The position numbers and the translations under genes are program-made. A DNA stretch of 64,000 nucleotides from positions 1,550,001 to 1,614,000 of the forward strand of contig NZ_CP042326.1 in the NCBI RefSeq assembly GCF_007904085.1, written 5' to 3'. Shown here in pieces: positions 1 through 64,000 of the stretch. The notes under the pieces are model-generated. The model saw only the letters and a program-made list of their open reading frames with translations. It made no database searches and was not told where the DNA came from. How positions within the stretch are numbered: the first letter of the stretch is position 1; the number at the start of each line of letters is the position of its first letter. The stretch comes from Euhalothece natronophila Z-M001. Lineage in GTDB: Bacteria > Cyanobacteriota > Cyanobacteriia > Cyanobacteriales > Rubidibacteraceae.

Positions 1-1895
1 GCTGAGAGAGAGGTTTTCTTAATATACCCCTGTCGCGTCAGCATAATCAGATAATCTTCTTCGGTAAATTCTTGTACTGATAAGACTGTGGTGATCTTTT
101 CTTCTTGGCTAATGGGTAACATTTGTAAGAGAGGCGTTCCTCTAGACGTGCGAGACCCCACTGGTACTTGATAAGCATTGAGGGCATACACCACGCCGCG
201 ATCGCTGAAGAATAAGAGATAATCATGATCGCAACAGCTAATAAAATGCTCTACCCCATCATCTTCTTTCATTTTCGCTGCCGATTTCCCGCGAGTGGCG
301 CGATTTTGTGAACCAAAGGTATTAGCGGGCATCCGCTTAATATAGCCCTGTTCCGTGACTAAAATAATTGCTTGTTCGTTGGCAATTAAATCAAGATCAA
401 CAATTTCCCCTTCTGAACTTTCAATTTGGGTGCGACGGGGGGTGGCATATTTTTCTTTAATTTGTTCGAGTTCAGTGCGAATGATTTCTTCAATGCGTTC
501 CCGTCGGGCTAAAATATCTTGGTAATCACTAATTTTTGCTAATAAGTCTTCGTGTTCTGCTTGGATTTTTTCCGCTTCTAAGGCAGTGAGTCGTCGCAAC
601 TGCATCTGTAAGATGGCATCGGTTTGTCCCTCTGAAAGTCCAAAATGTTCAATGAGGTTGGCTTTAGCTGTGGCGGTATCTGCTGCCCCACGAATAATTT
701 GAATTACCGCTTCAATGTCTTGAAGGGCAATTAATAATCCCTGTAAAATATGATCCCGTTCTTGGGCTTTTCGTAATAAATAAGTGGTGCGACGGGTGAT
801 AGTTTCCACCCGAAACTCCACAAACACCTCTAAAAACTTTTTCAAGTTTAAGTGCTGGGGTTCTCCATTCACCAACGCCAGCATATTTGCCCCAAAATTC
901 ATCTGTAAGGGGGTTTGCTTATAGAGGTTATTTAAAACTACTCGGGGATAGGCATCTCGTCGTAATTCAATGACAATTCGCATTCCTGTGCGGTCACTTT
1001 CATCCCGAATATCAGAAATGCCATCAATTTTTTTCTCATTAACCAGTTCAGCAATTTTTTCAATAATTGAGGCTTTGTTGCTTTGATAGGGAAGTTCAGT
1101 GACGACAATGGCTTCTTTTTCCTGTCTCCCCGGTTGCGAAAGGGTTTCAATGTCAGCAACCCCACGCATGGTGATTGAGCCACGCCCTTCTTCATAAGCG
1201 GATTTAATCCCATTGCGCCCTAAAATTTGCCCTCCTGTGGGAAAATCAGGTCCTGGGATATACTGCATTAATTCCGTTGTGGTAATCTCAGGATTATTAA
1301 TAAGCGCGATCGCGCCATCGACTAATTCACCTAAGTTATGTGGGGGAATATTGGTTGCCATTCCCACCGCAATTCCCGATGATCCATTTAACAATAACTG
1401 GGGAAGACGGGAGGGAAGAACTAACGGTTCTTGTTGTGACCCATCAAAGTTATCAATAAAATCAACCGTTTCTGACTCAATATCTTGTAAAAGGGCATCA
1501 GTTGATAAAGCCTGTAAGCGACATTCTGTGTAACGCATTGCCGCTGGGGGATCATTGTCAATGGAGCCAAAGTTCCCATGCCCATTAATCAGGGGTTCAC
1601 GCATGGAGAACAATTGCGCCATTCGCACTAAGGCATCATAGACGGCGGTATCCCCATGAGGGTGATATTTCCCTAAGACTTCCCCGACCACCCGAGCGCA
1701 TTTACGAAAGGGACGATCTGCGGTGAGTCCCAATTCATACATGGCATACAAAATGCGTCTATGGACAGGTTTGAGACCATCTCGCGCATCAGGTAACGCC
1801 CGACCAACAATGACGCTCATGGCGTACTCAAGATAACATTGAGACATTTCGTTTCGCAGTTCGGTCGGGATAATCCGCTCTTGGGAAGGGGTCAT
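1..1895 (-). CDS. gyrA: DNA gyrase subunit A, C-terminal part missing at window edge
   Basis: Type II topoisomerase subunit that breaks and rejoins DNA to introduce negative supercoils together with GyrB. The reading frame starts at an ATG at 1895 and runs off the left edge, so about 631 residues are visible of a usual 820-860. The catalytic tyrosine lies in the motif [10 protein letters not shown] at residue 122, the same number as in E. coli GyrA. The winged-helix start ([22 protein letters not shown]) is intact. Near 270-330 the segment QNRATRGKS begins the C-terminal beta-pinwheel and sits where the GyrA box is expected. ParC-like paralogues exist in some cyanobacteria, and with the end missing this cannot be fully excluded. 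Confidence 0.93.
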
Positions 1896-2060
1896 AAGGT
1901 TAGAAAGCTCCGTATCAGAATTCAAGACAAAAAAGGGAAGTTTTTCCCCTTTGTTCTGATCAATACTGTTGATTCATGCAATATACCCTCCCATTATAAC
2001 TTAAGTGCCTATTAGAGTGCTGATTGCAGCAAGTTTTGGGGGAGTGAATTGGCGCGATCG

Positions 2061-2492
2061 TCATCTAGGTCTAAAAACTCGAACAAAAAATTCTTGACGA
2101 TAACGTCTATAAACATCAAAATCTTTATCTAAAGAAGCAATTGCAGGAATATTTAATCTTTCAGAAATAGCAATTAATGATAAATCAGCAAAGTCCCCAG
2201 GCAAATCTTGATAAATCGAATTTAGCTCCTGAATTCTTTGATAATCTGAGACAAGCAAATGCTTACACTCAAAAATTCCTTGACTTACAGCTGATAAAAA
2301 CTCATTTTGAACTTTGATAAAAGGGGCGAGTAACCACATCACTTCAGTTACACAAGCAACCGTTGTTACTAACTGACTTCGACAATCTGAAAAAAAATCA
2401 ATGGTTTGGCTGTGGTATTTATCTTCTTCATCGTAAAAAGCAATTAACACTCCACTATCAATCAATATATTGGGATAATCATTCTCGATCAT
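2061..2492 (-). CDS. PIN-domain ribonuclease toxin (VapC-like)
   Basis: A 143-residue PIN-fold protein. The first acidic residue of the active site is in ILIDSGVLIAFYD near residue 12, a second acidic residue is in CVTEVMWLL, and the C-terminal pair is in PGDFADLSL and SLDKDFDVYR. PIN toxins cleave RNA using metal ions held by these acids. The gene overlaps the upstream small gene by 14 nt on the same strand, the usual antitoxin-toxin arrangement. Cyanobacterial homologues are often annotated only as a type II toxin-antitoxin PIN protein. The target RNA is unknown. Confidence 0.8.
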   Translation of the reverse strand: MIENDYPNILIDSGVLIAFYDEEDKYHSQTIDFFSDCRSQLVTTVACVTEVMWLLAPFIKVQNEFLSAVSQGIFECKHLLVSDYQRIQELNSIYQDLPGDFADLSLIAISERLNIPAIASLDKDFDVYRRYRQEFFVRVFRPR

Positions 2493-2757
2493 ACTTCTGT
2501 TTCATTTTCTGAGCTATAGTTTTTTTACGAACTTCCCGATCCGATAAATTGCCACCTCCCTTGATCATTTTTTTTGAGACTCCGCCTAAACGTTCTAACA
2601 CTGTTAACTTTTTCTCCCTTTTTGGTAGTTGGATATTTTTCTCATGATCTGACTCCTTCTCCAATTTTTCTACAAAATATAAAATTGAAGTCAGTTGTTC
2701 TTCAGAAAGAGTATTAATCTTTTCAAGTAAGCGATTTTTTATGGTGTTTGTATTCAT
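2479..2757 (-). CDS. Putative antitoxin paired with the PIN toxin
   Basis: A 92-residue, charged, mostly helical protein directly upstream of and overlapping the PIN gene. The N-terminal half (LLEKINTLSEEQLTSILYFVEKLE) resembles the amphipathic leader of cyanobacterial antitoxins of the DUF2281 kind. The C-terminal half is basic and likely wraps the toxin. No helix-turn-helix or RHH signature is clear. The assignment rests mainly on gene order and overlap. Confidence 0.6.
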   Translation of the reverse strand: MNTNTIKNRLLEKINTLSEEQLTSILYFVEKLEKESDHEKNIQLPKREKKLTVLERLGGVSKKMIKGGGNLSDREVRKKTIAQKMKQKYDRE

Positions 2758-2895
2758 GGTTATAACTCTTTTAGGATATATATTAAAAACTGCTTCTAAA
2801 TATTTGTTAGACTTGAAAAACCTTATCGAGGAGGGTTACTAATACCTAGGTAGGTTAGCGTCAACTAAACCCAACCTAGATATTATAGTTAAGAA

Positions 2896-3375
2896 TTAAG
2901 CAGCTTCACCGCCGCCTAAACTACCGATAATTTTTAATAGAATTTGCATTCCAGTAATGGCTTGCCAACTAAATAATCCCAACACCCCAACATTGAGAAC
3001 GATATGAGCATTACGCGCTAAGTCGTTTCCTTTTGTCATCCAAGGGACTAATGCGGCTGAAGTCGCAAAAAGGGCAAGCATTCCTAAGCCTACTAATAGG
3101 TGAGGCCCCACAAATAATTTACCATTATTAATGTAGGTAATTGCCATTCCCCCTAAGTTTCCAAAAATTACTAAAGCTAATAAAATTGAACTTAAAGCGT
3201 AGTGTTTATCTCTCAGTTTTCCTTTGTCTTTTTTGATATTCTCAGCACTTCCTGTGCGAGCGCGACGATATTGGATGCCTAAATATAGAGTATAAACAGA
3301 AAGTGCCAATAAAACCCACATAATTAGGGGATGGGAAAATTGCGACCAAGTTTTTACAGCTTCTGGTAGTTCCAT
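2896..3375 (-). CDS. DUF4079 cyanobacterial membrane protein
   Basis: A 159-residue protein with four predicted membrane segments: near residues 15-32, 60-80, 90-110 and 125-147. Histidines sit at segment edges (FSHPLIMW, GPHLLVG, NAHIVLN), which suggests a cytochrome b561-like four-helix heme-binding fold. It matches the DUF4079 family found in cyanobacteria and plastid-bearing lineages, as I remember it. Function is not established. It is transcribed away from the thioredoxin reductase gene, with about 170 bp between them. Confidence 0.75.
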   Translation of the reverse strand: MELPEAVKTWSQFSHPLIMWVLLALSVYTLYLGIQYRRARTGSAENIKKDKGKLRDKHYALSSILLALVIFGNLGGMAITYINNGKLFVGPHLLVGLGMLALFATSAALVPWMTKGNDLARNAHIVLNVGVLGLFSWQAITGMQILLKIIGSLGGGEAA

Positions 3376-3544
3376 GGTTCTCCTCTATCTCGTTATCTTT
3401 CTTAATGGTTGTAACAATTCTTTATTATAATGATATTTCCTCTGACTCACACTATGGAATTTAGAGTCAACCAGCAAGTTAATTTCCCCTTTGTGAGGTA
3501 GTGATAGTGCAATTTAACCACGCTATAATTTACTCGTAGTCGTT

Positions 3545-4960
3545 ATGAGTTTGAACAATATGAGTGATAACCAAACTGTAGAAAACCTAGTTATTATTGG
3601 ATCAGGTCCTGCTGGCTATACTGCTGGACTCTATGCTGGGCGAGCCAACTTAAAACCAGTAATGTTTGAAGGCTTTGAAGCTGGTGGTTCTCCGGGTGGA
3701 CAATTAATGACAACTAGTGATGTAGAAAACTATCCCGGCTTTCCTGAAGGCATCACTGGCCCCAAACTGATGCAAGAGATGAAAGCGCAAGCCCAACGGT
3801 GGGGAACCGAAGTTTATACTGAAGATGTCATTGAAGCTGACTTAACCCAACGCCCCTTTACCATTCGTTCTCAAGAAAGAGAAGTAAAAGCCCATAGTGT
3901 CATTATTGCTACTGGGGCAAATGCAAAACGCCTACACCTGCCTAATGAAGATAAATTCTGGAATCAAGGAATTTCTGCTTGTGCCATTTGTGATGGGGCA
4001 AACCCAATGTTTAAGGGGAATGATGTAGTGGTTATTGGGGGTGGTGACTCCGCAGCAGAAGAAGCCGCTTATGTGACTAAATACTGTGACCATGTTCATT
4101 TATTAGTCCGTCGTGACGAAATGCGGGCAAGTAAAACGCTACAAGATCGAGTTTTAAATCATCCTAAAATTACCATTCATTGGAATACAGAAGCGGTGGA
4201 TGTTTATGGACAGGAAGGGGGCTTCCTTGAAGGGGTGAAAATTCGCAATCGTCAAACTGGCGAAGAAAGCAATTTACCAGCGCGAGGGTTATTCTATGCT
4301 ATTGGTCACACCCCGAATACACAATTATTCCAAGGACAATTAGATTTAGATGAAACGGGCTATATTATTACTAAACCAGACTCGGTAGAAACCAATATTG
4401 AAGGTGTTTATGCTGCTGGCGATGTGCAAGATCATGAGTTTCGCCAGGCGGTAACAGCGGCTGGAACCGGTTGTCAGGCAGCGATGTTGGCAGAACGGTG
4501 GTTATCGGCAAATAACTTAGCTACAGAATATCATCAAGATGAAGATGCGGAAGCTACTGCTACCCGTAGTGAGGACGAAGATAAACCTACCGCAGATACA
4601 GAAGAAACCTTTGATATTAATGAAACTCGCCATTATGGGGGTTATGCCCTACGTCGGCTTTTCCATGAAAGCGATCGCGTTTTAGTGGTTAAATATGTTG
4701 GCCCCAATTGTGGACTTTGTGCAACTCTGAAACCAATTTTAGATGGGGTAATTGATGAGTACGCCGATAAGGTTCATTTTGTGGAAATTGATATCGCTGA
4801 TGAACCTGATATTGCGGAAAATGCGATGGTAACGGGAACGCCAACAGTACAATTCTTCCGTAATCAAGAAATTGTGGATCAACTGCGAGGGGTGAAACAA
4901 AAAAGCGAATATCGTCAACGTATTGAAGAATATCTCGCAGAAACGGTTAGCGCTAAGTAA
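3545..4960 (+). CDS. ntrC: NADPH-dependent thioredoxin reductase with C-terminal thioredoxin domain (NTRC type)
   Basis: A bifunctional redox enzyme of 471 residues. Residues about 12-320 form the FAD/NADPH reductase: FAD motif [16 protein letters not shown], redox pair CAIC at C146/C149, NADPH motif [19 protein letters not shown] end motif [10 protein letters not shown]. An acidic linker (about 330-360) leads to a thioredoxin domain with the pair C389-G-L-C392 before TLKPILDG. In plants and cyanobacteria NTRC reduces 2-Cys peroxiredoxin and tunes photosynthetic enzymes. The thioredoxin site reads CGLC instead of the usual CGPC. A TATAAT box lies at 3524-3529. An internal ATG at 3560 is an alternative start. 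The symbol here means NTRC, not the nitrogen regulator. Confidence 0.9.
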
Positions 4961-5060
4961 GTTATCAAAATTTTGTTGCCTTTTGTAACAAGTTGTGTTG
5001 TTTTTCGCCTAAAATACTGCAAAGTAGGGATTGGATAGATTTAAAAGGAGACAATTAATT

Positions 5061-5156
5061 ATGGGCATATCAGAAACACAAGTCTTTGTCGCGTTAGTTA
5101 TCGCATTACTCCCCGGTATTATGGCATTTCGTCTAGCAACCGAACTGTATAAATAA
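5061..5156 (+). CDS. psaM: Photosystem I reaction centre subunit XII, PsaM
   Basis: A 31-residue single-helix thylakoid protein. The sequence begins MGISETQVFVALVIALLP and ends FRLATELYK, which matches the PsaM family along its entire length. PsaM sits at the trimer/monomer interface region of cyanobacterial photosystem I. A purine-rich RBS (AAAAGGAG, 5043-5050) precedes the ATG by 10 nt, and a clear intrinsic terminator follows at 5194. It appears to be a monocistronic unit. Confidence 0.95.
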   Translation: MGISETQVFVALVIALLPGIMAFRLATELYK

Positions 5157-5193
5157 GTTGAAGGTTTGCCCTAGACATTAATACATCGTAATT

Positions 5194-5226
5194 CCGCCTA
5201 TAGTTAGAACCTATAGGTGGTTTTTT
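5194..5226 (+). terminator. Intrinsic terminator after psaM
   Basis: Stem CCGCCTATAG pairs with CTATAGGTGG (one G-T pair) around a short loop, followed by a run of six T. It ends the psaM transcript about 40 nt after the stop codon. Confidence 0.85.
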
Positions 5227-5306
5227 GTGACTTCAGCATTATCACCGAGAGGGGAAAATCGGTAATATAGGGCTAAAATCGTTATTTATAGTCTCTATTT
5301 ACTATT

Positions 5307-5687
5307 ATGCCTACCAAAAATGCTCGCCCAGTTCGTAAAACTTCACATCAGAATCGCAACAACGTTACTTATCGCAGTTTTCCTCGTTATGGTGGCTTAA
5401 CTCTGGAAATCGGTGCCAAAATTTTAACCAATGCCTTAATTATTGCTGTCGCGATCGCGGCTTTAAATAGACTCCTTCCCCATTATCAAACCCAAAACGC
5501 GAGATTAGAGGAGTTAAACAACGAAGTGGAACGAACTCAAGCCCGTGTTGATCGCCTCAATAGCCAGTTTACTCGCAATTTTGATCCCTATCAAAGTCAG
5601 GAAATTCGGCAAGAACATACCCATCAAATTAAGCCCAATCAGCGTCGCATTGTTTGGTTAGAACCAGAAACCCAAAATCCTGAATAA
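5307..5687 (+). CDS. Small membrane coiled-coil protein upstream of polA
   Basis: A 126-residue protein with a basic N-terminus (about 1-30), one membrane segment near residues 38-57 (ILTNALIIAVAIAALNRLL) and a coiled coil at about 60-90 (RLEELNNEVERTQARVDRLN). This topology resembles the FtsB/DivIC/FtsL class of septal proteins, but no diagnostic residues support that function. It ends 2 nt before polA and is very likely co-transcribed with it. I know it only as a conserved cyanobacterial hypothetical. Confidence 0.7.
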   Translation: MPTKNARPVRKTSHQNRNNVTYRSFPRYGGLTLEIGAKILTNALIIAVAIAALNRLLPHYQTQNARLEELNNEVERTQARVDRLNSQFTRNFDPYQSQEIRQEHTHQIKPNQRRIVWLEPETQNPE

Positions 5688-5689
5688 CC

Positions 5690-8563
5690 ATGAAACCAAT
5701 CAAAAATAATTCGCCAGTTTTACTGTTAGTGGATGGTCATTCTCTCGCCTTTCGTGCTTACTATGCCTTTGCTAAGGGCCGAGAAGGGGGGTTAAAGGCT
5801 TCTGATGGCACTCCTACCAGTATTTGCTTTGGGTTTCTTAAATCCTTATTATTAGTGTTAGAGGCGGAAAAGCCTGAGGCTGTCGCGATCGCGTTTGATT
5901 TAGGCTTACCTACCTTTCGTCATGATGCTGATGCAACTTATAAAGCCGATCGCGCTGATACCCCTGATGATTTTATCCCCGACTTAGCCAATTTACAGGA
6001 AATTCTTGCTGCCCTCAATTTACAAGTGGTAACAGCAGAAGGCTATGAAGCTGATGATGTACTAGGAACTTTAGCCACTAAGGGGAAAGAACAAGGTTAT
6101 CTTACTAAAATTGTTAGCGGCGATCGCGATTTATTTCAACTCATTGATGATACGGAACAAATTAGTGTTCTCTATCTTGATAAATCAGTTTTAAAAGGAT
6201 CAAAAACTATCCAAGAATATCACGTTGAAGAGGTGAAAACCACTTTAAAAATTTCCCCTTCTCAAGTTGTTGATTATAAAGCCCTTTGTGGAGATAAATC
6301 AGATAATATTCCTGGAGTAAAAGGCATTGGAGAAAAAACAGCAGTTAAACTCCTTGAAGAATATGGAAGCCTTCACGGGATTTATGAACACCTTAGTGAA
6401 ATAAAAGGGGCAACGAAAACTAAATTAGAAACTGGAAAAGCTGATGCTGAACATTCTCAGTATCTTGCCCAAATTCAAACAGATATTCCGTTAAATATTA
6501 CCCTCAGTGAGTGTAAACTTAAAGGTATTAATTTAGCTGAATTAAAACCCTTACTTGCTAAATTAGAACTGAAAAAATTTCTCAGTCAGTTAGACTATTT
6601 GCAACAGCAACTGGGTGGTGAGGCTGAAACCGATGAAGAAAACGAAGACGAAAGCCTTGCCTTTTTCACAGCAGAAGAAACCAAACAGCAGCAACAGTCC
6701 ACGTTAAAAGTTCAACCCGAAATTATTGATAGTTCTGAGAAATTAGAGCAACTAATTACCACCTTAAAACAATATCAAGATAAATCTTATCCTGTCAGTT
6801 GGGATACCGAAACCACTGGCTTAAAACCGCGAGATGCGAACTTAGTGGGAATTGGTTGTTGTTGGGGAAAAAACCTAACCGATACTGCTTATATTCCTGT
6901 TCAGCATACCGAAGGAACTTGTTTAGACATAACAGAAATTCGAGAGGCACTACGTCCTATTTTAGAAAGTGCAACCTATCCCAAGACATTACAAAATGCA
7001 AAATTTGATCGCCTAGTCTTTCGACATTTCGGCATTCAGTTAGCAGGAGTGGTTTTTGACACCATGCTTGCTAGTTATGTCTTACACCCCGAACGCAATC
7101 ATAACTTAAGTGAATTAGCGGCTAAATATTTACCTGAGTTGACGATCAAAAGTTATCAAGAGTTAGAGATAGCCAAAAATGAAACCATTGCCGACTTAGA
7201 CATTAAAACCGTTGCTGAATATTGTGGGATGGATGCCTATGTCACTTATCAGTTAACGCTTTTATTAGCCAAGGAATTAGAGGCAATTCCCCCCTTAGAT
7301 CGGCTTTTAAGAAAAATTGAAATTCCCCTAGAGCCAATTTTAGCCGAAATGGAATACTGGGGGATTAGAATAGATACTGAGTATTTACAAACCTTATCAA
7401 ATGAAATTAGTAAGCAATTAGAAGCAATTGAAAGCCAAACCTATGAACTAGCTGGTGAAACTTTTAATCTCAACTCTCCCAAGCAGTTGAGTCATATTCT
7501 TTTTGAAAAACTGAATTTAAACCGAAAAAAATCCCGAAAAACCAAAACAGGTTACTCCACTAATCATGCGATTTTAGAAAAATTACAGGGAGATCACCCG
7601 ATTATAGATTTAATTTTAAGTCATCGTACTTTGTCGAAACTCAAATCAACTTATGTGGATGCACTGCCAAATTTAGTTAATCCTGAAACGCAACGCATTT
7701 ATACAGATTTTAATCAAGCAGTTACCACCACAGGAAGGCTATCTTCTTCTAATCCCAACTTACAAAATATTCCCATCAGAACAGAATTTTCTCGACAAAT
7801 TCGCCGTGCCTTTCTCCCTAAAAAAGATTGGCTATTAGTCGCAGCCGATTATTCTCAAATTGAACTAAGAATTCTCACTCATTTTAGTCAAGAACCCATT
7901 TTATTAGATGCTTATCAAACAGGAAAAGATGTCCACGAAGTGACCGCAAAATTATTATTTGAAAAAGAAGAAATTACAGCCGAAGAAAGACGCTTAGGAA
8001 AAACGATTAATTTTGGCGTTATTTATGGCATGGGGGCGCAACGATTTGCTAGAGAAGCGGCAGTTAGTAATCAAAAAGGAAAAGAATTTATTGATAAATA
8101 TCATTCTCGCTATCCTCAAGTTTTTGCCTATTTAGAAAGACAGAAAAAAAGCGCGATCGCGCTTGGATATGTAGAAACTATTATGAAACGCAGACGATAT
8201 TTCTATTTTAATGGCACTCCCTTAGAAAAGCTAAAGGGAAGCGATCCTGATAGTATTGATTTAGATAGCTTAAAATTAGGGAGAGAAGAAAGTGAAACCC
8301 TCCGCGCTGCTGCCAATGCACCAATCCAAGGATCAAGTGCCGATATTATTAAACTAGCTATGGTAAAACTAGGGGAATTATTAGCCTCTTATCAAAGCCG
8401 TTTGCTTTTACAAGTCCATGACGAGTTAGTTTTTGAAATTCATCCTGAAGAATGGGAAGAATTACGCCCGAAAATTAAAACTATAATGGAAGAGACGGTT
8501 TCCTTAAAGATTCCCCTAGAAGTGGAAATTAGTGTTGGAAAAAACTGGATGGAGGCTAAATAG
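5690..8563 (+). CDS. polA: DNA polymerase I
   Basis: A 957-residue family A polymerase for Okazaki fragment maturation and repair. Residues 1 to about 300 are the 5'-3' exonuclease (EADDVLGTLA, SGDRDLFQL, GDKSDNIPGVKGIG). The 3'-5' proofreading domain keeps its catalytic acids: DTETTGL with D372 and E374, NAKFDRLV, and YCGMDAYVTYQL. The polymerase domain has motif A DYSQIELRIL (D720), motif B RRLGKTINFGVIYG and motif C QVHDELVFEI (H910, D911). Length is normal for an enzyme with all three activities. The ATG follows the upstream small membrane-protein gene by 2 nt. Confidence 0.97.
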   Translation: MKPIKNNSPVLLLVDGHSLAFRAYYAFAKGREGGLKASDGTPTSICFGFLKSLLLVLEAEKPEAVAIAFDLGLPTFRHDADATYKADRADTPDDFIPDLANLQEILAALNLQVVTAEGYEADDVLGTLATKGKEQGYLTKIVSGDRDLFQLIDDTEQISVLYLDKSVLKGSKTIQEYHVEEVKTTLKISPSQVVDYKALCGDKSDNIPGVKGIGEKTAVKLLEEYGSLHGIYEHLSEIKGATKTKLETGKADAEHSQYLAQIQTDIPLNITLSECKLKGINLAELKPLLAKLELKKFLSQLDYLQQQLGGEAETDEENEDESLAFFTAEETKQQQQSTLKVQPEIIDSSEKLEQLITTLKQYQDKSYPVSWDTETTGLKPRDANLVGIGCCWGKNLTDTAYIPVQHTEGTCLDITEIREALRPILESATYPKTLQNAKFDRLVFRHFGIQLAGVVFDTMLASYVLHPERNHNLSELAAKYLPELTIKSYQELEIAKNETIADLDIKTVAEYCGMDAYVTYQLTLLLAKELEAIPPLDRLLRKIEIPLEPILAEMEYWGIRIDTEYLQTLSNEISKQLEAIESQTYELAGETFNLNSPKQLSHILFEKLNLNRKKSRKTKTGYSTNHAILEKLQGDHPIIDLILSHRTLSKLKSTYVDALPNLVNPETQRIYTDFNQAVTTTGRLSSSNPNLQNIPIRTEFSRQIRRAFLPKKDWLLVAADYSQIELRILTHFSQEPILLDAYQTGKDVHEVTAKLLFEKEEITAEERRLGKTINFGVIYGMGAQRFAREAAVSNQKGKEFIDKYHSRYPQVFAYLERQKKSAIALGYVETIMKRRRYFYFNGTPLEKLKGSDPDSIDLDSLKLGREESETLRAAANAPIQGSSADIIKLAMVKLGELLASYQSRLLLQVHDELVFEIHPEEWEELRPKIKTIMEETVSLKIPLEVEISVGKNWMEAK

Positions 8564-8621
8564 GCTTCTATATCTCTAAGGGAGAACTTAAATAGATGGG
8601 GCTAAATTGATAGAGTTTCTA

Positions 8622-9686
8622 TTATTCTTCCACTTGCCAACTTTGCGCGATCGCGCCTTCATCCACAATTCGCTTAGGACGTAAAATAAGAATCACTTTC
8701 CCCAATAACGCTTGCTCAGGGGCTTGTTCAAACCAACGAATTGCCAATCCTGACTCAGTTTCTACAAGAAAGTAACTGTAGAGATACCACTCCGTATCCG
8801 CGCGATCAACCACCACTAAAAAGGGTTCATTGGCAAGGCTATCTGCCTTTGGTAAGTCTTCTCTCTCACAGGGAATCGCCACAGGATCAGCGGCTGCCCA
8901 AACGATTTGCCAACCCGGTAGAGCAACACAATCGACATTAGAGGAGATACGAGTGACACTAAATCGTCCTTGAAACTGAGGTTGCTGATAGCTTTGAAAT
9001 TCAGCAGAAGAAATTTTTAAATTAGGGGCAACAGGAATAATACGGGGCAATTCCTCCTCTTGTTCGAGGCGGTATAACGGTAAAGTGGGTGCTGGCGTTG
9101 TCGGGACAACGGTAAAATCGCTCAGAAGGCTCTCAATTTGCTCTCTAGCGGTACTAGAAGCGGCATAACGAAGTCCTTGGGCAATAAGGCGCGATCGCGC
9201 TTGTAAGTCCTTTTTTCCTCGGGCTAACTTCCAGTAATGATAGGCAACCGCATCTCCTGCCGCATCCGTAAACCCTTCTGGCAAACGATTCAGATAGGAA
9301 AACTCTTTTACGGCTTTGGCAACTTCATGGGCTTCAGGTTGAGTTAAATTCTTTTCTACCGCTAATGTCGCCACTTCCACCCGTTCTTTTGGCGGAAGAA
9401 TCCGAAACTCATACAGGATATCACTTCCCTTCTGGGTAAAATACGCTTTAACCTTCTCTTCTACCGTCGCCTTAATCAAGCTATCATACACCTGACTAGC
9501 GACAATTACTTGATTTTGGTGAACTGGCTCAAATCCCGTTTCCTCAAAAATGGTTTGGGTATTGTACCCCCCTTTTTGTAACTCTTGACAAGACTTTCCC
9601 CATTCCACCCAATTTCCTTCTTTTTGTCGCAGTTGTCGCAGTAATTCCGTTGCCCGTTCTTCAGAAAGGGGAGATTGTTCAGACAT
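8622..9686 (-). CDS. raf1: RuBisCO accumulation factor 1 (Raf1)
   Basis: A 354-residue assembly chaperone that holds RbcL dimers before the small subunit binds. The N-terminal helical domain (about 10-190) has the family pattern LRQKEGNWVEWGKSCQELQKGGY and TGFEPVHQNQVIVASQVY. After a flexible linker the C-terminal half (about 215-350) is beta-rich and acts as the dimerisation domain in known Raf1 structures. Length matches the family. It is convergent with polA and divergent from hemA. No RuBisCO genes are nearby, which is common. Confidence 0.9.
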   Translation of the reverse strand: MSEQSPLSEERATELLRQLRQKEGNWVEWGKSCQELQKGGYNTQTIFEETGFEPVHQNQVIVASQVYDSLIKATVEEKVKAYFTQKGSDILYEFRILPPKERVEVATLAVEKNLTQPEAHEVAKAVKEFSYLNRLPEGFTDAAGDAVAYHYWKLARGKKDLQARSRLIAQGLRYAASSTAREQIESLLSDFTVVPTTPAPTLPLYRLEQEEELPRIIPVAPNLKISSAEFQSYQQPQFQGRFSVTRISSNVDCVALPGWQIVWAAADPVAIPCEREDLPKADSLANEPFLVVVDRADTEWYLYSYFLVETESGLAIRWFEQAPEQALLGKVILILRPKRIVDEGAIAQSWQVEE

Positions 9687-9908
9687 AAGTTACATTAGAT
9701 TCCCAGCTCGTCATTTAATAATTTAAACCCTTTTGGTTATCTCAGGGCAAAAGTAACAAGTTCAACAAAATTTTACAAAGTTTGTTTGCAAAATCTTTCT
9801 TTCGGGACACATTTCCGTATAAATTGCAAAAGATAGAGAGGAGTTATAGCGACTCCATAAACTTGTTTTTATACTGACGCGAAGAAGAAAATATCCTTGG
9901 GAGAACAC

Positions 9909-11195
9909 ATGAACATTGTAGTTGTCGGTTTAAGCCATAAAACTGCACCCGTTGCTGTACGAGAAAAATTAAGTATTCAAGACAATGCCATTGAGGGCGC
10001 AATTTCTCATTTATGTCAGCTTCCTCATGTGGAAGAAGTTTCCATTCTTAGTACCTGTAACCGTCTGGAAATCTATGCCGTGATTACTGATGCGGAACAA
10101 GGGGTTCACGAAATTACCCAGTTCCTTTCCGAACGTAGTGCCTACCCCATTTCCCAACTGCGGCGACACCTATTTATTCTGCTCCATCAAGATGCCCTCC
10201 GTCATCTCATGCGAGTAGCAGCAGGGTTAGATAGCTTAATCTTAGGAGAGGGACAGATTTTATCGCAAGTAAAACACGCCCATAAAATGGCACAAAAACA
10301 TCAAGGGGTAGGACGACTCCTGGATCGACTTTTCAAACAAGCCCTTTCTGCAGGGAAACGAGTTCGCAGTAATACCAATCTTGGTACTGGCGCAATGTCC
10401 ATTAGTTCTGCGGCTGTGGAATTAGCCGATCGTAAAGTTGATGATTTAGCCAACTATCGCTGTACCATCATTGGCGCTGGCAAAATGGCGCGGCTATTAG
10501 TACAACACCTCATTGCCAAAGGTGGAACGCAAATTGCCATTGTTAACCGTTCTCAAAAACGGGCGACTGAACTGGCAAATCAATTTCCAGACCATGAATT
10601 ACAACTGCATCCCCTTGAAGACATGATGAGTGTTATTGGGGAATCTGATCTCGTGTTTACCAGTACCGCTGCCAGTGAACCAATTTTAGATCGCGCTAAG
10701 ATAGAGCAAAATCTCGATCCTAACCATCGCCTGTTATTATTTGACATTTCTGTTCCTCTCAATATTGATAGTGATGTTAAAGAATTAGAAAATTTAGAAA
10801 GTTTTACCGTTGATGACTTAAAAGCCGTCGTAGCAAAAAATACTGCTAGTCGCCGACAAATGGCGCAAGAAGCAGAAGCCTTATTAGATGAAGAAGTGGA
10901 GTCGTTTGAAGTTTGGTGGCGTTCTTTAGAGACAGTTCCTACCATTAGTTGCTTACGAGAAAAAGTAGAAACCATTCGGGAACAAGAATTAGAAAAAGCA
11001 CTCTCTCGTCTCGGAACTGAGTTTGCAGAAAAACATCAAGAAGTGATTGAAGCCCTAACCCGAGGAATTGTCAATAAAATTCTCCATGAACCAATGGTAG
11101 AACTACGGGCGCAACAAGATATTGAAATGCGACGACGCACCGTTCAATCCTTACAGAGACTGTTTAATCTTGACCCGGAACAACAGTATAGTTAA
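9909..11195 (+). CDS. hemA: Glutamyl-tRNA reductase
   Basis: First committed enzyme of tetrapyrrole synthesis. It reduces glutamyl-tRNA to glutamate-1-semialdehyde for heme, chlorophyll and bilins. The catalytic cysteine is C50 in [14 protein letters not shown]. Substrate and tRNA contacts follow in [21 protein letters not shown], and the NADPH domain is in [13 protein letters not shown]. The C-terminal dimerisation helix contains FNLDPEQQ. I choose the ATG at 9909 (428 residues), preceded by GGGAG at 9899-9903. A TTG at 9897 in the same frame would add four residues but lies on that RBS. A terminator follows. Confidence 0.96.
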
Positions 11196-11237
11196 CAGTT
11201 AATCTTTAAAAATTTTTCTTAACATCTGATCATCAAT

Positions 11238-11272
11238 AACGTAGTCAAGTGCCTGATTTGGCTACGTTTTTT
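11238..11272 (+). terminator. Intrinsic terminator after hemA
   Basis: AACGTAG (11238-11244) pairs with CTACGTT (11262-11268), followed by a T run. The loop is about 17 nt and may hold a weaker inner stem. Confidence 0.65.
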
Positions 11273-11318
11273 AATGCTGATTTTGTTAAAATATCTTTAG
11301 TTGTGCTGAACTTTTATT

Positions 11319-12908
11319 ATGAGTACCCTCCATTCCACCACCATTCGTCGCTTATTAAACCTTCCACAAGATGATAGTGTCTGGGAGGGAGATCGGCGCA
11401 GTCTTGAAGGCTTAATATCTGATCAAGAAGAAGAAAAAAGCTCTCAAGAATGTGTGATTTGGGTTGATGGATCAGAAGGCATGGTGCGCGGCATGGAAAT
11501 GGTTTCCCAAGACACAGGAATGGAAGTCATGGTACGAACTTTGTTGCGGGCAATGGAAGCGCCACAAAGTTACGGGAAACCCTGTCGTCCAAAAAGTATT
11601 ATTGTGCGCGATCGCGAAATTCTCTTTTTTCTACGAGGGATTTTACAAGAAGTAGGCATAAAAATTGACTACGCCCCAGAATTACCTTTAATTGATACGC
11701 TCTTCCAAGGCTTAACAGAAAGTCAGGAAGAACGCCCCCCATTATTACCAGAAAGTTACAAAAAAGCCTTAGTCAAGACCGCTGGTGAAATTTGGGAAAA
11801 TGCCCCTTGGGATTTTTTAGATGATAGCGAAGTGATTACTATTGAATTTCCTCATTGGGATATTGATCCCCTTTACCTCTCAATTATGGGGATGCTAGGA
11901 CAAGAGTATGGGGTCTTGCTTTATCGTTCTTTAGCCTCTATGAAAACCTTTCGGTCAGAAGTCTTAAATATAGAAGACATGGAGAAATTAGAAAATGCCT
12001 TTTTAAAGCAAGATTGCTGGTTTCTCAACTATGAAATTCCTGAAGATGTTGAGGAAGAAGAAGCAGAAAGTTTAAGTGCAGCTGAGGTTGACCCCTATTT
12101 TGGCAGTATTAGTCCCTACGAAGGAATAAGACCTTTCTTAGGAGAAGAAGAAGCAGCGATTGTCTATGTGGCACTACAAGGCTTAAAACGCTTTGTTCAA
12201 AGCAGTGAATCAGAACTGGACACCACAGAGAAACTTGAGAAACATTATCACATTCCTCTCCCAACAACTTCTCATGATTCCTCGAATATTCATGTCAAAC
12301 TTTCCACTAATCCTGAATTAGAAGAAGAGTTAATGATGTTATGGGATGATGATGAGGAAGATGAAGAGCCACTTCCACTCATTAATGATGATCTCGTACC
12401 TAAGGATTCCTTTCTTAGTCTGGGAATGGTTCCTTGGGACATGATTCATCAAATGCAAAATAACCCAAAACAATTATATGAATCTCTAGGGGCAACAGAA
12501 AAAGGCGAAGGAATGCCCGTTATTTTAATCCAAACTTCACGCCCAAAAGCCCAAACAATGATTGAACAGATTCAAGACTCGGGAGGATTAGAGGGAATTG
12601 GTTTTAACGAAGGAGAAGATTCTAGTGTGAACACGATTTATGATTTAGGGCTTTTGCAAATGGGCGATGGGGAACTTTATCTATTCGGTGAATTTAATAA
12701 AGATGATCCTACTCATGTGAAAGCCCGTCAGCATTGGGACAGACGGTGTGAGCAAACGGGAGGATATTGTGCTTTAATTCTTGCAAGGGGCTTAAAAGGA
12801 GCGAATAGAGGAAAACCACAACTTCGAGATATGATGGCCTTATTTGAAGCAAAAGCCCTTTCTCCAGAAGATTTAGGACTAGGGGTTTTATCTGCCATTG
12901 ATCTCTAA
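11319..12908 (+). CDS. Conserved cyanobacterial protein of unknown function (possibly DUF6930)
   Basis: A 529-residue acidic soluble protein. The N-terminal part contains a pattern I associate with a cyanobacterial family now called DUF6930: IWVDGSEGMVRGMEM, MVRTLLRAMEAPQSYGKPCRP, SIIVRDREILFFLRGILQEVGI and PLIDTLFQGL. The middle has a strongly acidic low-complexity stretch (residues about 335-352). The C-terminal region (about 385-520) contains GMPVILIQTSRPKAQTMIEQI and a final helical segment. No catalytic motif is recognised. It is transcribed alone and converges with the transporter gene 5 nt downstream. Confidence 0.65.
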   Translation: MSTLHSTTIRRLLNLPQDDSVWEGDRRSLEGLISDQEEEKSSQECVIWVDGSEGMVRGMEMVSQDTGMEVMVRTLLRAMEAPQSYGKPCRPKSIIVRDREILFFLRGILQEVGIKIDYAPELPLIDTLFQGLTESQEERPPLLPESYKKALVKTAGEIWENAPWDFLDDSEVITIEFPHWDIDPLYLSIMGMLGQEYGVLLYRSLASMKTFRSEVLNIEDMEKLENAFLKQDCWFLNYEIPEDVEEEEAESLSAAEVDPYFGSISPYEGIRPFLGEEEAAIVYVALQGLKRFVQSSESELDTTEKLEKHYHIPLPTTSHDSSNIHVKLSTNPELEEELMMLWDDDEEDEEPLPLINDDLVPKDSFLSLGMVPWDMIHQMQNNPKQLYESLGATEKGEGMPVILIQTSRPKAQTMIEQIQDSGGLEGIGFNEGEDSSVNTIYDLGLLQMGDGELYLFGEFNKDDPTHVKARQHWDRRCEQTGGYCALILARGLKGANRGKPQLRDMMALFEAKALSPEDLGLGVLSAIDL

Positions 12909-12913
12909 ACTCA

Positions 12914-15133
12914 TTAAAATACATCTTCAAAGGAAAAATTGGGAGCGGCTAAAACAAAAATTGTCGAGGGAAGATTAGTTACTTTTTGTTGTAAGGATTC
13001 ATAATGTTGAACAAAGTTTTCATCGGGTCTTGCCATTCCTAGAAAAATTAAATCAGCATTGCCAGAGGTTTCTCCTAAAATGCGATCAAATGAACGCCCA
13101 TCAGCAACAATGACTTGAGGCGTTGCCATAATTCTTAATTGAGTTAGCAGACGATTTAAATTGTCTCGCGCTGGAAGCACTGCATTTTGATTCTGAACCA
13201 CTAAATTGAGAAAAATTTTGGCTTCTCGCCACCGCACATCATTACGGATTAAATAGGCTAAAAGTAACATTAACCCCCCATTGGCTTGCATACTCCCTCC
13301 CCACCAAATATCAATCCGTCGTCGTCGCCCAAAGCCTTTTTTATGGTTTTCCCGAAAGATAATTACATTGCGGTTCGATTGGTGAATACGGGTGATCATC
13401 TCACAGTAGTTTTCACGATGATCTAAAGACTCGCTGTCCCCTAGCAAGACGGTATTCGGAACAACTGGCCCTAAGCCATAGGTTTCCACTAAATGCTGTC
13501 CGCCAATAAAGGTATCATCAGCACTAATCACACGGACTAAGGCTTCTACTCCTTTTTTATCAAGGTATTTGCGGACACGTTCTTCCATTTCCCCTTGTTG
13601 CCCTAATCCCCGTTGCGTCTTTTTCAATACCGTTGAAACTGTCACTAAGCCTCGTTTGTGGGTAAGCGCATCAGCGAGTTCAATCAGTGACCAGCGCTTA
13701 GTGGGCGCGCCTGATAAAACCAGAATGTGGGGTCGCCAGTTCTTTGCGTCTTCTTTTTGATAAGATTGAGCAATTTGATAAATGCCAATGCGAAGTAACG
13801 CCATCCATAAGCCGCGACGCACATCCCCCCAAGTGACTTCTAATTCCCGTCTCTGCAACCAAAAATAAATGCTTAGACTGACAACTGCTGCCACAACAGT
13901 AGCCACCGCATTAATGAGGAACATTACTACCAAACAGCCGATCGCGCCTAAGAGAGAAAAAGCCCAATGCACCTTAAAATCAGGGCGAAACGAGGGACTT
14001 TGTAAGAAGGCTTCAATCCCAGCAGAGACATTTAACACCAAGTAGGTAGTTAAGAAAAACATGGTCAAAACTGGAGCAATAAGGTCTAATTCCCCGACAT
14101 AAACCGTGGCAATAACAAAGGCAAGGGTAACAAATGTTCCCACTTTCGGTTCATCATTGGGCCCACTGCCTTTACCTAAAAAGCGCATCCAACGAGGTAA
14201 AACGCGATCGCGCGCTAGTGCTTGTAAAATCCTAGGTGCGCCCAAAATACTCCCTAAGGCACTACTGAGGGTTGCCCCCCATACCCCGAATAAAATTGCT
14301 GGCCCCCAAAGAGCCGTTTCTTTCATAATTAGGGGGGTTTCTAATAAGGTGGCTGCATCAGCACGAGTTGCCATAACAATCGGGAGGATCATATAGATCA
14401 CATAACCTGTTCCCACTGCCCCTAATGTTCCCCACGGAATAGCTTTAGTGGGGTTTTTCAAGTCTCCTGACATATTGACTCCCGCCATAATTCCCGTTAC
14501 CGCGGGAAAGAATACTGCAAACACTTGCCAAAAAGGTTCAGAAAGCCGATCAGCTGCCCCCCACATTTCGATTTCAGTGGGTTCAAGGGAACTGCCAAAA
14601 AAGAAGGAGAGGAGAGAAAGCGCGATCGCTGCCATAATCACATATTGGACTTTAATGGCAATATTTGCCGAAGTTAGTGCCACGCCAGCAACCAATATAG
14701 TCACAATCAGCGCCACATATAACTGACTTAAATTAGGAAACTGATTTACAACACTTTCAGCAAAACCAATGGTATAGAGAGCCACAGATAATGCTTGGGC
14801 AAAATAAAGGGGAATCCCCACTGCGCCACCACTTTCAATGCCCAGAGAGCGACTAATCATATAATAAGCCCCACCGCCACGCACCACGCGATCTGTAGCA
14901 ATCGCGGAAATGGATAAAGCCGTTAGGAAGGTAATTGACGTAGAGAGGGTAACAATAATTAATGTCCCTAAAAGTCCCACATTACCCACAACCCAGCCAA
15001 AGCGAAGATACATAATGACCCCTAAAATGGTGAGAATAGAAGGGGTATAAACACCGCCAAATGTGTCTAATTTTTTTGCTTCTGCTGGCTGTTTTGCCGT
15101 TTCTTCTTGATTAGGGGAGGGGAGTTTAACCAT
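12914..15133 (-). CDS. Cation-chloride cotransporter-like (CCC/APC superfamily) permease
   Basis: A 739-residue membrane protein. After a short soluble N-terminus come about twelve membrane helices (residues about 25-435). The first contains TFGGVYTPSILTILGVIMYLRFGWVVG, the hallmark of the Na-K-Cl/K-Cl cotransporter family, and helix 3 is preceded by RGGGAYYMISRSLG. Residues about 455-739 form a cytoplasmic domain with Rossmann/USP-like stretches (RPHILVLSGAPTKRWSLIELAD, NVIIFRENHKKG, PSTIFVLAAP), as in other CCC proteins. It probably moves salt ions or amino acids in response to osmotic state. Substrate cannot be fixed from sequence. It is divergent from mutS with 72 bp between them. Confidence 0.85.
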   Translation of the reverse strand: MVKLPSPNQEETAKQPAEAKKLDTFGGVYTPSILTILGVIMYLRFGWVVGNVGLLGTLIIVTLSTSITFLTALSISAIATDRVVRGGGAYYMISRSLGIESGGAVGIPLYFAQALSVALYTIGFAESVVNQFPNLSQLYVALIVTILVAGVALTSANIAIKVQYVIMAAIALSLLSFFFGSSLEPTEIEMWGAADRLSEPFWQVFAVFFPAVTGIMAGVNMSGDLKNPTKAIPWGTLGAVGTGYVIYMILPIVMATRADAATLLETPLIMKETALWGPAILFGVWGATLSSALGSILGAPRILQALARDRVLPRWMRFLGKGSGPNDEPKVGTFVTLAFVIATVYVGELDLIAPVLTMFFLTTYLVLNVSAGIEAFLQSPSFRPDFKVHWAFSLLGAIGCLVVMFLINAVATVVAAVVSLSIYFWLQRRELEVTWGDVRRGLWMALLRIGIYQIAQSYQKEDAKNWRPHILVLSGAPTKRWSLIELADALTHKRGLVTVSTVLKKTQRGLGQQGEMEERVRKYLDKKGVEALVRVISADDTFIGGQHLVETYGLGPVVPNTVLLGDSESLDHRENYCEMITRIHQSNRNVIIFRENHKKGFGRRRRIDIWWGGSMQANGGLMLLLAYLIRNDVRWREAKIFLNLVVQNQNAVLPARDNLNRLLTQLRIMATPQVIVADGRSFDRILGETSGNADLIFLGMARPDENFVQHYESLQQKVTNLPSTIFVLAAPNFSFEDVF

Positions 15134-15205
15134 AAGTCATCAATAGACAGGGAACAATTTACAATTGTGATGGAATGAAACGCTGACAACTAATAAATTA
15201 CCATT

Positions 15206-17815
15206 ATGCAGGAGTCTCAGGGAAAAGCGACCCCCGCCTACATGAAAAACGCTGATTATCACAAACTCGATCGCGCTCAACTTACCCCCATGATGCAGCA
15301 TTATATTGAGGTGAAAGAGCAGCATCCCAATGTTTTGCTATTGTATCGGGTCGGAGACTTCTTTGAGTGTTTTTTTCAAGATGCGGTTACCGTTGCTCAA
15401 GAATTAGAATTAGTTTTAACCAGTAAAGAAGGAGGAAAGGAAATTGGTCGCGTTCCCATGACAGGGGTTCCTCATCATGCTTTAGAACGTTATACGGCGC
15501 TGTTAGTGGAAAAAGGTTACGCGATCGCGGTTTGTGATCAAGTGGAAGATGCCGCCCAAGCGGCTGCCGAAAAACGCATGGTAGAGCGTCAAATCACCAA
15601 ACTGCTTACCCCAGGCACATTAACCGAAGAAGGAATGCTTCACGCCCGACGCAATAACTTTCTGGCAGCAGTGGTTATCGCAGGACAACATTGGGGACTC
15701 GCTTACACTGATATCTCTACAGGAGAATTTTACACCACCCAATCCCAAAACTTAGAAACCCTTTCTCTGGAATTACAACGCCTGCATCCCTCGGAAATTC
15801 TTATCCCCACCAATGCCCCTGATATTGGCAGTATGTTACGCCCTGGGGAAACCTCTGATAGTATCCCTGAGTTTCTACCTGATAGTTTTTGTTATACCCT
15901 ACGTTCCCAAACTCAATTTAGTGCAGGAGAAGCGCGAAATCAACTTTTAACCTATTTTCGGGTTAGTTCCCTGGAAGGGATGGGCTGCACTAATCTCCCC
16001 CTTGGCATTCGCGCAGCAGGAGGGCTTTTATTTTATATTGAAGAAACGCAAAAAAATCATCAAGTTCCCCTGCAAACCCTCAAAACTTACACTCTCAGCG
16101 ATTATTTAATCCTTGATCAACAAACTCGCCGTAACCTAGAAATTGTGCAAACCGTGCGAGATGGGACATATCATGGTTCTCTTTTATGGGCATTAGATCG
16201 GACTTGTACCGCTATGGGAGGGCGTGCGCTCCGTCGCTGGTTATTACAGCCATTATTAGATATTAAAGGTATTGTTGCCCGTCAAGACACAATTAGCGAG
16301 TTAATCCGGCAAACTAATCTCCGCGATGATTTACGACAGCTTTTGCGCCAAATTTATGATTTAGAACGCCTCAGTGGACGTGCCGGGGCTGGAACTGCCA
16401 ATGCGAGAGACTTACGGGGATTAGCAGATTCGCTGTTGCGCTTAAAAGACTTAGCCGCCTTAGTAAAAGAGGGAAATTCGCCTTTTCTACGGGCGTTGCA
16501 GTCGGTTCCCCCTGACTTAGAAGAATTGGGAGAAAAAATCTTAAACTCTCTGGTAGAATCGCCGCCGCAACATCTGGGAGAAGGGGGATTAATTCGCCCC
16601 GGAGTCGATGAACAACTGGATCAAATGCAACAGACGCTAGAGGAAGATAAACAATGGTTAGCTGATTTAGAAACCAGTGAACGGGAACGCACGGGCATTG
16701 CTAAACTGAAGGTGGGTTATAACAAAACCTTTGGCTATTTTATTAGTATTCCTCGCAGTAAAGCGGATCTTGCCCCAGAAAACTATACTCGCAAACAAAC
16801 TTTAACCAACGAAGAACGTTATATCACCTCGGAATTAAAAGAACGAGAAACTCGAATCTTAACCGCGAAAGATGACTTAAATCGCCTAGAATACGAAATT
16901 TTTGCTGCCTTACGTGCCGAAGTCGGGGAGAAAGCGCAACAAATTCGGGATATTTCTCGGGCGGTGGCGGCGATTGATGTCTTAGCAGGATTAGCAGAAT
17001 TAGCAGTGTATTATGATTATTGTCGCCCCGAAATGATCGAAGGACGCTGCTTAAAAATTAAAGAGGGAAGACACCCTGTCGTTGAACAAACGCTCCCCAC
17101 AGGCTTTTTTGTTCCTAATTCTACTGCCATGGGATTTGAGGAAAAAAGCAATAATCCTGATTTAATTATTCTCACTGGGCCCAATGCTAGCGGAAAAAGT
17201 TGTTATTTGCGACAAGTGGGGTTAATTCAATTAATGGCACAAATTGGCAGTTTTGTTCCAGCGAAAGAGGCAAAATTAGGAATCAGCGATCGCGTTTTTA
17301 CCCGAGTGGGTGCAGTGGATGATCTCGCCACTGGACAATCGACATTTATGGTAGAAATGAATGAAACCGCAAATATCCTTAATCATGCTACCCCGAATTC
17401 CCTAATTTTATTAGATGAAATTGGACGGGGAACAGCTACTTTTGATGGACTTTCTATTGCTTGGGCGGTTGCTGAATACCTTGCTACACAGGTGCAAGGA
17501 AGAACAATTTTTGCCACTCACTATCACGAATTAAACGAATTAGCTTCAATTTTGCCGAATGTTGCGAACTATCAAGTAACCGTAAAAGAGATGGAAAACG
17601 AAATTATTTTCTTACATCAAGTGCAACCCGGTGGCGCAGATCGATCCTATGGAATTGAAGCAGGAAGATTAGCAGGACTTCCACCCACTGTGATTTCTCG
17701 CGCTCAACAAGTGATGGGACAAATTGAAAAACATAGTAAAATTGCTTTGGGATTAAGAAAAGGGTTAACCCAGCAAACGGAAAAAACGGATCAGTTAGAT
17801 ATCTTTGAGACTTAA
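15206..17815 (+). CDS. mutS: DNA mismatch repair ATPase MutS
   Basis: An 869-residue MutS1-type mismatch sensor. The mismatch-reading F-x-E motif is GDFFECF with F52 and E54. The ATPase domain has Walker A GPNASGKS, the MutS signature [17 protein letters not shown], Walker [19 protein letters not shown] and [13 protein letters not shown]-terminal segment ends in QLDIFE. Length and domain order are normal. The start ATG at 15206 adds a 12-residue tail before a second possible ATG at 15242. The stop overlaps the convergent 2TM gene by 4 nt. Confidence 0.96.
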
Positions 17816-18267
17816 GCGGATTTTTTCTTTTGCCATTTTTCTAAAGCGCGATCGTATTTTTCCCCTTCTAACCTAGAAGTTTCCCATGTGTCATAAACTA
17901 AGCCCAAGCCAAAAAAAGCTAAAGGATATACTGCCCAAGAAACTGTTCCAGCCGTAATTAAATTCAGGGTAACGAGAAAAGCATTAAAAATTAAATATCC
18001 TTCCCAACGGCGTTTAATCTTTTGCCAACGATGTTTATCAAATGCTTGTCGTTGTTGTAATTCTGTTTTTTGTTGTTGCCAGTTTTCCTCCGCGACTTTT
18101 AAGGTTTCTGGGGAAATATCTAACTCTTTTGCCATTTCCGAGAGTTGTTCATAAGTAAAGTGATCTTGGTTATCAACTTTTCGCACAATCGCGTTTTGTA
18201 GAATTTCTTGCACTTCCTCCTGACTGTAAGAGGGAATATTGTCAGGATTCTCGTTAGAAGCAGTCAT
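17812..18267 (-). CDS. 2TM-domain protein with N-terminal helical region
   Basis: A 151-residue protein. The N-terminal part (about 10-60, [32 protein letters not shown]) looks like a small helical DNA- or protein-binding module. Two close membrane segments follow near residues 90-108 and 110-125, each with flanking basic or aromatic residues, in the style of the 2TM domain family ([18 protein letters not shown]). It ends with a lysine-rich tail. It overlaps the mutS stop by 4 nt in convergent orientation. Function unknown. Confidence 0.7.
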
Positions 18268-18589
18268 TGGCTTTTCTCCTATTTAATAACGCTGATATAT
18301 ATGCGATGTAATGCGCTAGGATAGGTTGTTATGATAATCAAATATTAACAAGTTATTTAGATTACACAAACTTAATCTAGGAAAATTAGGGATAGAGACA
18401 AGTTATTCTAGGCGCGGAATGTGGGTTAAGAAATGTAAATTCAAGAGAATGATAGAAAAGACTAATAGAAATGACGATAAAGTATTACTCGAACTAATAT
18501 CAAGCGCAATTTTCATCAGGAAGTGACAGAAATTGTTGCTAAACTAGATTTATCTCTCGTTTGATGAGGAAAGTGGTAATTGATCAGCC
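18268..18589. other. Intergenic region between divergent 2TM and kinase genes
   Basis: 322 bp between divergent genes. It is AT-rich and must contain both promoters. I see no tRNA, strong terminator or long inverted repeat here, and the kinase ATG lacks a strong Shine-Dalgarno sequence. Confidence 0.5.
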
Positions 18590-20164
18590 ATGAGCCAGTG
18601 TTTAAATCCTAACTGTTTAGCGGTTAACTCCAAAGGTGATCCGTACTGTAAAAAATGTGGTAGTTCCCTCTTATTACGATCGCGCTATCGAGCCTTAAAA
18701 ATCATTGGTCAAGGTGGATTTGGACGAACTTTTAAAGCAATTGATGAAGATAAACCTTCTAAACCTTATTGCGTCATTAAACAGTCTTTACCGCAAGGAC
18801 AAGGAACCGATAACTTAAAAAGAGCCTCGGAACTTTTTACGAAAGAAGGAGAAACCTTAGATCAGTTGGGGCAACATCCGCAGATTCCTGAGTTATTAGC
18901 GTTTTTTAGTGAACAAGAACGCCAATACTTAGTGCAAGAATTTGTTAATGGGAATAACCTCCGAGAAGAGTTAGAAACTAAAGGAGCGTTTAAGGAATCG
19001 CAAATTCGTTCCTTATTAAGTGAAGTCCTTTCTATCTTAAAATTTGTCCATGAAAACAAAGTCATTCATCGTGACATTAAACCAGACAACATTATTATTA
19101 GGGAACGAGACCAAAAATTATTTTTAGTTGACTTTGGAGCTGCCAAAGCAGTCGATAATACTCGTTTGTTATCAGTGACAGGAACCGTGATTGGTTCAGC
19201 ACAATATATTGCTCCTGAACAATTAAAAGGAAAAGCTCAATACAATAGTGATTTGTATAGCTTAGGGGTAACTTGTCTGCATCTATTAACAGGAGTTGAA
19301 CCCTTCAATTTATTTGATGCTGGTGAGAATAGTTGGGTGTGGCGAGATTATTTAGTCGAGCAGACAATTAGTGAAGAATTAGCAACGATTTTAGATAACT
19401 TAATTACGCCAGCTTATAAAAAACGTTATCAGTCGGTTGATGAATTACTAAGCTTATTATCAACAACATCAAAATCCTCAGGAAACAGCAAAGAGAAAAA
19501 TTTAGATAATCAACCAGGTGTGGTTGAATTTGTAGATAACAAGAAGCAAGAAATATTTTTAAAAATCCAATCTATTGTTGCCGAACAGCTAGAAATTGAA
19601 GATAAAAACACTATTAAGCCGGAATCGAGATTTGCAAAAGATTTAGGTGCTGATTCGCTTGATGTGGTGGAATTAGTCATGGCATTAGAAGAAGAGTTTG
19701 ATCTCGAAATTCCCGATGAAGCAGCCGAACAAATTGCCACAGTTCAAGCCGCTGTTGATTATATTCAGGAAAGACAACCAGTTAGAGAGAAACCCCTAAA
19801 TCAAAATAGTAAATATAAGCTAAATAAATCAGAATCTCCAAATCCTAATGACGTAATTGCCTACTTGAACCGAGGAAATGCTCGCCTTCAGCAAGGAGAT
19901 TTAGAAGGCGCGATCGCTGATTATAATGAGGCAATTCGTCTCAATCCTGATTGGGTAATTCCCTATAGTAACCGAAAAGAAATAGCACCTCATCCTAATA
20001 CATCCATTGAAATCTTAAAGCAATTAGCTCGGGATGATGATTGGAAGGTACGTCTTGAAGTCGCCAAAAACCCCAATACACCAAAGGCGATTCTCTCAGC
20101 ATTAGCACAAGATAGTAACAAAGCAGTACGAGAGGCTGCTAACAAAAGATTAGCTGGTCAATAA
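18590..20164 (+). CDS. Zinc-ribbon Ser/Thr protein kinase fused to acyl carrier protein, TPR and LRV-like repeats
   Basis: A 524-residue multidomain protein. Residues 4-23 hold a four-cysteine zinc ribbon (C4, C9, C20, C23). A Hanks-type kinase spans about 32-295, with glycine loop [12 protein letters not shown], catalytic HRDIKPDN (D162) and DFGAAK (D181). Residues about 318-392 are a full acyl carrier protein: [20 protein letters not shown] with the phosphopantetheine serine at S356. One tetratricopeptide repeat follows (about 418-455), and the tail (about 460-520) carries two or three short repeats of the kind [22 protein letters not shown], as in LRV proteins. Active-site residues of both kinase and ACP are present. 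Zinc-ribbon kinases are common in cyanobacteria; an embedded ACP is not one I recognise. Substrate unknown. Confidence 0.85.
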
Positions 20165-20235
20165 TAGTTGTAATCAAAGCATCACCGCATGGAAAATACG
20201 ATCGCGCTTCCAGTTGGTAAAAGAGGTAATTGAGC

Positions 20236-20799
20236 ATGACACAGTTAAGGCAAAAGGTTTACACACCAGAAGAATATCTGGAAATTGAGGCAGAAGCAGA
20301 AACCCGTCATGAGTTTATTAATGGGGAAGTTGTACCGATGGCAGGGGGAACAACAAAGCATAATCTGATTACGGGGAATCTTTATATTGCTTTACGCCTT
20401 GCCTTAAAAGAAAAGAAGGCTCCTGTTTACATGGAAAATGTCAAGTTGTGGCTTCCATCAGTAAATGTTTTTACTTATCCTGATTTGATGGTTTTGGCAG
20501 GTGATCCTGTGTATTATGGGCAGAATCAAAGCACGGTAACTAATCCTGTGGTCATTATTGAAGTGTTATCGAATTCGACACGGAATTATGATCAAGGGGA
20601 AAAATTTAGCTTTTACCGAACTTTAGATAGCCTGCAAGAATATGTGCTGGTGGATCAAGATCAATCGCTGGTAATGGTTTATCGACGCGGAACGGCTAAA
20701 CAATGGAGTCTGTATATTTTGGAAGACTTAACCGATGTTATGCAGTTAGACTCTGTTGGGGTAGAAGTGCCTTTATCAGGCATTTATGAGGGAGTTTAA
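20236..20799 (+). CDS. Uma2-family (DUF820) putative endonuclease-fold protein
   Basis: A 187-residue member of the Uma2 family, greatly expanded in cyanobacteria, with a PD-(D/E)xK-like fold. Visible family motifs are YTPEEYLEIEAEAETRHEFINGEVVPMAGG, YPDLMVLAGD and NPVVIIEVLSNSTRNYDQGEKFSFYRTLDSLQEYVLVDQD. Acidic and lysine residues of the nuclease core (D, E, K within these) are kept. I choose the ATG at 20236, nine bases after AGAGG; a TTG at 20230 is less likely. Biological role is unknown. Confidence 0.8.
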   Translation: MTQLRQKVYTPEEYLEIEAEAETRHEFINGEVVPMAGGTTKHNLITGNLYIALRLALKEKKAPVYMENVKLWLPSVNVFTYPDLMVLAGDPVYYGQNQSTVTNPVVIIEVLSNSTRNYDQGEKFSFYRTLDSLQEYVLVDQDQSLVMVYRRGTAKQWSLYILEDLTDVMQLDSVGVEVPLSGIYEGV

Positions 20800-20874
20800 A
20801 TGTCCTTTATCCTTTGTAAAGCAATGAGAAGTAAGAAGTCAGAAGTGAACTAATAACGAATAGCAAATTATGAC

Positions 20875-20894
20875 ATATCAATTTTTTTTGATAT
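20875..20894. promoter_or_regulatory. Candidate ArsR operator before acr3
   Basis: A perfect inverted repeat ATATCAA-N6-TTGATAT lies 31 bp upstream of the acr3 ATG and overlaps AT-rich promoter-like sequence. The ATCAA-N6-TTGAT architecture is the type bound by ArsR/SmtB repressors. No arsR gene is in the window, so the regulator would act from elsewhere. Confidence 0.6.
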
Positions 20895-20925
20895 ATTAAA
20901 AGGGTACTCCTCAGTCATTAGCCCT

Positions 20926-22089
20926 ATGACTATTAACAGTCAAACCAATGAAAACGCTCCCCAAGCAGGGGGAAAACTGAGTTTTTTTGAACGCTATCTA
21001 ACGGTTTGGGTATTTTTCTGCATTATTGGGGGCATTATTTTGGGAAGAACCTTTCCAGAAGTTGCCGAGGCTTTAGATGCCATTAGTATTTATCAAGTCT
21101 CCATTCCCATTGCTGTCTGTTTATTCTTCATGATGTACCCCATCATGGTAAAAATTGACTTTTCCCAAGCCGTAGAAGCTGCGCGAACCCCAAAGCCTGT
21201 TCTCCTCACGTTAGCAATTAACTGGCTAGTAAAACCCTTTAGCATGGTGCTATTTGCCCAAGTCTTTTTAGGGTGGCTTTTTCGCCCTTTAATCGAAGGA
21301 ACAGAGATTGTTCGCGGTGGACAGGAAATTGCTTTAGTTGACTCTTATATCGCTGGAACGATTTTACTGGGAATTGCCCCCTGTACCGCCATGGTTTTGA
21401 TGTGGGGTTATCTTTCCTATAGTAACCAAGGACATACCCTCGTCATGGTTGCCATTAATTCTCTAGCAATGTTGTTTCTATACGCCCCCTTGGGAGGTTG
21501 GTTATTACAAGCCAATGAAATGGTTGTTCCTTGGGAAACCATGCTTTTATCCGTTGCAGTTTATGTGGCGTTACCCCTCGCTGCAGGAATGTACACCCGC
21601 TACTGGATATTTAAGCATAAAGGAGAAGCGTGGTTTAATCGCTACTTTTTGAAATACCTTAGCCCTATTAACACCGCAGCTTTATTATTTACATTAATCC
21701 TTCTCTTTGCCTTTCAAGGAGATGTCATTGTCGAAAACCCTTTTCACATCGCCTTAATTGCGGTTCCACTGTTTATCCAGACCAACTTTATCTTTTGGCT
21801 GACTTACCTAATTGCCCAGAAACTCAAATTTTCCTACGAAGATGCTGCCCCAGCGGCGTTAATTGGTTCGAGTAATCACTTTGAAGTTGCCATTGCTACA
21901 GCCGTAATTTTATTTGGCTTAAACTCTGGCGCTGCTGTTGCAACCGTTGTGGGCGTTCTAATTGAAGTCCCTGTCATGTTAATGCTGGTGAAATTCTGTA
22001 AAAGAACAGCCTTTTGGTTCAGACGTGAACCTGATAAAGCAACATTACTTGATCCTCGTTGTGTTAAAGGAGATTATCAAAATATATGA
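20926..22089 (+). CDS. acr3: Arsenite efflux transporter Acr3
   Basis: A 387-residue inner-membrane transporter with about ten membrane helices that exports arsenite. Family motifs are clear: [37 protein letters not shown] and [17 protein letters not shown], which holds the essential cysteine (C153). The late helix contains [15 protein letters not shown] with the conserved Glu. It is the first gene of an operon with arsH and arsC; its stop overlaps the arsH ATG by 4 nt. In Synechocystis the equivalent gene was originally called arsB. Confidence 0.95.
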
Positions 22090-22727
22090 GCAATCATCCC
22101 CCGAGAATTTTATTTCTATATGGATCTTTGCGTGAATGCTCTTATAGTCGTTTACTCTCAGAAGAAGCTGCCCGCATTATCGAAGGATTTGGCGCAGAAG
22201 TCAAGTTTTTTCATCCCCATCACCTCCCTGTGAGAGGACAAGTTGAGGAAACTCACCCTGAAGTGCAGAAACTGCGAGAACTTTCTCAATGGTCAGAAGG
22301 TCAAGTTTGGTGTTCTCCTGAGATGCACGGAAATGTAACAGGGATTCTAAAAAATCAAATTGATTGGATTCCTTTAAGTATCGGGGCGGTACGTCCTACT
22401 CAGGGGAGAACTTTGGCGTTAATGCAGGTTAGTGGCGGTTCTCAGTCTTTTAATGCTGTCAATACGATGCGCTTACTAGGACGTTGGATGCGGATGTTTA
22501 CGATTCCGAATCAGTCTTCTGTGGCTAAGGCGTATCAGGAGTTTCATGAGGATGGAACGATGAAAGAGTCTCGGTATCGCGATCGCGTTGTCGATGTTAT
22601 GGAAGAACTGTATAAAATTACCCTGCTCATGCGCGATCATGTTGATTATCTCACAGACCGCTACAGTGAGCGTAAAGAAAAAGCCCAGCAAGAAATCAAA
22701 GAAACAGCAAATAAAGCCACCTCTTAA
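22086..22727 (+). CDS. arsH: ArsH NADPH-dependent FMN reductase
   Basis: A 213-residue flavodoxin-fold protein. The FMN phosphate-binding motif is [14 protein letters not shown] near residues 12-25. The ArsH signature appears in [21 protein letters not shown] and [19 protein letters not shown]. ArsH proteins oxidise trivalent organoarsenicals and can act as quinone or azo reductases. It starts at the 4-nt overlap with acr3 and is followed by arsC after 17 nt, so it is translated as part of one operon. Confidence 0.95.
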
Positions 22728-22744
22728 ATTAGGAGACATGATTC

Positions 22745-23161
22745 ATGAGAAACGTGATTTTTATCTGTAAAAGAAATTCCTGTCGTTCCCAAATGGCAGA
22801 AGGGTTTGCACGTACCATCGGAGACGGTAAAATTAAAGTGGTCAGTGCTGGTTTAGAAGCCTCACGAGTTCATCCTACCGCCGTTGAGGTGATGTCAGAA
22901 GTTGGCATTGATATTAGTGATCAAACCTCTGATCCTGTCACTGCCTACAATCCTGAAGATTATGACATTGTGATTTCTTTATGTGGTTGCGGGGTCAATT
23001 TACCGCCCGAATGGTTGACGAGAGATGTTTTTCAAGATTGGCAATTAGATGATCCTGATGGACAACCCTTAGACACCTTTCGGCGGGTTCGGGATGAAGT
23101 TAAAGCAAGAGTCGAAGCCTTAGTTGCCAATGAGTCAATCTCGCGAGCAAAAGCATCCTAG
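22745..23161 (+). CDS. arsC: Arsenate reductase ArsC (LMW phosphatase fold, glutaredoxin-dependent type)
   Basis: A 138-residue enzyme that reduces arsenate to arsenite for Acr3 export. The phosphatase loop CKRNSCRSQ gives C8 and R14, and the redox pair is C80 and C82 in SLCGCGVNLP. These numbers match the hybrid Synechocystis-type ArsC, which has a low-molecular-weight phosphatase fold but uses glutathione/glutaredoxin. The start has a good RBS (AGGAGACATG region). The 3' end overlaps the next gene by 32 nt. Confidence 0.95.
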   Translation: MRNVIFICKRNSCRSQMAEGFARTIGDGKIKVVSAGLEASRVHPTAVEVMSEVGIDISDQTSDPVTAYNPEDYDIVISLCGCGVNLPPEWLTRDVFQDWQLDDPDGQPLDTFRRVRDEVKARVEALVANESISRAKAS

Positions 23162-23414
23162 AGAACGAGAAGATAAAGCCATTGTTGAGGGTTTGTTTCA
23201 GGGAGAAATGAGCGATTATAACCTCGCAGAATTAGCCCGTCTGCGAATTCGCTACAAAAACTTCCCTGGGGCAAACGCCCTGCAACGAGACTTAGATTTA
23301 TTATTACAGCAATGGGATTTAACGGAAGAAGAATTATTTGCAAAAACCCGCGAAATTCATCAGCAAAGACGAGTTTATACGAAAGAAGAGACTGATCAGG
23401 AGGATTGGAGTTAG
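23130..23414 (+). CDS. DUF3288 family protein
   Basis: A 94-residue soluble protein matching the cyanobacterial DUF3288 family from memory: QKHPREREDKAIVEGLFQG, DYNLAELARLRIRYKNFPGA and LLQQWDLTEEELFAKTREIH. The most likely start is the ATG at 23130, inside the end of arsC; a TTG at 23124 is possible. The overlap suggests translational coupling to the arsenic operon, although the family is generally not linked to arsenic. Function unknown. Confidence 0.75.
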   Translation: MSQSREQKHPREREDKAIVEGLFQGEMSDYNLAELARLRIRYKNFPGANALQRDLDLLLQQWDLTEEELFAKTREIHQQRRVYTKEETDQEDWS

Positions 23415-23571
23415 TCAATAGCGCAATATTTTTTAAATGATTTCCCAACCAATTATAAATTTCCGATCGACTGATTTCATGTGTGTTAAAAGTCTGGAAA
23501 TTTAAGATAAAACTTGCAAAAAAAGCAATTGTTAAACTAGACAGATAGAGGAATTAAGGAAGGAAATAAGA

Positions 23572-24210
23572 TTGCCGAGAGTCCGAGTTCGACAGCACGT
23601 TAACCCCCTCAGTCAAAAATATCAAGCTCCCATTACGCCGCCAAAGTGGGAGCAAATTTATGCTGATTTAGACAAGCCCTTTTTCCTCGATATTGGATCA
23701 GCTAGAGGGCGTTTTCTGCTTGAAATGGCAGAATCTCAGCCCCAATATAATTATTTAGGGTTAGAAGTGCGAGAACCGTTAGTGGAAGAAGCTAATTTAA
23801 AGCGAGATCACTTAGGCTTTACTAATCTCCACTACCTCTTCTGTCAGGTGAATGTCTCCTTACCGACAATCTTATCTTCCCTTCCGAAAAAATCTCTTTA
23901 TTTAGTAACCATTCAATTTCCTGATCCGTGGTTCAAAAAGCGTCATGCTAAACGGCGCATCGTGCAGCCTGAATTAGTGGATACTTTGGCTCAATATTTA
24001 GTTCCTAGTAAAGAGGGTGGGGTTTTCTTACAGTCAGATGTTCAGTTTGTTAGCGAGGAAATGACTCGTTATTTTGCCGCTCACCCTAAATTTATACAAT
24101 CTCCCGCCTTTTTATTAGCTGAAAACCCTTTTCCTGTGGCAACTGAGCGAGAGACAACTGTTCTTAGTCAAGGAGAACCTGTTTATCGCACTTGGTTTTG
24201 TCGTCAGTAG
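23572..24210 (+). CDS. trmB: tRNA (guanine-N7)-methyltransferase
   Basis: A 212-residue SAM-dependent enzyme that methylates G46 of tRNA. The SAM-binding motif is FLDIGSARGRFLLEMAE. The TrmB signature TIQFPDPWFKKRHAKRRIVQPELV is intact, and the N-terminus RVRVRQHVNPLSQKY is typical. The gene uses TTG as start at 23572, placed after a strong AAGGAAGGAA RBS; no ATG fits the conserved N-terminus. Confidence 0.92.
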   Translation: MPRVRVRQHVNPLSQKYQAPITPPKWEQIYADLDKPFFLDIGSARGRFLLEMAESQPQYNYLGLEVREPLVEEANLKRDHLGFTNLHYLFCQVNVSLPTILSSLPKKSLYLVTIQFPDPWFKKRHAKRRIVQPELVDTLAQYLVPSKEGGVFLQSDVQFVSEEMTRYFAAHPKFIQSPAFLLAENPFPVATERETTVLSQGEPVYRTWFCRQ

Positions 24211-24221
24211 GAACTATCTTA

Positions 24222-25175
24222 TTAAATTGCCATAAGTTTCTGCATCCACTCCCATTCTTGACTTAATCCTGTAGCAAGATCAACTTTTGGAGAATACCCC
24301 AGTAACTTCTGTGCCTGACTAATATCAGCAGACGTATCTCTTGCATCTCCAGTGGCTTTTGAGAAGTAATTACGAGTAATGGTTTTCCCTGTAATGGCTT
24401 CCATTTTATCAATGACATCACTGAGAGAAACCCGAGAACCCCCACCAATATTAAAGGGTTTTCCAATGGCTTCTGGAGCTTCAGCTGCTGCTAAATTTGC
24501 CGCGATCGCGTCACTGATAAAGGTAAAATCTCGCGTCTGCAAGCCATCCCCATAAATTGAAATCGCTTCATCTTTGGTAATGGCTTTTAAAAACTTATGA
24601 AACGCCATATCTGGACGCTGACGGGGGCCATATACGGTAAAATAGCGGAGAGCAGTGGCTGGAACCCCAAAACATTGATGATATTGCCAGCATAATAGTT
24701 CTGCTGCTAGCTTGGTAATGCCATAAGGAGATACGGGTTGTGGACAAGTCGATTCTGGGGTGGGTAAACATTCTGCATTGCCATACACAGAGGAACTGGA
24801 AGCATAAACAAATCGTGTTAACGTTGTTGCCTCTTTCGCCGCTTCTAACATTACCTGTGTCGCATTGAGATTACGTTCGGTGTAGAAATGAAAGGTTTGT
24901 CCCCAACTTGCTCTTACCCCAGCTTGGGCGGCTTGATGAAATACAACTTCTGTATCAGTTAGAAGATGCTCCCAATCTAAATTTAAGATATTCTCTTCAA
25001 TCAGTTGAAACTGGGAATTTTCTAACGCACTAGCAATATTTGAGCGTTTTAGTTGTGGATTGTAATAATCGTTAAACTCATCAATGCCAATAACTGTTTT
25101 GCCTTGAGCGAGTAATGCCTCTACAAGATGAGAACCAATAAAACCTGCTGCTCCTGTAACAATATACTTTCCCAT
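24222..25175 (-). CDS. NAD-dependent sugar-nucleotide epimerase (UDP-glucuronate 4-epimerase-like)
   Basis: A 317-residue extended short-chain dehydrogenase. The NAD motif is TGAAGFIGSHLVEALL, and the catalytic pair Y-x3-K is in SPYGITKLAAE after ASSSSVYG. The segment DEFNDYYNPQLKRSNI is characteristic of UDP-glucuronate 4-epimerases, and TVYGPRQRPDMA contacts the nucleotide sugar. It likely supplies sugar nucleotides for cell-surface or exopolysaccharide. It is a single gene, convergent with trmB by 11 bp. Exact substrate is not determined. Confidence 0.85.
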   Translation of the reverse strand: MGKYIVTGAAGFIGSHLVEALLAQGKTVIGIDEFNDYYNPQLKRSNIASALENSQFQLIEENILNLDWEHLLTDTEVVFHQAAQAGVRASWGQTFHFYTERNLNATQVMLEAAKEATTLTRFVYASSSSVYGNAECLPTPESTCPQPVSPYGITKLAAELLCWQYHQCFGVPATALRYFTVYGPRQRPDMAFHKFLKAITKDEAISIYGDGLQTRDFTFISDAIAANLAAAEAPEAIGKPFNIGGGSRVSLSDVIDKMEAITGKTITRNYFSKATGDARDTSADISQAQKLLGYSPKVDLATGLSQEWEWMQKLMAI

Positions 25176-25507
25176 ACCTAATATTTGCCTAGAAATGACT
25201 TAAGAGTAAATTATAACCTCTACAAAAGCTGAATAAAGGACTACAGAGGCAAAAATTAAATCTTTCTACATTTGACAATTTTGCGCGATCGCGATGTTTC
25301 TACTATACTCGACCAAAAACCTGTATATTATGTTGGGGTCTTCTTGCGGATTCAAATCAATAAAATACTGACTGGTAGAAAATGGAGTTTTTCGCTATAA
25401 CTAATAACAAATAGAGCCAGAAGGGAAAATCTTGATCATTCTCTTAATGGTTATGTGAGGAGATGAAGATTGTAAAAAAAGTTAAATAAGTACATTATTA
25501 AAAAAGT
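25176..25507. other. Intergenic region upstream of the BCCT transporter
   Basis: 332 bp between divergent genes. It holds one HIP1 copy near 25285 and AT-rich promoter-like stretches. No inverted repeat or small gene that I can support. Confidence 0.45.
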
Positions 25508-27127
25508 ATGGCTGACAACGGAAAAAATAAAGACTTTGAGGAAGAACTCTTAGAAAAAGAAACTGGATATACTCCAGGGAGTACCAACTTCCAAAAATGG
25601 GGGCTTGACCTTCATCCTGTCGTTGCTCCTATCTCAGCGATCATTGTTTTGGCATTTGTTGTGCCGACAATCATTTTTCCAGAACAAGCAGAAACTGTTT
25701 TTGAGGAAGCACAAGACGCGATCGCGAGTTATGGCGGTTGGTTTTATGTTTTAGTTGCCAATATCTTTTTAGGCGTAATTATCATCTTTGCCTTTAGCAA
25801 GTTTGGTAGAATTCGCCTCGGTGGACAAGATGCCGAGCCTGAGTTTTCTACCTTTGCTTGGTTTGCAATGTTACTCAGCGCCGGAATGGGTATTGGTTTA
25901 ATGTTCTGGAGTGTGGGGGAACCCATATTCCACTTTAGTGACCCCCCTGTAATATTTGGGTCAGAAGGAGGAACTCCAGAAGCAGCGGAAACTGCCATGA
26001 CCCTAACTTTCTATCACTGGGGACTCCACCCTTGGGGGCTTTATGCCTTAGTGGGGTTAGGGCTTGCCTTTTTTACCTTTAATCGCGGTCTGCCCTTGAC
26101 CATGCGCTCTATCTTTTATCCTTTAATTGGGGAGAGGATTTACGGAATTCCCGGTGACATCATTGATATTTTGGCAGTGGTTGCCAACTTATTTGGTTTA
26201 GCCACCTCATTAGGACTGGGAGTGCAACAAGTAGCAACTGGAATTGGGTTCCTTTTTGAGGCGATTCCCACGAATGTTACCACCCAAGTTATTTTAATTG
26301 CTGTAATTACGGGATTTGCCACACTCTCAGTTGTTGCTGGGTTAGACGGTGGGGTACGTCGCCTCAGTGAATTAAATCTGGTTGTGGCGGCTGTTTTTAT
26401 GGGCTTTGTTATTATTGTTGGCCCCACTCTATTTATCTTTGACACTTTGGTTCAAAATTTGGGTAATTATATTGCTCGCTTCCCGATGCTTAGTTTTTGG
26501 ACAGAATCCTTTGAAGATGGCGAGGGAGGCTGGCAAAACGCTTGGACAATTTTCTATTGGGGCTGGTGGATTTCTTGGTCTCCTTTCGTGGGAATGTTTA
26601 TTGCTCGGGTTTCCAGAGGAAGAACGATTCGAGAATTTGTGATGGGCGTTCTGATTATTCCGTCTCTGCTATCTTTCCTTTGGCTATCAGCTATGGGCGG
26701 AGCGGCGCTTAATTTAGAGCTAAATGGTGTTGCTGATATGGTGGGCCCAATTGGGGATGATGTATCAGTAGGAATGTTTGTCATGCTAGAAAACCTACCA
26801 TTAGTACTAATAAGCTCTCTGATTGCGATTACTCTCGTAACGGTGTTCTTTGTGACTTCCTCTGACTCAGGTTCGTTAGTAGTGGATAACCTCACCTCTG
26901 GCGGTAAGTTAGACTCGCCTGTTACCCAACGGGTTTTCTGGGCGATCATGGAAGGGGTTGTTGCTGCAGCATTGTTAATTGGTGGTGGCGAAGAAGGATT
27001 AATCGCCCTACAAACGGCAGCAATTACCACAGGTTTGCCGTTTGCCTTCCTGTTATTAGTGATGTGCTACAGCTTAAATCGTGGCTTAGGGCAAGAGTTA
27101 CGAGAACTAGAGTTTGATGTAGGGTAA
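25508..27127 (+). CDS. BCCT family transporter (glycine betaine/choline type)
   Basis: A 539-residue transporter with about twelve helices. The BCCT signature is clear: LLSAGMGIGLMFWSVGEPIFHF in the Na/substrate region, FYHWGLHPWGLYALVGLGLAFF, and the aromatic box YWGWWISWSPFVGMFIARVSRGRTIREF. VTSSDSGSLVVDNL follows near the end. Such transporters take up betaine or choline with sodium for osmoprotection, as known for halotolerant cyanobacteria. The N-terminal tail is charged and acidic and may sense osmotic state. Substrate preference cannot be assigned from sequence. Confidence 0.92.
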   Translation: MADNGKNKDFEEELLEKETGYTPGSTNFQKWGLDLHPVVAPISAIIVLAFVVPTIIFPEQAETVFEEAQDAIASYGGWFYVLVANIFLGVIIIFAFSKFGRIRLGGQDAEPEFSTFAWFAMLLSAGMGIGLMFWSVGEPIFHFSDPPVIFGSEGGTPEAAETAMTLTFYHWGLHPWGLYALVGLGLAFFTFNRGLPLTMRSIFYPLIGERIYGIPGDIIDILAVVANLFGLATSLGLGVQQVATGIGFLFEAIPTNVTTQVILIAVITGFATLSVVAGLDGGVRRLSELNLVVAAVFMGFVIIVGPTLFIFDTLVQNLGNYIARFPMLSFWTESFEDGEGGWQNAWTIFYWGWWISWSPFVGMFIARVSRGRTIREFVMGVLIIPSLLSFLWLSAMGGAALNLELNGVADMVGPIGDDVSVGMFVMLENLPLVLISSLIAITLVTVFFVTSSDSGSLVVDNLTSGGKLDSPVTQRVFWAIMEGVVAAALLIGGGEEGLIALQTAAITTGLPFAFLLLVMCYSLNRGLGQELRELEFDVG

Positions 27128-27176
27128 TTACTGATTTCATTATGATGAGAAGGAAAGCAATAAAGATGAAGCAGTT

Positions 27177-27260
27177 ATGGCTGAATTTCCAGCAATTAAT
27201 ACGTCTCCTTTGATTTTTTTAACGAAAGGGAATTGTCTCTCTCTGCTACAGAATGAGTAA
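27177..27260 (+). pseudogene. Fragment of a DUF3368-type PIN nuclease
   Basis: A 27-codon open frame reads MAEFPAINTSPLIFLTKGNC, then stops. This is the beginning of cyanobacterial DUF3368 PIN nucleases, which continue for about 150 residues. Only the first active-site region remains, next to another toxin-antitoxin pair. Confidence 0.5.
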
Positions 27261-27268
27261 AAAATGGT

Positions 27269-27317
27269 GACTCTCACAAGGTAAGATAAGTTATCCTACC
27301 TTAAGGAGGTGAGAGTC
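27269..27317 (+). promoter_or_regulatory. Nested inverted repeat enclosing the RBS of the RHH antitoxin gene
   Basis: GACTCTCAC (27269-27277) is the exact complement of GTGAGAGTC (27309-27317), which directly abuts the ATG. Inside it a second stem forms (AAGGTA-AGATAA with TTATC-CTACCTT). The AAGGAGG RBS at 27303-27309 lies in the folded region. It may be a DNA operator for autoregulation, an RNA switch, or both. Confidence 0.6.
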
Positions 27318-27548
27318 ATGAAAACCAAAGTCTCAGCAACGGTGGACTCCCAACTGTTAGCCAAACTGGAAGAGGAAACAGGAATGACGCGATCGCAGCT
27401 TTTAGAAGAAGCTCTACGCCATTACCAAAGTTTTCTCGTTGAAAAAGAGTTAGAGCAATTTTACTCTCAACATGAAGAAACTGCAGATGAGGAGTATGCT
27501 ACGGAGATTGCCCAGATGAATATCGAGGCGGCAGTTTCTGATGAGTGA
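27318..27548 (+). CDS. Ribbon-helix-helix antitoxin
   Basis: A 76-residue protein with a typical RHH DNA-binding N-terminus: MKTKVSATVDSQLLAKLEEE, then GMTRSQLLEEALRHY. An acidic C-terminal tail (about 50-76) probably binds the toxin. The ATG at 27318 is preferred; a GTG at 27309 lies inside the RBS. It overlaps the toxin gene by 8 nt, so the pair is translationally coupled. RHH antitoxins normally repress their own promoter, and the inverted repeat upstream is a likely target. Confidence 0.82.
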   Translation: MKTKVSATVDSQLLAKLEEETGMTRSQLLEEALRHYQSFLVEKELEQFYSQHEETADEEYATEIAQMNIEAAVSDE

Positions 27549-27891
27549 ACAGGTTTTACAGGGAGAGGTTTATCTGTTCAAAGCAGTTTCTAGCAGTGGG
27601 GAGAGCAAAAAACGCCCTTGGGTGATTGTCTCTGAAAATATCCGCAATCAGTACAGCAGTACCGTGTTAGCAGTTCCTTTCACATCTGAGGCAAACAGAG
27701 TTCCACCGACCCGCGTACGAGTCCCGAAGGGAGAAGGAGGGTTAGCGGTGGATTCTATCGCTATGTGTGACCGCATTACGACGTTAAAGAAAACTTTATT
27801 GGCGCGGGGTCCCTATGGTGGGGTGATTGCTTCTGATTACTTGTTTCAGATTCAAGAGGCGGTGCTGATTGCTTTGGGACGATATAAATAG
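27541..27891 (+). CDS. MazF/PemK-family endoribonuclease toxin
   Basis: A 116-residue toxin with the MazF fold signature: GEVYLFKAVSSSGESKKRPWVIVSEN, then STVLAVPFTSEAN, and DSIAMCDRITTLKKTLL. The RPWVIVS segment and the conserved T in PFTSE are near the expected catalytic groove. Proteins of this kind cleave RNA at short sequences. The start overlaps the antitoxin stop region by 8 nt. A tyrosine recombinase follows 10 bp later. Confidence 0.85.
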   Translation: MSEQVLQGEVYLFKAVSSSGESKKRPWVIVSENIRNQYSSTVLAVPFTSEANRVPPTRVRVPKGEGGLAVDSIAMCDRITTLKKTLLARGPYGGVIASDYLFQIQEAVLIALGRYK

Positions 27892-27901
27892 AGGAAAAAC
27901 A

Positions 27902-28918
27902 ATGGATGAATTGGGGCAAGAAATAGTACAAGCTGAGGCGAGAGTAGTTCGAGACTGTCCGCTGGCGATGGAAACTCCTTTGCCCTTGACTCATCATCCC
28001 GCCGCCGTCTATTTGTCTCAACTCGCGCCGCGATCGCGTAGAACCATGCGTCAGGCGCTAAATTGTCTCGCGGGGATTTTAACTCAAGGACGCTGTGATG
28101 CTTTTACTTTAGATTGGTCTAAACTTCGTTATCCCCAAACCGTTGCCTTACGATCCGTTTTAATGGAAAAGTATTCTCCTGCTACGGCGAATCGGATGTT
28201 ATGTGCGCTACGGCGAACGCTTAAGGAGGCTAAACGGCTGAAGTTAATGCCTTGGGAGGAGTATGCGGATGCGGTGGATTTGCCCAATATTCGAGGGAAA
28301 ACGTTACCGAAGGGGCGGATGTTAGAGGAGTCGGAAATTATAGCACTGTTCCGAGTTTGTTTGGAAGAGAATTCCCCAGGGGGAAAACGAGATGCGGCAA
28401 TGATTGGGATTTTGATGGGAGGATTGAGACGGGCGGAGGTGGTGGCGGTGAGTCTTGAAGATTTGAATCTGAAAACTAGGGGGTTAATGGTTCGTCAGGG
28501 GAAGGGGAATGAAGACCGCATGACTTATTTGCCAGAAGGGGCGTTAAGGGCGGTTTGGGATTGGTTACAGGTTCGGGGAGAAGCTCCAGGGGCGTTGTTA
28601 TGTCCGGTTCAACGCTATGGGAAGGTTGAAATCCGATATATGAATGATCAGGTGGTGATGAATGTGTTACAAAAACGCGCCGCCCAAGCTGGTGTCCCTC
28701 CTTTTACTCCTCATGATTTCAGACGGACTTTTATTAGTAATTTATTAAATACAACGGATTTGCTAACGGTACAGCAGTTAGTGGGACACGCTGATCCGGC
28801 AACTACTGCTAAGTACAATCTACGGGGAGAAGCCGTTAAACAGGATGCTGTGGGACGACTCCATGTTCCTTATCCCGAAACAACTAAGCATTATTATCAA
28901 TTTGAAGAAAATGATTAA
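27902..28918 (+). CDS. Tyrosine recombinase / integrase
   Basis: A 338-residue site-specific recombinase. The SAM-like N-terminal core-binding domain covers about 40-140, and the catalytic domain follows. All catalytic residues are visible: R176 in MGGLRRAEV, H271 and R274 in PHDFRRTF, H296 in LVGHADP and the nucleophile Y305 in TTAKYN. I choose the ATG at 27902 after GAGG; a longer TTG start at 27869 would overlap the toxin gene. GC-rich codon use differs from the AT-rich genes that follow. It may be the integrase of the accessory segment or a stand-alone recombinase. Its 3' end overlaps the next, convergent gene by 35 nt. Confidence 0.88.
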   Translation: MDELGQEIVQAEARVVRDCPLAMETPLPLTHHPAAVYLSQLAPRSRRTMRQALNCLAGILTQGRCDAFTLDWSKLRYPQTVALRSVLMEKYSPATANRMLCALRRTLKEAKRLKLMPWEEYADAVDLPNIRGKTLPKGRMLEESEIIALFRVCLEENSPGGKRDAAMIGILMGGLRRAEVVAVSLEDLNLKTRGLMVRQGKGNEDRMTYLPEGALRAVWDWLQVRGEAPGALLCPVQRYGKVEIRYMNDQVVMNVLQKRAAQAGVPPFTPHDFRRTFISNLLNTTDLLTVQQLVGHADPATTAKYNLRGEAVKQDAVGRLHVPYPETTKHYYQFEEND

Positions 28919-29726
28919 TAGATTCAACAATTTCCTGTTTATTATTCTCTGATCCCCATATATCTAACTTGATATTTTTACCCGATTGCAGAACTAAGTG
29001 AACATTAGTACCACTCTTTCTGGTACTAACAATTTCAGCTTGTTTAATTTGGTCAAGAGGATATGATTCAGTCTCAGTTTTATTAGAAGAAGGGCTTTGT
29101 TTAGTCAAAAACATTTTCCCTGAATCTTTATCAAAAAAACAATCAACTGGCAACTTGACCCTTTTAACATTTTTGTAATAATTCCTTACTCCTGCTAAGA
29201 AAAAATACACTCCAAAACCTAAAAGTATCCAGTTATTACCACCTTGACTTAGAGATAATGAATCTTGATTAGAGTTATCTATAAAATCATTAATTTTATC
29301 TACTTGTTCATGCCTATAAGAGGAACGAGAGTTCCATGTCTCTGTTAAAGGAATTTCATCACGATCAGTAATAAGAGTCGCTCGGTAAACAGTTCTTTCA
29401 GTTGTTCTTCTCCTTCCACTACTTGTTCTTCTTCTGGTGCTAATCCGATCTTCAACTTTAGCTTTCTCTAGTTCATCAAGTGGAATTTCCTCACTCCTAG
29501 CTGGAAGTAAACCAAATATACGTCCAGAGGTAATCTTACAACTCTCCTCATGCTGACGATCGCAGTTCAAAGTAACTACAGTATTCCCCCATCCTGCTAT
29601 AAATACTCCTAATCCTATAGCAAATAATGATCCAACTATTGTGTTTGTTTTCCTTGATTTAAGATCATTAGATGCCAATAAATGCTCCAATCTTAATTTA
29701 TTGGAAGTCTTTTTTGTAATATACAT
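28884..29726 (-). CDS. Membrane protein of unknown function, paralogue A
   Basis: A 280-residue protein. It starts MYITKKTSNKLRLEH, then has a membrane segment at about 30-48, an extracytoplasmic loop with two cysteines and a basic patch (STRRRTSSGRRRTTER) that is probably disordered, a second membrane segment at about 163-180, and a C-terminal beta-rich domain (CFFDKDSGKMFLTKQSP, LDQIKQAEIV, LQSGKNIKLDIWGS) reminiscent of a PH-like fold. It is related to the divergent gene 132 bp upstream. Its 3' end overlaps the integrase end by 35 nt on the opposite strand. Function unknown. Confidence 0.65.
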   Translation of the reverse strand: MYITKKTSNKLRLEHLLASNDLKSRKTNTIVGSLFAIGLGVFIAGWGNTVVTLNCDRQHEESCKITSGRIFGLLPARSEEIPLDELEKAKVEDRISTRRRTSSGRRRTTERTVYRATLITDRDEIPLTETWNSRSSYRHEQVDKINDFIDNSNQDSLSLSQGGNNWILLGFGVYFFLAGVRNYYKNVKRVKLPVDCFFDKDSGKMFLTKQSPSSNKTETESYPLDQIKQAEIVSTRKSGTNVHLVLQSGKNIKLDIWGSENNKQEIVESINHFLQIDNNA

Positions 29727-29858
29727 AACAAACTAATCAAAACTAATAATAATAATATCAAAACTTAACTATAAAGATCATAAAAATATTGATACCAAAA
29801 GTGCAAAATGGTAATATAAAATATTATAAAACATAAAATCATAAATAATCTAATAATA

Positions 29859-30389
29859 ATGAAAATTACAAAAAATACATCAAAAGAACTAAGACTAGAA
29901 CATCCTAATACTAGATTCTCATGGAGACGAGAAGGAATAGTAGTATTAAGTGGAACAATAACAATAATAGGAATTATAACAATTATACTAGGTATATTAA
30001 GTGAAAGCAATCGAATAGAACTTATAGCATTTGGGATTTTCTTTATACTTGCAGGAGGATTTTACACTAAAGAGATACTCAAATATTATTTTAAAGTTGG
30101 CTGTATTTTCGACAAAAATTCAGAAAAAATATTCTTAATTAAACAAACTCCTTTTTCTTTAGAAAGAGATATAAATGAATCATACGAACTTTCAGAAATT
30201 AGAGAAGCTAAAACTATAACAAAAAAAGAAGCAACTCAAACAGCTAATACAACGACAACTACAACAAGATATATTAATTATCTAATTTTTAAATCAGGCG
30301 CAAGATTAAAATTAGACATATCAGGATCACCAAGATACAAACAACAAATCAATAGAACAATTAACGAGTTCCTACGAACTACAAATTAA
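29859..30389 (+). CDS. Membrane protein of unknown function, paralogue B
   Basis: A 176-residue, very AT-rich gene. It begins MKITKNTSKELRLEH, the same motif as its divergent neighbour, and shares the C-terminal block (CIFDKNSEKIFLIKQTP, LSEIREAKTI, SGARLKLDISGS). It has two membrane segments near 29-47 and 52-70 in tandem and lacks the long basic loop of paralogue A. The pair looks like an old duplication turned back to back. Function unknown; the shared C-terminal domain may be PH-like. Confidence 0.65.
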   Translation: MKITKNTSKELRLEHPNTRFSWRREGIVVLSGTITIIGIITIILGILSESNRIELIAFGIFFILAGGFYTKEILKYYFKVGCIFDKNSEKIFLIKQTPFSLERDINESYELSEIREAKTITKKEATQTANTTTTTTRYINYLIFKSGARLKLDISGSPRYKQQINRTINEFLRTTN

Positions 30390-30463
30390 AAATTTATTAA
30401 TTAAGTAAAGTAATATACATAACAAAAAAACTAACAGTATAACTTAATTCAGTCTCATCCTTA

Positions 30464-30592
30464 TTATACATCTTGTAAAAAATGCCAGAAATCTTTCTTA
30501 TTATAGTGGGATTCAATGCGGTTTTTTATGCCGTCGGCTTGATCAATATATACAGTTGGCAAATCATCAGCATCAATAGGATTAAAGTTATG
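30464..30592 (-). pseudogene. Short degenerate reading frame next to hsdR
   Basis: An open stretch of 42 codons without a start reads FNPIDADDLPTVYIDQADG and ends KKDFWHFLQDV followed by a stop. It looks like a gene remnant but I do not recognise its family. It is on the same strand as hsdR but in another frame. Confidence 0.25.
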
Positions 30593-30606
30593 TCATAATC
30601 TACTTT

Positions 30607-33600
30607 TTACGCGGTATGAAAATCAGCAGTAACCGTTTCATTAAAGGAGCGCACAATGCTAATAATGTTATCGGCATCTTCTTCAGCAAATACACCGTCG
30701 AGTCCTTCATAATGGAAGTCTTGAAAGGGAGGCTCATATAAGAGTCCCGGATCCATTACTCCGTTTTGTGTGAGGTAGTCGATAATGGTTTCTACAAAGC
30801 GAATTTGGTTAGCGCTGAAAGTTTCCTGTTCCAGATAGCGGGCAAAGGCTTCTTTAGCAGCGCCGCGATCTAATCCGACAATTTCCCGAATGAGACGAGT
30901 GAGACTGAACTGTTTGCCAAACACTTCTTCAAAGCGTTCTCGACTCTCGATTTCTTCAGCATTAAAGAGCATGTCTTCAAGAGAGTTAAGATCAGTTTCG
31001 GTTAGCGGAATGTTGCGTTTGAGTTTCGCGATCGCGACATGATGTTCATTCGCTTTGATATAGGCTTCCACTTTCTTCTTATATTGGTAAGGACTAAAGC
31101 CTGTTTGCTGAATGGGAACTTCTGTCTCTTCAATTGCTCCCATTTCATCAGCAAAATCAGTATAAACAATTTGTCTTTGCTCGCGATCAACAAAATCCAT
31201 TAAATCCGCAGTTGTTGCCGAACATACTCAACCATCCCAAGGGTGACATCTTCCCACCAAGATTCCACTTTTACTTCTTCAATGAGGGGAAGTTGTTCCT
31301 TAACCATGGGGATATTTTGCTTAGTTTCTAGTTGAGTAACCAAATCTCGGATTTGATCCCGATATTGGGTGAATTGATGATCCTGTTTGACAATCGACAG
31401 TTGGAGTTTGAGGCAAAGTAAGTCAAAGCGTTTGGCAAGCTCTTTTTCGCGGGGCAATTTATTGGGAAGTGGCGCTAACTCTTCCCTAATGGTGTCTATA
31501 TCATCGTCACTTAAATTTTCCCAGCGTTCCCGTTGCGAAAAGGTTTCTACAGCTTCTAAATGACGACGCACTAGAAAATTATCCTGCTCCATATTGGCGA
31601 CATGCTGATGGAGATGATCTAATAAGTTATCTTTCAGTTGCGTTTGTTCCTCTTCGTCATTGGCACTATGATTTTTTAAGGCTTGAGCTAGTTGCAGTCG
31701 GGTTTTAACTAAGCGAGTGCTAAGAGCCTCTGGCGGTTTACGTTCCGGTTCTTGAATATCTTGATTGAAAAAGTCAAAATTACCGCATAAGTCGAAGACA
31801 AGGAATTCTTGTTTATGTTGCCCCACGCCGAATAAGTCTGGGCAACAGCGAGTTCCCCGACCAATCATTTGATTAAATTTCACTCGGGAATAAACTGGTT
31901 TGAAAAAGACTAAGTTAACAACTTCAGGAATATCAACCCCAGTGTCTAGCATATCGACAGAAACAGCAATGGTTGGCTCTTTGTGGGGTTCGGAAAAGTC
32001 ATCTAAAAGTGCTTGGGCATAAGAATTATGACTATCAATGACTTGTGCAAATTTTCCTTTCAAGTGAGGATAGTTATGGTCAAAACGTTGAACAATAAAA
32101 TTGGCGTGTTCATGATTGCGAGCAAAGATAATTGTTTTACCCAACCGATCTCCCCCTTCGATTCTTAATCCTTTTTCCATCAGCAGTTCTAGGGTTTGAT
32201 CGATGGTATTCAGGTTAAACAGCCAATGATTAAGGGCGTTGGGTTCGATAGCAGGAGGCATTTCTCCTGTGGTGTCGTTTAAGAAGGTAGCTTCATATTC
32301 TTGTTGTTCTTCGGGAGAAAGGTCGTCATAGTTGATTCCCCGACTGAGGAAGCGAAAGGGAACATTAACCCCGCGCGGGGGAACTAAATAACCATCTGTG
32401 ACGGCATCGGATAGTTCATAAGCAAAGGAAGGAACCCCCGGTTCTAGGTCAAAAATTTGATAGGTATCGCGGTGAATTTCTTCGCGAGGAGTCGCTGTTA
32501 GTCCCACAAGCAGACTATCGAAGTATTCAAAAAGAAAGCGATATTTCTGATAAATGGAACGATGGGCTTCGTCAACGATAACGAGGTCAAAATGTCCTGG
32601 ACTAATAAAGTGTTGATTACTATCGTTACGGTTAATGGCATTAAAGATGGTGGGATAAGTGGAGAGAACCACATTCCCGGTTTCGATGGCTTTGTCTTTG
32701 GTTAAGTCAATGGGAGTTACTGTGGGAAGATGAACTTTTAACGCCCGTAAGACTTGCGTGAGGAGGGCGTTCCGGTCAGCGAGAAATAAAACCCGTTTTA
32801 CCCAATTAGCTCGCTTCAATAAATCAATTAACGCGATCGCGGTGCGAGTTTTGCCGGTTCCCGTTGCCATCACCAGCAGCGTTTTACGTTTCTTATACTG
32901 GTCAAATTCTTCGGTAATGCGGGTAAGGGCTTCAAGTTGGTAGCTTCGCCCTGCAATTTCGGTGTTAGGTTGAAGTGAACTACCTCTCTTAAATCAAAGA
33001 TTGTAAGAGAGGCTTCCTACCCAATCAGGAGCTTATCACTTCCGAGGAAGAAATAAGGCTTACCCCAAGGCGATAGGCTTTGCCCCGCGTCCCACAGGTA
33101 AAAAGCATGGTAGAGAATTGAAAATTCTTTTAATTCTGGCTTGGTTTTCGCCGAATGGTCTCCCATGCGAGACTTATTTAATCATACCGCAAATGGGCTG
33201 ATTCATGAGGGGCTGTCATCTGGGGTCTCCCCAGATGTGCGGAATGCACCTCCGCATTCCAACTTGAATTCAATTCAAGTTGGGTCGGAGGTTTATACGC
33301 CCCGTCTACCGACTAAATTAAAATTGTAGTCGTAGGATTCTCAGCCCTTCTGCTAAATGCAGGGGTTTGCGGTTAGTACGACGGAAGATCAGGCGTTGCA
33401 GTTCATCTGGTTTGAGGAAGCCTTGGACAGAACGCGGTGGATATGTCACATCATCCCATAGCCAATGCTGATAGCCGTTGGAATAAAAAATGACCGGACG
33501 CTGTTGGTATTGCTGTTCTAAACAATCGGCGTAAAGTTTCGCTTGATGTTTCCCTTGATTAGCATCTTTGCTAGTACGTTTGGCTTCTACTAGGGCGAGA

Positions 33601-34385
33601 GGAGTTCCATTGTCTGCCCAAAGCACATAATCAATATAGCCTTTGCCGGTGCTGTTAGGCATTCCCGTAACTTCATATTCTTGGGCATGGGGTTGGTCAA
33701 TATCCCATCCTGCTTCCCGAAGCAGAAGATCAATGAGGTAATGGCGAGTATCAGCTTCGTTATAGTCGTGGGGATCGCTAACAGCTTGATTTTGCTGTCT
33801 CAGTTCATCAAGTTCCGCTTTCAGGGCATTAAGTTCTTGTTCTGTCTGTTGTCGCCTTGTTTCGGCGATACGACGCATTTCGTCGGTTTCGGAAAGTTGG
33901 GTTTCTAATTCTTGCAGTTGTTGACGGCTATAGTCTTGATTGCCTTGGCTATCTGGGATGAGGTCGCGGTCAAAGGTCAGTGAAGGGAGATTTTTGCCGT
34001 TTGGAGAGTAGAAACGACATAGCCAGTAGAGGATATGAAACAGTTCTTTTACTAAATGAAGCGCGTCTTTTTCACCGATGGGGGTGTTTTGGTGAACAGC
34101 ATGGTTGCCTGTTTTAAGAATAGTGCGGAATTTAGGAAAAAGTCCCGGTTTTAGATTATCTTTGAACGTTTGTTCATGGATTAACGCACCAAGATTGCTA
34201 TCATAGGGGAGTTTAAGATAAGGATCATTAGCATATAGCCATTTAACGGCTTGTTCCAGCGTGTAACGACTATAAAAACAACTAGCACGAGGGGCAGTTT
34301 TCACCAGTTGTTCCGCTTGAGTAGCGTCTTGGTAAAGGTCGGGATAATCGGTTTGGAGGAAGTCGAAATTAGACGGCATTGGCAT
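30607..34385 (-). pseudogene. hsdR: Type I restriction enzyme R subunit, broken by insertion and frameshift
   Basis: The motor and nuclease subunit of an EcoEI-like type I system, in three pieces. 33318-34385 gives the N-terminal DUF4145-like region, a coiled coil and the nuclease core (GYIDYVLWADNG, LALVEAKRTS). An inserted element at about 32973-33320 ends this frame after LRILRLQF. The frame then resumes (PNTEIAGRSYQLEALTR) into the helicase with Walker A MATGTGKTRT and DEAH in IVDEAHRSIYQKYR, and stops at 31200. The C-terminal domain (30607-31200) continues in another frame with REQRQIVYTDFADE, which normally follows without a break. The active enzyme is therefore unlikely unless the parts act separately. 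Confidence 0.85.
32973..33320 (-). mobile_element. Non-autonomous IS200/IS605-like element inside hsdR
   Basis: About 348 bp that exactly separates two parts of hsdR. Subterminal hairpin CCTCTCTTA...TAAGAGAGG (32983-33012) has the loop AAATCAAAGA typical of cyanobacterial IS200/IS605 right ends. Three further hairpins lie at 33218-33236, 33241-33260 and 33259-33283; the last has 12-bp perfect arms. No transposase frame is present. No target duplication is seen, as expected for this family, and ends are placed to within a few bases because flanking A/T runs are ambiguous. The right end, by hairpin, is at the 32973 side. Confidence 0.7.
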
Positions 34386-34749
34386 TTTGGCTGTAAAACA
34401 CTAGAAAGGCTTCAGCGCGTTGAATTTGTAATTCGGCTTCTTCTCGGGAAATGAGATCGGTAGCACCATAGTCTCCCACATTTCGTAAGTCTTGCGCTTC
34501 TTTAAGTTGTCGATGAAATTTAACAGGGACTCTTTCTGTTTTAGCAAATTCTCTTCCAAAAGCGGAAATTACGCCCGAATGTTTGGAAAAGGTTAAGCCA
34601 TCGCCTAAAAGGAAGGCAGAGGCAATATAAAACATCGTGTAATAAGCTCTGGAGACGGCAAAATCGTAATACCCTCCTGCTAAGAGATATTGGGCAGCAT
34701 TAAGGCTTTGTTGGGCTTTTTGGAACAGTTGGTTTTGTTCGGGGGTCAC
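34369..34749 (-). CDS. HEPN-domain protein of a HEPN-MNT pair
   Basis: A 126-residue all-helical HEPN protein: AQQSLNAAQYLLAGGYYDFAVSRAYYTMFYIASAFLLGDG and KHSGVISAFGREF are typical. HEPN toxins often carry an R-x4-6-H RNase motif; here the equivalent end region reads LRNVGDYGATDLIS with no histidine, so RNase activity is uncertain. It starts with GTG at 34749, overlapping the upstream nucleotidyltransferase stop by 4 nt, and ends 17 nt inside hsdR. It therefore sits fully within the type I operon. Confidence 0.82.
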   Translation of the reverse strand: MTPEQNQLFQKAQQSLNAAQYLLAGGYYDFAVSRAYYTMFYIASAFLLGDGLTFSKHSGVISAFGREFAKTERVPVKFHRQLKEAQDLRNVGDYGATDLISREEAELQIQRAEAFLVFYSQNANAV

Positions 34750-35081
34750 ACGGGAATTCCTTCCTTATGGATGTTCTGAATCAGAGGGGTTTTGAGATAA
34801 TGCCAGTCTTGTTCGGAAAGATAAATACAGTTAATTAATTGATCTGTTTCCAGAGAGAGGTTACTAATTAAAGCATTATTGCGCTTAATTTCAGCAATGG
34901 GATTCACTTCTCCAGCTAGAATAACTAAAACATCAATATCGGAATCGGGTTCCGCTTCCCCTCGCGCTTGTGAACCAAAGAGAATTAGGTTAATCAGTTG
35001 GTCTTGATAGGTTTGTTGAAGCTGTCGTTTGAGTTGACTAAGCGTTTGTTGAAGTTGATTGGATTGCGTTACCGATGACAT
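34746..35081 (-). CDS. MNT-domain minimal nucleotidyltransferase (antitoxin-like)
   Basis: A 111-residue nucleotidyltransferase with the complete active-site motif LFGSQARGEAEPDSDIDVLVIL (GS and DxD). In HEPN-MNT systems the MNT partner transfers AMP to the HEPN toxin and neutralises it. It begins 12 nt after the hsdS stop and overlaps the HEPN gene by 4 nt. The third acidic residue is likely in SNLSLETDQLIN. Confidence 0.85.
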   Translation of the reverse strand: MSSVTQSNQLQQTLSQLKRQLQQTYQDQLINLILFGSQARGEAEPDSDIDVLVILAGEVNPIAEIKRNNALISNLSLETDQLINCIYLSEQDWHYLKTPLIQNIHKEGIPV

Positions 35082-35093
35082 GAGATTTTTAAG

Positions 35094-36263
35094 TTATAGT
35101 TCGCCTTTAAATGCTCTTTGGAGTAGGGAATTAAAAAGGTTATTTGCATTTTCAAGTGCTTGTCTAGAAGCTAATAATGATTCTTCAATAGTTTTTTCTA
35201 CTTTCGTAAAGCGCATTATTTCCGAATAAGTAGGAATCATAATCTGATAATTGTTAAAATGTTCAAGTGTTAATCCTTCAGTATTAAGTCCTCTTGCTTT
35301 ATTTAGTAAAGTATCTTGACCAAGTTTCATATGCCAATGACAATATCTTGTCATCCATGAATCATATAATTCAATCGCTTTTATATCCTGATTAAAGCAA
35401 GTAGGAACCTTAGTCCGCACTACTGGTAAACGCTTCATTAGAATTTTACTTTTTACAACAACTAATAAAGTTCCAATTCCCACTAGTTTAGTTGAACTAT
35501 CTTCAATAGCTTTCTCAGTAATATGATTTTTAGTATCTACTAACATGTGAACATTCATGTCTTTTGAAGTTACCCAACAAATATTACCTTCATAATACTG
35601 AGGACATTTTTTACTAGGAGTACCACCTCCTGATATTTTTGCAAGTTCCCCAAGAGATTTCAGATTCCAACCTTTTGAATTAGTAGTAGGATCGCCAAAC
35701 ATTTCTAAGAAAGTCGATCGCGCCAGTTCTTCGGTAAGCGCGATCACGCCTTTCCGCTTTTGACGAATAGCATCAGCGCGATCTAATATCTCTGCTATTC
35801 GTTTCTGTTCTTCTAATGGGGGTAGAGGAATTTGGACTTTTTTAACTACATTAATATTTAAATTTTTTACTGTTGTACCAGATGCGAGACGCTTAAACTG
35901 TTTATAAATAAGATCAGATCTTAAAATATAGTATAAAAAATTTTCGTCTAAATTTGTTTCTTTTTTTCTTAAAACTAACCACCCATCATGAATACATCCA
36001 GTTGTCCTCATAATGTAAGGTTTACAAAAACTCATCGAATTAGATAAAATAAAATCTCCACTATACACAACTCTAGTTTTGGAAATTCCTTCTGGTTTTA
36101 TTTTTTGCTGAGTTTCATAAATATATTTGCTAATTCCTTGAGTATTGCTAATTTTTACCCAATTAATTCCATTTTCTGAATCAGTTAAATAAGACGTAAT
36201 TGGTCTAGGAGATCCTCCCCTTTGTATTGTCAAAATTTCACCTAAACTAACTTCCTTCCACAT
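35094..36263 (-). CDS. hsdS: Type I restriction-modification specificity subunit
   Basis: A 389-residue target-recognition protein. First recognition domain about 1-150 (MWKEVSLGEILTIQRGG...), central conserved helix about 150-190 (IPLPPLEEQKRIAEILDRAD, AIRQKRKGVIALTEELA), second recognition domain about 200-345 and distal helix at the end (KTIEESLLASRQALENANNLFNSLLQRAFKGEL). The two recognition domains each read one half of a bipartite target. Length is normal and the frame is intact. The modification complex could still form with HsdM. Confidence 0.9.
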   Translation of the reverse strand: MWKEVSLGEILTIQRGGSPRPITSYLTDSENGINWVKISNTQGISKYIYETQQKIKPEGISKTRVVYSGDFILSNSMSFCKPYIMRTTGCIHDGWLVLRKKETNLDENFLYYILRSDLIYKQFKRLASGTTVKNLNINVVKKVQIPLPPLEEQKRIAEILDRADAIRQKRKGVIALTEELARSTFLEMFGDPTTNSKGWNLKSLGELAKISGGGTPSKKCPQYYEGNICWVTSKDMNVHMLVDTKNHITEKAIEDSSTKLVGIGTLLVVVKSKILMKRLPVVRTKVPTCFNQDIKAIELYDSWMTRYCHWHMKLGQDTLLNKARGLNTEGLTLEHFNNYQIMIPTYSEIMRFTKVEKTIEESLLASRQALENANNLFNSLLQRAFKGEL

Positions 36264-36274
36264 ATAAAAAAGCT

Positions 36275-37789
36275 TTATTTAATCAGATTTTCCAAAGCAT
36301 CTAAATCTTGTTGAATATCATTTTCTAAGTCCTGTAACTTTCTTAAAATTACTTTAGGTGGTTCATACTCAACTTCTTCATATTCAATTTCCTTATAACG
36401 ATTAATAGACAGATCGTAGTTATTGTCTTTTATTTCATCTTTGGGAACAAAAAATGCTTTACCAGTGCGATTAGAATCTTTTTCCGGGTCACGGTTTTTC
36501 CAACGCTGGACAATATCGGGAATATCGTTTTCTTCGACTGGCTGACGCTTATCATCAAGGGATAATCCATCTGCTTTCATTTGGTAAAACCAAACATTAT
36601 CCGTTCCGCCAGCATTGGTTTTCGTAAAAATCAGAACAGCAGTGGAAACTCCGGCATAGGGCTTAAAAACGCCCGATGGCATGGCAATAAGACCTTCCAG
36701 TTTATGGTCTTCTACAATCGTTTTCCGAATGGTTTGATAAGCCTTTTGAGATCCAAATAAAACACCATCAGGAACAATTACTGCAGCACGACCGCCAACT
36801 TTTAATAACCGCAAAAAGAGGGCAAGAAACAGTAATTCGGTTTTCGTCGTGGAAACAATTTTCGTCAGGTCTTTCGCGATGGTGGATTTTTCAACTGACC
36901 CCTTAAACGGCGGGTTAGCAAGGATTAGACTAAAAGACTCCGATATTTCCGAACGATTCTGAGAAAGGGAATCACAGGATTCAATTTTTGACCCTTCTAT
37001 CCCATGGAGAATCATATTCATGCTGCCAATACGCAACATGGTGGCATCGAAGTCATAACCGTAAAACATCCCTTGCTGGTAATGCTCTCGGTTTTCGGGA
37101 ATGTTAATCAGGTGGTTTCCCTCGGCATCTTTTTTGTTTTTGACATAGTCTGCTGCTGAAACTAAAAAACCGCCAGTCCCACAAGCAGGGTCACAGATGA
37201 TTTCCCCCGGTCCTGGGTCAACTAACTCCACCATCATCCGGATAATATGGCGAGGGGTGCGGAATTGTCCATTTTGCCCAGAATTTGTGAGTTTAGAGAG
37301 CATATACTCATAGAGATCCCCCATTAAATCCACATAATTGCTATGTTGGGCAGTTCTGGCTTGTTGCTCCAAATCTGCCAACATTTGATCAATTTGTTCC
37401 ACTGCATTGGCAAGGAGAGCAGGACTGCTAATGAGAAACGTTGCATCTTTCATGTAGCGAGAATAATTGCTTTCCTGCTCGCTGCCCTTTAGTTGTTTGA
37501 TAAAGGGAAAGACATCCTCTCGTACAACCTCCAACATTTTTTCCGGATCATCAAGATTTTTGAAATGAGACCAGCGACAATGTTGTTTGTCTTCGGGAAA
37601 AAGAGGATCTTTAACGGGACGGTTTAAGCGTCGAGCTTTCTTTTCCTTAGCCAGTTCCTTGTCATCCAGTTGTTTGATAAACAGAAGATAAGAAATTTGT
37701 TCTATCACAGAGAGGGGATTGCTAATGCCGTTGCTCCAAAATGTTTCCCATAGGCGATCAACTTTTGACTTTAACTCTCCTGTGATCAT
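36275..37789 (-). CDS. hsdM: Type I restriction-modification DNA methyltransferase subunit
   Basis: A 504-residue adenine methyltransferase. An N-terminal helical domain (MITGELKSKVDRLWETFWSNG) precedes the catalytic domain with SAM motif DPACGTGGFLVSAAD and catalytic NPPF in LILANPPFKGS. Other family features: YDFDATMLRIGSMNMILHGI and VPDGVLFGSQKAYQTIRK. It is the first gene of the operon, with 11 nt to hsdS. Since hsdR is broken, the host may keep methylation without cleavage. Confidence 0.93.
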   Translation of the reverse strand: MITGELKSKVDRLWETFWSNGISNPLSVIEQISYLLFIKQLDDKELAKEKKARRLNRPVKDPLFPEDKQHCRWSHFKNLDDPEKMLEVVREDVFPFIKQLKGSEQESNYSRYMKDATFLISSPALLANAVEQIDQMLADLEQQARTAQHSNYVDLMGDLYEYMLSKLTNSGQNGQFRTPRHIIRMMVELVDPGPGEIICDPACGTGGFLVSAADYVKNKKDAEGNHLINIPENREHYQQGMFYGYDFDATMLRIGSMNMILHGIEGSKIESCDSLSQNRSEISESFSLILANPPFKGSVEKSTIAKDLTKIVSTTKTELLFLALFLRLLKVGGRAAVIVPDGVLFGSQKAYQTIRKTIVEDHKLEGLIAMPSGVFKPYAGVSTAVLIFTKTNAGGTDNVWFYQMKADGLSLDDKRQPVEENDIPDIVQRWKNRDPEKDSNRTGKAFFVPKDEIKDNNYDLSINRYKEIEYEEVEYEPPKVILRKLQDLENDIQQDLDALENLIK

Positions 37790-38025
37790 TAGTGTTCCTT
37801 TTTTGCGTCGTGAAAGCTATTATAACCCCTTACTGAAGGCTATTATCAAGAAAATTGCTAAAGACAGCATTAACGTCTGGTGAATCGTTTTACGGGATTG
37901 TTCATTCCCTTTTTTCGGTTAACCCCAAAGACAAAATGCTACTCTATTTTCCATGCTAGAAAATGAAATAAGAGGTTTGATGCAGCGCGTGCAGTTGAAA
38001 CCAAAAATTAGGAGGTGACAGCGTT

Positions 38026-38490
38026 ATGGCACTTGTACGTTGGAATCCTGCTACTGAACTCGATGCTTTCCGTCGTCAAATGGATCGCCTATTTAATGAA
38101 ATGACGGGCGATCGCGCTCTAACGCCGCAATGGGGTCAACTTCCGATTGAACTCAATGATGCTGGTAATAATTTAGAACTGAAAGCCCAAGTCCCTGGCA
38201 TGAATCCTGATGATTTAGACGTGACGGTAAACCGTGACTCTGTAACCATCAGCGGTGAATATCGTCGCGAAAACGAAGGAGAAAACAGCTACGGCTCTGA
38301 ATTCCAATATGGTAAGTTCAGTCGTACTATTGGTTTACCCGTTGGCATCCAACAAGACCAAGTACAGGCGGACTACAACAACGGCCTTCTGACGCTACAC
38401 TTACCGAAAGTGGAAGAAGCGACGAATAAGAAAGTAAAAATCAACTTTGGTGATCAACAAGCCATTGCGGGTTCCAGCGGACAGTCCTAA
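38026..38490 (+). CDS. hspA: Small heat shock protein (Hsp20/alpha-crystallin)
   Basis: A 154-residue holdase chaperone. N-terminal arm (MALVRWNPATELDAFRRQMDRLFNEM), alpha-crystallin domain about 45-135 (LELKAQVPGMNPDDLDVTVNRDSVTISGEYRRE, FSRTIGLPVGI, YNNGLLTLHLPK), and a C-terminal tail (KVKINFGDQ). This is the cyanobacterial HspA/Hsp17 class, which protects thylakoids and soluble proteins during heat or salt stress. A strong AGGAGGTGA sits 7 nt before the ATG, and a terminator follows at 38516. Symbol by similarity only. Confidence 0.9.
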   Translation: MALVRWNPATELDAFRRQMDRLFNEMTGDRALTPQWGQLPIELNDAGNNLELKAQVPGMNPDDLDVTVNRDSVTISGEYRRENEGENSYGSEFQYGKFSRTIGLPVGIQQDQVQADYNNGLLTLHLPKVEEATNKKVKINFGDQQAIAGSSGQS

Positions 38491-38515
38491 CCGATAACAC
38501 CTCCTAAAACGGCAA

Positions 38516-38550
38516 CCCCCTTTCTGCTCTGGAAGGGGGAATTTTTTTTT
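38516..38550 (+). terminator. Intrinsic terminator after hspA
   Basis: A GC-rich hairpin CCCCCTTTC/GGAAGGGGG with a six-base loop is followed by a run of about ten T. It is a strong rho-independent terminator. Confidence 0.9.
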
Positions 38551-38595
38551 ATTAATATGATATTTTCTAATCAAGATAAGTAATAGAAGGTTGCT

Positions 38596-38934
38596 ATGGC
38601 AAAATCAGTCATCAAAAAATTTGATAAAACATTTGATCAGGTATTTTATACTTCATTAAAAGCTGTCAAAGATTTAGGATACAAAATTGAAAAAATAGAT
38701 AAAGATTCAGGCTCAATTAATTTTAAGACAGGGTTGAGTTGGAACTCATGGCTTGGTCAATTTATGTCAATTTCAATAAGCAACGAGACAAATGATTCCA
38801 TTGAAGTAAGCATTTCTGGCGTTAGAAATAAACTATTTATATTTGGGTTAAAATTAGATTTACAAATTTATGATTGGGATGAATCTAAAAAAATTGCCCA
38901 TAAAGTTTTTGAAAAAATGGAAAATCATTTGTGA
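38596..38934 (+). CDS. Small soluble protein of unknown function
   Basis: A 112-residue alpha/beta protein (KFDKTFDQVFYTSLKAVKDLGYKIEKIDKDSGSINFKTGLSWNSW). The pattern of a helix followed by alternating strands resembles small lipoprotein-like domains that read 'vv.aALkdlGy.i...d...G.I.a', but no signal peptide or lipobox is present. RBS AGAAGG precedes the ATG. Codon use is AT-rich, similar to accessory genes. Not recognised as a named family. Confidence 0.6.
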   Translation: MAKSVIKKFDKTFDQVFYTSLKAVKDLGYKIEKIDKDSGSINFKTGLSWNSWLGQFMSISISNETNDSIEVSISGVRNKLFIFGLKLDLQIYDWDESKKIAHKVFEKMENHL

Positions 38935-39134
38935 GCCTATTTGTCTATTATAATCCACATTTCTATACCAGTCAGGAACTATTGATGAACTAGCAACTGA
39001 AAAATCAGGCTCTTACAGTTAAATACTGATTGCTAGATATTAAAATTTTTGATCCTAGTGATATCCAGATTTTTATTTCAAAATCTGATCAAAAGTAGAT
39101 TAGTAATGATCCAGATTGTGATTGAGTTGAGGCT

Positions 39135-39164
39135 CTCCCGTTAAATCAAAGACTATAACGGGAG
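39135..39164. repeat. IS200/IS605-type terminal hairpin remnant
   Basis: CTCCCGTTA pairs with TAACGGGAG around a loop AATCAAAGACTA, the same loop core (TTAAATCAAAGA) as the hairpin of the element in hsdR. No transposase is nearby. The surrounding 38,935-39,330 has no supported gene and looks like decayed mobile-element DNA. Confidence 0.55.
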
Positions 39165-39334
39165 ATTCTTGCTTCTACTCCACTTAACTAGACAGTCTCA
39201 AAAATGAAACCATGCCCGTCAGACCGAATCCACAAGCATTTTAGTTTTACTTCCACGAGCCGTTCGACTGCAGAAGGATATAGATATAGACAGTAATAAA
39301 TCCAAGATTACGATGCAAAGAAAATTGAAGAAGG

Positions 39335-39557
39335 CTAATCTTCTGATCGCGCTCTTATCTCATCATACATGGAAACTCGCTTACGGTTGTAAACATCCGC
39401 CGTTCTTGAGCTACAGTCTTCCCGAATACCGACACGCACCATAGAGACAGATGCCGAAGAGGGCGCGATCGCGCTGGGTGCTAAACCCCTGAGTAAATAG
39501 GAGTTGTATTTCTTCAGGGGTAAGAATCTTTGCTTGCCTATGCCGATCAATCTTCAT
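39335..39557 (-). pseudogene. Truncated, frameshifted tyrosine recombinase
   Basis: Starting at the ATG at 39557, 48 codons read MKIDRHRQAKILTPEEIQLL, then QRDRALFGICLYGACRYSGRL, and stop at 39411. This matches the start of the catalytic domain of small cyanobacterial tyrosine recombinases, with the first catalytic Arg in GACR. A second frame continues with SSRTADVYNRKRVSM, the expected next block, showing a frameshift. The rest of the catalytic domain is missing. The start overlaps the preceding RHH gene by 4 nt (ATGA). Confidence 0.6.
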
Positions 39558-39727
39558 GACTTTTCGCTATTGTCGATCGTGTTACTAGTGGCTTCTTGAT
39601 GGGCTTTATCAATCAAATATTCAATGTAGTTGTTATAAGTGCGGTGCTGCTTGGCTGCGTCCTGTTTTGCTTTTTTGATCAAATCTTCTCGGATATAGAT
39701 AGAAGTTCGTTTACGTTTAACTGTCAT
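39554..39727 (-). CDS. Small RHH-type DNA-binding protein
   Basis: A 57-residue basic protein beginning MTVKRKRTSIYIREDLIKKA, continuing KQDAAKQHRTYNNYIEYLID. The strand followed by two helices is the ribbon-helix-helix pattern of plasmid copy-number and transfer regulators. The gene overlaps the broken recombinase by 4 nt, so it was probably the regulator of an integrase operon. The inverted repeat at 39781-39831 lies in its upstream region and is a possible operator. No strong RBS: the leader is T/A-rich. Confidence 0.6.
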   Translation of the reverse strand: MTVKRKRTSIYIREDLIKKAKQDAAKQHRTYNNYIEYLIDKAHQEATSNTIDNSEKS

Positions 39728-39780
39728 CTTTCTTTTTGTTTTCTTTTTGTTTTCTTTTCGTTTTTTTTGTATTATACCTC

Positions 39781-39831
39781 ATAGTGAGCTAAATATGAGC
39801 TATAATATACCCGTTGCTTTTAGCTCACTAT
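39781..39831. promoter_or_regulatory. 13-bp inverted repeat in a divergent promoter region
   Basis: ATAGTGAGCTAAA (39781-39793) and TTTAGCTCACTAT (39819-39831) are exact inverted copies separated by 25 bp, and a further GAGCTATAA half-site lies between. A TATAAT box is within the spacer. The site lies between the divergent RHH gene and the replication operon and is well placed to control both. Confidence 0.65.
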
Positions 39832-39932
39832 GAACTAATCATAATGAGAACAATAGAAAAGTGCAATTTGATCTGGTAGCTTTTCCAGATAGAACTTAAT
39901 TCCAGTAACAGTAAGCACAGAGGACAGAAAAA

Positions 39933-40124
39933 ATGGCTAGACTTAAAACTTTTGGTGTCCCCTTCCTTGAGAATGATCAAAATTTATTAAATTTTGTAGA
40001 GGCGGAAGCGCAGCAGCAGAAACGATCAAAAGCCAGTCTGTTTCGCCAGTGGGCTTATGAAGCCTATTTAGAACACCAAAAGTCAGCAGGCAATAAAATA
40101 TTGTTCAACGAACATTTAAACTGA
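39933..40124 (+). CDS. Small protein at the head of the replication operon
   Basis: A 63-residue soluble protein (MARLKTFGVPFLENDQNLLNF, then KRSKASLFRQWAYEAYLEHQ). The helical C-terminal part could be a small DNA-binding module, but I do not recognise a family. A good RBS (AGAGGACAG) precedes the ATG. It is followed by a nested hairpin and two further genes on the same strand. Confidence 0.6.
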   Translation: MARLKTFGVPFLENDQNLLNFVEAEAQQQKRSKASLFRQWAYEAYLEHQKSAGNKILFNEHLN

Positions 40125-40125
40125 C

Positions 40126-40167
40126 AATTAGCCCGTCATAGGTGGAACTAACACCTCGGGGCTAATT
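40126..40167 (+). other. Nested hairpin between the first two genes of the replication operon
   Basis: AATTAGCCC (40126-40134) pairs with GGGCTAATT (40159-40167); inside, AGGTG pairs with CACCT. No T-run follows, so it is not a classical terminator. It could stabilise or partly terminate the transcript, or be a small RNA element. Confidence 0.5.
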
Positions 40168-40195
40168 CCCAGTAAACGAAAAGAGGTAAACAGAA

Positions 40196-40429
40196 ATGAA
40201 AAAAAATATTTTACATTTCGTTTCTTCTTCTAATGATAGAAGAAAAAATCGAAACGTCCAAGTCATTGAAACTACTTTTCTAAAGGTTAACAATTATAGT
40301 AATTTTTACCATAATTATAGTACCACAAGCTACATAGACTTATTGAAATCGCTCGTTCTACCTTCAGGACGGGCGATTCAGTGTTTATCTGACATTGAAA
40401 CCGAAGTAATTGGAAGTGAGGGGGAATAA
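40196..40429 (+). CDS. Small hypothetical protein before the primase-helicase
   Basis: A 77-residue protein (MKKNILHFVSSSNDRRKNRN, then SLVLPSGRAIQCLSDIETEV). It has a plausible RBS (AAGAGGTAAACAG) and ends 5 nt before the primase-helicase ATG, which supports co-translation. No domain is recognised. Confidence 0.5.
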   Translation: MKKNILHFVSSSNDRRKNRNVQVIETTFLKVNNYSNFYHNYSTTSYIDLLKSLVLPSGRAIQCLSDIETEVIGSEGE

Positions 40430-40434
40430 GAATA

Positions 40435-43254
40435 ATGGTTACAACAACAGCACAACAACAGCAAAAACAAACTGCCAGTCGTCCACATACTATCAATGAG
40501 AAACACTGGAAGGACCTAACACGCGATCGCGCTTTACCGCCAAAATGGGTAAAAGCTAATTGTCGGAGCATTGACATTAAAGAAGCCTCTGAGATACTGC
40601 ATTACCAAGCCAAAAGCGATGGCTTACTATTAGAATCTGCCAATGGTCAACAACAATTTAAGCCCGATCAGCCGTGGAGTGGCAAGCAGGGGAAAAAAGC
40701 TCCAAAGTATCGAACCCCTTACAAAGATAATATTGACGCGATGTTACCCATTAATCCTCATGATCCAAACTTCTGGAATAATGAGGAAGAGTTAAAGCAG
40801 GCGTGTTGGATCATCGACGGTGTCCCTTGCCTTATCATTACAGAAGGTTTATTTAAGGCAATCCAAGGAACAGCCAATGGTTTACCCACCATCGCATTAA
40901 CGGGCGTTGAGAATGGCTTAACTGGCAGTAAGGATGACAAGGAAAGTAAACGATATTTAGTGGATCAACCCAGAAGATATGCAGAATTAGGTTTTGGTTT
41001 CATTATTGCCTTTGATGCTGATTGTGCCACCAATAAGAATGTTGTTCGTGCTGAGAAAACCTTTGCTACCAAACTGGAAAAATTTGAAATTCCCGTTTAC
41101 TCTATTACTGGCACTTGGTCAGCAGAAGATGGTAAAGGAATGGACGACTATATCCAGAATCACGGCATTGAAGCCTTCCGAGAGAAATTAATCCAAGCTG
41201 AGTTAGTTCGGGATAAATACAAAAGCGACAATAATGGTGACGGCACTGACAATAAGCCACCGATGGCAGGCGCGATTGGTGAAGAGTTAGCAGAAACTTA
41301 TCGCGATCGCTGGGTTTATTGCTCGGACCTCAGTTCATGGCTAGTTTACGAACTGGAGGAAACTGGCATCTGGTCGATGGTTGCTGACGACTATATCAGC
41401 CATGCCGTTCTGATTGAACTTAAGAATCGGGACATCCATAAGTTCCGTTCTAATAAGTACATGAACAATATCTTGGGATATCTCAAGGATGAATTGTTCA
41501 TTCGGAAGTGGGACGAGCAGCCCAAACGCTACTTACCATTTAAGAACGGCGTTTATGATCTAGAATCTGGCAAGTTTCATGATCACTTGCCGGGCTTCCG
41601 ACTAACTTGGAAGTTACCACGGGATTATTGCATTTTTACCGACGATAAAGATAAAGACTGTAACACCATTTTTACTTTCTTGAAACAGCTTACCAGCGAC
41701 GATTCTAAAAATATAAACACTATCCTTGCCTTTATGGCTGCCCTATTGAAGGGCAAAACAGATATGCAGAAATTCCTTTATCTGCTTGGCTCTGGTGGCA
41801 GTGGCAAATCTACCTTAATGGAGTTGATGACTGAATTAGTGGGTAGCAAAAACGCCACCAGCTTCTCTCTAGAAGATTTAGAGGACAAACACAACATCAT
41901 TGATTTATTCGACAAACGACTGCTTAACCTTCCCGACCAGCCCCCGATATCAAGCCGTAAAAACAGTAACTTTAAGCGGTTAACTGGTGGCGATGACTTA
42001 TCCGGGCGACGGATGAGAAAGGATGTAAGCTCATTTAAGTTTCAAGGCTTGGCAGTGTTAACGAGTAATCAGTTTTGTTTCCCTGCTAGTGCTTCCAACT
42101 GGCTTAACCGCCGCATGATTCTAATTGAGTGTAACAACGTTTTGCCTAAGCGCGATCGGGATTTGAAACTACTTGAGAAGATGAAAGAGGAACTAACTGC
42201 CTTTACCTCTTATCTGCTACATAACTTTGATGATGATCTGATTGAGGAACTAATCCTTAACCCAGATAGTCCCGAGCTAACCCTGGCATCATGGAAACGC
42301 CAGTGTGAATCCGATGGTTTAGCCGCGTGGATCAATGACGAGCTTGTTCCAGAGAATGGCGCGATCGCGATTATTGGAAGTGATGGAAACCGATGGCAGC
42401 AAAAAGATGAGGATTACGATCCTGATGAATCTTCCCTTTACGCTTCCTACTGCCATTACTGCCGCCAGAGTGGACGTAAACCAAAAACCTCCCAAAACTT
42501 CTCTACTGATTTATTAGAAATTTGTAATCAGTTACTAGGTTGGGATGTAGCCAAGGACCTGAAACGCTACGCTGGCAAACCTCAACGAGTAATCGAAGGA
42601 CTGCGACTAAGAACAGACACCGATAACGATATTCCATTAGTTGAGGAAAGATTTTCAGAAAGTGTAACAACCTATAGCCAAGATGTAACAACCCCCGTAA
42701 CAACCCAAAATCCCCATAAACAAAGCGATGTAACAACCGTAACAACCGTAACAACCCAAAACAACAATGAGAAAAAAGAAAAAAATAAACCTCATTTAGC
42801 TTCTGATACTAGTACGGAAAATCAAGCTAATAACTTAGGTTTAAATTCTGAAAATAAAAAGGATGATAAAAACCCTGATACGGTTGTTACACCCACAGAC
42901 AAAAATCCTGAAACCCCTGTAGACTCAGACTCACAGAAAACAGAGCAGGTTGTTACACCATCTGATAAGGGTCGTTACGGGTCGTTACAGGTTGTTACAC
43001 CCTCTGATGATGGAGTGGATTTTTCTACTTACCCTGCACGTCGGGACGATTCCCTCGCCCATAAAGAAAAGCAGGCGAAAAAATGCCGCCGATTATTATC
43101 AGAGTGCCAAACTAATAAAGATATAGAAGATTTTAAGAGTGATTCTGGATTTTCTAAAGCTGAATATAAATGGGTATGGCACAACCTTTTAACAGCTGAT
43201 GAAAGAAAACGGTTACGTCAAGTGGCTAACACTTCTCAGTCGTCCTTATTTTAA
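40435..43254 (+). CDS. DUF3854 primase-like / SF3 helicase replication protein
   Basis: A 939-residue replication protein of plasmid or satellite type. Residues about 80-260 match DUF3854, a Toprim-like region: CLIITEGLFKAIQG, LTGVENGL, FIIAFDADCATN and DGKGMDDYI. Residues about 410-620 form an SF3/D5-type helicase with Walker A GSGGSGKSTLMEL (K458), Walker B-like LFDKRLLNLPDQ and sensor region LAVLTSNQFCFP. Residues about 740-870 are low-complexity with VTT and VVTP repeats, encoded by the iteron-like DNA words described separately. A short helical tail (about 880-939) follows. It probably unwinds and primes DNA at its own origin. The start has a good RBS (GAGGGGAATAAG). Confidence 0.85.
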   Translation: MVTTTAQQQQKQTASRPHTINEKHWKDLTRDRALPPKWVKANCRSIDIKEASEILHYQAKSDGLLLESANGQQQFKPDQPWSGKQGKKAPKYRTPYKDNIDAMLPINPHDPNFWNNEEELKQACWIIDGVPCLIITEGLFKAIQGTANGLPTIALTGVENGLTGSKDDKESKRYLVDQPRRYAELGFGFIIAFDADCATNKNVVRAEKTFATKLEKFEIPVYSITGTWSAEDGKGMDDYIQNHGIEAFREKLIQAELVRDKYKSDNNGDGTDNKPPMAGAIGEELAETYRDRWVYCSDLSSWLVYELEETGIWSMVADDYISHAVLIELKNRDIHKFRSNKYMNNILGYLKDELFIRKWDEQPKRYLPFKNGVYDLESGKFHDHLPGFRLTWKLPRDYCIFTDDKDKDCNTIFTFLKQLTSDDSKNINTILAFMAALLKGKTDMQKFLYLLGSGGSGKSTLMELMTELVGSKNATSFSLEDLEDKHNIIDLFDKRLLNLPDQPPISSRKNSNFKRLTGGDDLSGRRMRKDVSSFKFQGLAVLTSNQFCFPASASNWLNRRMILIECNNVLPKRDRDLKLLEKMKEELTAFTSYLLHNFDDDLIEELILNPDSPELTLASWKRQCESDGLAAWINDELVPENGAIAIIGSDGNRWQQKDEDYDPDESSLYASYCHYCRQSGRKPKTSQNFSTDLLEICNQLLGWDVAKDLKRYAGKPQRVIEGLRLRTDTDNDIPLVEERFSESVTTYSQDVTTPVTTQNPHKQSDVTTVTTVTTQNNNEKKEKNKPHLASDTSTENQANNLGLNSENKKDDKNPDTVVTPTDKNPETPVDSDSQKTEQVVTPSDKGRYGSLQVVTPSDDGVDFSTYPARRDDSLAHKEKQAKKCRRLLSECQTNKDIEDFKSDSGFSKAEYKWVWHNLLTADERKRLRQVANTSQSSLF
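42664..42998. repeat. Two opposed arrays of a 9-bp iteron around an AT-rich spacer (candidate replication origin)
   Basis: GTAACAACC occurs exactly at 42664, 42685, 42697, 42730, 42739 and 42748; the last three are directly tandem. Its reverse complement GGTTGTTAC occurs exactly at 42882, 42948 and 42990, with one-mismatch copies GGTCGTTAC at 42970 and 42980. The 125 bp between the arrays are strongly AT-rich. The arrays lie inside the coding sequence of the primase-helicase, as origins do in some phage and satellite initiator genes. Forward and reverse copies encode different peptides, so the DNA word itself is what is shared. Confidence 0.7.
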
Positions 43255-43278
43255 TATCGCGATCGCGCTCCAGAAAAC

Positions 43279-43476
43279 ATCAATCCATAAAAAGGGTATT
43301 TTACTATCAATACTCAATCGCTAAATCATCTCCCTACAGGATTCTTTGGCTGAGTAGATCGGAATCACCAAAAACTGTATTCCCCCCACAAAAGGCAGGG
43401 TCGTTTCATTCTCCTGAAATCACCCTCAGGTAGGGAGATGGGGAGATAGGGAGATGGGTACAATTTATGGATTGAT
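43279..43476. repeat. MITE-like element with 13-bp terminal inverted repeats and nested stems
   Basis: ATCAATCCATAAA (43279-43291) and TTTATGGATTGAT (43464-43476) are exact inverted repeats. A second pair ATCTCCCTA (43328-43336)/TAGGGAGAT (43431-43439) lies inside, and a third stem GGGTcGTTTCA/TGAAATcACCC inside that. GGGAGATN is repeated about three times near the right end. No coding frame. This fills the 338-bp gap after the primase-helicase. Confidence 0.6.
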
Positions 43477-43592
43477 TTGTATTTTTACAGCCAATTCCAT
43501 AAAAATACTACATTTAGTGTGTTTTAAATATTTGAAAAATAAATAAATAATAGTTAATTAGTAGAAAATATATTAAAGGAGAATATTTAAAA

Positions 43593-44294
43593 ATGAAGCA
43601 TAATTATCATCAAGCAAAGCAGTACATTAAAGAGCTTCGAAATGTTGTTGACTTATATGATTATAAACGAATTGGTAATATCTCTGGAATTTATTTCGTT
43701 TTGGATGAAAATAAAGAATGTATCTACGTTGGAAAATCGAAAGATGGAATAGCACATCGTTTTAAAATTCATTTTGAACAAGACCCTCAAAAATGGCTAG
43801 AATTTATTAAGAACGGGGCGACTCAAATAGCTTGGATTCCTTACGATAAAATTGAAAACAATAATCTAGGTAAAGATGAACATCAATGGATTCAATTGCT
43901 GAATCCTCCAGCTAATCATAAAAAAACAAAAGATTCTGATTCTCGACCTCCTAAAGCTAAAGGTTCTTGCTTTGATAATGAGCTGCTGATGGAGTACGTA
44001 AAGCTTCGAGACATAAAAAATGAAGCACAAAGACGAATGTATGAAATTGAATCAGAAGTTATATCTATAATTAAAGAAAATAGTAAAGAACCTAGTTATC
44101 GCGCTCCCAAAGTTAAAGTGCGGAACAACAGAGTTCTCAAAGTTGTAACCGAAAAAGAATGGGAATATTCTCAAAAAGTAAAAGAACAAGAATTAAAACT
44201 TAACGCTCTAAAGAAATATGAAGAAAACAATAATAAAGCTCAAGTGTTGAATTATAATAAAAAAGTACAAGTTTCTTCCTATAAGCATCAATAA
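43593..44294 (+). CDS. GIY-YIG nuclease-domain protein
   Basis: A 233-residue protein. The GIY-YIG core is at about 29-110: GIYFVLDENKECIYVGKSKDG, then HRFKIHF and DEHQWIQLLNPPANHK, which supplies the catalytic Glu and Asn. The C-terminal half (about 130-233) is a charged helical region, probably a coiled coil or nucleic-acid binding arm. The gene is AT-rich, follows a long structured gap after the primase-helicase, and has its own RBS (AAAGGAG). An intrinsic terminator follows. Role in the element, for example end processing or mobility, is inference. Confidence 0.78.
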   Translation: MKHNYHQAKQYIKELRNVVDLYDYKRIGNISGIYFVLDENKECIYVGKSKDGIAHRFKIHFEQDPQKWLEFIKNGATQIAWIPYDKIENNNLGKDEHQWIQLLNPPANHKKTKDSDSRPPKAKGSCFDNELLMEYVKLRDIKNEAQRRMYEIESEVISIIKENSKEPSYRAPKVKVRNNRVLKVVTEKEWEYSQKVKEQELKLNALKKYEENNNKAQVLNYNKKVQVSSYKHQ

Positions 44295-44321
44295 TTCATC
44301 AAATAAACAATAAGAAGAAAA

Positions 44322-44357
44322 AATACTCCCTCAAAACCCAAGGGGAGTATTTTTTTT
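44322..44357 (+). terminator. Intrinsic terminator after the GIY-YIG gene
   Basis: AATACTCCC pairs with GGGAGTATT around a 12-base loop and is followed by a T run. Flanking A and T runs make it potentially bidirectional, which would also serve the convergent parM-like gene. Confidence 0.85.
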
Positions 44358-44470
44358 AGAGCAGATGAAAATTAATAGTTATGAGTTTTGTATCATCATT
44401 AAAAGATAGTAGATATTCAATCTATTCGGATGATAATTATGTGATGAAAATGCCATTAATCTTACTCATT

Positions 44471-45583
44471 CTAATTGTTTTTTTTCTCTGCAATCACAGC
44501 TTGATTATATAAGTATTCTCCATAGACATCAATATATCGTTTGTATTGATCTGTTTGTCCTAGATTCCGTATTACGCCTAAATCTTTTTCTGGATCTAAT
44601 CCATTGTTCCATCCAATTTCCATCCACGGAAAATTTTTCTTTATTTGATTTTCTATTTGTTTTCCAAAATACATTGCACTCCCTCCTGTTAATACAATTT
44701 TATCCACATCTTGATCTAATTCATCTTTCATCCATGTGATTAATTGTGATGCAAAATCTTCTCTTAATTCTGCTATCTTTTTCTTTAACCGTTCCTTTCT
44801 CTCTGCTTTTTTATATCCTGTTTCTTTCGCTAATAATCGTGACAATGCTCGATCTTCATTTGTTTTTGCTTCCACTAAAAATTTTGTTAATATCCCTTCA
44901 TTTGTGATTCCCTCACTTTCTCCTATTTCATTTGCTAACTTCACCATTCCCAAATCCGTTGTTGCTCCCTTTTGAATTGTTCCTCGTTCCCCGATTACTA
45001 ATGACACATTTCGATATCCCATCATCATTATTGCTACTTTTTTATTATTCTTTTCACTTGGCGATAATGAATGATAGATTCCTTGTCCTTCTACTCGTCG
45101 GACTAAATTGATAAATTCTATATTAATCGATCCAAATTCTGTTTCTATTGGATTTTTTACAAATTCTTTCAATGCTTCAAAATAATCAGGAAAATTATTT
45201 CTTTCTGAATAGGGCAAAAATGATGTTAAATCTACTTTTAAGGTTTTATTTGTTATTTCTTCCCTTGCCGCGATCGCGCTGATTAAACCCACTGTCTTAA
45301 ATACCGCTTTCATAAATTTGCTTTGATTCATCTGGCTTTGCCCCTCATGCTTCTTTGCCAGATACCCCAACGCACAATCTTTATTCTCCGATACCTTGAT
45401 CCAACATCTATCCTCTGGATATCCCCCTTTCCCTATATCTTCTATAAATTTCTCTCTACTTCCTGCTTTTACCTCCGCATCCATGTATAACGTCTTGATC
45501 TTTTTATCTCTCTTTTCATCTGTCTTTTCCCCTATCAAACTATATAAAACTTTTGTTCCACTTGCTCCAAAATCTGCATAAAT
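44471..45583 (-). CDS. parM: ParM/StbA-like actin-family segregation ATPase, start codon unclear
   Basis: An actin-like ATPase that would push plasmid copies apart by filament growth. Phosphate-1 motif YADFGASGTKVLYS is at the very N-terminus, phosphate-2 is in KKVAIMMMGYRNVSLVIGERG, and the adenosine motif is KIVLTGGSAMYF. The first canonical start (TTG at 45538) would remove phosphate-1. Upstream the frame stays open without ATG, GTG or TTG back to a TGA at 45734-45736, through a lysine/asparagine-rich stretch. I place the start at an ATT at 45583 (about 370 residues) only as a minimum that keeps the domain. A -1 frameshift from the upstream gene, an ATT start or a sequencing indel are all possible. 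Confidence 0.75.
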   Translation of the reverse strand: MYADFGASGTKVLYSLIGEKTDEKRDKKIKTLYMDAEVKAGSREKFIEDIGKGGYPEDRCWIKVSENKDCALGYLAKKHEGQSQMNQSKFMKAVFKTVGLISAIAAREEITNKTLKVDLTSFLPYSERNNFPDYFEALKEFVKNPIETEFGSINIEFINLVRRVEGQGIYHSLSPSEKNNKKVAIMMMGYRNVSLVIGERGTIQKGATTDLGMVKLANEIGESEGITNEGILTKFLVEAKTNEDRALSRLLAKETGYKKAERKERLKKKIAELREDFASQLITWMKDELDQDVDKIVLTGGSAMYFGKQIENQIKKNFPWMEIGWNNGLDPEKDLGVIRNLGQTDQYKRYIDVYGEYLYNQAVIAEKKNN

Positions 45584-45714
45584 TAATAAATATTGATTAT
45601 TTCTTCTTTTACCTTGGTTTTTGCTTTGGTTCTTATTCCTTTTTAATTTCTTATTCCTTTTTAATTTATTCTTTGATTTATTCTTTGATTTATTCTTTTT
45701 TTTTACTTTTTGCT

Positions 45715-46170
45715 TTAAAAAGATTCTATCATATCATTTAATGCCTCTTCACCATCTGCATTTCTATCATCATCTATCGGAAAATTTATTTCTGTATCTC
45801 TCTTTCTCGCTTCCATGATTAACTCTATTTCTGTTTTTTCTCTTTTTTTATCCTTTTCCCCTTCCTTACTTGAATCTTCACTTAATTCTCCTTTTTGTTC
45901 TTGTTCACCTGTCGGTAAAACGGTTGAATTTGAATTTGGCGGGGCTTTTGCTTCTCCAACCGAGTTCACCCTTCTCCCTAACATCTCTTCCACATCCAAC
46001 CCTGCCAAAATTGCCAAATTCTGTATTTGACCCCATAAGTCACCTATCGACCTCCTTGCTATCACTTTTAACTCTTGATCTGACACGTCTTCAAACTCTG
46101 ATATAAGTTCAGGATAATAATAGTTTTCGATCGCGTGGCAAATTATGGCATTTCTTGTAGCAACATCCAT
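45715..46170 (-). CDS. Putative partition accessory protein upstream of parM
   Basis: A 151-residue protein. Residues 1-75 are folded and helical (MDVATRNAIICHAIENYYYPE, ELKVIARRSIGDLWGQIQNL); the rest is acidic and likely disordered (QEQKGELSEDSSKEGEKDKKREK). It ends in MIESF and its stop lies inside the open frame of the ParM-like gene. It could be the DNA-binding adaptor (ParR role) despite being upstream of the ATPase, but no RHH motif is clear. Candidate centromere repeats lie 150-220 bp upstream. Confidence 0.55.
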   Translation of the reverse strand: MDVATRNAIICHAIENYYYPELISEFEDVSDQELKVIARRSIGDLWGQIQNLAILAGLDVEEMLGRRVNSVGEAKAPPNSNSTVLPTGEQEQKGELSEDSSKEGEKDKKREKTEIELIMEARKRDTEINFPIDDDRNADGEEALNDMIESF

Positions 46171-46315
46171 TTGATTAAGATACTTAAATAACTTACCTCG
46201 CCTACTATTTACTTTTGCTGTTGATCTGTATTGAAAAGATATTGTGTTTTAGTCATATATGATTAATCTCACTAACTATCATGTTTCACATTTGTACTTA
46301 TTTGTGATATTTTAT

Positions 46316-46386
46316 GGTTAATGTTACATGAATCGAAGTTAATTCATGTTGATTGCTGTTAATCTATGTCCCTTCATGGCATTAAC
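46316..46386. repeat. Phased GTTAAT repeats, candidate centromere of the par system
   Basis: GTTAAT starts at 46317, 46338 and 46358, a spacing of 21 and 20 bp, each followed by a CATG or TATG. An inverted copy TTCATGGCATTAAC closes the cluster at 46373-46386. Helically phased repeats upstream of a partition operon are what an adaptor protein would bind. Confidence 0.45.
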
Positions 46387-46630
46387 AATTGAATGATGGT
46401 TCAATCGTTTATTTTGCCCCTAATCACCCTTGATATAAAATAACGTAGCTTTATTCTCTATCATACATATTAACATTAAACTACCTAAAGATCAAGATCA
46501 CATTGGCTACGGCTCCCCCAAGAAATAAACCCCTAATCTGCTACATACGGAAACAAATTACTATTCTTGTTACATAAGGGCAATTATATAAGTTCTATTT
46601 AAAAACGCTTTTTATCTATAATAATAAATT

Positions 46631-46659
46631 CTATACTTCCTGTTATACAGGAAGTATAG
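46631..46659. repeat. Perfect 12-bp inverted repeat
   Basis: CTATACTTCCTG and CAGGAAGTATAG separated by five bases (TTATA). No T-run follows. It may be a dimer binding site or a recombination-type site. Confidence 0.6.
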
Positions 46660-47777
46660 CGATAAGTTAAACAATTATAATGCCATAAAAATCCAGTTTA
46701 TAATAATAATACGTAATAAAATATTTAAATGTAAGAAGGAATAAGCGTTAAGTTCAAGAGGTTTATATGTAATCAAACGACTGCTATTCTCTTTGTTGAT
46801 AGTTTTTAATCCTTATCAAGTTTGTTGGTTTTGTAAAATCCTTTCAGGAGATGTGCAAAATGCTATTGTTTCTTCAGTAGCAATCGCGCTTCTCAGTGGA
46901 ATCTCACTGATTAATCATTGCCAAAAGTAATGAATCTGTTTAATTGTTCTATCTTGAGGAGGGAAGTAGCCAACTGGAGATAGCAATGATAGTTCTCATT
47001 CCTGCCTCGCAAAAGGAGGGTCAATAGAAGGTAGATCCGAGAGAGGTCTTATCTCCCTCAAATTGGGAATTTATAAATTTACCATCTATTTTGTATCTAT
47101 AATCATATTTGTTATTTATTGCAAAATATTAAAGTTATCTCAATCATATTCGTATCGTTATCAATATGATGATTTTTCCTTCTTACCTTCTAACCCCTTA
47201 ATGACTGGGGGGTTTGCGTTTCTTAGCTACTTGGTGGATGCAAGCAGAGTAAAATGTCTGACAACAAAAAGTAGGGGAAATTTTCAAGTTCAGCGCGATC
47301 GCGCCCCACCTTAAAAAAATATAAAAGGAATTGTAATCATAAAACTATAATTTCGCATAATAATGGCTATAAATCAGTCATGGCAATAGATATAGCAGTT
47401 ATACCCCCTTATAACTAAATTGAATTTCTAATATCACTAATCTAAAATTAGATAGCTCATTAAAAAAAAATAGATAAAGCATCTAAATAAGCAGTTTGTA
47501 TTACATAATTATAGGTATTAACATCGAATAAAAAGGGAGAAGTGAAGGCAAAATAGCAAGTAGTAAGACTCGGGAAGAGGAAAAAACGATCACATTACCG
47601 AAATTCTGCTCAGATGAAACCGAAACCTTATTCTAGCATTATGGACTAAATTTGCTTGCAACAAGGAGAACTGACTGACTTAGTCGAAAAAAGAATGAAG
47701 TTATCTTTTATTTCTTTGTAAAAACTTCGTATCACAATTAGTTTATATAGTTGGCAATTTTTTTTAGTTAAGGTACA

Positions 47778-47816
47778 CTGGAACTTTATAGGTAAAACTG
47801 GTACTTTATAGGTAAA
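47778..47816 (+). promoter_or_regulatory. Tandem 19-bp direct repeats before the GHKL gene
   Basis: CTGGAACTTTATAGGTAAA (47778-47796) and CTGGTACTTTATAGGTAAA (47798-47816) differ at one base and have a 20-bp period, about two helical turns. They end 45 bp before the ATG, in the expected promoter position. A repressor or activator site is likely. Confidence 0.6.
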
Positions 47817-47860
47817 GTAAATATTAACATTATCCAAAAAACTTAACAAAGCATCTAAGT

Positions 47861-50800
47861 ATGGCTCGACATCATCCTTTACAAGATATTAAAGATTTAA
47901 GAGACTCTCTACTAGATAATTATCCACCTCAAGCAATTCTAAAAGAACTAATCCAAAATGCGGAAGATGCAAACTCAACTTGTTTTGATTACGGTTGGAG
48001 CAGGGGGATTAAAGATGCTAAACATCCCCTTTTAAAGTCATCGGGAATTTTTATTTTAGATAATGGAAAATTTACTTTAGAAGATGCTGATAACATCCGA
48101 TACTTTAAAGGAAGTGGTAAACATAAAGAAGATAAATCAGAACAAGATTTTATAGGTAAATTTGGTTTAGGGCTTAAAAGTGTTTTCCATATTTGTGAAG
48201 CTTTTTTCTATATTAGTAATTGGACGAAAAAACAAGATGAGAATGGTGATACAATATGGGGATATGGTTTTTTTAATCCTTGGGCAGATAATTATGATGA
48301 AGATAAATATCATCATAATTGGACAAATTTATGTCAATCAGATCGTAATTTAGTTGAACAGGAAATACAACCAATTTTACGTAAAGAAGACTATATTAAA
48401 AAAAGCTGGTTACTAATTTGGATTCCTTTGAGAAAACAAACACACAAAACTAATGATCGCGAGAATAAATATGGATGGATAAAACAAAAATTTTATGAAG
48501 ATAAAAATAACATTGATTGCTTGTTTAATAAGGAAGAGACAAAATATCAATTAGCATTATTATTACCACTATTACGATATTTAACAAAAATTAGGTACTG
48601 GAATAATAAAATTTCAAAAACTGTATTTGAAGTTAGTAATTCAAATAAACACAAGCAACCTATAAAAAATATACCAGCTAATAAAGTAATAAATAATTCT
48701 GGTTATATAAAGTTCAATGATCAACAAAATATTAATATTAATATATCATTTCATTTTTGTAGTAGTGAAATCCGTCCAACTGAATTAAAAAAAGATGTTC
48801 TTAATTTTAAAAATCATGATCAATCTTTTGATCAAGAGATTGAAAAGACTACGCCCTACATAGAAATCGCTTTAACTCGCCTTCCTAATCTTAATGATGA
48901 TAATAATTTAAATATTAGGACAGCTATTTTTCTACCTACTGAACAAAATTGCCAACTTTCAATCAAATCTAAAGATAAGTATTTAATTACGCTAAATGGA
49001 TCTTTTTTTCCTGATTCTTCTAGAAAAGGTATATTAGGTTTTAATCCCGATAATTTTCAAATAGAAGAGCTAAATCAAGATTCTAGAATAATTTGGAATA
49101 AAAAACTGTACGATAAGTTACTTTCAATTCTTTTAAAAGCACTGGAATATTTTTATAAAGAACTTCAAAGTGACTTAGATGAAAATTTAGATCAAGAAAT
49201 AGCAGCCCTTTGTCAGGGACTAAATAATTCACTTCTTAAAACGAATCAAGACATAATTTGCCAAAATTATTGTTGGATTTATCGATTAAAACCAGATTAC
49301 TCAAGGTGGGAACTAATTTCCACTAATAAGCGAATTATAGCGCTACCTAGCTTTGTTAATGATTTATGGATAGAGTTACCAACATTAAAGGATTTTGCTG
49401 ATAAGTATTATTTAACAGTCAAAGAAAAACCAAACCTTATTAAAGAAGATCAATTAAATACTTTTGAAGCATCAGAACTGGTGAACCTATTTGAATCAAT
49501 TAATTCAAAATCTATATTTCAATCGCAAGAACTAAAAGAATTTCTTTTTCAATTTTTAGAAGAGTTTAAAGAGCAATTATCAATTAATGCCGTTAAATAT
49601 TTACTTAAAAAGATCAGGAAGTTTTTAAATCCAAATCAAGATACTGCCAATTTAATTTCCAAGATTATTAATTACTTAGGTAATGAGGATATTGATTCAA
49701 TTACTCTTAGTTATATTCCTGTCTATTCCCTTAAACAGAAATCTAATTATTATTGCCATCCTAATGAACTTCAAAATAAAATTGATAAATCTTTAGTCTT
49801 TAAATATAATAATCAAAATAAAAAAATACGTGATGCTTTACAAGCTGTTTTAGAGAAAGAAGCATTAATTTTAATTGATGAAAATTTAGCCCAGCAATTA
49901 TGGTCACAGAAAATTAAGACCTTTAGTGATAAGGCTTGCTTTGATATTTTATGTCAAAAACCACGACTAACTACTGACTCAGATAAACGTAAAAAACTAG
50001 TAAAGCAATTACAAGACTCAAATCATTCTAAGAAAAAACAAGTAATCCGATTCCTTTTACATAGTAGTATTGAACATTTTGATGACTCTTCAACGCCACT
50101 TTACGTTCAACCCTTATCAATTAATCAAGTTTGGAAAAAAATAGCGTCTTACACGTTACCACCATGGCAAGTTTTAGATACTCAATTAGCCCATAACATT
50201 CCAGAAGAGCAATGGCAGTCTTTCAATATTGAACCTATTTTACCTGATTCTTTAATTCGGCAATTAACACCAGAAAAAATTACAGGTGATATTTTACCGA
50301 GTCGAGAAGAGCGTGAGGAAGTATTAAGTGAAATTGCTAAAAAAAAGGATAATAAAAATTTTTGGAAACGTCTCCCACTTCATGAAACGGTTGATAGTTA
50401 CTTAGTTTCAATTAATGAAAAAACTTACCTAAATAACAGGAAATTTCCTCTAGACCAGTATCCTGAATTAAGGTCTCTTGTCACCTTAATTGATGAAAAG
50501 TACACTAATCAACCAGAGTGGATTCCCTTATGGAGTCCAACAGAAGCAGTTAAGTTAGTTTTACAACAAAATCAGCCTGAACAATATGACCAACTATTGC
50601 TAAAGGTACTCCATAAGTACTGTGATAATGTATGTAATGACAAGGAATTACTAAATCAACTTAAAAACACTCCATGGCTTAAGCTATCCAAAGGCGGAAG
50701 TATTTGTCCTAATCAGCTCATTTTCTTAGGGGAGCGAATTCAGAACTTAACCTCGGTTATAGAAGAGGCTTTTTGCAATGAAAGTCAAGTTGATTATGTA

Positions 50801-53800
50801 ATTAATACACAGTTACCTAATTCAATTCCACAAGAACAAATAAATCTTCTTAAGAATAAACTTTCTCCTACTTGGTATGAAAATGATCTATTAAAGTTTT
50901 TGCTGGATAAGACGTATGACCCTTCTACTTACTGTAAAGCAATTTTAGATTTATTGAAAAGTATTTATAAAAATAAACAAAAAATTCGTAATGAAAACTT
51001 TGAAAAACTTAAACAAAGCCACTGGTTAATTGATAAAAAAAATCAATCACTATCACCGCAACAAATATGTTATTTACCTAACTTAAATGATAAATATACA
51101 GAGATATTAAAGCAATTTTCATCTTGGGATTATATTACGCCGAAATTACTGAAAGAAGAGCTAAATATTAATTTGTATTTAGAGTATTCTCAATTTAAAA
51201 ATCTATTTTTATCAGAAAAAACTTCTATTCAAAAATTAGGCGACGCGATCGCGCAACTTCCTCAATACTATATTGGCAATGTTGATTTAGAACTCAAAGA
51301 GCTAAGTCAAGTTTTATCAAATTGTGAACTAATGCCAATTTGGGAAATTTATTTCCAAGTTCCCCAGCAACAATTTAAATCAGATATACTACCTAAAGTT
51401 AAAAAGCCAGTTTCAGATATTGAATGGTTATGTAAACTCTTAAAATGGATGACAGCAAGCTATCAAAAACCTAATGAAGATGTTATTAAAGTTTATAATA
51501 ATTATTTAAAATTATTTATTAATTCAGGCGCTAACTTAAATCAAAAAATTAAAAATTTAGCTGAACTAAAATTACTCAATAAAAACTTTGATTGGCAAGA
51601 CCCAAAATCACTATGTGTTCCTAAAACATATGGCATAAATAAGACTTATCTTATAGATGATAACCAATATCAGATCATCAAACAATTACTTAATTATCAG
51701 AGTAATTATACTCCATCAGATTTATTGGAATATCAGCAGTCAACTAATAATAGTAATGAACAAAAAACTAATGCAGAAACTTTAAAAGAATACTTTAAAG
51801 ATTGGATTAATACTACGAGTATATCTCCACCTGTAATTGGTTTGTTTTTAATGATATTTTATAATAATGATGATGAAATTAAAGAATTAGCTCAAAACTT
51901 TCTTGGAAAACATTCATTTGATAACATCTATTCAATATTATTTCGTGATCCAATACGTAATCCAAACTCTGAAAAGTGTGATTTAAAAATTACAATCAGT
52001 ACAGAAAATAAAATTACTGTTAAAAATTTATTCAATGCTAAATTTTATGTTGATGTATTACAACATAACCCGACAAACTTATTTATTGGAGAGTTAAATA
52101 AATCTAATGAAATCATTTTGAAACAAATTACAGCCAATAAGTTAAGTAAAGAAAATTTAGAAAATATTCTATTTAATAGTATAAAAGAATGGTTAAAAAC
52201 CTATAATAACGATATTAGTTCAATAAAACTTGATTCTCGTATTGATAATCAACTTAAACCAATTTTAATAGAAGCCCAAAAACTAGAAATTTATAATGCT
52301 CGTGATTTTATTATTGAAAATTGTTCATATACATTAAGAGTCTTAGAAATAAATAATAAATCGCTTATTGATACAATGGAACAAATAGACGACAAAAGAT
52401 ATGATAGACTTAGCTTAGAGAAGCAAACGCCAATAATTAAAAATAATATTAATAATGTATCAGCCGAAATTAAAAGAAAGATTAAATCAATTCAAGATAC
52501 AATAAAAAATAATACAGATGTCCAAAATGACTTGTTAGTTTCTGTTCGTAAAAAAATTCAAAACTTTGGCTATTCAAATAAAAGTGTTTTATTTGAGCTT
52601 TTTCAAAATGCAGATGATGCAGCACTAGAGCGAAATCATTTTCTTAATTCTAATGATTACAGATATAGCAAAACTGAAGAATGTGTTATTTCTTTAAATT
52701 CGAGTGAACTTGAGTTGATCCACTGGGGAAGACCCATTAATCAATTTAGCGACCCTACATTGAATAAGCGATTACAAGGAAAGGGTTATCAACGTGATTT
52801 AGTGAAAATGCTATCGTTCAATATTTCTGATAAAAATGAGGAGGCAACAGGAGAATTCGGTTTAGGTTTTAAGACGGTTTATCTGTTGACTGATTGTCCC
52901 AAAGTTCATAGTGGTAATTTAAGTTTTCAAGTCAATGGTGGAATTTTACCAGAGCCTATTACCGACTTAGATGAGATTCAAAAATTACAGAAGCGAATTA
53001 AGCAATTTCAACAACCAGATCAAGATAGCATTGATGGAACAATAATTAAGCTACCGATTTCGGCTCGGAATGATAGACAGCTTATTCAGTCTATTATTAA
53101 CGAATTTAAGTCTTATACACATTTGATCCTTGCCTTTGCTAAAAAAATCAAATCTTGTCGTATTGAAAGTGATCAAGTCAAAACTATTAAGTGGGAACCT
53201 GAGAAAGTTTTAGGAATAGATGGCATTGAATGTGATGTTGTTCAAAACCAACCAACACTTTGCTTTCGGTTAAAGAAAGGACAAGTCGCGATCGCGTTAC
53301 CTCGTAAATTAGATGATGATGAAGACTCCTTTTTAAGGGAAATGCCAACTTTTTGGGTCACAGTTCCCACTAAAGAATTACTATCATTACGCTTTGTAGT
53401 TAATAGTCAATTTGACATAAATCCCGGTCGAACTAGCCTTGATCCTAATTCTACTGATAATCAAGAGTTAATTAGTGAAATTGGTGAGCAATTAGGAGAA
53501 AAACTATGTCAATTATTTCAAGCCTCACAGGGAAACTGGGAAACGCTACACCAGCAAATTGGTTTAGATGAACAAGTTAATCCTTATCAGTTTTGGGAAT
53601 TTTTATGGAAGGTACTAGCTGTTGATTGGCTTGACAAACTAGATGAACAACATAAGTCAGAACTATTAAAAAACGGATTTGGAGGTGAGTATAATGGGGT
53701 TGGTCATCTGATTAGTTGTCATCCCACTCTTCCTAATGGACTATATGGAGATTATCGTCAATTAGTCTGTTTTACTGAACTAGCTTATGTCGTAACAGGG

Positions 53801-55384
53801 ATATTAAAACAACAAGAAATATTTGAAATTGTTTCCCCATGGTCCCAGTTTCAACAACACTACCAACCTAATTGTTTAGTTCACGAAGATATTTGGCAAT
53901 ACCTTCAAAGGTTACTACAAACTGATGAACCTGATGAACTAGAGTCGTTAACTTTACAGAAAGTTATTGAAAAACAATTGGGAGATAATAATATTTCTCC
54001 TGAAAATGCATCACAAATTGGTCAATTAATTGAAATAATTGAAAACTGGTATAGTAACGAAATTCAAGAAATTAACAATTTTTTTAGCAGTCATTCTATC
54101 TTGTTTATGAATAAAGAAAAAGAATACTACCCAGCTACTTCACTTTTAACGCCACACAGTTCTGATCAAGAAGAACAATATTTGGTACAATTTGCTCCTC
54201 TAGAACGGATTTTACATGAAGATTATAATAATCAAGCACTTAAGTTTTTCTTCAAGTGCCGTTCCCAACGAAAAACAATTGAAATTGCAGAACTAGTGGA
54301 ATGGGCAAAACAAGCTAGTACTGAAAAGCAAAAACAAGCCGTACGAAATTACTTGTTAGAAGGCAATTATAAAGAAGGATTTGAAAAACAATTAAAACAG
54401 AAATATAAAGGAAGTTGGATTGAAAAAGACGAGGGGATTCAACGCATACTAGAATTCAATCAAACTAAGGCTAAAGTTAAACAAGCTAATAAAGGAGAAT
54501 GTAGTTGGAATGAATTGGATCTTGATGATTCCAATCAATCTCAGGATTCATCATATAAAGACATAAAATCAGTCGATGTGAATCAAGTGCAAAAAAGTCT
54601 AGAAGACTTATCTAGTTGGTGGAATCGTCACTATCAAGACAAACTTAAAAAATATAATCGAGAGCTTTACCCAACTGAAATTGAGAATTTAAAATATGGG
54701 TTAAAACAGCGTGATCGTGAAGCCTGGCTTATCCTATTTTTTATTGGTATAACCCATACAATGGGAAGAACAATAAAACCGCAACATAAAGGTTTCATTG
54801 AACTGTGCGAAGAAAAAGGTTGGTGGGAAACTTTTAAGCAACCGAATCCACAGGAAAATTCAGAAAAATGGTTTAAAGTTTTAGATGAATACATTGAAAA
54901 GCTAAAGCAAGATACCAAGTGGTACTATTGGATGGAAAAATATCCTCATATTTACCAAATTTCAAAATATTTAGACGTTTATCAAGACTTATTTTTAAAA
55001 GCAGATCGATGGAGTCAAAAATGGGGCAACCAATTTAGTCTTCAGAAATTGGTTTCTCCAAGGAGTAATGAGCAGCTTTCTGGAGGAGGTTTGGATGCTC
55101 CGCCTTTATCAATAGGGATGGGAGCTAACTTTGTTCTACGTGAATTAATCAGATTAGAAGTAATTGAGCCTACTCCCGATTTAATTCCCTACTGTTTCGT
55201 TCCCCGAAAACAAATTAGAGAAAACTTGAGTTATTTAGGTTGTCAAAATATAGATCAGGAAAATTATGATAAATATGATAAAATGTCTAAAAGTATCTAT
55301 TATTTTCTGGAAAAAAATGGTGTAGAAGATTGTACCTTTAACAACAGTTTTGATATTGCAATTGAGTTGTATTGGAAGTATTGA
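47861..55384 (+). CDS. Giant double-GHKL (sacsin/MORC-like) ATPase
   Basis: A 2507-residue cytoplasmic protein. The first GHKL ATPase module is at about 1-420: N-box ELIQNAEDAN (E29, N33, D36), G1 ILDNGKFTLEDADNI (D67, G69) and G2 GKFGLGLKSVFHI (99-111). A long helical middle (about 430-1520) has no recognised domain. A second module begins near 1560: FELFQNADDA (E1579, N1583, D1586), LIHWGRPIN in place of the usual DxG, and GEFGLGFKTVYLLTD (from 1664). Residues about 1950-2507 are unassigned. Eukaryotic sacsin repeats such modules in one chain, and MORC-like GHKL proteins occur in prokaryotic restriction-type loci with SNF2 helicases. The ATG has only a weak RBS. The gene is very AT-rich and is followed by the helicase. 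Confidence 0.82.
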   Translation: MARHHPLQDIKDLRDSLLDNYPPQAILKELIQNAEDANSTCFDYGWSRGIKDAKHPLLKSSGIFILDNGKFTLEDADNIRYFKGSGKHKEDKSEQDFIGKFGLGLKSVFHICEAFFYISNWTKKQDENGDTIWGYGFFNPWADNYDEDKYHHNWTNLCQSDRNLVEQEIQPILRKEDYIKKSWLLIWIPLRKQTHKTNDRENKYGWIKQKFYEDKNNIDCLFNKEETKYQLALLLPLLRYLTKIRYWNNKISKTVFEVSNSNKHKQPIKNIPANKVINNSGYIKFNDQQNININISFHFCSSEIRPTELKKDVLNFKNHDQSFDQEIEKTTPYIEIALTRLPNLNDDNNLNIRTAIFLPTEQNCQLSIKSKDKYLITLNGSFFPDSSRKGILGFNPDNFQIEELNQDSRIIWNKKLYDKLLSILLKALEYFYKELQSDLDENLDQEIAALCQGLNNSLLKTNQDIICQNYCWIYRLKPDYSRWELISTNKRIIALPSFVNDLWIELPTLKDFADKYYLTVKEKPNLIKEDQLNTFEASELVNLFESINSKSIFQSQELKEFLFQFLEEFKEQLSINAVKYLLKKIRKFLNPNQDTANLISKIINYLGNEDIDSITLSYIPVYSLKQKSNYYCHPNELQNKIDKSLVFKYNNQNKKIRDALQAVLEKEALILIDENLAQQLWSQKIKTFSDKACFDILCQKPRLTTDSDKRKKLVKQLQDSNHSKKKQVIRFLLHSSIEHFDDSSTPLYVQPLSINQVWKKIASYTLPPWQVLDTQLAHNIPEEQWQSFNIEPILPDSLIRQLTPEKITGDILPSREEREEVLSEIAKKKDNKNFWKRLPLHETVDSYLVSINEKTYLNNRKFPLDQYPELRSLVTLIDEKYTNQPEWIPLWSPTEAVKLVLQQNQPEQYDQLLLKVLHKYCDNVCNDKELLNQLKNTPWLKLSKGGSICPNQLIFLGERIQNLTSVIEEAFCNESQVDYVINTQLPNSIPQEQINLLKNKLSPTWYENDLLKFLLDKTYDPSTYCKAILDLLKSIYKNKQKIRNENFEKLKQSHWLIDKKNQSLSPQQICYLPNLNDKYTEILKQFSSWDYITPKLLKEELNINLYLEYSQFKNLFLSEKTSIQKLGDAIAQLPQYYIGNVDLELKELSQVLSNCELMPIWEIYFQVPQQQFKSDILPKVKKPVSDIEWLCKLLKWMTASYQKPNEDVIKVYNNYLKLFINSGANLNQKIKNLAELKLLNKNFDWQDPKSLCVPKTYGINKTYLIDDNQYQIIKQLLNYQSNYTPSDLLEYQQSTNNSNEQKTNAETLKEYFKDWINTTSISPPVIGLFLMIFYNNDDEIKELAQNFLGKHSFDNIYSILFRDPIRNPNSEKCDLKITISTENKITVKNLFNAKFYVDVLQHNPTNLFIGELNKSNEIILKQITANKLSKENLENILFNSIKEWLKTYNNDISSIKLDSRIDNQLKPILIEAQKLEIYNARDFIIENCSYTLRVLEINNKSLIDTMEQIDDKRYDRLSLEKQTPIIKNNINNVSAEIKRKIKSIQDTIKNNTDVQNDLLVSVRKKIQNFGYSNKSVLFELFQNADDAALERNHFLNSNDYRYSKTEECVISLNSSELELIHWGRPINQFSDPTLNKRLQGKGYQRDLVKMLSFNISDKNEEATGEFGLGFKTVYLLTDCPKVHSGNLSFQVNGGILPEPITDLDEIQKLQKRIKQFQQPDQDSIDGTIIKLPISARNDRQLIQSIINEFKSYTHLILAFAKKIKSCRIESDQVKTIKWEPEKVLGIDGIECDVVQNQPTLCFRLKKGQVAIALPRKLDDDEDSFLREMPTFWVTVPTKELLSLRFVVNSQFDINPGRTSLDPNSTDNQELISEIGEQLGEKLCQLFQASQGNWETLHQQIGLDEQVNPYQFWEFLWKVLAVDWLDKLDEQHKSELLKNGFGGEYNGVGHLISCHPTLPNGLYGDYRQLVCFTELAYVVTGILKQQEIFEIVSPWSQFQQHYQPNCLVHEDIWQYLQRLLQTDEPDELESLTLQKVIEKQLGDNNISPENASQIGQLIEIIENWYSNEIQEINNFFSSHSILFMNKEKEYYPATSLLTPHSSDQEEQYLVQFAPLERILHEDYNNQALKFFFKCRSQRKTIEIAELVEWAKQASTEKQKQAVRNYLLEGNYKEGFEKQLKQKYKGSWIEKDEGIQRILEFNQTKAKVKQANKGECSWNELDLDDSNQSQDSSYKDIKSVDVNQVQKSLEDLSSWWNRHYQDKLKKYNRELYPTEIENLKYGLKQRDREAWLILFFIGITHTMGRTIKPQHKGFIELCEEKGWWETFKQPNPQENSEKWFKVLDEYIEKLKQDTKWYYWMEKYPHIYQISKYLDVYQDLFLKADRWSQKWGNQFSLQKLVSPRSNEQLSGGGLDAPPLSIGMGANFVLRELIRLEVIEPTPDLIPYCFVPRKQIRENLSYLGCQNIDQENYDKYDKMSKSIYYFLEKNGVEDCTFNNSFDIAIELYWKY

Positions 55385-55424
55385 GGTGAAAATCAATAAG
55401 GTATTGATTCAAGGAAAATCAGTT

Positions 55425-58130
55425 ATGGATGAGTATAATCGCGGAGATCAAGTAAGTCATTCTCAATATGGCAATGGTGAAGTAATTGTCGATAATGGAG
55501 AAACTGTTGTTGTTCGTTTTGAGCAGGGAATAGAAGAATGTCCGAAATCAAGACTATCTCCTCTTCAATCACTTACAGAAGCCATTGTTGCTTCCCAGTG
55601 GCATAATCCGCAAGAAACAATTGCCCATACTCAAGCATTAGCAATTCGATCAGTTAATGATATGTGGGGAGTTTTCTCTTTAGCTAAAATTAAACTACTC
55701 CCTCACCAGCTATGGGTTTGTCGCAAAGTCGTACAAAAACTCCCTGCTCGTTGGTTAATTGCTGACGATGTTGGATTGGGAAAAACCATTGAAGCTGGCT
55801 TAATTCTATGGACGTTACTTAGCAAAAATGCAATTAAGCGCGTCTTAATTTTATGTCCTGCCAGCCTTGTTGAGCAATGGCAAGAGCGACTGCGTACCAT
55901 GTTTGATATTCGCATGACGCGCTACACGACAGAGGCAGATACGCCAAAAAGCGATTTTTGGCAGACCCACTCTCAAGTAATCGCTTCTCTGCCTACTTTA
56001 AGGAAAGATCACCGTAATCGTCACCAACGCTTGTTTGAAGCTGAACCTTGGGATTTAGTAATCGTAGATGAAGCACATCACCTTAATGCTGATGAGCAAA
56101 CTGGACCTACCCTTGGGTATAACTTGATGCATCGCCTTATCCATGAACATCAAAAAGTTAAATCTGCCGTCTTTTTTACAGGTACTCCCCATCGAGGAAA
56201 ACACTATCAGTTCTTTTCATTACTGAAACTTCTTCGGAATGATCTCTTTGATCCGATAAGCGCTACAAGTTCACCTACTGAACTTCAAACTCAGATGAAA
56301 AATTTACATCTAGTCATGTTGCGAAATAACAAACAGTTAGTAACAGACATGATGGGTAAAAAACTTTTTTCTCCTGTTCGTGTTTCCTCAGAAACCTATA
56401 GCTATTCTGCTGAAGAAGAAGCATTTTATACTAAGCTTACAGATTTTATTGTTAGTGGAAAAGCCTATGCTTCGGGACTAAGCATAGTCAATCAAAAAGC
56501 TGTGATGTTAATCCTAACTTGTATGCAAAAATTAGCATCTAGCTCAGTTACTGCAATTCGGAGTGCTTTAGAAAAAAGGCTTGATAAAATTACTCAAAAA
56601 CGTGAACAATTACAGAAAGCTAAAAATCAAAAAGCGATTATTGAAGAATTTGAAGATGAAGAAAATATTGATAGCGACGAACTGAATAAATTAGAAGAAG
56701 AAATTTTTGAACTTAGTTTAAAAGTGGATTTAATGGAAGATGAAAAACCTAAGCTAGAAGAATTAATTGAGGCTGCTAAATTAGTTAAAAAAGAGACAAA
56801 AATTGATAAAATTTTAGAAATTTTAGAGACTCGATTTATTAATCGTCATGTGATATTTTTTACTGAGTATAAGGCGACGCAATCTTTAGTAATGTCAGCC
56901 CTAATTTCCCGTTACGGTAGTAATTGCGTCACTTTCATCAATGGAGATGAAAGGGTAGAAAAAGTTGTAGAAGAAAATGGTAAAGTAAAGGCTCGCGTAG
57001 AAAAAAAAGAACGTGCAGCGGAAAGATTTAATTCAGGAGAAGCTCAATTTTTGGTATCTACCGAAGCAGGTGGAGAAGGAATTGACTTGCAAGAAAATTG
57101 TCATTCTTTAATTCATGTAGATTTACCTTGGAATCCGATGCGATTACACCAGCGAGTGGGGCGATTGAATCGCTACGGTCAAAAATATCCAGTGGAAGTC
57201 ATTAGCTTACGAAATCCTGATACAGTAGAAACCCGAATTTGGGATAAGTTAAATGAAAAAATTGATAATATTACAGAGTCGCTCAAGCAGGTAATGGACG
57301 AACCTGAAGACTTGCTACAGTTAGTATTAGGTATGACCTCACCTAAATTATTTCGAGAGGTTTTTAGTGAAGCTGAGCAACATAAAGAAAATTTAAATCA
57401 GTGGTTTGATTCCAAAACTGCTACATTTGGCGGTCAAGATGCTGTAAAAACTGTAAAAGATTTAGTTGGCAGTTGCGAAAAATTTGATTTTCAGCAAGTG
57501 TCTCCCTTACTGCCACAGGTTGATTTACCAGAGTTGCAACCCTTTTTTGAAACAATGCTTCAGCTTAACAAGAGACGTATTGTTCGTAGCGATCAGGGAT
57601 TATCTTTTATTACGCCAGAACCTTGGTTAGTTGATCCTGCCATCAGAGAACGCTACGAAGATCTACATTTTGATCGCAACTGTCAAAATAAACGTAAGGT
57701 TAATTATTTGCTCGGTGTAGGACACCACTTGATGAATCAGGCGTTAAATCAAGCATTGGACTTGTCGAGTTGTGTAACGCAATTAAATCAACTCAAAGAG
57801 ATTATAGTCGTTTTTCAAATATTTGATCGCGTTACTAGTACTCAAAGTAATGTTCAGCAAGTTGTTGCTGGCATTAAAGTTGACCCAGATAATCATCAAA
57901 ATAAAGAACTTCTGAAGGATTGGGAACTATTGAAAATTTTAAATGAACAAATTGAAAAATTAGATAAAACAGGTCACGCAAACTCACCCTCAATTAATAC
58001 AGACCAAATTTTAAAACTTTTAGAAGATGCTAAATATTATTTTACTACTCAGTGGGACATTCTAGACTTACCTTTTGAATTTCCAAAGGCTCAAGCTAGC
58101 ATGTTACTCTATCCAAGTAAGAGTACATGA
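55425..58130 (+). CDS. SNF2-family helicase/translocase partner of the GHKL protein
   Basis: A 901-residue SF2 translocase. A small N-terminal SH3/Tudor-like domain (NRGDQVSHSQYGNGEVIVDN, VVVRFEQG) resembles the tail domain of UvrD-type helicases. The motor follows: Walker A DDVGLGKTIEAG (K120), DEAH at 215-218 in VIVDEAHHLNADEQTG, FFTGTPHRGKHYQFF, a coiled-coil insert about 400-450, STEAGGEGIDLQ and motif VI HQRVGRLNRYGQK from H575. The architecture is close to RapA and DISARM DrmD-like helicases. No nuclease or methyltransferase domain is seen. I use the ATG at 55425 after AAGGAAAA, 40 bp after the GHKL gene; a longer in-frame start overlapping that gene is possible. Confidence 0.87.
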   Translation: MDEYNRGDQVSHSQYGNGEVIVDNGETVVVRFEQGIEECPKSRLSPLQSLTEAIVASQWHNPQETIAHTQALAIRSVNDMWGVFSLAKIKLLPHQLWVCRKVVQKLPARWLIADDVGLGKTIEAGLILWTLLSKNAIKRVLILCPASLVEQWQERLRTMFDIRMTRYTTEADTPKSDFWQTHSQVIASLPTLRKDHRNRHQRLFEAEPWDLVIVDEAHHLNADEQTGPTLGYNLMHRLIHEHQKVKSAVFFTGTPHRGKHYQFFSLLKLLRNDLFDPISATSSPTELQTQMKNLHLVMLRNNKQLVTDMMGKKLFSPVRVSSETYSYSAEEEAFYTKLTDFIVSGKAYASGLSIVNQKAVMLILTCMQKLASSSVTAIRSALEKRLDKITQKREQLQKAKNQKAIIEEFEDEENIDSDELNKLEEEIFELSLKVDLMEDEKPKLEELIEAAKLVKKETKIDKILEILETRFINRHVIFFTEYKATQSLVMSALISRYGSNCVTFINGDERVEKVVEENGKVKARVEKKERAAERFNSGEAQFLVSTEAGGEGIDLQENCHSLIHVDLPWNPMRLHQRVGRLNRYGQKYPVEVISLRNPDTVETRIWDKLNEKIDNITESLKQVMDEPEDLLQLVLGMTSPKLFREVFSEAEQHKENLNQWFDSKTATFGGQDAVKTVKDLVGSCEKFDFQQVSPLLPQVDLPELQPFFETMLQLNKRRIVRSDQGLSFITPEPWLVDPAIRERYEDLHFDRNCQNKRKVNYLLGVGHHLMNQALNQALDLSSCVTQLNQLKEIIVVFQIFDRVTSTQSNVQQVVAGIKVDPDNHQNKELLKDWELLKILNEQIEKLDKTGHANSPSINTDQILKLLEDAKYYFTTQWDILDLPFEFPKAQASMLLYPSKST

Positions 58131-58427
58131 ATCTAGATTATTGGAGCAAAGCAATTTTAGTAATAATGGAAATGGAATTAGGTCAAAATGGAACTTTTTG
58201 GGCAACTTAATTAGGGCTTGCTGAATAAAACTGAATTTCTAATATGGAAAGCGGTGACAGTATCCAATTTTACGGTTATGTGGTTAGATTGGCTCAAAGT
58301 ATCAGTATAAGCGATCAATCGGCTGAGTACGCTTTAACAGTTCAATATTAATTATTTATGAAAGTTTGGATTAATGGAAGGCGCGATCGCGCTCCCATAT
58401 CTAGTAAATGTATAGGAGGTAACAACA
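58131..58427. other. Intergenic region after the helicase
   Basis: About 300 bp with no gene. It contains the phrase TTAGGGCTTGCTGAATAAA near 58210, which resembles the end of cyanobacterial IS elements, and one HIP1 copy near 58385. I cannot define an element. Confidence 0.35.
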
Positions 58428-58832
58428 ATGGCTAAATTACGTAAAAAAAAGAAAGGATTTGGAAAACAAGAGTTACGAGAATATAAAGTAAAATCTTTTG
58501 TTAGTCAATTAAAACGAATAATTGATAATAACGATGACAATCTTCCGTGTTTTGTAGCAGAATGTAGATTTTTGCCTGAGTTAAAGAAGGCAGTAGCTAT
58601 TTTAGAAAACACTCCGAAATATAATCGCTATCTATACAGTGGCTTTTACCGCCCTAATGATTTTAAGGAAGTCCTGTCTACTGGCTTGTGGCTTAATTCT
58701 CCTAAAAAACGACTAGAGTTGAAAGCAAAAATTGAAACCTGTGAACCCCATCATGTGCTAATCATGCTTATTTCACCTGAAGCGCAAAAAGATTTATTAA
58801 AAGAAGAGAAGGCTCAAAACCTTAAAAGTTAA
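58428..58832 (+). CDS. Basic protein of unknown function
   Basis: A 134-residue, lysine-rich protein (MAKLRKKKKGFGKQELREYK, then LPELKKAVAILENTPKYNRY and HHVLIMLISPEAQKDLL). The RBS is strong (TAGGAGGTAACAACA). It lies about 300 bp after the helicase on the same strand, so it may or may not be part of that locus. The basic N-terminus could bind nucleic acid or ribosomes. Not recognised. Confidence 0.6.
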   Translation: MAKLRKKKKGFGKQELREYKVKSFVSQLKRIIDNNDDNLPCFVAECRFLPELKKAVAILENTPKYNRYLYSGFYRPNDFKEVLSTGLWLNSPKKRLELKAKIETCEPHHVLIMLISPEAQKDLLKEEKAQNLKS

Positions 58833-58973
58833 CTAAAACGGAAGCGATCACGTTACCTAAAAGAGTATAAAGGAGATAATTCCCAACTGTACTATGATTT
58901 CTAAAAAAGAAGCTCAATCGTGTATTTACTGGCGTATCGTACCAAAAAGGGACTAATAATTTATTAATATTAC

Positions 58974-59201
58974 TTAATTAAAATGTTCTATTAAATTTTC
59001 AATAAATTTTCCTATTTTATCACAAATCGACCTGACTATAACGTTGATACAATAATTAATCAGTCTGTCAATAATGTTCTCCATTAATTCCACAATATCA
59101 TCATTATCCTTATTATTCTTATTAACATTATTTACCGCTTTTTTATTTGTATCAGAATCATATTTTTCGCCATAGTTAGGAGTATATTTAACCTTAGCCA
59201 T
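58974..59201 (-). CDS. Small Asn/Asp-rich hypothetical protein
   Basis: A 75-residue protein. The first half is polar and asparagine-rich (KKAVNNVNKNNKDNDD); the second half is an amphipathic helix (IIDRLINYCINVIVRSICDK) that may associate with membranes or dimerise. The start has an AAGGAAATAAG RBS. It lies within the segment that appears to interrupt the GIY-YIG gene. Function unknown. Confidence 0.45.
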   Translation of the reverse strand: MAKVKYTPNYGEKYDSDTNKKAVNNVNKNNKDNDDIVELMENIIDRLINYCINVIVRSICDKIGKFIENLIEHFN

Positions 59202-59235
59202 TGTCTTATTTCCTTATTATACTGTTTAGTTTTTA

Positions 59236-59709
59236 CTAATCAATCAATAGCGCATCGTACCAAAACGCAGAACAAACTTTCACCTCTAAATCATATTTTC
59301 GATGCAGTTCGATATATTTGGCAATGTAGCGTTCACAATCATGGTTAGTGCCACTATTCCCCCACCGATCGCGCGCTGTCTGTTTGGTTTCCCCCACGTA
59401 AAGTAAGAGTTGCCTTGCCATATCCAGAATAAAATAAAGGCAACATTGATCATCATAATCACGCATCCGATAGAACTGCGGACTATGAAGTTTGAGATTA
59501 AAGGGGTCAATCTCATCGGCTGTTGATGGAGGGGCAGTATCAAATAGAGTTGTTTGTGCTGGTGGAGCTTCTCGAACTTTATTTTGATGTTTGAAGATAC
59601 GCTGCTTCCATTTAAGTAACTGCTGGCGACTCATCACCAGTTGCTCTTGACGTTGTCCGAGCGGAAATTGGGTAAAGTTTTGGGTTGAGAATAGTTCGGG
59701 CTGTTTCAT
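59236..59709 (-). CDS. GIY-YIG nuclease-family protein, probably truncated
   Basis: A 157-residue protein. The N-terminal extension is basic (RQQLLKWKQRIFKHQNKVRE); the GIY-YIG-like core reads CCLYFILDMARQLLLYVGETKQTARDRWG, then CERYIAKYIELHRKYDLEVKVCSAFWYD. It then ends abruptly in ALLID. Family members normally continue with a catalytic Glu and a W-R-S-P-F-N-like ending, which is absent. A 16-bp direct repeat at the break (59250-59265 and 58932-58947, one mismatch) and a continued frame beyond the second copy (WYDTPVNTRL) suggest an insertion. Confidence 0.6.
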   Translation of the reverse strand: MKQPELFSTQNFTQFPLGQRQEQLVMSRQQLLKWKQRIFKHQNKVREAPPAQTTLFDTAPPSTADEIDPFNLKLHSPQFYRMRDYDDQCCLYFILDMARQLLLYVGETKQTARDRWGNSGTNHDCERYIAKYIELHRKYDLEVKVCSAFWYDALLID

Positions 59710-59849
59710 TAACAGGGTAGAGTCTCAAAATAAGCAGTTCAGCCCCATAATATGCTAAATTCTCTCTCTAACCATAGTTATTCTTTTTTAATTATTTTGA
59801 GTTTGAGGCGATCTAAAACAAGCTATTTTAAAATTTAAGGTGTTTAAAC

Positions 59850-60491
59850 ATGAATATTGTTATTCGACCTTCAAACGAAAATGACATCAAGGAAATTATA
59901 GAGTTACAGTCTCAATCCCTATTTCAATTATCTTCTAAATACTATAATCAAAAGCAAAAGCAAGCTATAATAAACAGTCAAAAACGAGCTAGAAGTTTAT
60001 TATATCATCAGGAAAAAATTTATGTGGCTGAAATTGATGGCGAAAAAATAATTGGATTTGCTTGTTTTATCTATAAGCATAACAAACTTGGACAAATTGG
60101 AGGAATATATGTTCATCCTGATTATTTTCGGAAAGGAGTGGGAACAAAGTTAATTGAAAAAATAGAAGAAATTGCACGACAATATAATGTTGTAATTTTA
60201 GAAGTTTTTTCATCTTTAGATGCTGTAGTTTTTTATAGAAAAAAAGGTTATACAAGTGTTAGACGAGTTAATTTTGTAATTGAGTTCACTTTTACTAATA
60301 TGCCGACTCAATTTCTCTATAAAAAATTAAAACCAATCTCTCAAAATGAAGCAGATGAAATCAAGAAATTATTAAACTATGAAATAAAACAGCATCAAAA
60401 GTCTAATCACCTTATTCAATTTATTTTGTATTTCATTATCTTTTTCTTAATTGGCTTTTTTATAGCTATAGCAATCATGAGTCAGTTGTGA
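59850..60491 (+). CDS. GNAT N-acetyltransferase with C-terminal membrane anchor
   Basis: A 213-residue protein. Residues about 1-160 are a GNAT domain: IRPSNENDIKEIIELQ, KIYVAEIDGEKIIGFACF, and the acetyl-CoA loop GIYVHPDYFRKGVGTKLIEKI, then VFSSLDAVVFYRKKGY. Near the C-terminus (about 188-210) is a single hydrophobic helix (FILYFIIFFLIGFFIAIAI), giving a tail-anchored topology with the enzyme in the cytoplasm. Substrate unknown. The gene is AT-rich and stands alone. Confidence 0.8.
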   Translation: MNIVIRPSNENDIKEIIELQSQSLFQLSSKYYNQKQKQAIINSQKRARSLLYHQEKIYVAEIDGEKIIGFACFIYKHNKLGQIGGIYVHPDYFRKGVGTKLIEKIEEIARQYNVVILEVFSSLDAVVFYRKKGYTSVRRVNFVIEFTFTNMPTQFLYKKLKPISQNEADEIKKLLNYEIKQHQKSNHLIQFILYFIIFFLIGFFIAIAIMSQL

Positions 60492-60723
60492 GAAGCTATT
60501 TTTTCAGTTGCTAGTGTAATGGAAACTGACTGATAGATTTCTTTCTCATGAATCATTCCTGACTGCTATATTTAAGTGAAATTAATCTCTAAAAACATTG
60601 CCAATCAAGAATTTTATATGATTAGCCGAGGGTCTATTGTGAGCTACTTGTAACGGTCTTCTTTTTGGTCTCGGATTAGAAGATATAGTGATTCCAAATA
60701 AAAAACAGCAACCTAAAAGTAGT

Positions 60724-60762
60724 GGGAGCATCTTGCTCCCTAGTAGCAGCCAAGATGGCTGC
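60724..60762. repeat. Pair of adjacent short palindromes of a cyanobacterial repeat type
   Basis: GGGAGCATCTTGCTCCC (60724-60740) and GCAGCCAAGATGGCTGC (60746-60762) each form a 7-bp stem with a three-base loop, separated by TAGTA. A short frame through this region (60582-60764) is probably not a gene. Such palindromes are dispersed in several cyanobacterial genomes, from memory. Confidence 0.5.
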
Positions 60763-60785
60763 ACTACGGAACTGAATTGGAACGA

Positions 60786-60890
60786 CTATAATTGCTTTTC
60801 GATGAGATGATCGTTCTTTGCCATAAATTCCAGCATTTCCTCGAATGGCAAATCAATCGTCTCACCAGATTTTAATTTAGCAGTAGCCAT
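60786..60890 (-). CDS. Short peptide, possibly a gene remnant
   Basis: 34 codons from an ATG at 60890: MATAKLKSGETIDLPFEEML and FMAKNDHLIEKQL. It looks like the beginning of a small antitoxin-like or regulatory protein. No clear RBS is present and the family is not known to me. Confidence 0.3.
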   Translation of the reverse strand: MATAKLKSGETIDLPFEEMLEFMAKNDHLIEKQL

Positions 60891-60948
60891 TATTCCAATA
60901 GTTAGTAGTCAAGCTGAACGCCTAATGCCCTGCTTTTTCGTCGCTGTA

Positions 60949-61461
60949 TCAATTGGCTTCACGTCTTTCTTCGATAATTTCTCTCATGGTTCTTTCTCCC
61001 CAAGTTGAAAAACGAGTGAAGGTGTCATGAGTGAGTTCTGGAAATTCCTCTGCAACACTTTGACCTATATCTGATTGATAAAATTCAATAATTGCCTCCA
61101 ATTGTTCGACCGTAAAGTGTTCCGCATAGATGGGCGTTACTAAATCCACATATTCTTCTTCCATCCGACGAACATACTCTTGGACAACTTCATTTGGAAT
61201 TTGAGGATTCTGTTCTAAAGGTAAGGTTACTGTCTCAATTGTTGCTTCTTTTTCATTGGAAAGTTCAATATATTGCCTAATTAAGGATGCTTTTTCAGGA
61301 TCAACGTCTTTTTCCTGTTCCGAGGGGGTTTCGTTTAAGGATTTAATGTTTTGATCATTGGTTTCTGCTTTAACTGATGAGACTGCTAATAGCGATAATC
61401 CCAGTGTTACAGGAGTCAGGATAGTGGCTAGGGTGATGGGTAATAGTTTTTGTTTAATCAT
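60949..61461 (-). CDS. Secreted DUF2059-domain protein
   Basis: A 170-residue protein with a signal peptide (MIKQKLLPITLATILTPVTL, cleavage probably after VKA-E near residue 32). An acidic linker follows, then a DUF2059 domain at about 60-165: SLIRQYIELSNEKEATIETV, and VDLVTPIYAEHFTVEQLEAIIEFYQSDIGQSVAEEFP, which is the family signature. The domain is helical and its function is not established. It is predicted to be periplasmic. Confidence 0.8.
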   Translation of the reverse strand: MIKQKLLPITLATILTPVTLGLSLLAVSSVKAETNDQNIKSLNETPSEQEKDVDPEKASLIRQYIELSNEKEATIETVTLPLEQNPQIPNEVVQEYVRRMEEEYVDLVTPIYAEHFTVEQLEAIIEFYQSDIGQSVAEEFPELTHDTFTRFSTWGERTMREIIEERREAN

Positions 61462-61797
61462 TTGAGGTCTCCAAGTTCAAACGTTTGTGTCGAGTAGGTT
61501 AGAGATTTGGGCATTATATTAACATCTTGGTCTCTCCCTAAGAATGGGGTTGAGACGAGATATTTGCAAAATAGTACAATCTTGCCTGCTGGGGTTGGTG
61601 CAATTTCTGGTTTTCCATATTTAGCAAACAAGTCGTTTAAAGCCTTGTAGAATATAAAAAAAATCTACATTAAGACTATGCTATATGTATACATATAGAA
61701 AAGTTGCCACGGGGGGAGCAGTGGTTCAATTAATAAAGTGGAAAATGATTGGGGAACTAGATTTCGGAATCGTACCTATCAATCAGTGATGTCGCTA
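61462..61797. other. Intergenic region with an 18-bp perfect palindrome
   Basis: 336 bp without a supported gene. CTATATGTATACATATAG at 61681-61698 is a perfect palindrome and could be a dimeric regulator site. The surroundings are otherwise featureless. Confidence 0.45.
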
Positions 61798-62607
61798 TTA
61801 GTTCGGGAAACGCTCAAATTGCCAAACACAGAAACCATTTTTGATGTTGCGTAAAAATAAGTGTAAAATCCATCGTGGAACTTCCAATTGATCAGCAACT
61901 TTACCCACAACTGATTGACGAGTAATCGGTTGATAACCAGCTTGCAAAAACAGTTGTTCTGGCTTCTCCTGAAGTTCCTTAAAAGAAGCTCCTAACTTGA
62001 CAATTTGTTCATGAACTGCTGTCATCTGACGCTGAAAAAATGACCGTTTTACTAAGTCACAATAGATGAAGTGATGAGGGAACAATTCGCCAAGCGTTTC
62101 TAATAACTCCCAGCGTTGTCTTTGAGTTAAATACATCAAGACTCCCTCCAAGATCACATGAGTGGTCTCGGGTTGAGAAAAAGAGGATAAGTGATCCTTG
62201 AGAGATTCCTTAGCAAAATCAATGGGAATTCGTACCAGCGAGTTAGGAGACTGATGGGAAGGGAGATGACGCTCTTTTTCAGCAAGAATTGCTGGTTCAT
62301 CAACTTCCAGCCAATTCCCTCCTGAGAGACGAAAAGCGCGGGTATCAAACCCAGCTCCCATGACAACGACTTTCGCCTTAGAGTCTTTTTGTAACGCTTT
62401 CCGAATTAAGTCATCAATGATTGCATGCCTTCCCGCTGTACTAAAGTTCGGTCGGTTAAGTGATGCAAATTGCTTCCAAATTTCCTTAGCTTCATCAGTC
62501 ATCAAGGAGGGGGCTAGCCAATCATTACACACTGGTTCACCCTGTTGAGCATCCCAAGCACGAACCCCTAACGGATAATAGGCAGTTTTAGTTACTTGAT
62601 TATCCAT
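61798..62607 (-). CDS. LCMT/PPM-family class I SAM-dependent methyltransferase
   Basis: A 269-residue O-methyltransferase of the leucine carboxyl methyltransferase family. N-terminal GVRAWDAQQGEPVCNDWLAP, R and H in NFSTAGRHAIIDDLI, SAM motif KVVVMGAGFDTRAFRL, the acidic WLEVDEPAILAEKE and HVILEGVLMYLTQRQRWELLE all match this family. Bacterial members methylate carboxyl groups on polyketide-like or unknown small molecules. No biosynthetic neighbours point to a substrate. Confidence 0.85.
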   Translation of the reverse strand: MDNQVTKTAYYPLGVRAWDAQQGEPVCNDWLAPSLMTDEAKEIWKQFASLNRPNFSTAGRHAIIDDLIRKALQKDSKAKVVVMGAGFDTRAFRLSGGNWLEVDEPAILAEKERHLPSHQSPNSLVRIPIDFAKESLKDHLSSFSQPETTHVILEGVLMYLTQRQRWELLETLGELFPHHFIYCDLVKRSFFQRQMTAVHEQIVKLGASFKELQEKPEQLFLQAGYQPITRQSVVGKVADQLEVPRWILHLFLRNIKNGFCVWQFERFPN

Positions 62608-62772
62608 AAAAAGTCATCTAATTTCCTCATACATATTTTAGAAAACTTTAACCTAATTTTCTAAAACGTAATTAATTTAGGTGATGTATTAATCCGTATG
62701 CTAAATGCTTAAGATGAAGATTGGCTCTGACAAAAAGTAGTGTCACTGGTACAATTCCAAAGTAGAACTTAG

Positions 62773-63900
62773 CTAGATTAATCCTCTTTTTCTAAGAGAG
62801 CCATTGGCTTGTTCACGTACATATTTATCTTGATCCTGAGCAAGTAGTTGAAGGGTGGGAGAGGGAGTATTGGGGTTAGAGGCAACTTTTTGGCGTACCA
62901 ATCTATCTTGATCCCGAGCAAGTGGTGGGAGCAAGTTAAAAGAACTGTTAGGGTCAGATGCGATTTCTTTGTGTACCTTCAAAACAAACTCATTGATTTG
63001 TTCTTTTAACCATTTTCGTTCTGAATAGGGTCGATTGATGGCTATAGCGTAGTGTTTCATTTCCTTAGATAAGTCTAACCAAGATTTGGGAAAATATGGA
63101 GTAAATTCAAAAGGTAAGAACTCGTTGTCTGTTTTGTAAAAGGTAGAAAAATACGAATCAGACATTTCTTCTGTGTTATGAATGTTTTTTAATTCTGCTG
63201 TTTTACCGTAATCAAATTTCTCGTATTTTAGTTTCCATAGCAGTTTCCATTGGGTTTTTAGGGTAAAATTTTTCTCGTTAACACTTAACGTGGTTCCCCT
63301 GAATATATTTTTGATTCCTTTGACAATTAGTGTAATTCCAGAACGTCCTACTATCAGAAATAGCATCCAAAATAGGAAATCAGTATCCATCCAATCGATA
63401 AGCTCAATAAGTATTATTAGACATAGCCCAATAATAGGATATGCTAATCCTAATCCAATTTGAAGAAGATTTAATTTAGTTAATCCCGGTGCTGGAACAA
63501 TGATTTCTAAAGAGTTTTCAGTACGTTTTAAGCTAATATTGCTATTTGGCGGTTTAGTAGTTTTCTGATTGATTTCGGCTTCGACATTAGTTTTGATGTC
63601 AGGTTCTTGTTGTAGGAACACTTTGAAAGGGATCTGGCTCAGACCCATTTGCTCGAAAAGGTTTAACTTTGGATACGCCTTGAAGACTACCGTTTTGTCA
63701 GGGGTATAGTCGTTCAGGCTTAAATGTGGCGTTGTTTGACCGCCCTCTATCTTACCCCAAATCTCACGACCGATTTCCGGCACTTCAAAGACAATCGTTT
63801 CCCCCTGCTTAATTTTTCCCAAGTGAATCTCATCAACGAAGATTTCAAGTGCTCTAATTCCGTAGTCACTGTTCTGCCATTCTACTTTGATTTCTTTCAT
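62773..63900 (-). CDS. Membrane protein with C-terminal LRV-like repeats
   Basis: A 375-residue protein. Residues 1-75 form a beta-rich soluble domain (IKVEWQNSDYGIRALEIFVD). Two membrane segments lie at about 147-167 and 172-192 (LLQIGLGLAYPIIGLCLIIL, FLFWMLFLIVG). Residues about 205-310 are a soluble cytoplasmic domain. The tail (about 312-370) has two to three repeats of the kind SDPNSSFNLLPPLARDQDRLVRQKV and SNPNTPSPTLQLLAQDQDKYVREQA, which resemble those at the end of the kinase-ACP protein. Such repeats bind partner proteins. Function unknown. Confidence 0.65.
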   Translation of the reverse strand: MKEIKVEWQNSDYGIRALEIFVDEIHLGKIKQGETIVFEVPEIGREIWGKIEGGQTTPHLSLNDYTPDKTVVFKAYPKLNLFEQMGLSQIPFKVFLQQEPDIKTNVEAEINQKTTKPPNSNISLKRTENSLEIIVPAPGLTKLNLLQIGLGLAYPIIGLCLIILIELIDWMDTDFLFWMLFLIVGRSGITLIVKGIKNIFRGTTLSVNEKNFTLKTQWKLLWKLKYEKFDYGKTAELKNIHNTEEMSDSYFSTFYKTDNEFLPFEFTPYFPKSWLDLSKEMKHYAIAINRPYSERKWLKEQINEFVLKVHKEIASDPNSSFNLLPPLARDQDRLVRQKVASNPNTPSPTLQLLAQDQDKYVREQANGSLRKRGLI

Positions 63901-64000
63901 AGCACTGATTATTTGTATGCAAGATTTTGGCGAAGATGAACCTGCTAAAGTAGAAATAAATCGTAATGGAATTAACTGTAAAATGGGTCAAGAAAGATAG

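What the first reader, a model, noticed from the sequence alone, without database searches (positions are those of the whole stretch)
47778..58130. Two-gene locus: 2507-residue double-GHKL ATPase plus SNF2 translocase, candidate undescribed defence system
Seen: one chain with two GHKL modules, each with an N-box (ELIQNAEDAN; FELFQNADDA) and a glycine loop (GKFGLGLKSV; GEFGLGFKTV), followed 40 bp later by an intact SNF2 motor with a Tudor/SH3-like N-terminal domain. Known: sacsin repeats this ATPase, MORC/GHKL proteins occur with SNF2 helicases in restriction-type loci, and DISARM uses a related SNF2 helicase (DrmD). Inference: a DNA-tracking motor coupled to a large clamp-like ATPase. No nuclease, methylase or abortive effector is visible, so either the unassigned regions (about 430-1520 and 1950-2507) contain one or the mechanism is not nucleolytic. 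It sits next to other defence genes. I cannot exclude that it is already catalogued under a name I do not recall.
Basis: partly seen in the sequence, partly recalled or inferred. Interest (0 to 1): 0.87.

Follow-up and report, generated by a model that had tools for sequence, protein, structure and literature searches.

The report
Sacsin-like giant plus RapA-type DNA translocase
This is a two-gene operon, found on plasmids and in defence islands of at least twelve bacterial phyla, that pairs a giant protein built from two Hsp90-like repeats (like human sacsin) with a DNA-tracking motor; it is very probably an uncharacterised anti-virus or anti-plasmid system with no visible DNA-cutting part.

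Summary
A 2507-residue ORF (47861-55384 +) carries two sacsin/Hsp90-type GHKL modules, and a complete RapA-type SNF2 gene (ATG at 55425) follows 40 bp later. The pair is real: 44 of 46 database loci with this SNF2 subfamily have the giant directly upstream, and the other two stop at a contig edge. A GHKL-seeded search of 351 Sphingomonadales genomes gave 3 of 3 pairs. The SNF2s form one clade across at least 12 phyla, often on plasmids. Genes beside the pair match 233 PADLOC defence models; an equal sample of random genes, mostly from carrier genomes, matches 12. In cyanobacteria the same GHKL family is split in two and sits inside a BREX operon and a DISARM operon. Invariant residues include both N-box glutamates, both glycine loops and both phosphate-sensing arginines. 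No nuclease signature was found. The two "unassigned" regions are predicted helical scaffold. PADLOC calls the SNF2 "DrmD", but DrmA is absent from this genome and from 10 of 14 carriers, so it is not DISARM. Best reading: a mobile defence module in which a translocase loads or drives an Hsp90-like clamp. Defence is likely (about 0.75); the mechanism is inferred (about 0.35).

The parts
47777..47816 (+). two tandem 20-bp direct repeats 45 bp upstream of the giant gene; possible regulator-binding site (function not tested)
   Evidence: the repeat finder D6
47861..55384 (+). gene 1: 2507-aa two-repeat sacsin-like GHKL giant
   Evidence: ORF; Pfam SACS x2 1.6e-32; NCBIfam P_loop_sacsin x2
47906..48601 (+). 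GHKL module 1 (residues 16-247), N-box E29, glycine loop 99-106; G1 motif is N-D/N-G (canonical Asp replaced in 29 of 31)
48911..49036 (+). Hsp90-middle-domain-like 'LHGxFFxDxGR' segment with invariant R388 (position of sacsin sr2 phosphate-acceptor Arg)
   Evidence: R388 in 31/31; sacsin parallel in PMC3629688
49148..52420 (+). residues 430-1520: fast-evolving helical scaffold, no nuclease found
   Evidence: AF2 pLDDT 78; PDB fold search no hit at E<=0.001, weak hits are alpha-solenoids; PDB profile search no hit at E<=1
52508..53530 (+). GHKL module 2 with middle domain (residues ~1550-1890): N-box E1579, 'HWGRxxN' in place of DxGxG, glycine loop 1664-1671, invariant R1857
53513..55381 (+). 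residues 1885-2507: conserved helical C-terminal region, invariant W2254, G2421, R2427, E2428, D2498; no nuclease or HEPN signature
   Evidence: AF2 pLDDT 85, alignments A6/A9, PDB profile
55425..58130 (+). gene 2: 901-aa RapA/DrmD-type SNF2 translocase
   Evidence: PADLOC PDLC02634 1324 bits full length; RapA best solved relative 1.5e-46
55425..55649 (+). N-terminal Tudor/SH3-like domain (approximate; assigned by analogy with RapA and BrxHII)
   Evidence: position and conservation; architecture of RapA-type helicases in PMC12839542
55677..57374 (+). SNF2 motor: motif I DDVGLGKT, II DEAHH, III GTPHRGK, V TEAGGEGIDLQ, VI HQRVGRLNRYGQ
   Evidence: conserved in 44 members; Pfam

Best explanation
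It is a mobile two-gene immune module. SHOWN: the two genes form a tightly spaced, conserved operon found on plasmids and in defence islands; both Hsp90/sacsin-type ATP-binding modules and the SNF2 motor keep their signature residues; no nuclease, methylase or toxin domain is detectable in either protein, and no third gene is shared by the loci. INFERRED: the RapA-type motor tracks along incoming double-stranded DNA, or strips bound complexes from it. It delivers the giant to that DNA. The two GHKL modules then close on ATP as an intramolecular pseudo-dimer, as Hsp90 does, making a clamp on the DNA or on a phage replication or transcription complex. The invader is stopped by physical blocking or remodelling rather than by cutting. 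When the same giant sits inside BREX or DISARM, those systems supply the DNA-recognition machinery instead of the cognate SNF2.
For: Co-occurrence: 44/46 SNF2-subfamily loci, all plasmid cases, and a GHKL-seeded independent sample 3/3. The gap between the genes is about -13 to +31 bp in all but three loci. Of 35 other SNF2 loci, 33 show nothing and 2 show weak matches. The SNF2 family is one clade with phyla mixed. Conjugative or other plasmids carry it, with two copies on one Deinococcus plasmid. Defence neighbours: 233 PADLOC models matched beside the pair against 12 in random genes, mostly from carrier genomes. The same GHKL family lies inside BREX (between PglX and PglZ) and inside DISARM, nested with the window's protein at 99* support. 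Catalytic motif conservation. Hsp90-like fold of module 2. No nuclease by profile, fold or conservation.
Against: No phage assay exists. The Asp that contacts adenine in canonical GHKL proteins is N in module 1 (29/31) and H in module 2 (29/31), so ATP hydrolysis is not assured. Four of six cyanobacterial GHKL carriers lack the cognate SNF2, and G125 shows no SNF2 within 33 kb. How self DNA is spared without a methylase is unexplained. The Hsp90 matches are domain-level only (TM about 0.25). The clamp and the motor-clamp contact are pure inference.
Confidence: 0.5

Rival explanations
1. The giant is a chaperone-like accessory that helps whichever restriction-type system is nearby (BREX, DISARM, type I R-M); the pair with SNF2 has no defence activity of its own.
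For: The GHKL pair sits inside BREX and DISARM operons in cyanobacteria. A DISARM locus lies near the pair on the Trichormus plasmid and in Marinobacterium. R-M genes are frequent neighbours.
Against: Most loci share no third gene or partner system. DrmA is absent from 10 of 14 carrier genomes, and DrmA and PglZ are both absent from the window genome.
Confidence: 0.2
2. It is an orphan or decayed DISARM (DrmD plus an unknown subunit).
For: PADLOC DrmD model PDLC02634 matches the whole SNF2 at 1324 bits.
Against: DrmA is absent from this genome and from most carriers. The NCBIfam DrmD score of 290 is far below its cutoff of 610. The SNF2 family is a separate clade always paired with the giant.
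Confidence: 0.05
3. It is a housekeeping or stress machine: a RapA-like RNA polymerase recycler with its own Hsp90-type chaperone.
For: RapA is the closest solved relative of the motor, and Hsp90/sacsin of the ATPase.
Against: Very patchy: 2 of 386 cyanobacterial and 3 of 351 Sphingomonadales genomes. It is plasmid-borne, horizontally mixed and enriched beside defence genes.
Confidence: 0.08
4. The system is nucleolytic through a nuclease too divergent to see, either in the fast-evolving middle of the giant or in the SNF2 C-terminal domain.
For: The middle region is poorly conserved and part of it is predicted at low confidence. RapA-type helicases carry a degenerate REase fold (PMC12839542).
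Against: No conserved D/E/K/H set appears in 31 giants or 44 SNF2s. There is no nuclease hit by profile or fold, and the REase of BrxHII and RapA is reported inactive.
Confidence: 0.12

Closest known systems
DISARM (DrmD)
   Same: SNF2 motor of the same RapA-type superfamily; PADLOC model PDLC02634 named DrmD matches it end to end
   Different: No DrmA, DrmB, DrmC or methylase in the operon; a giant sacsin-like ATPase instead; DrmA absent from the window genome
Tiamat (TmtA)
   Same: Large GHKL ATPase defence protein; weak profile matches of the giant (76 bits)
   Different: TmtA models are 1370-1782 aa and Tiamat is (from memory) a single-gene system; the giant here has two repeats, 2507 aa and an SNF2 partner
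MORC / paraMORC restriction-type loci (Iyer et al. 2008, PMC2292703)
   Same: GHKL ATPase next to a superfamily II (including SNF2) helicase
   Different: Those loci carry nucleases or methylases and MutL-like GHKL+S5 proteins; here Hsp90/sacsin-type repeats and no nuclease
BREX type 3 BrxHII, ARMADA ArmA, DpdE helicases
   Same: Tudor + SNF2 RapA-type architecture (PMC12839542, PMC12458937)
   Different: Those work with methylase, ATPase or YprA partners; none is reported with a sacsin-like protein
Sacsin (animal SACS)
   Same: Repeated Hsp90-like modules with a conserved Arg in each middle domain, inside very large repeats
   Different: Two repeats not three; no Ubl, DnaJ or HEPN domains found; encoded with a DNA translocase
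VcSduA (Shedu with GHKL domain, PMC12137116)
   Same: GHKL ATPase needed for defence
   Different: VcSduA carries its own PD-(D/E)XK nuclease and no SNF2

Membership tests
DISARM | DrmA helicase in the locus or genome | tested here: not met
   0 matches in the window genome; absent from 10 of 14 carrier genomes
DISARM | DrmD-type SNF2 helicase | tested here: inconclusive
   PADLOC PDLC02634 1324 bits, but NCBIfam DrmD 290 bits against a cutoff of 610 and DrmD_b 182 against 950
DISARM | DNA methylase (DrmMI or DrmMII) in the operon | tested here: not met
   No methylase in the operon; no shared third gene in the family
BREX | PglZ | tested here: not met
   No PglZ in the window genome
Tiamat | TmtA-like GHKL giant | tested here: inconclusive
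   76 bits, only short stretches of the 1486-position model
Tiamat | single-gene system (from memory) | tested here: not met
   SNF2 partner in almost all loci
MORC/paraMORC | MutL-like GHKL+S5 with nuclease or methylase partners | tested here: not met
   Best profile and fold relatives are sacsin and Hsp90; no nuclease or methylase shared
Sacsin-type Hsp90-like repeat proteins | sacsin HATPase module plus middle-domain Arg | tested here: met
   SACS x2 over cutoff; R388 and R1857 invariant
RapA-type SNF2 | SNF2 motor with RapA-like architecture | tested here: met
   RapA 1.5e-46, NCBIfam RapA model aligned over residues 103-806; below the equivalog cutoff, so not RapA itself
Anti-phage defence system | experimental protection | not testable with these tools
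   Only genomic association tested

The most novel reading that the evidence does not exclude
A new class of nuclease-free immune system in which a DNA translocase loads an intramolecular Hsp90/sacsin-type clamp onto invading nucleoprotein, and whose clamp module has been lent to BREX and DISARM; the repeat architecture of animal sacsin would then have prokaryotic immune relatives.
Probability: 0.33. Interest if true: 0.9.

Novelty: new variant of a known kind. Interest (0 to 1): 0.76.

Why it matters
To my knowledge, Hsp90-type giants like sacsin, whose loss causes a human ataxia, have no established prokaryotic role. A near-obligate two-gene partnership with a DNA translocase, spread across at least 12 phyla in defence contexts, makes a direct test possible. 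It would also correct current annotation, in which half of the system is called DrmD and filed under DISARM, and it would add an apparently unreported accessory module to BREX and DISARM.

Tried and rejected
A single-protein genome-contig scan with the giant found nothing; the SNF2 alignment worked. The first defence-neighbour control, flanks of other SNF2 loci, was itself defence-rich and therefore uninformative; it was replaced by random genes, mostly from carrier genomes. Synteny with congeners failed because they are too divergent, and no attachment-site repeats were found, so the island's borders were not defined. In a first GHKL tree two rows were read on the wrong strand; it was rebuilt. 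The idea that it is MORC-like was rejected on best relatives, DISARM membership on missing DrmA, and HEPN or nuclease effectors on conservation and fold. Papers naming such a system: none found; the 2026 BREX survey PMC12839542 does not mention Hsp90, GHKL or sacsin. Subscription papers are not covered.

Full report
Observation. The window holds a 7.5-kb ORF (47861-55384 +, 2507 aa) and, 40 bp later, an SNF2 gene (ATG 55425, stop 58130; the mechanical ORF opens at a TTG at 55350). Pfam's sacsin domain (SACS) matches the first protein twice at 1.6e-32 and NCBIfam's sacsin ATP-binding domain also matches twice. The second protein has an intact SNF2/Helicase_C motor. The giant is encoded once in the genome, a 3.5-Mb assembly of the cyanobacterial phylum (a relative found in the same phylum search, G091, is Synechocystis salina).

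The pair is a unit. A profile of six SNF2s found 45 genomic loci and one viral-collection locus of one full-length subfamily. In 44 of these 46 the giant, or its C-terminal end where the contig is short, lies upstream on the same strand; in the other two the SNF2 starts 57 or 240 bp from the contig edge. The gap between the genes is usually -13 to +31 bp; it is about 0.7-0.8 kb in two Chromatiaceae loci (L047, L049), and in L048 the giant is interrupted. Among 35 other SNF2 loci, 33 have no such neighbour and two Verrucomicrobia loci have a very distant one. Seeding with the giant instead, a sample of 351 Sphingomonadales genomes gave three giants, each followed by the SNF2 at about 44-50% identity; one of the three was the genome the search was centred on. 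Plasmid records show the same pair in Trichormus, Deinococcus (two copies on pDrdI of D. wulumuqiensis) and Sphingomonas. The giant is one chain in 28 loci with a full-length ORF. It is split in Trichormus, Pseudanabaena and Sphingomonas, and divided among several ORFs in Synechocystis and Phormidesmis.

Distribution and context. The SNF2s form one clade (99*) spanning at least 12 phyla, with Gemmatimonadota and Acidobacteriota members inside Pseudomonadota groups, which suggests horizontal transfer. It is rare: 2 of 386 cyanobacterial and 3 of 351 Sphingomonadales genomes. Of 112 flanking genes sampled from 34 loci, matches at 1e-20 hit 233 PADLOC models (type IIG and DrmMI methylases, Druantia methylase, MkoA and others); 112 random genes, mostly from carrier genomes, hit 12 models. 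These are counts of models, not genes, so they show the direction and not the exact size of the enrichment. No third gene is shared by more than a few loci.

Link to BREX and DISARM. In four other cyanobacterial genomes the giant occurs as two genes (about 807-854 and 1678-1967 aa). In G374 they lie between PglX and PglZ of a BREX operon (BrxA, BrxB, BrxC, PglX, pair, PglZ, BrxD, BrxHI). In G183 they lie between DrmMI and a macro-domain gene inside a DISARM operon (DrmD ... DrmMI, pair, macro, UvrD, DrmA, DrmB). In G305 they lie beside a DrmMI-like and a DpdE-like gene, and in G125 with the macro gene only. A tree of the second GHKL module puts these four and the four cyanobacterial SNF2-paired giants in one clade (99*). 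The module therefore moves between the stand-alone pair and these systems; the direction is not shown.

What the proteins look like. In 31 giants the N-box Glu/Asn/Asp, the glycine loop and the middle-domain Arg (R388, R1857) are invariant in both modules. The corresponding arginine is conserved in each sacsin repeat and is called the phosphate acceptor there (PMC3629688). The adenine-contacting Asp of canonical GHKL proteins is Asn in module 1 and His in module 2, so ATP turnover must be measured. Module 2's predicted structure (pLDDT 85) matches Hsp90 and TRAP1 first, and sacsin is the best sequence relative in the PDB. Residues 430-1520 (pLDDT 78) are helical; the only, insignificant, PDB resemblances are mostly alpha-solenoid proteins. 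The C-terminal region is helical with no relative of note. No nuclease signature is conserved. The SNF2 is closest to RapA among solved structures and by length and position fits the Tudor + SNF2 + C-terminal layout described for RapA and BrxHII, whose REase-like domain is reported inactive (PMC12839542).

Mechanism. Defence is inferred from context (about 0.75). The specific model, motor-driven delivery of an ATP-closing clamp that blocks or remodels phage nucleoprotein without cutting, is inference (about 0.35). It fits the lack of nuclease, methylase and toxin, the two GHKL modules in one chain, and experimental precedent that a GHKL domain can be essential in a defence protein (VcSduA E27A, PMC12137116). 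Self/non-self discrimination is unexplained.

Comparison. PADLOC already holds a 'DrmD' model that fits the SNF2 end to end, so the motor is catalogued but under DISARM. DISARM membership fails because DrmA is missing here and in 10 of 14 carrier genomes. Iyer et al. 2008 described GHKL (MORC, paraMORC) plus SF2 helicase loci, with nucleases and without mention of sacsin. No paper in the searchable library names this pair, and the 2026 BREX survey does not mention Hsp90, GHKL or sacsin. I therefore file it as a new variant of a known kind (GHKL + SF2 helicase defence loci), with a real chance of being a separate class.

Local setting. Upstream lie a phage-type integrase (27869-28918), a type I R-M locus with hsdR in three pieces (30.6-37.8 kb) and a P4-type primase (40435-43254). 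This suggests an integrated mobile element, but its borders were not established.

Noticed in passing
G374 (L025/L026), G183 (L019/L020), G305 (L021): Split sacsin-like GHKL pair embedded in BREX (between PglX and PglZ) and in DISARM (between DrmMI and DrmA), and beside DrmMI/DpdE-like genes; in G183 and G305 a 217-227 aa macro-domain (DarG-like) gene follows directly. Apparently unreported.
   Followed up: partly
window 30607-34385 -: Type I hsdR is broken into three ORFs (HSDR_N 33318-34385, core 31200-32873, EcoEI_R_C 30607-31200) while hsdM and hsdS are intact.
   Followed up: no
   Followed up: no
window 44471-45538 -: ORF with weak OrfB_IS605 and actin-like matches (FcmB-like, just above noise), possibly a plasmid or filament protein.
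   Followed up: no
window 27869-28918 + and 40435-43254 +: Phage-type integrase and P4-type primase with DUF3854, suggesting an integrated mobile element that may carry the pair.
   Followed up: partly
L103, L108 (Verrucomicrobiota): Very distant SNF2 (28% identity) with a very weakly similar large ORF directly upstream; perhaps a broader superfamily of such pairs.
   Followed up: no
L048 and Haematobacter L034: Broken versions: giant interrupted with SNF2 intact (L048), and a shortened giant with no SNF2 annotated beside it (L034).
   Followed up: partly
L034 and L032: A TM0106-family RecB-like nuclease gene lies near the giant on two alphaproteobacterial plasmids.
   Followed up: no
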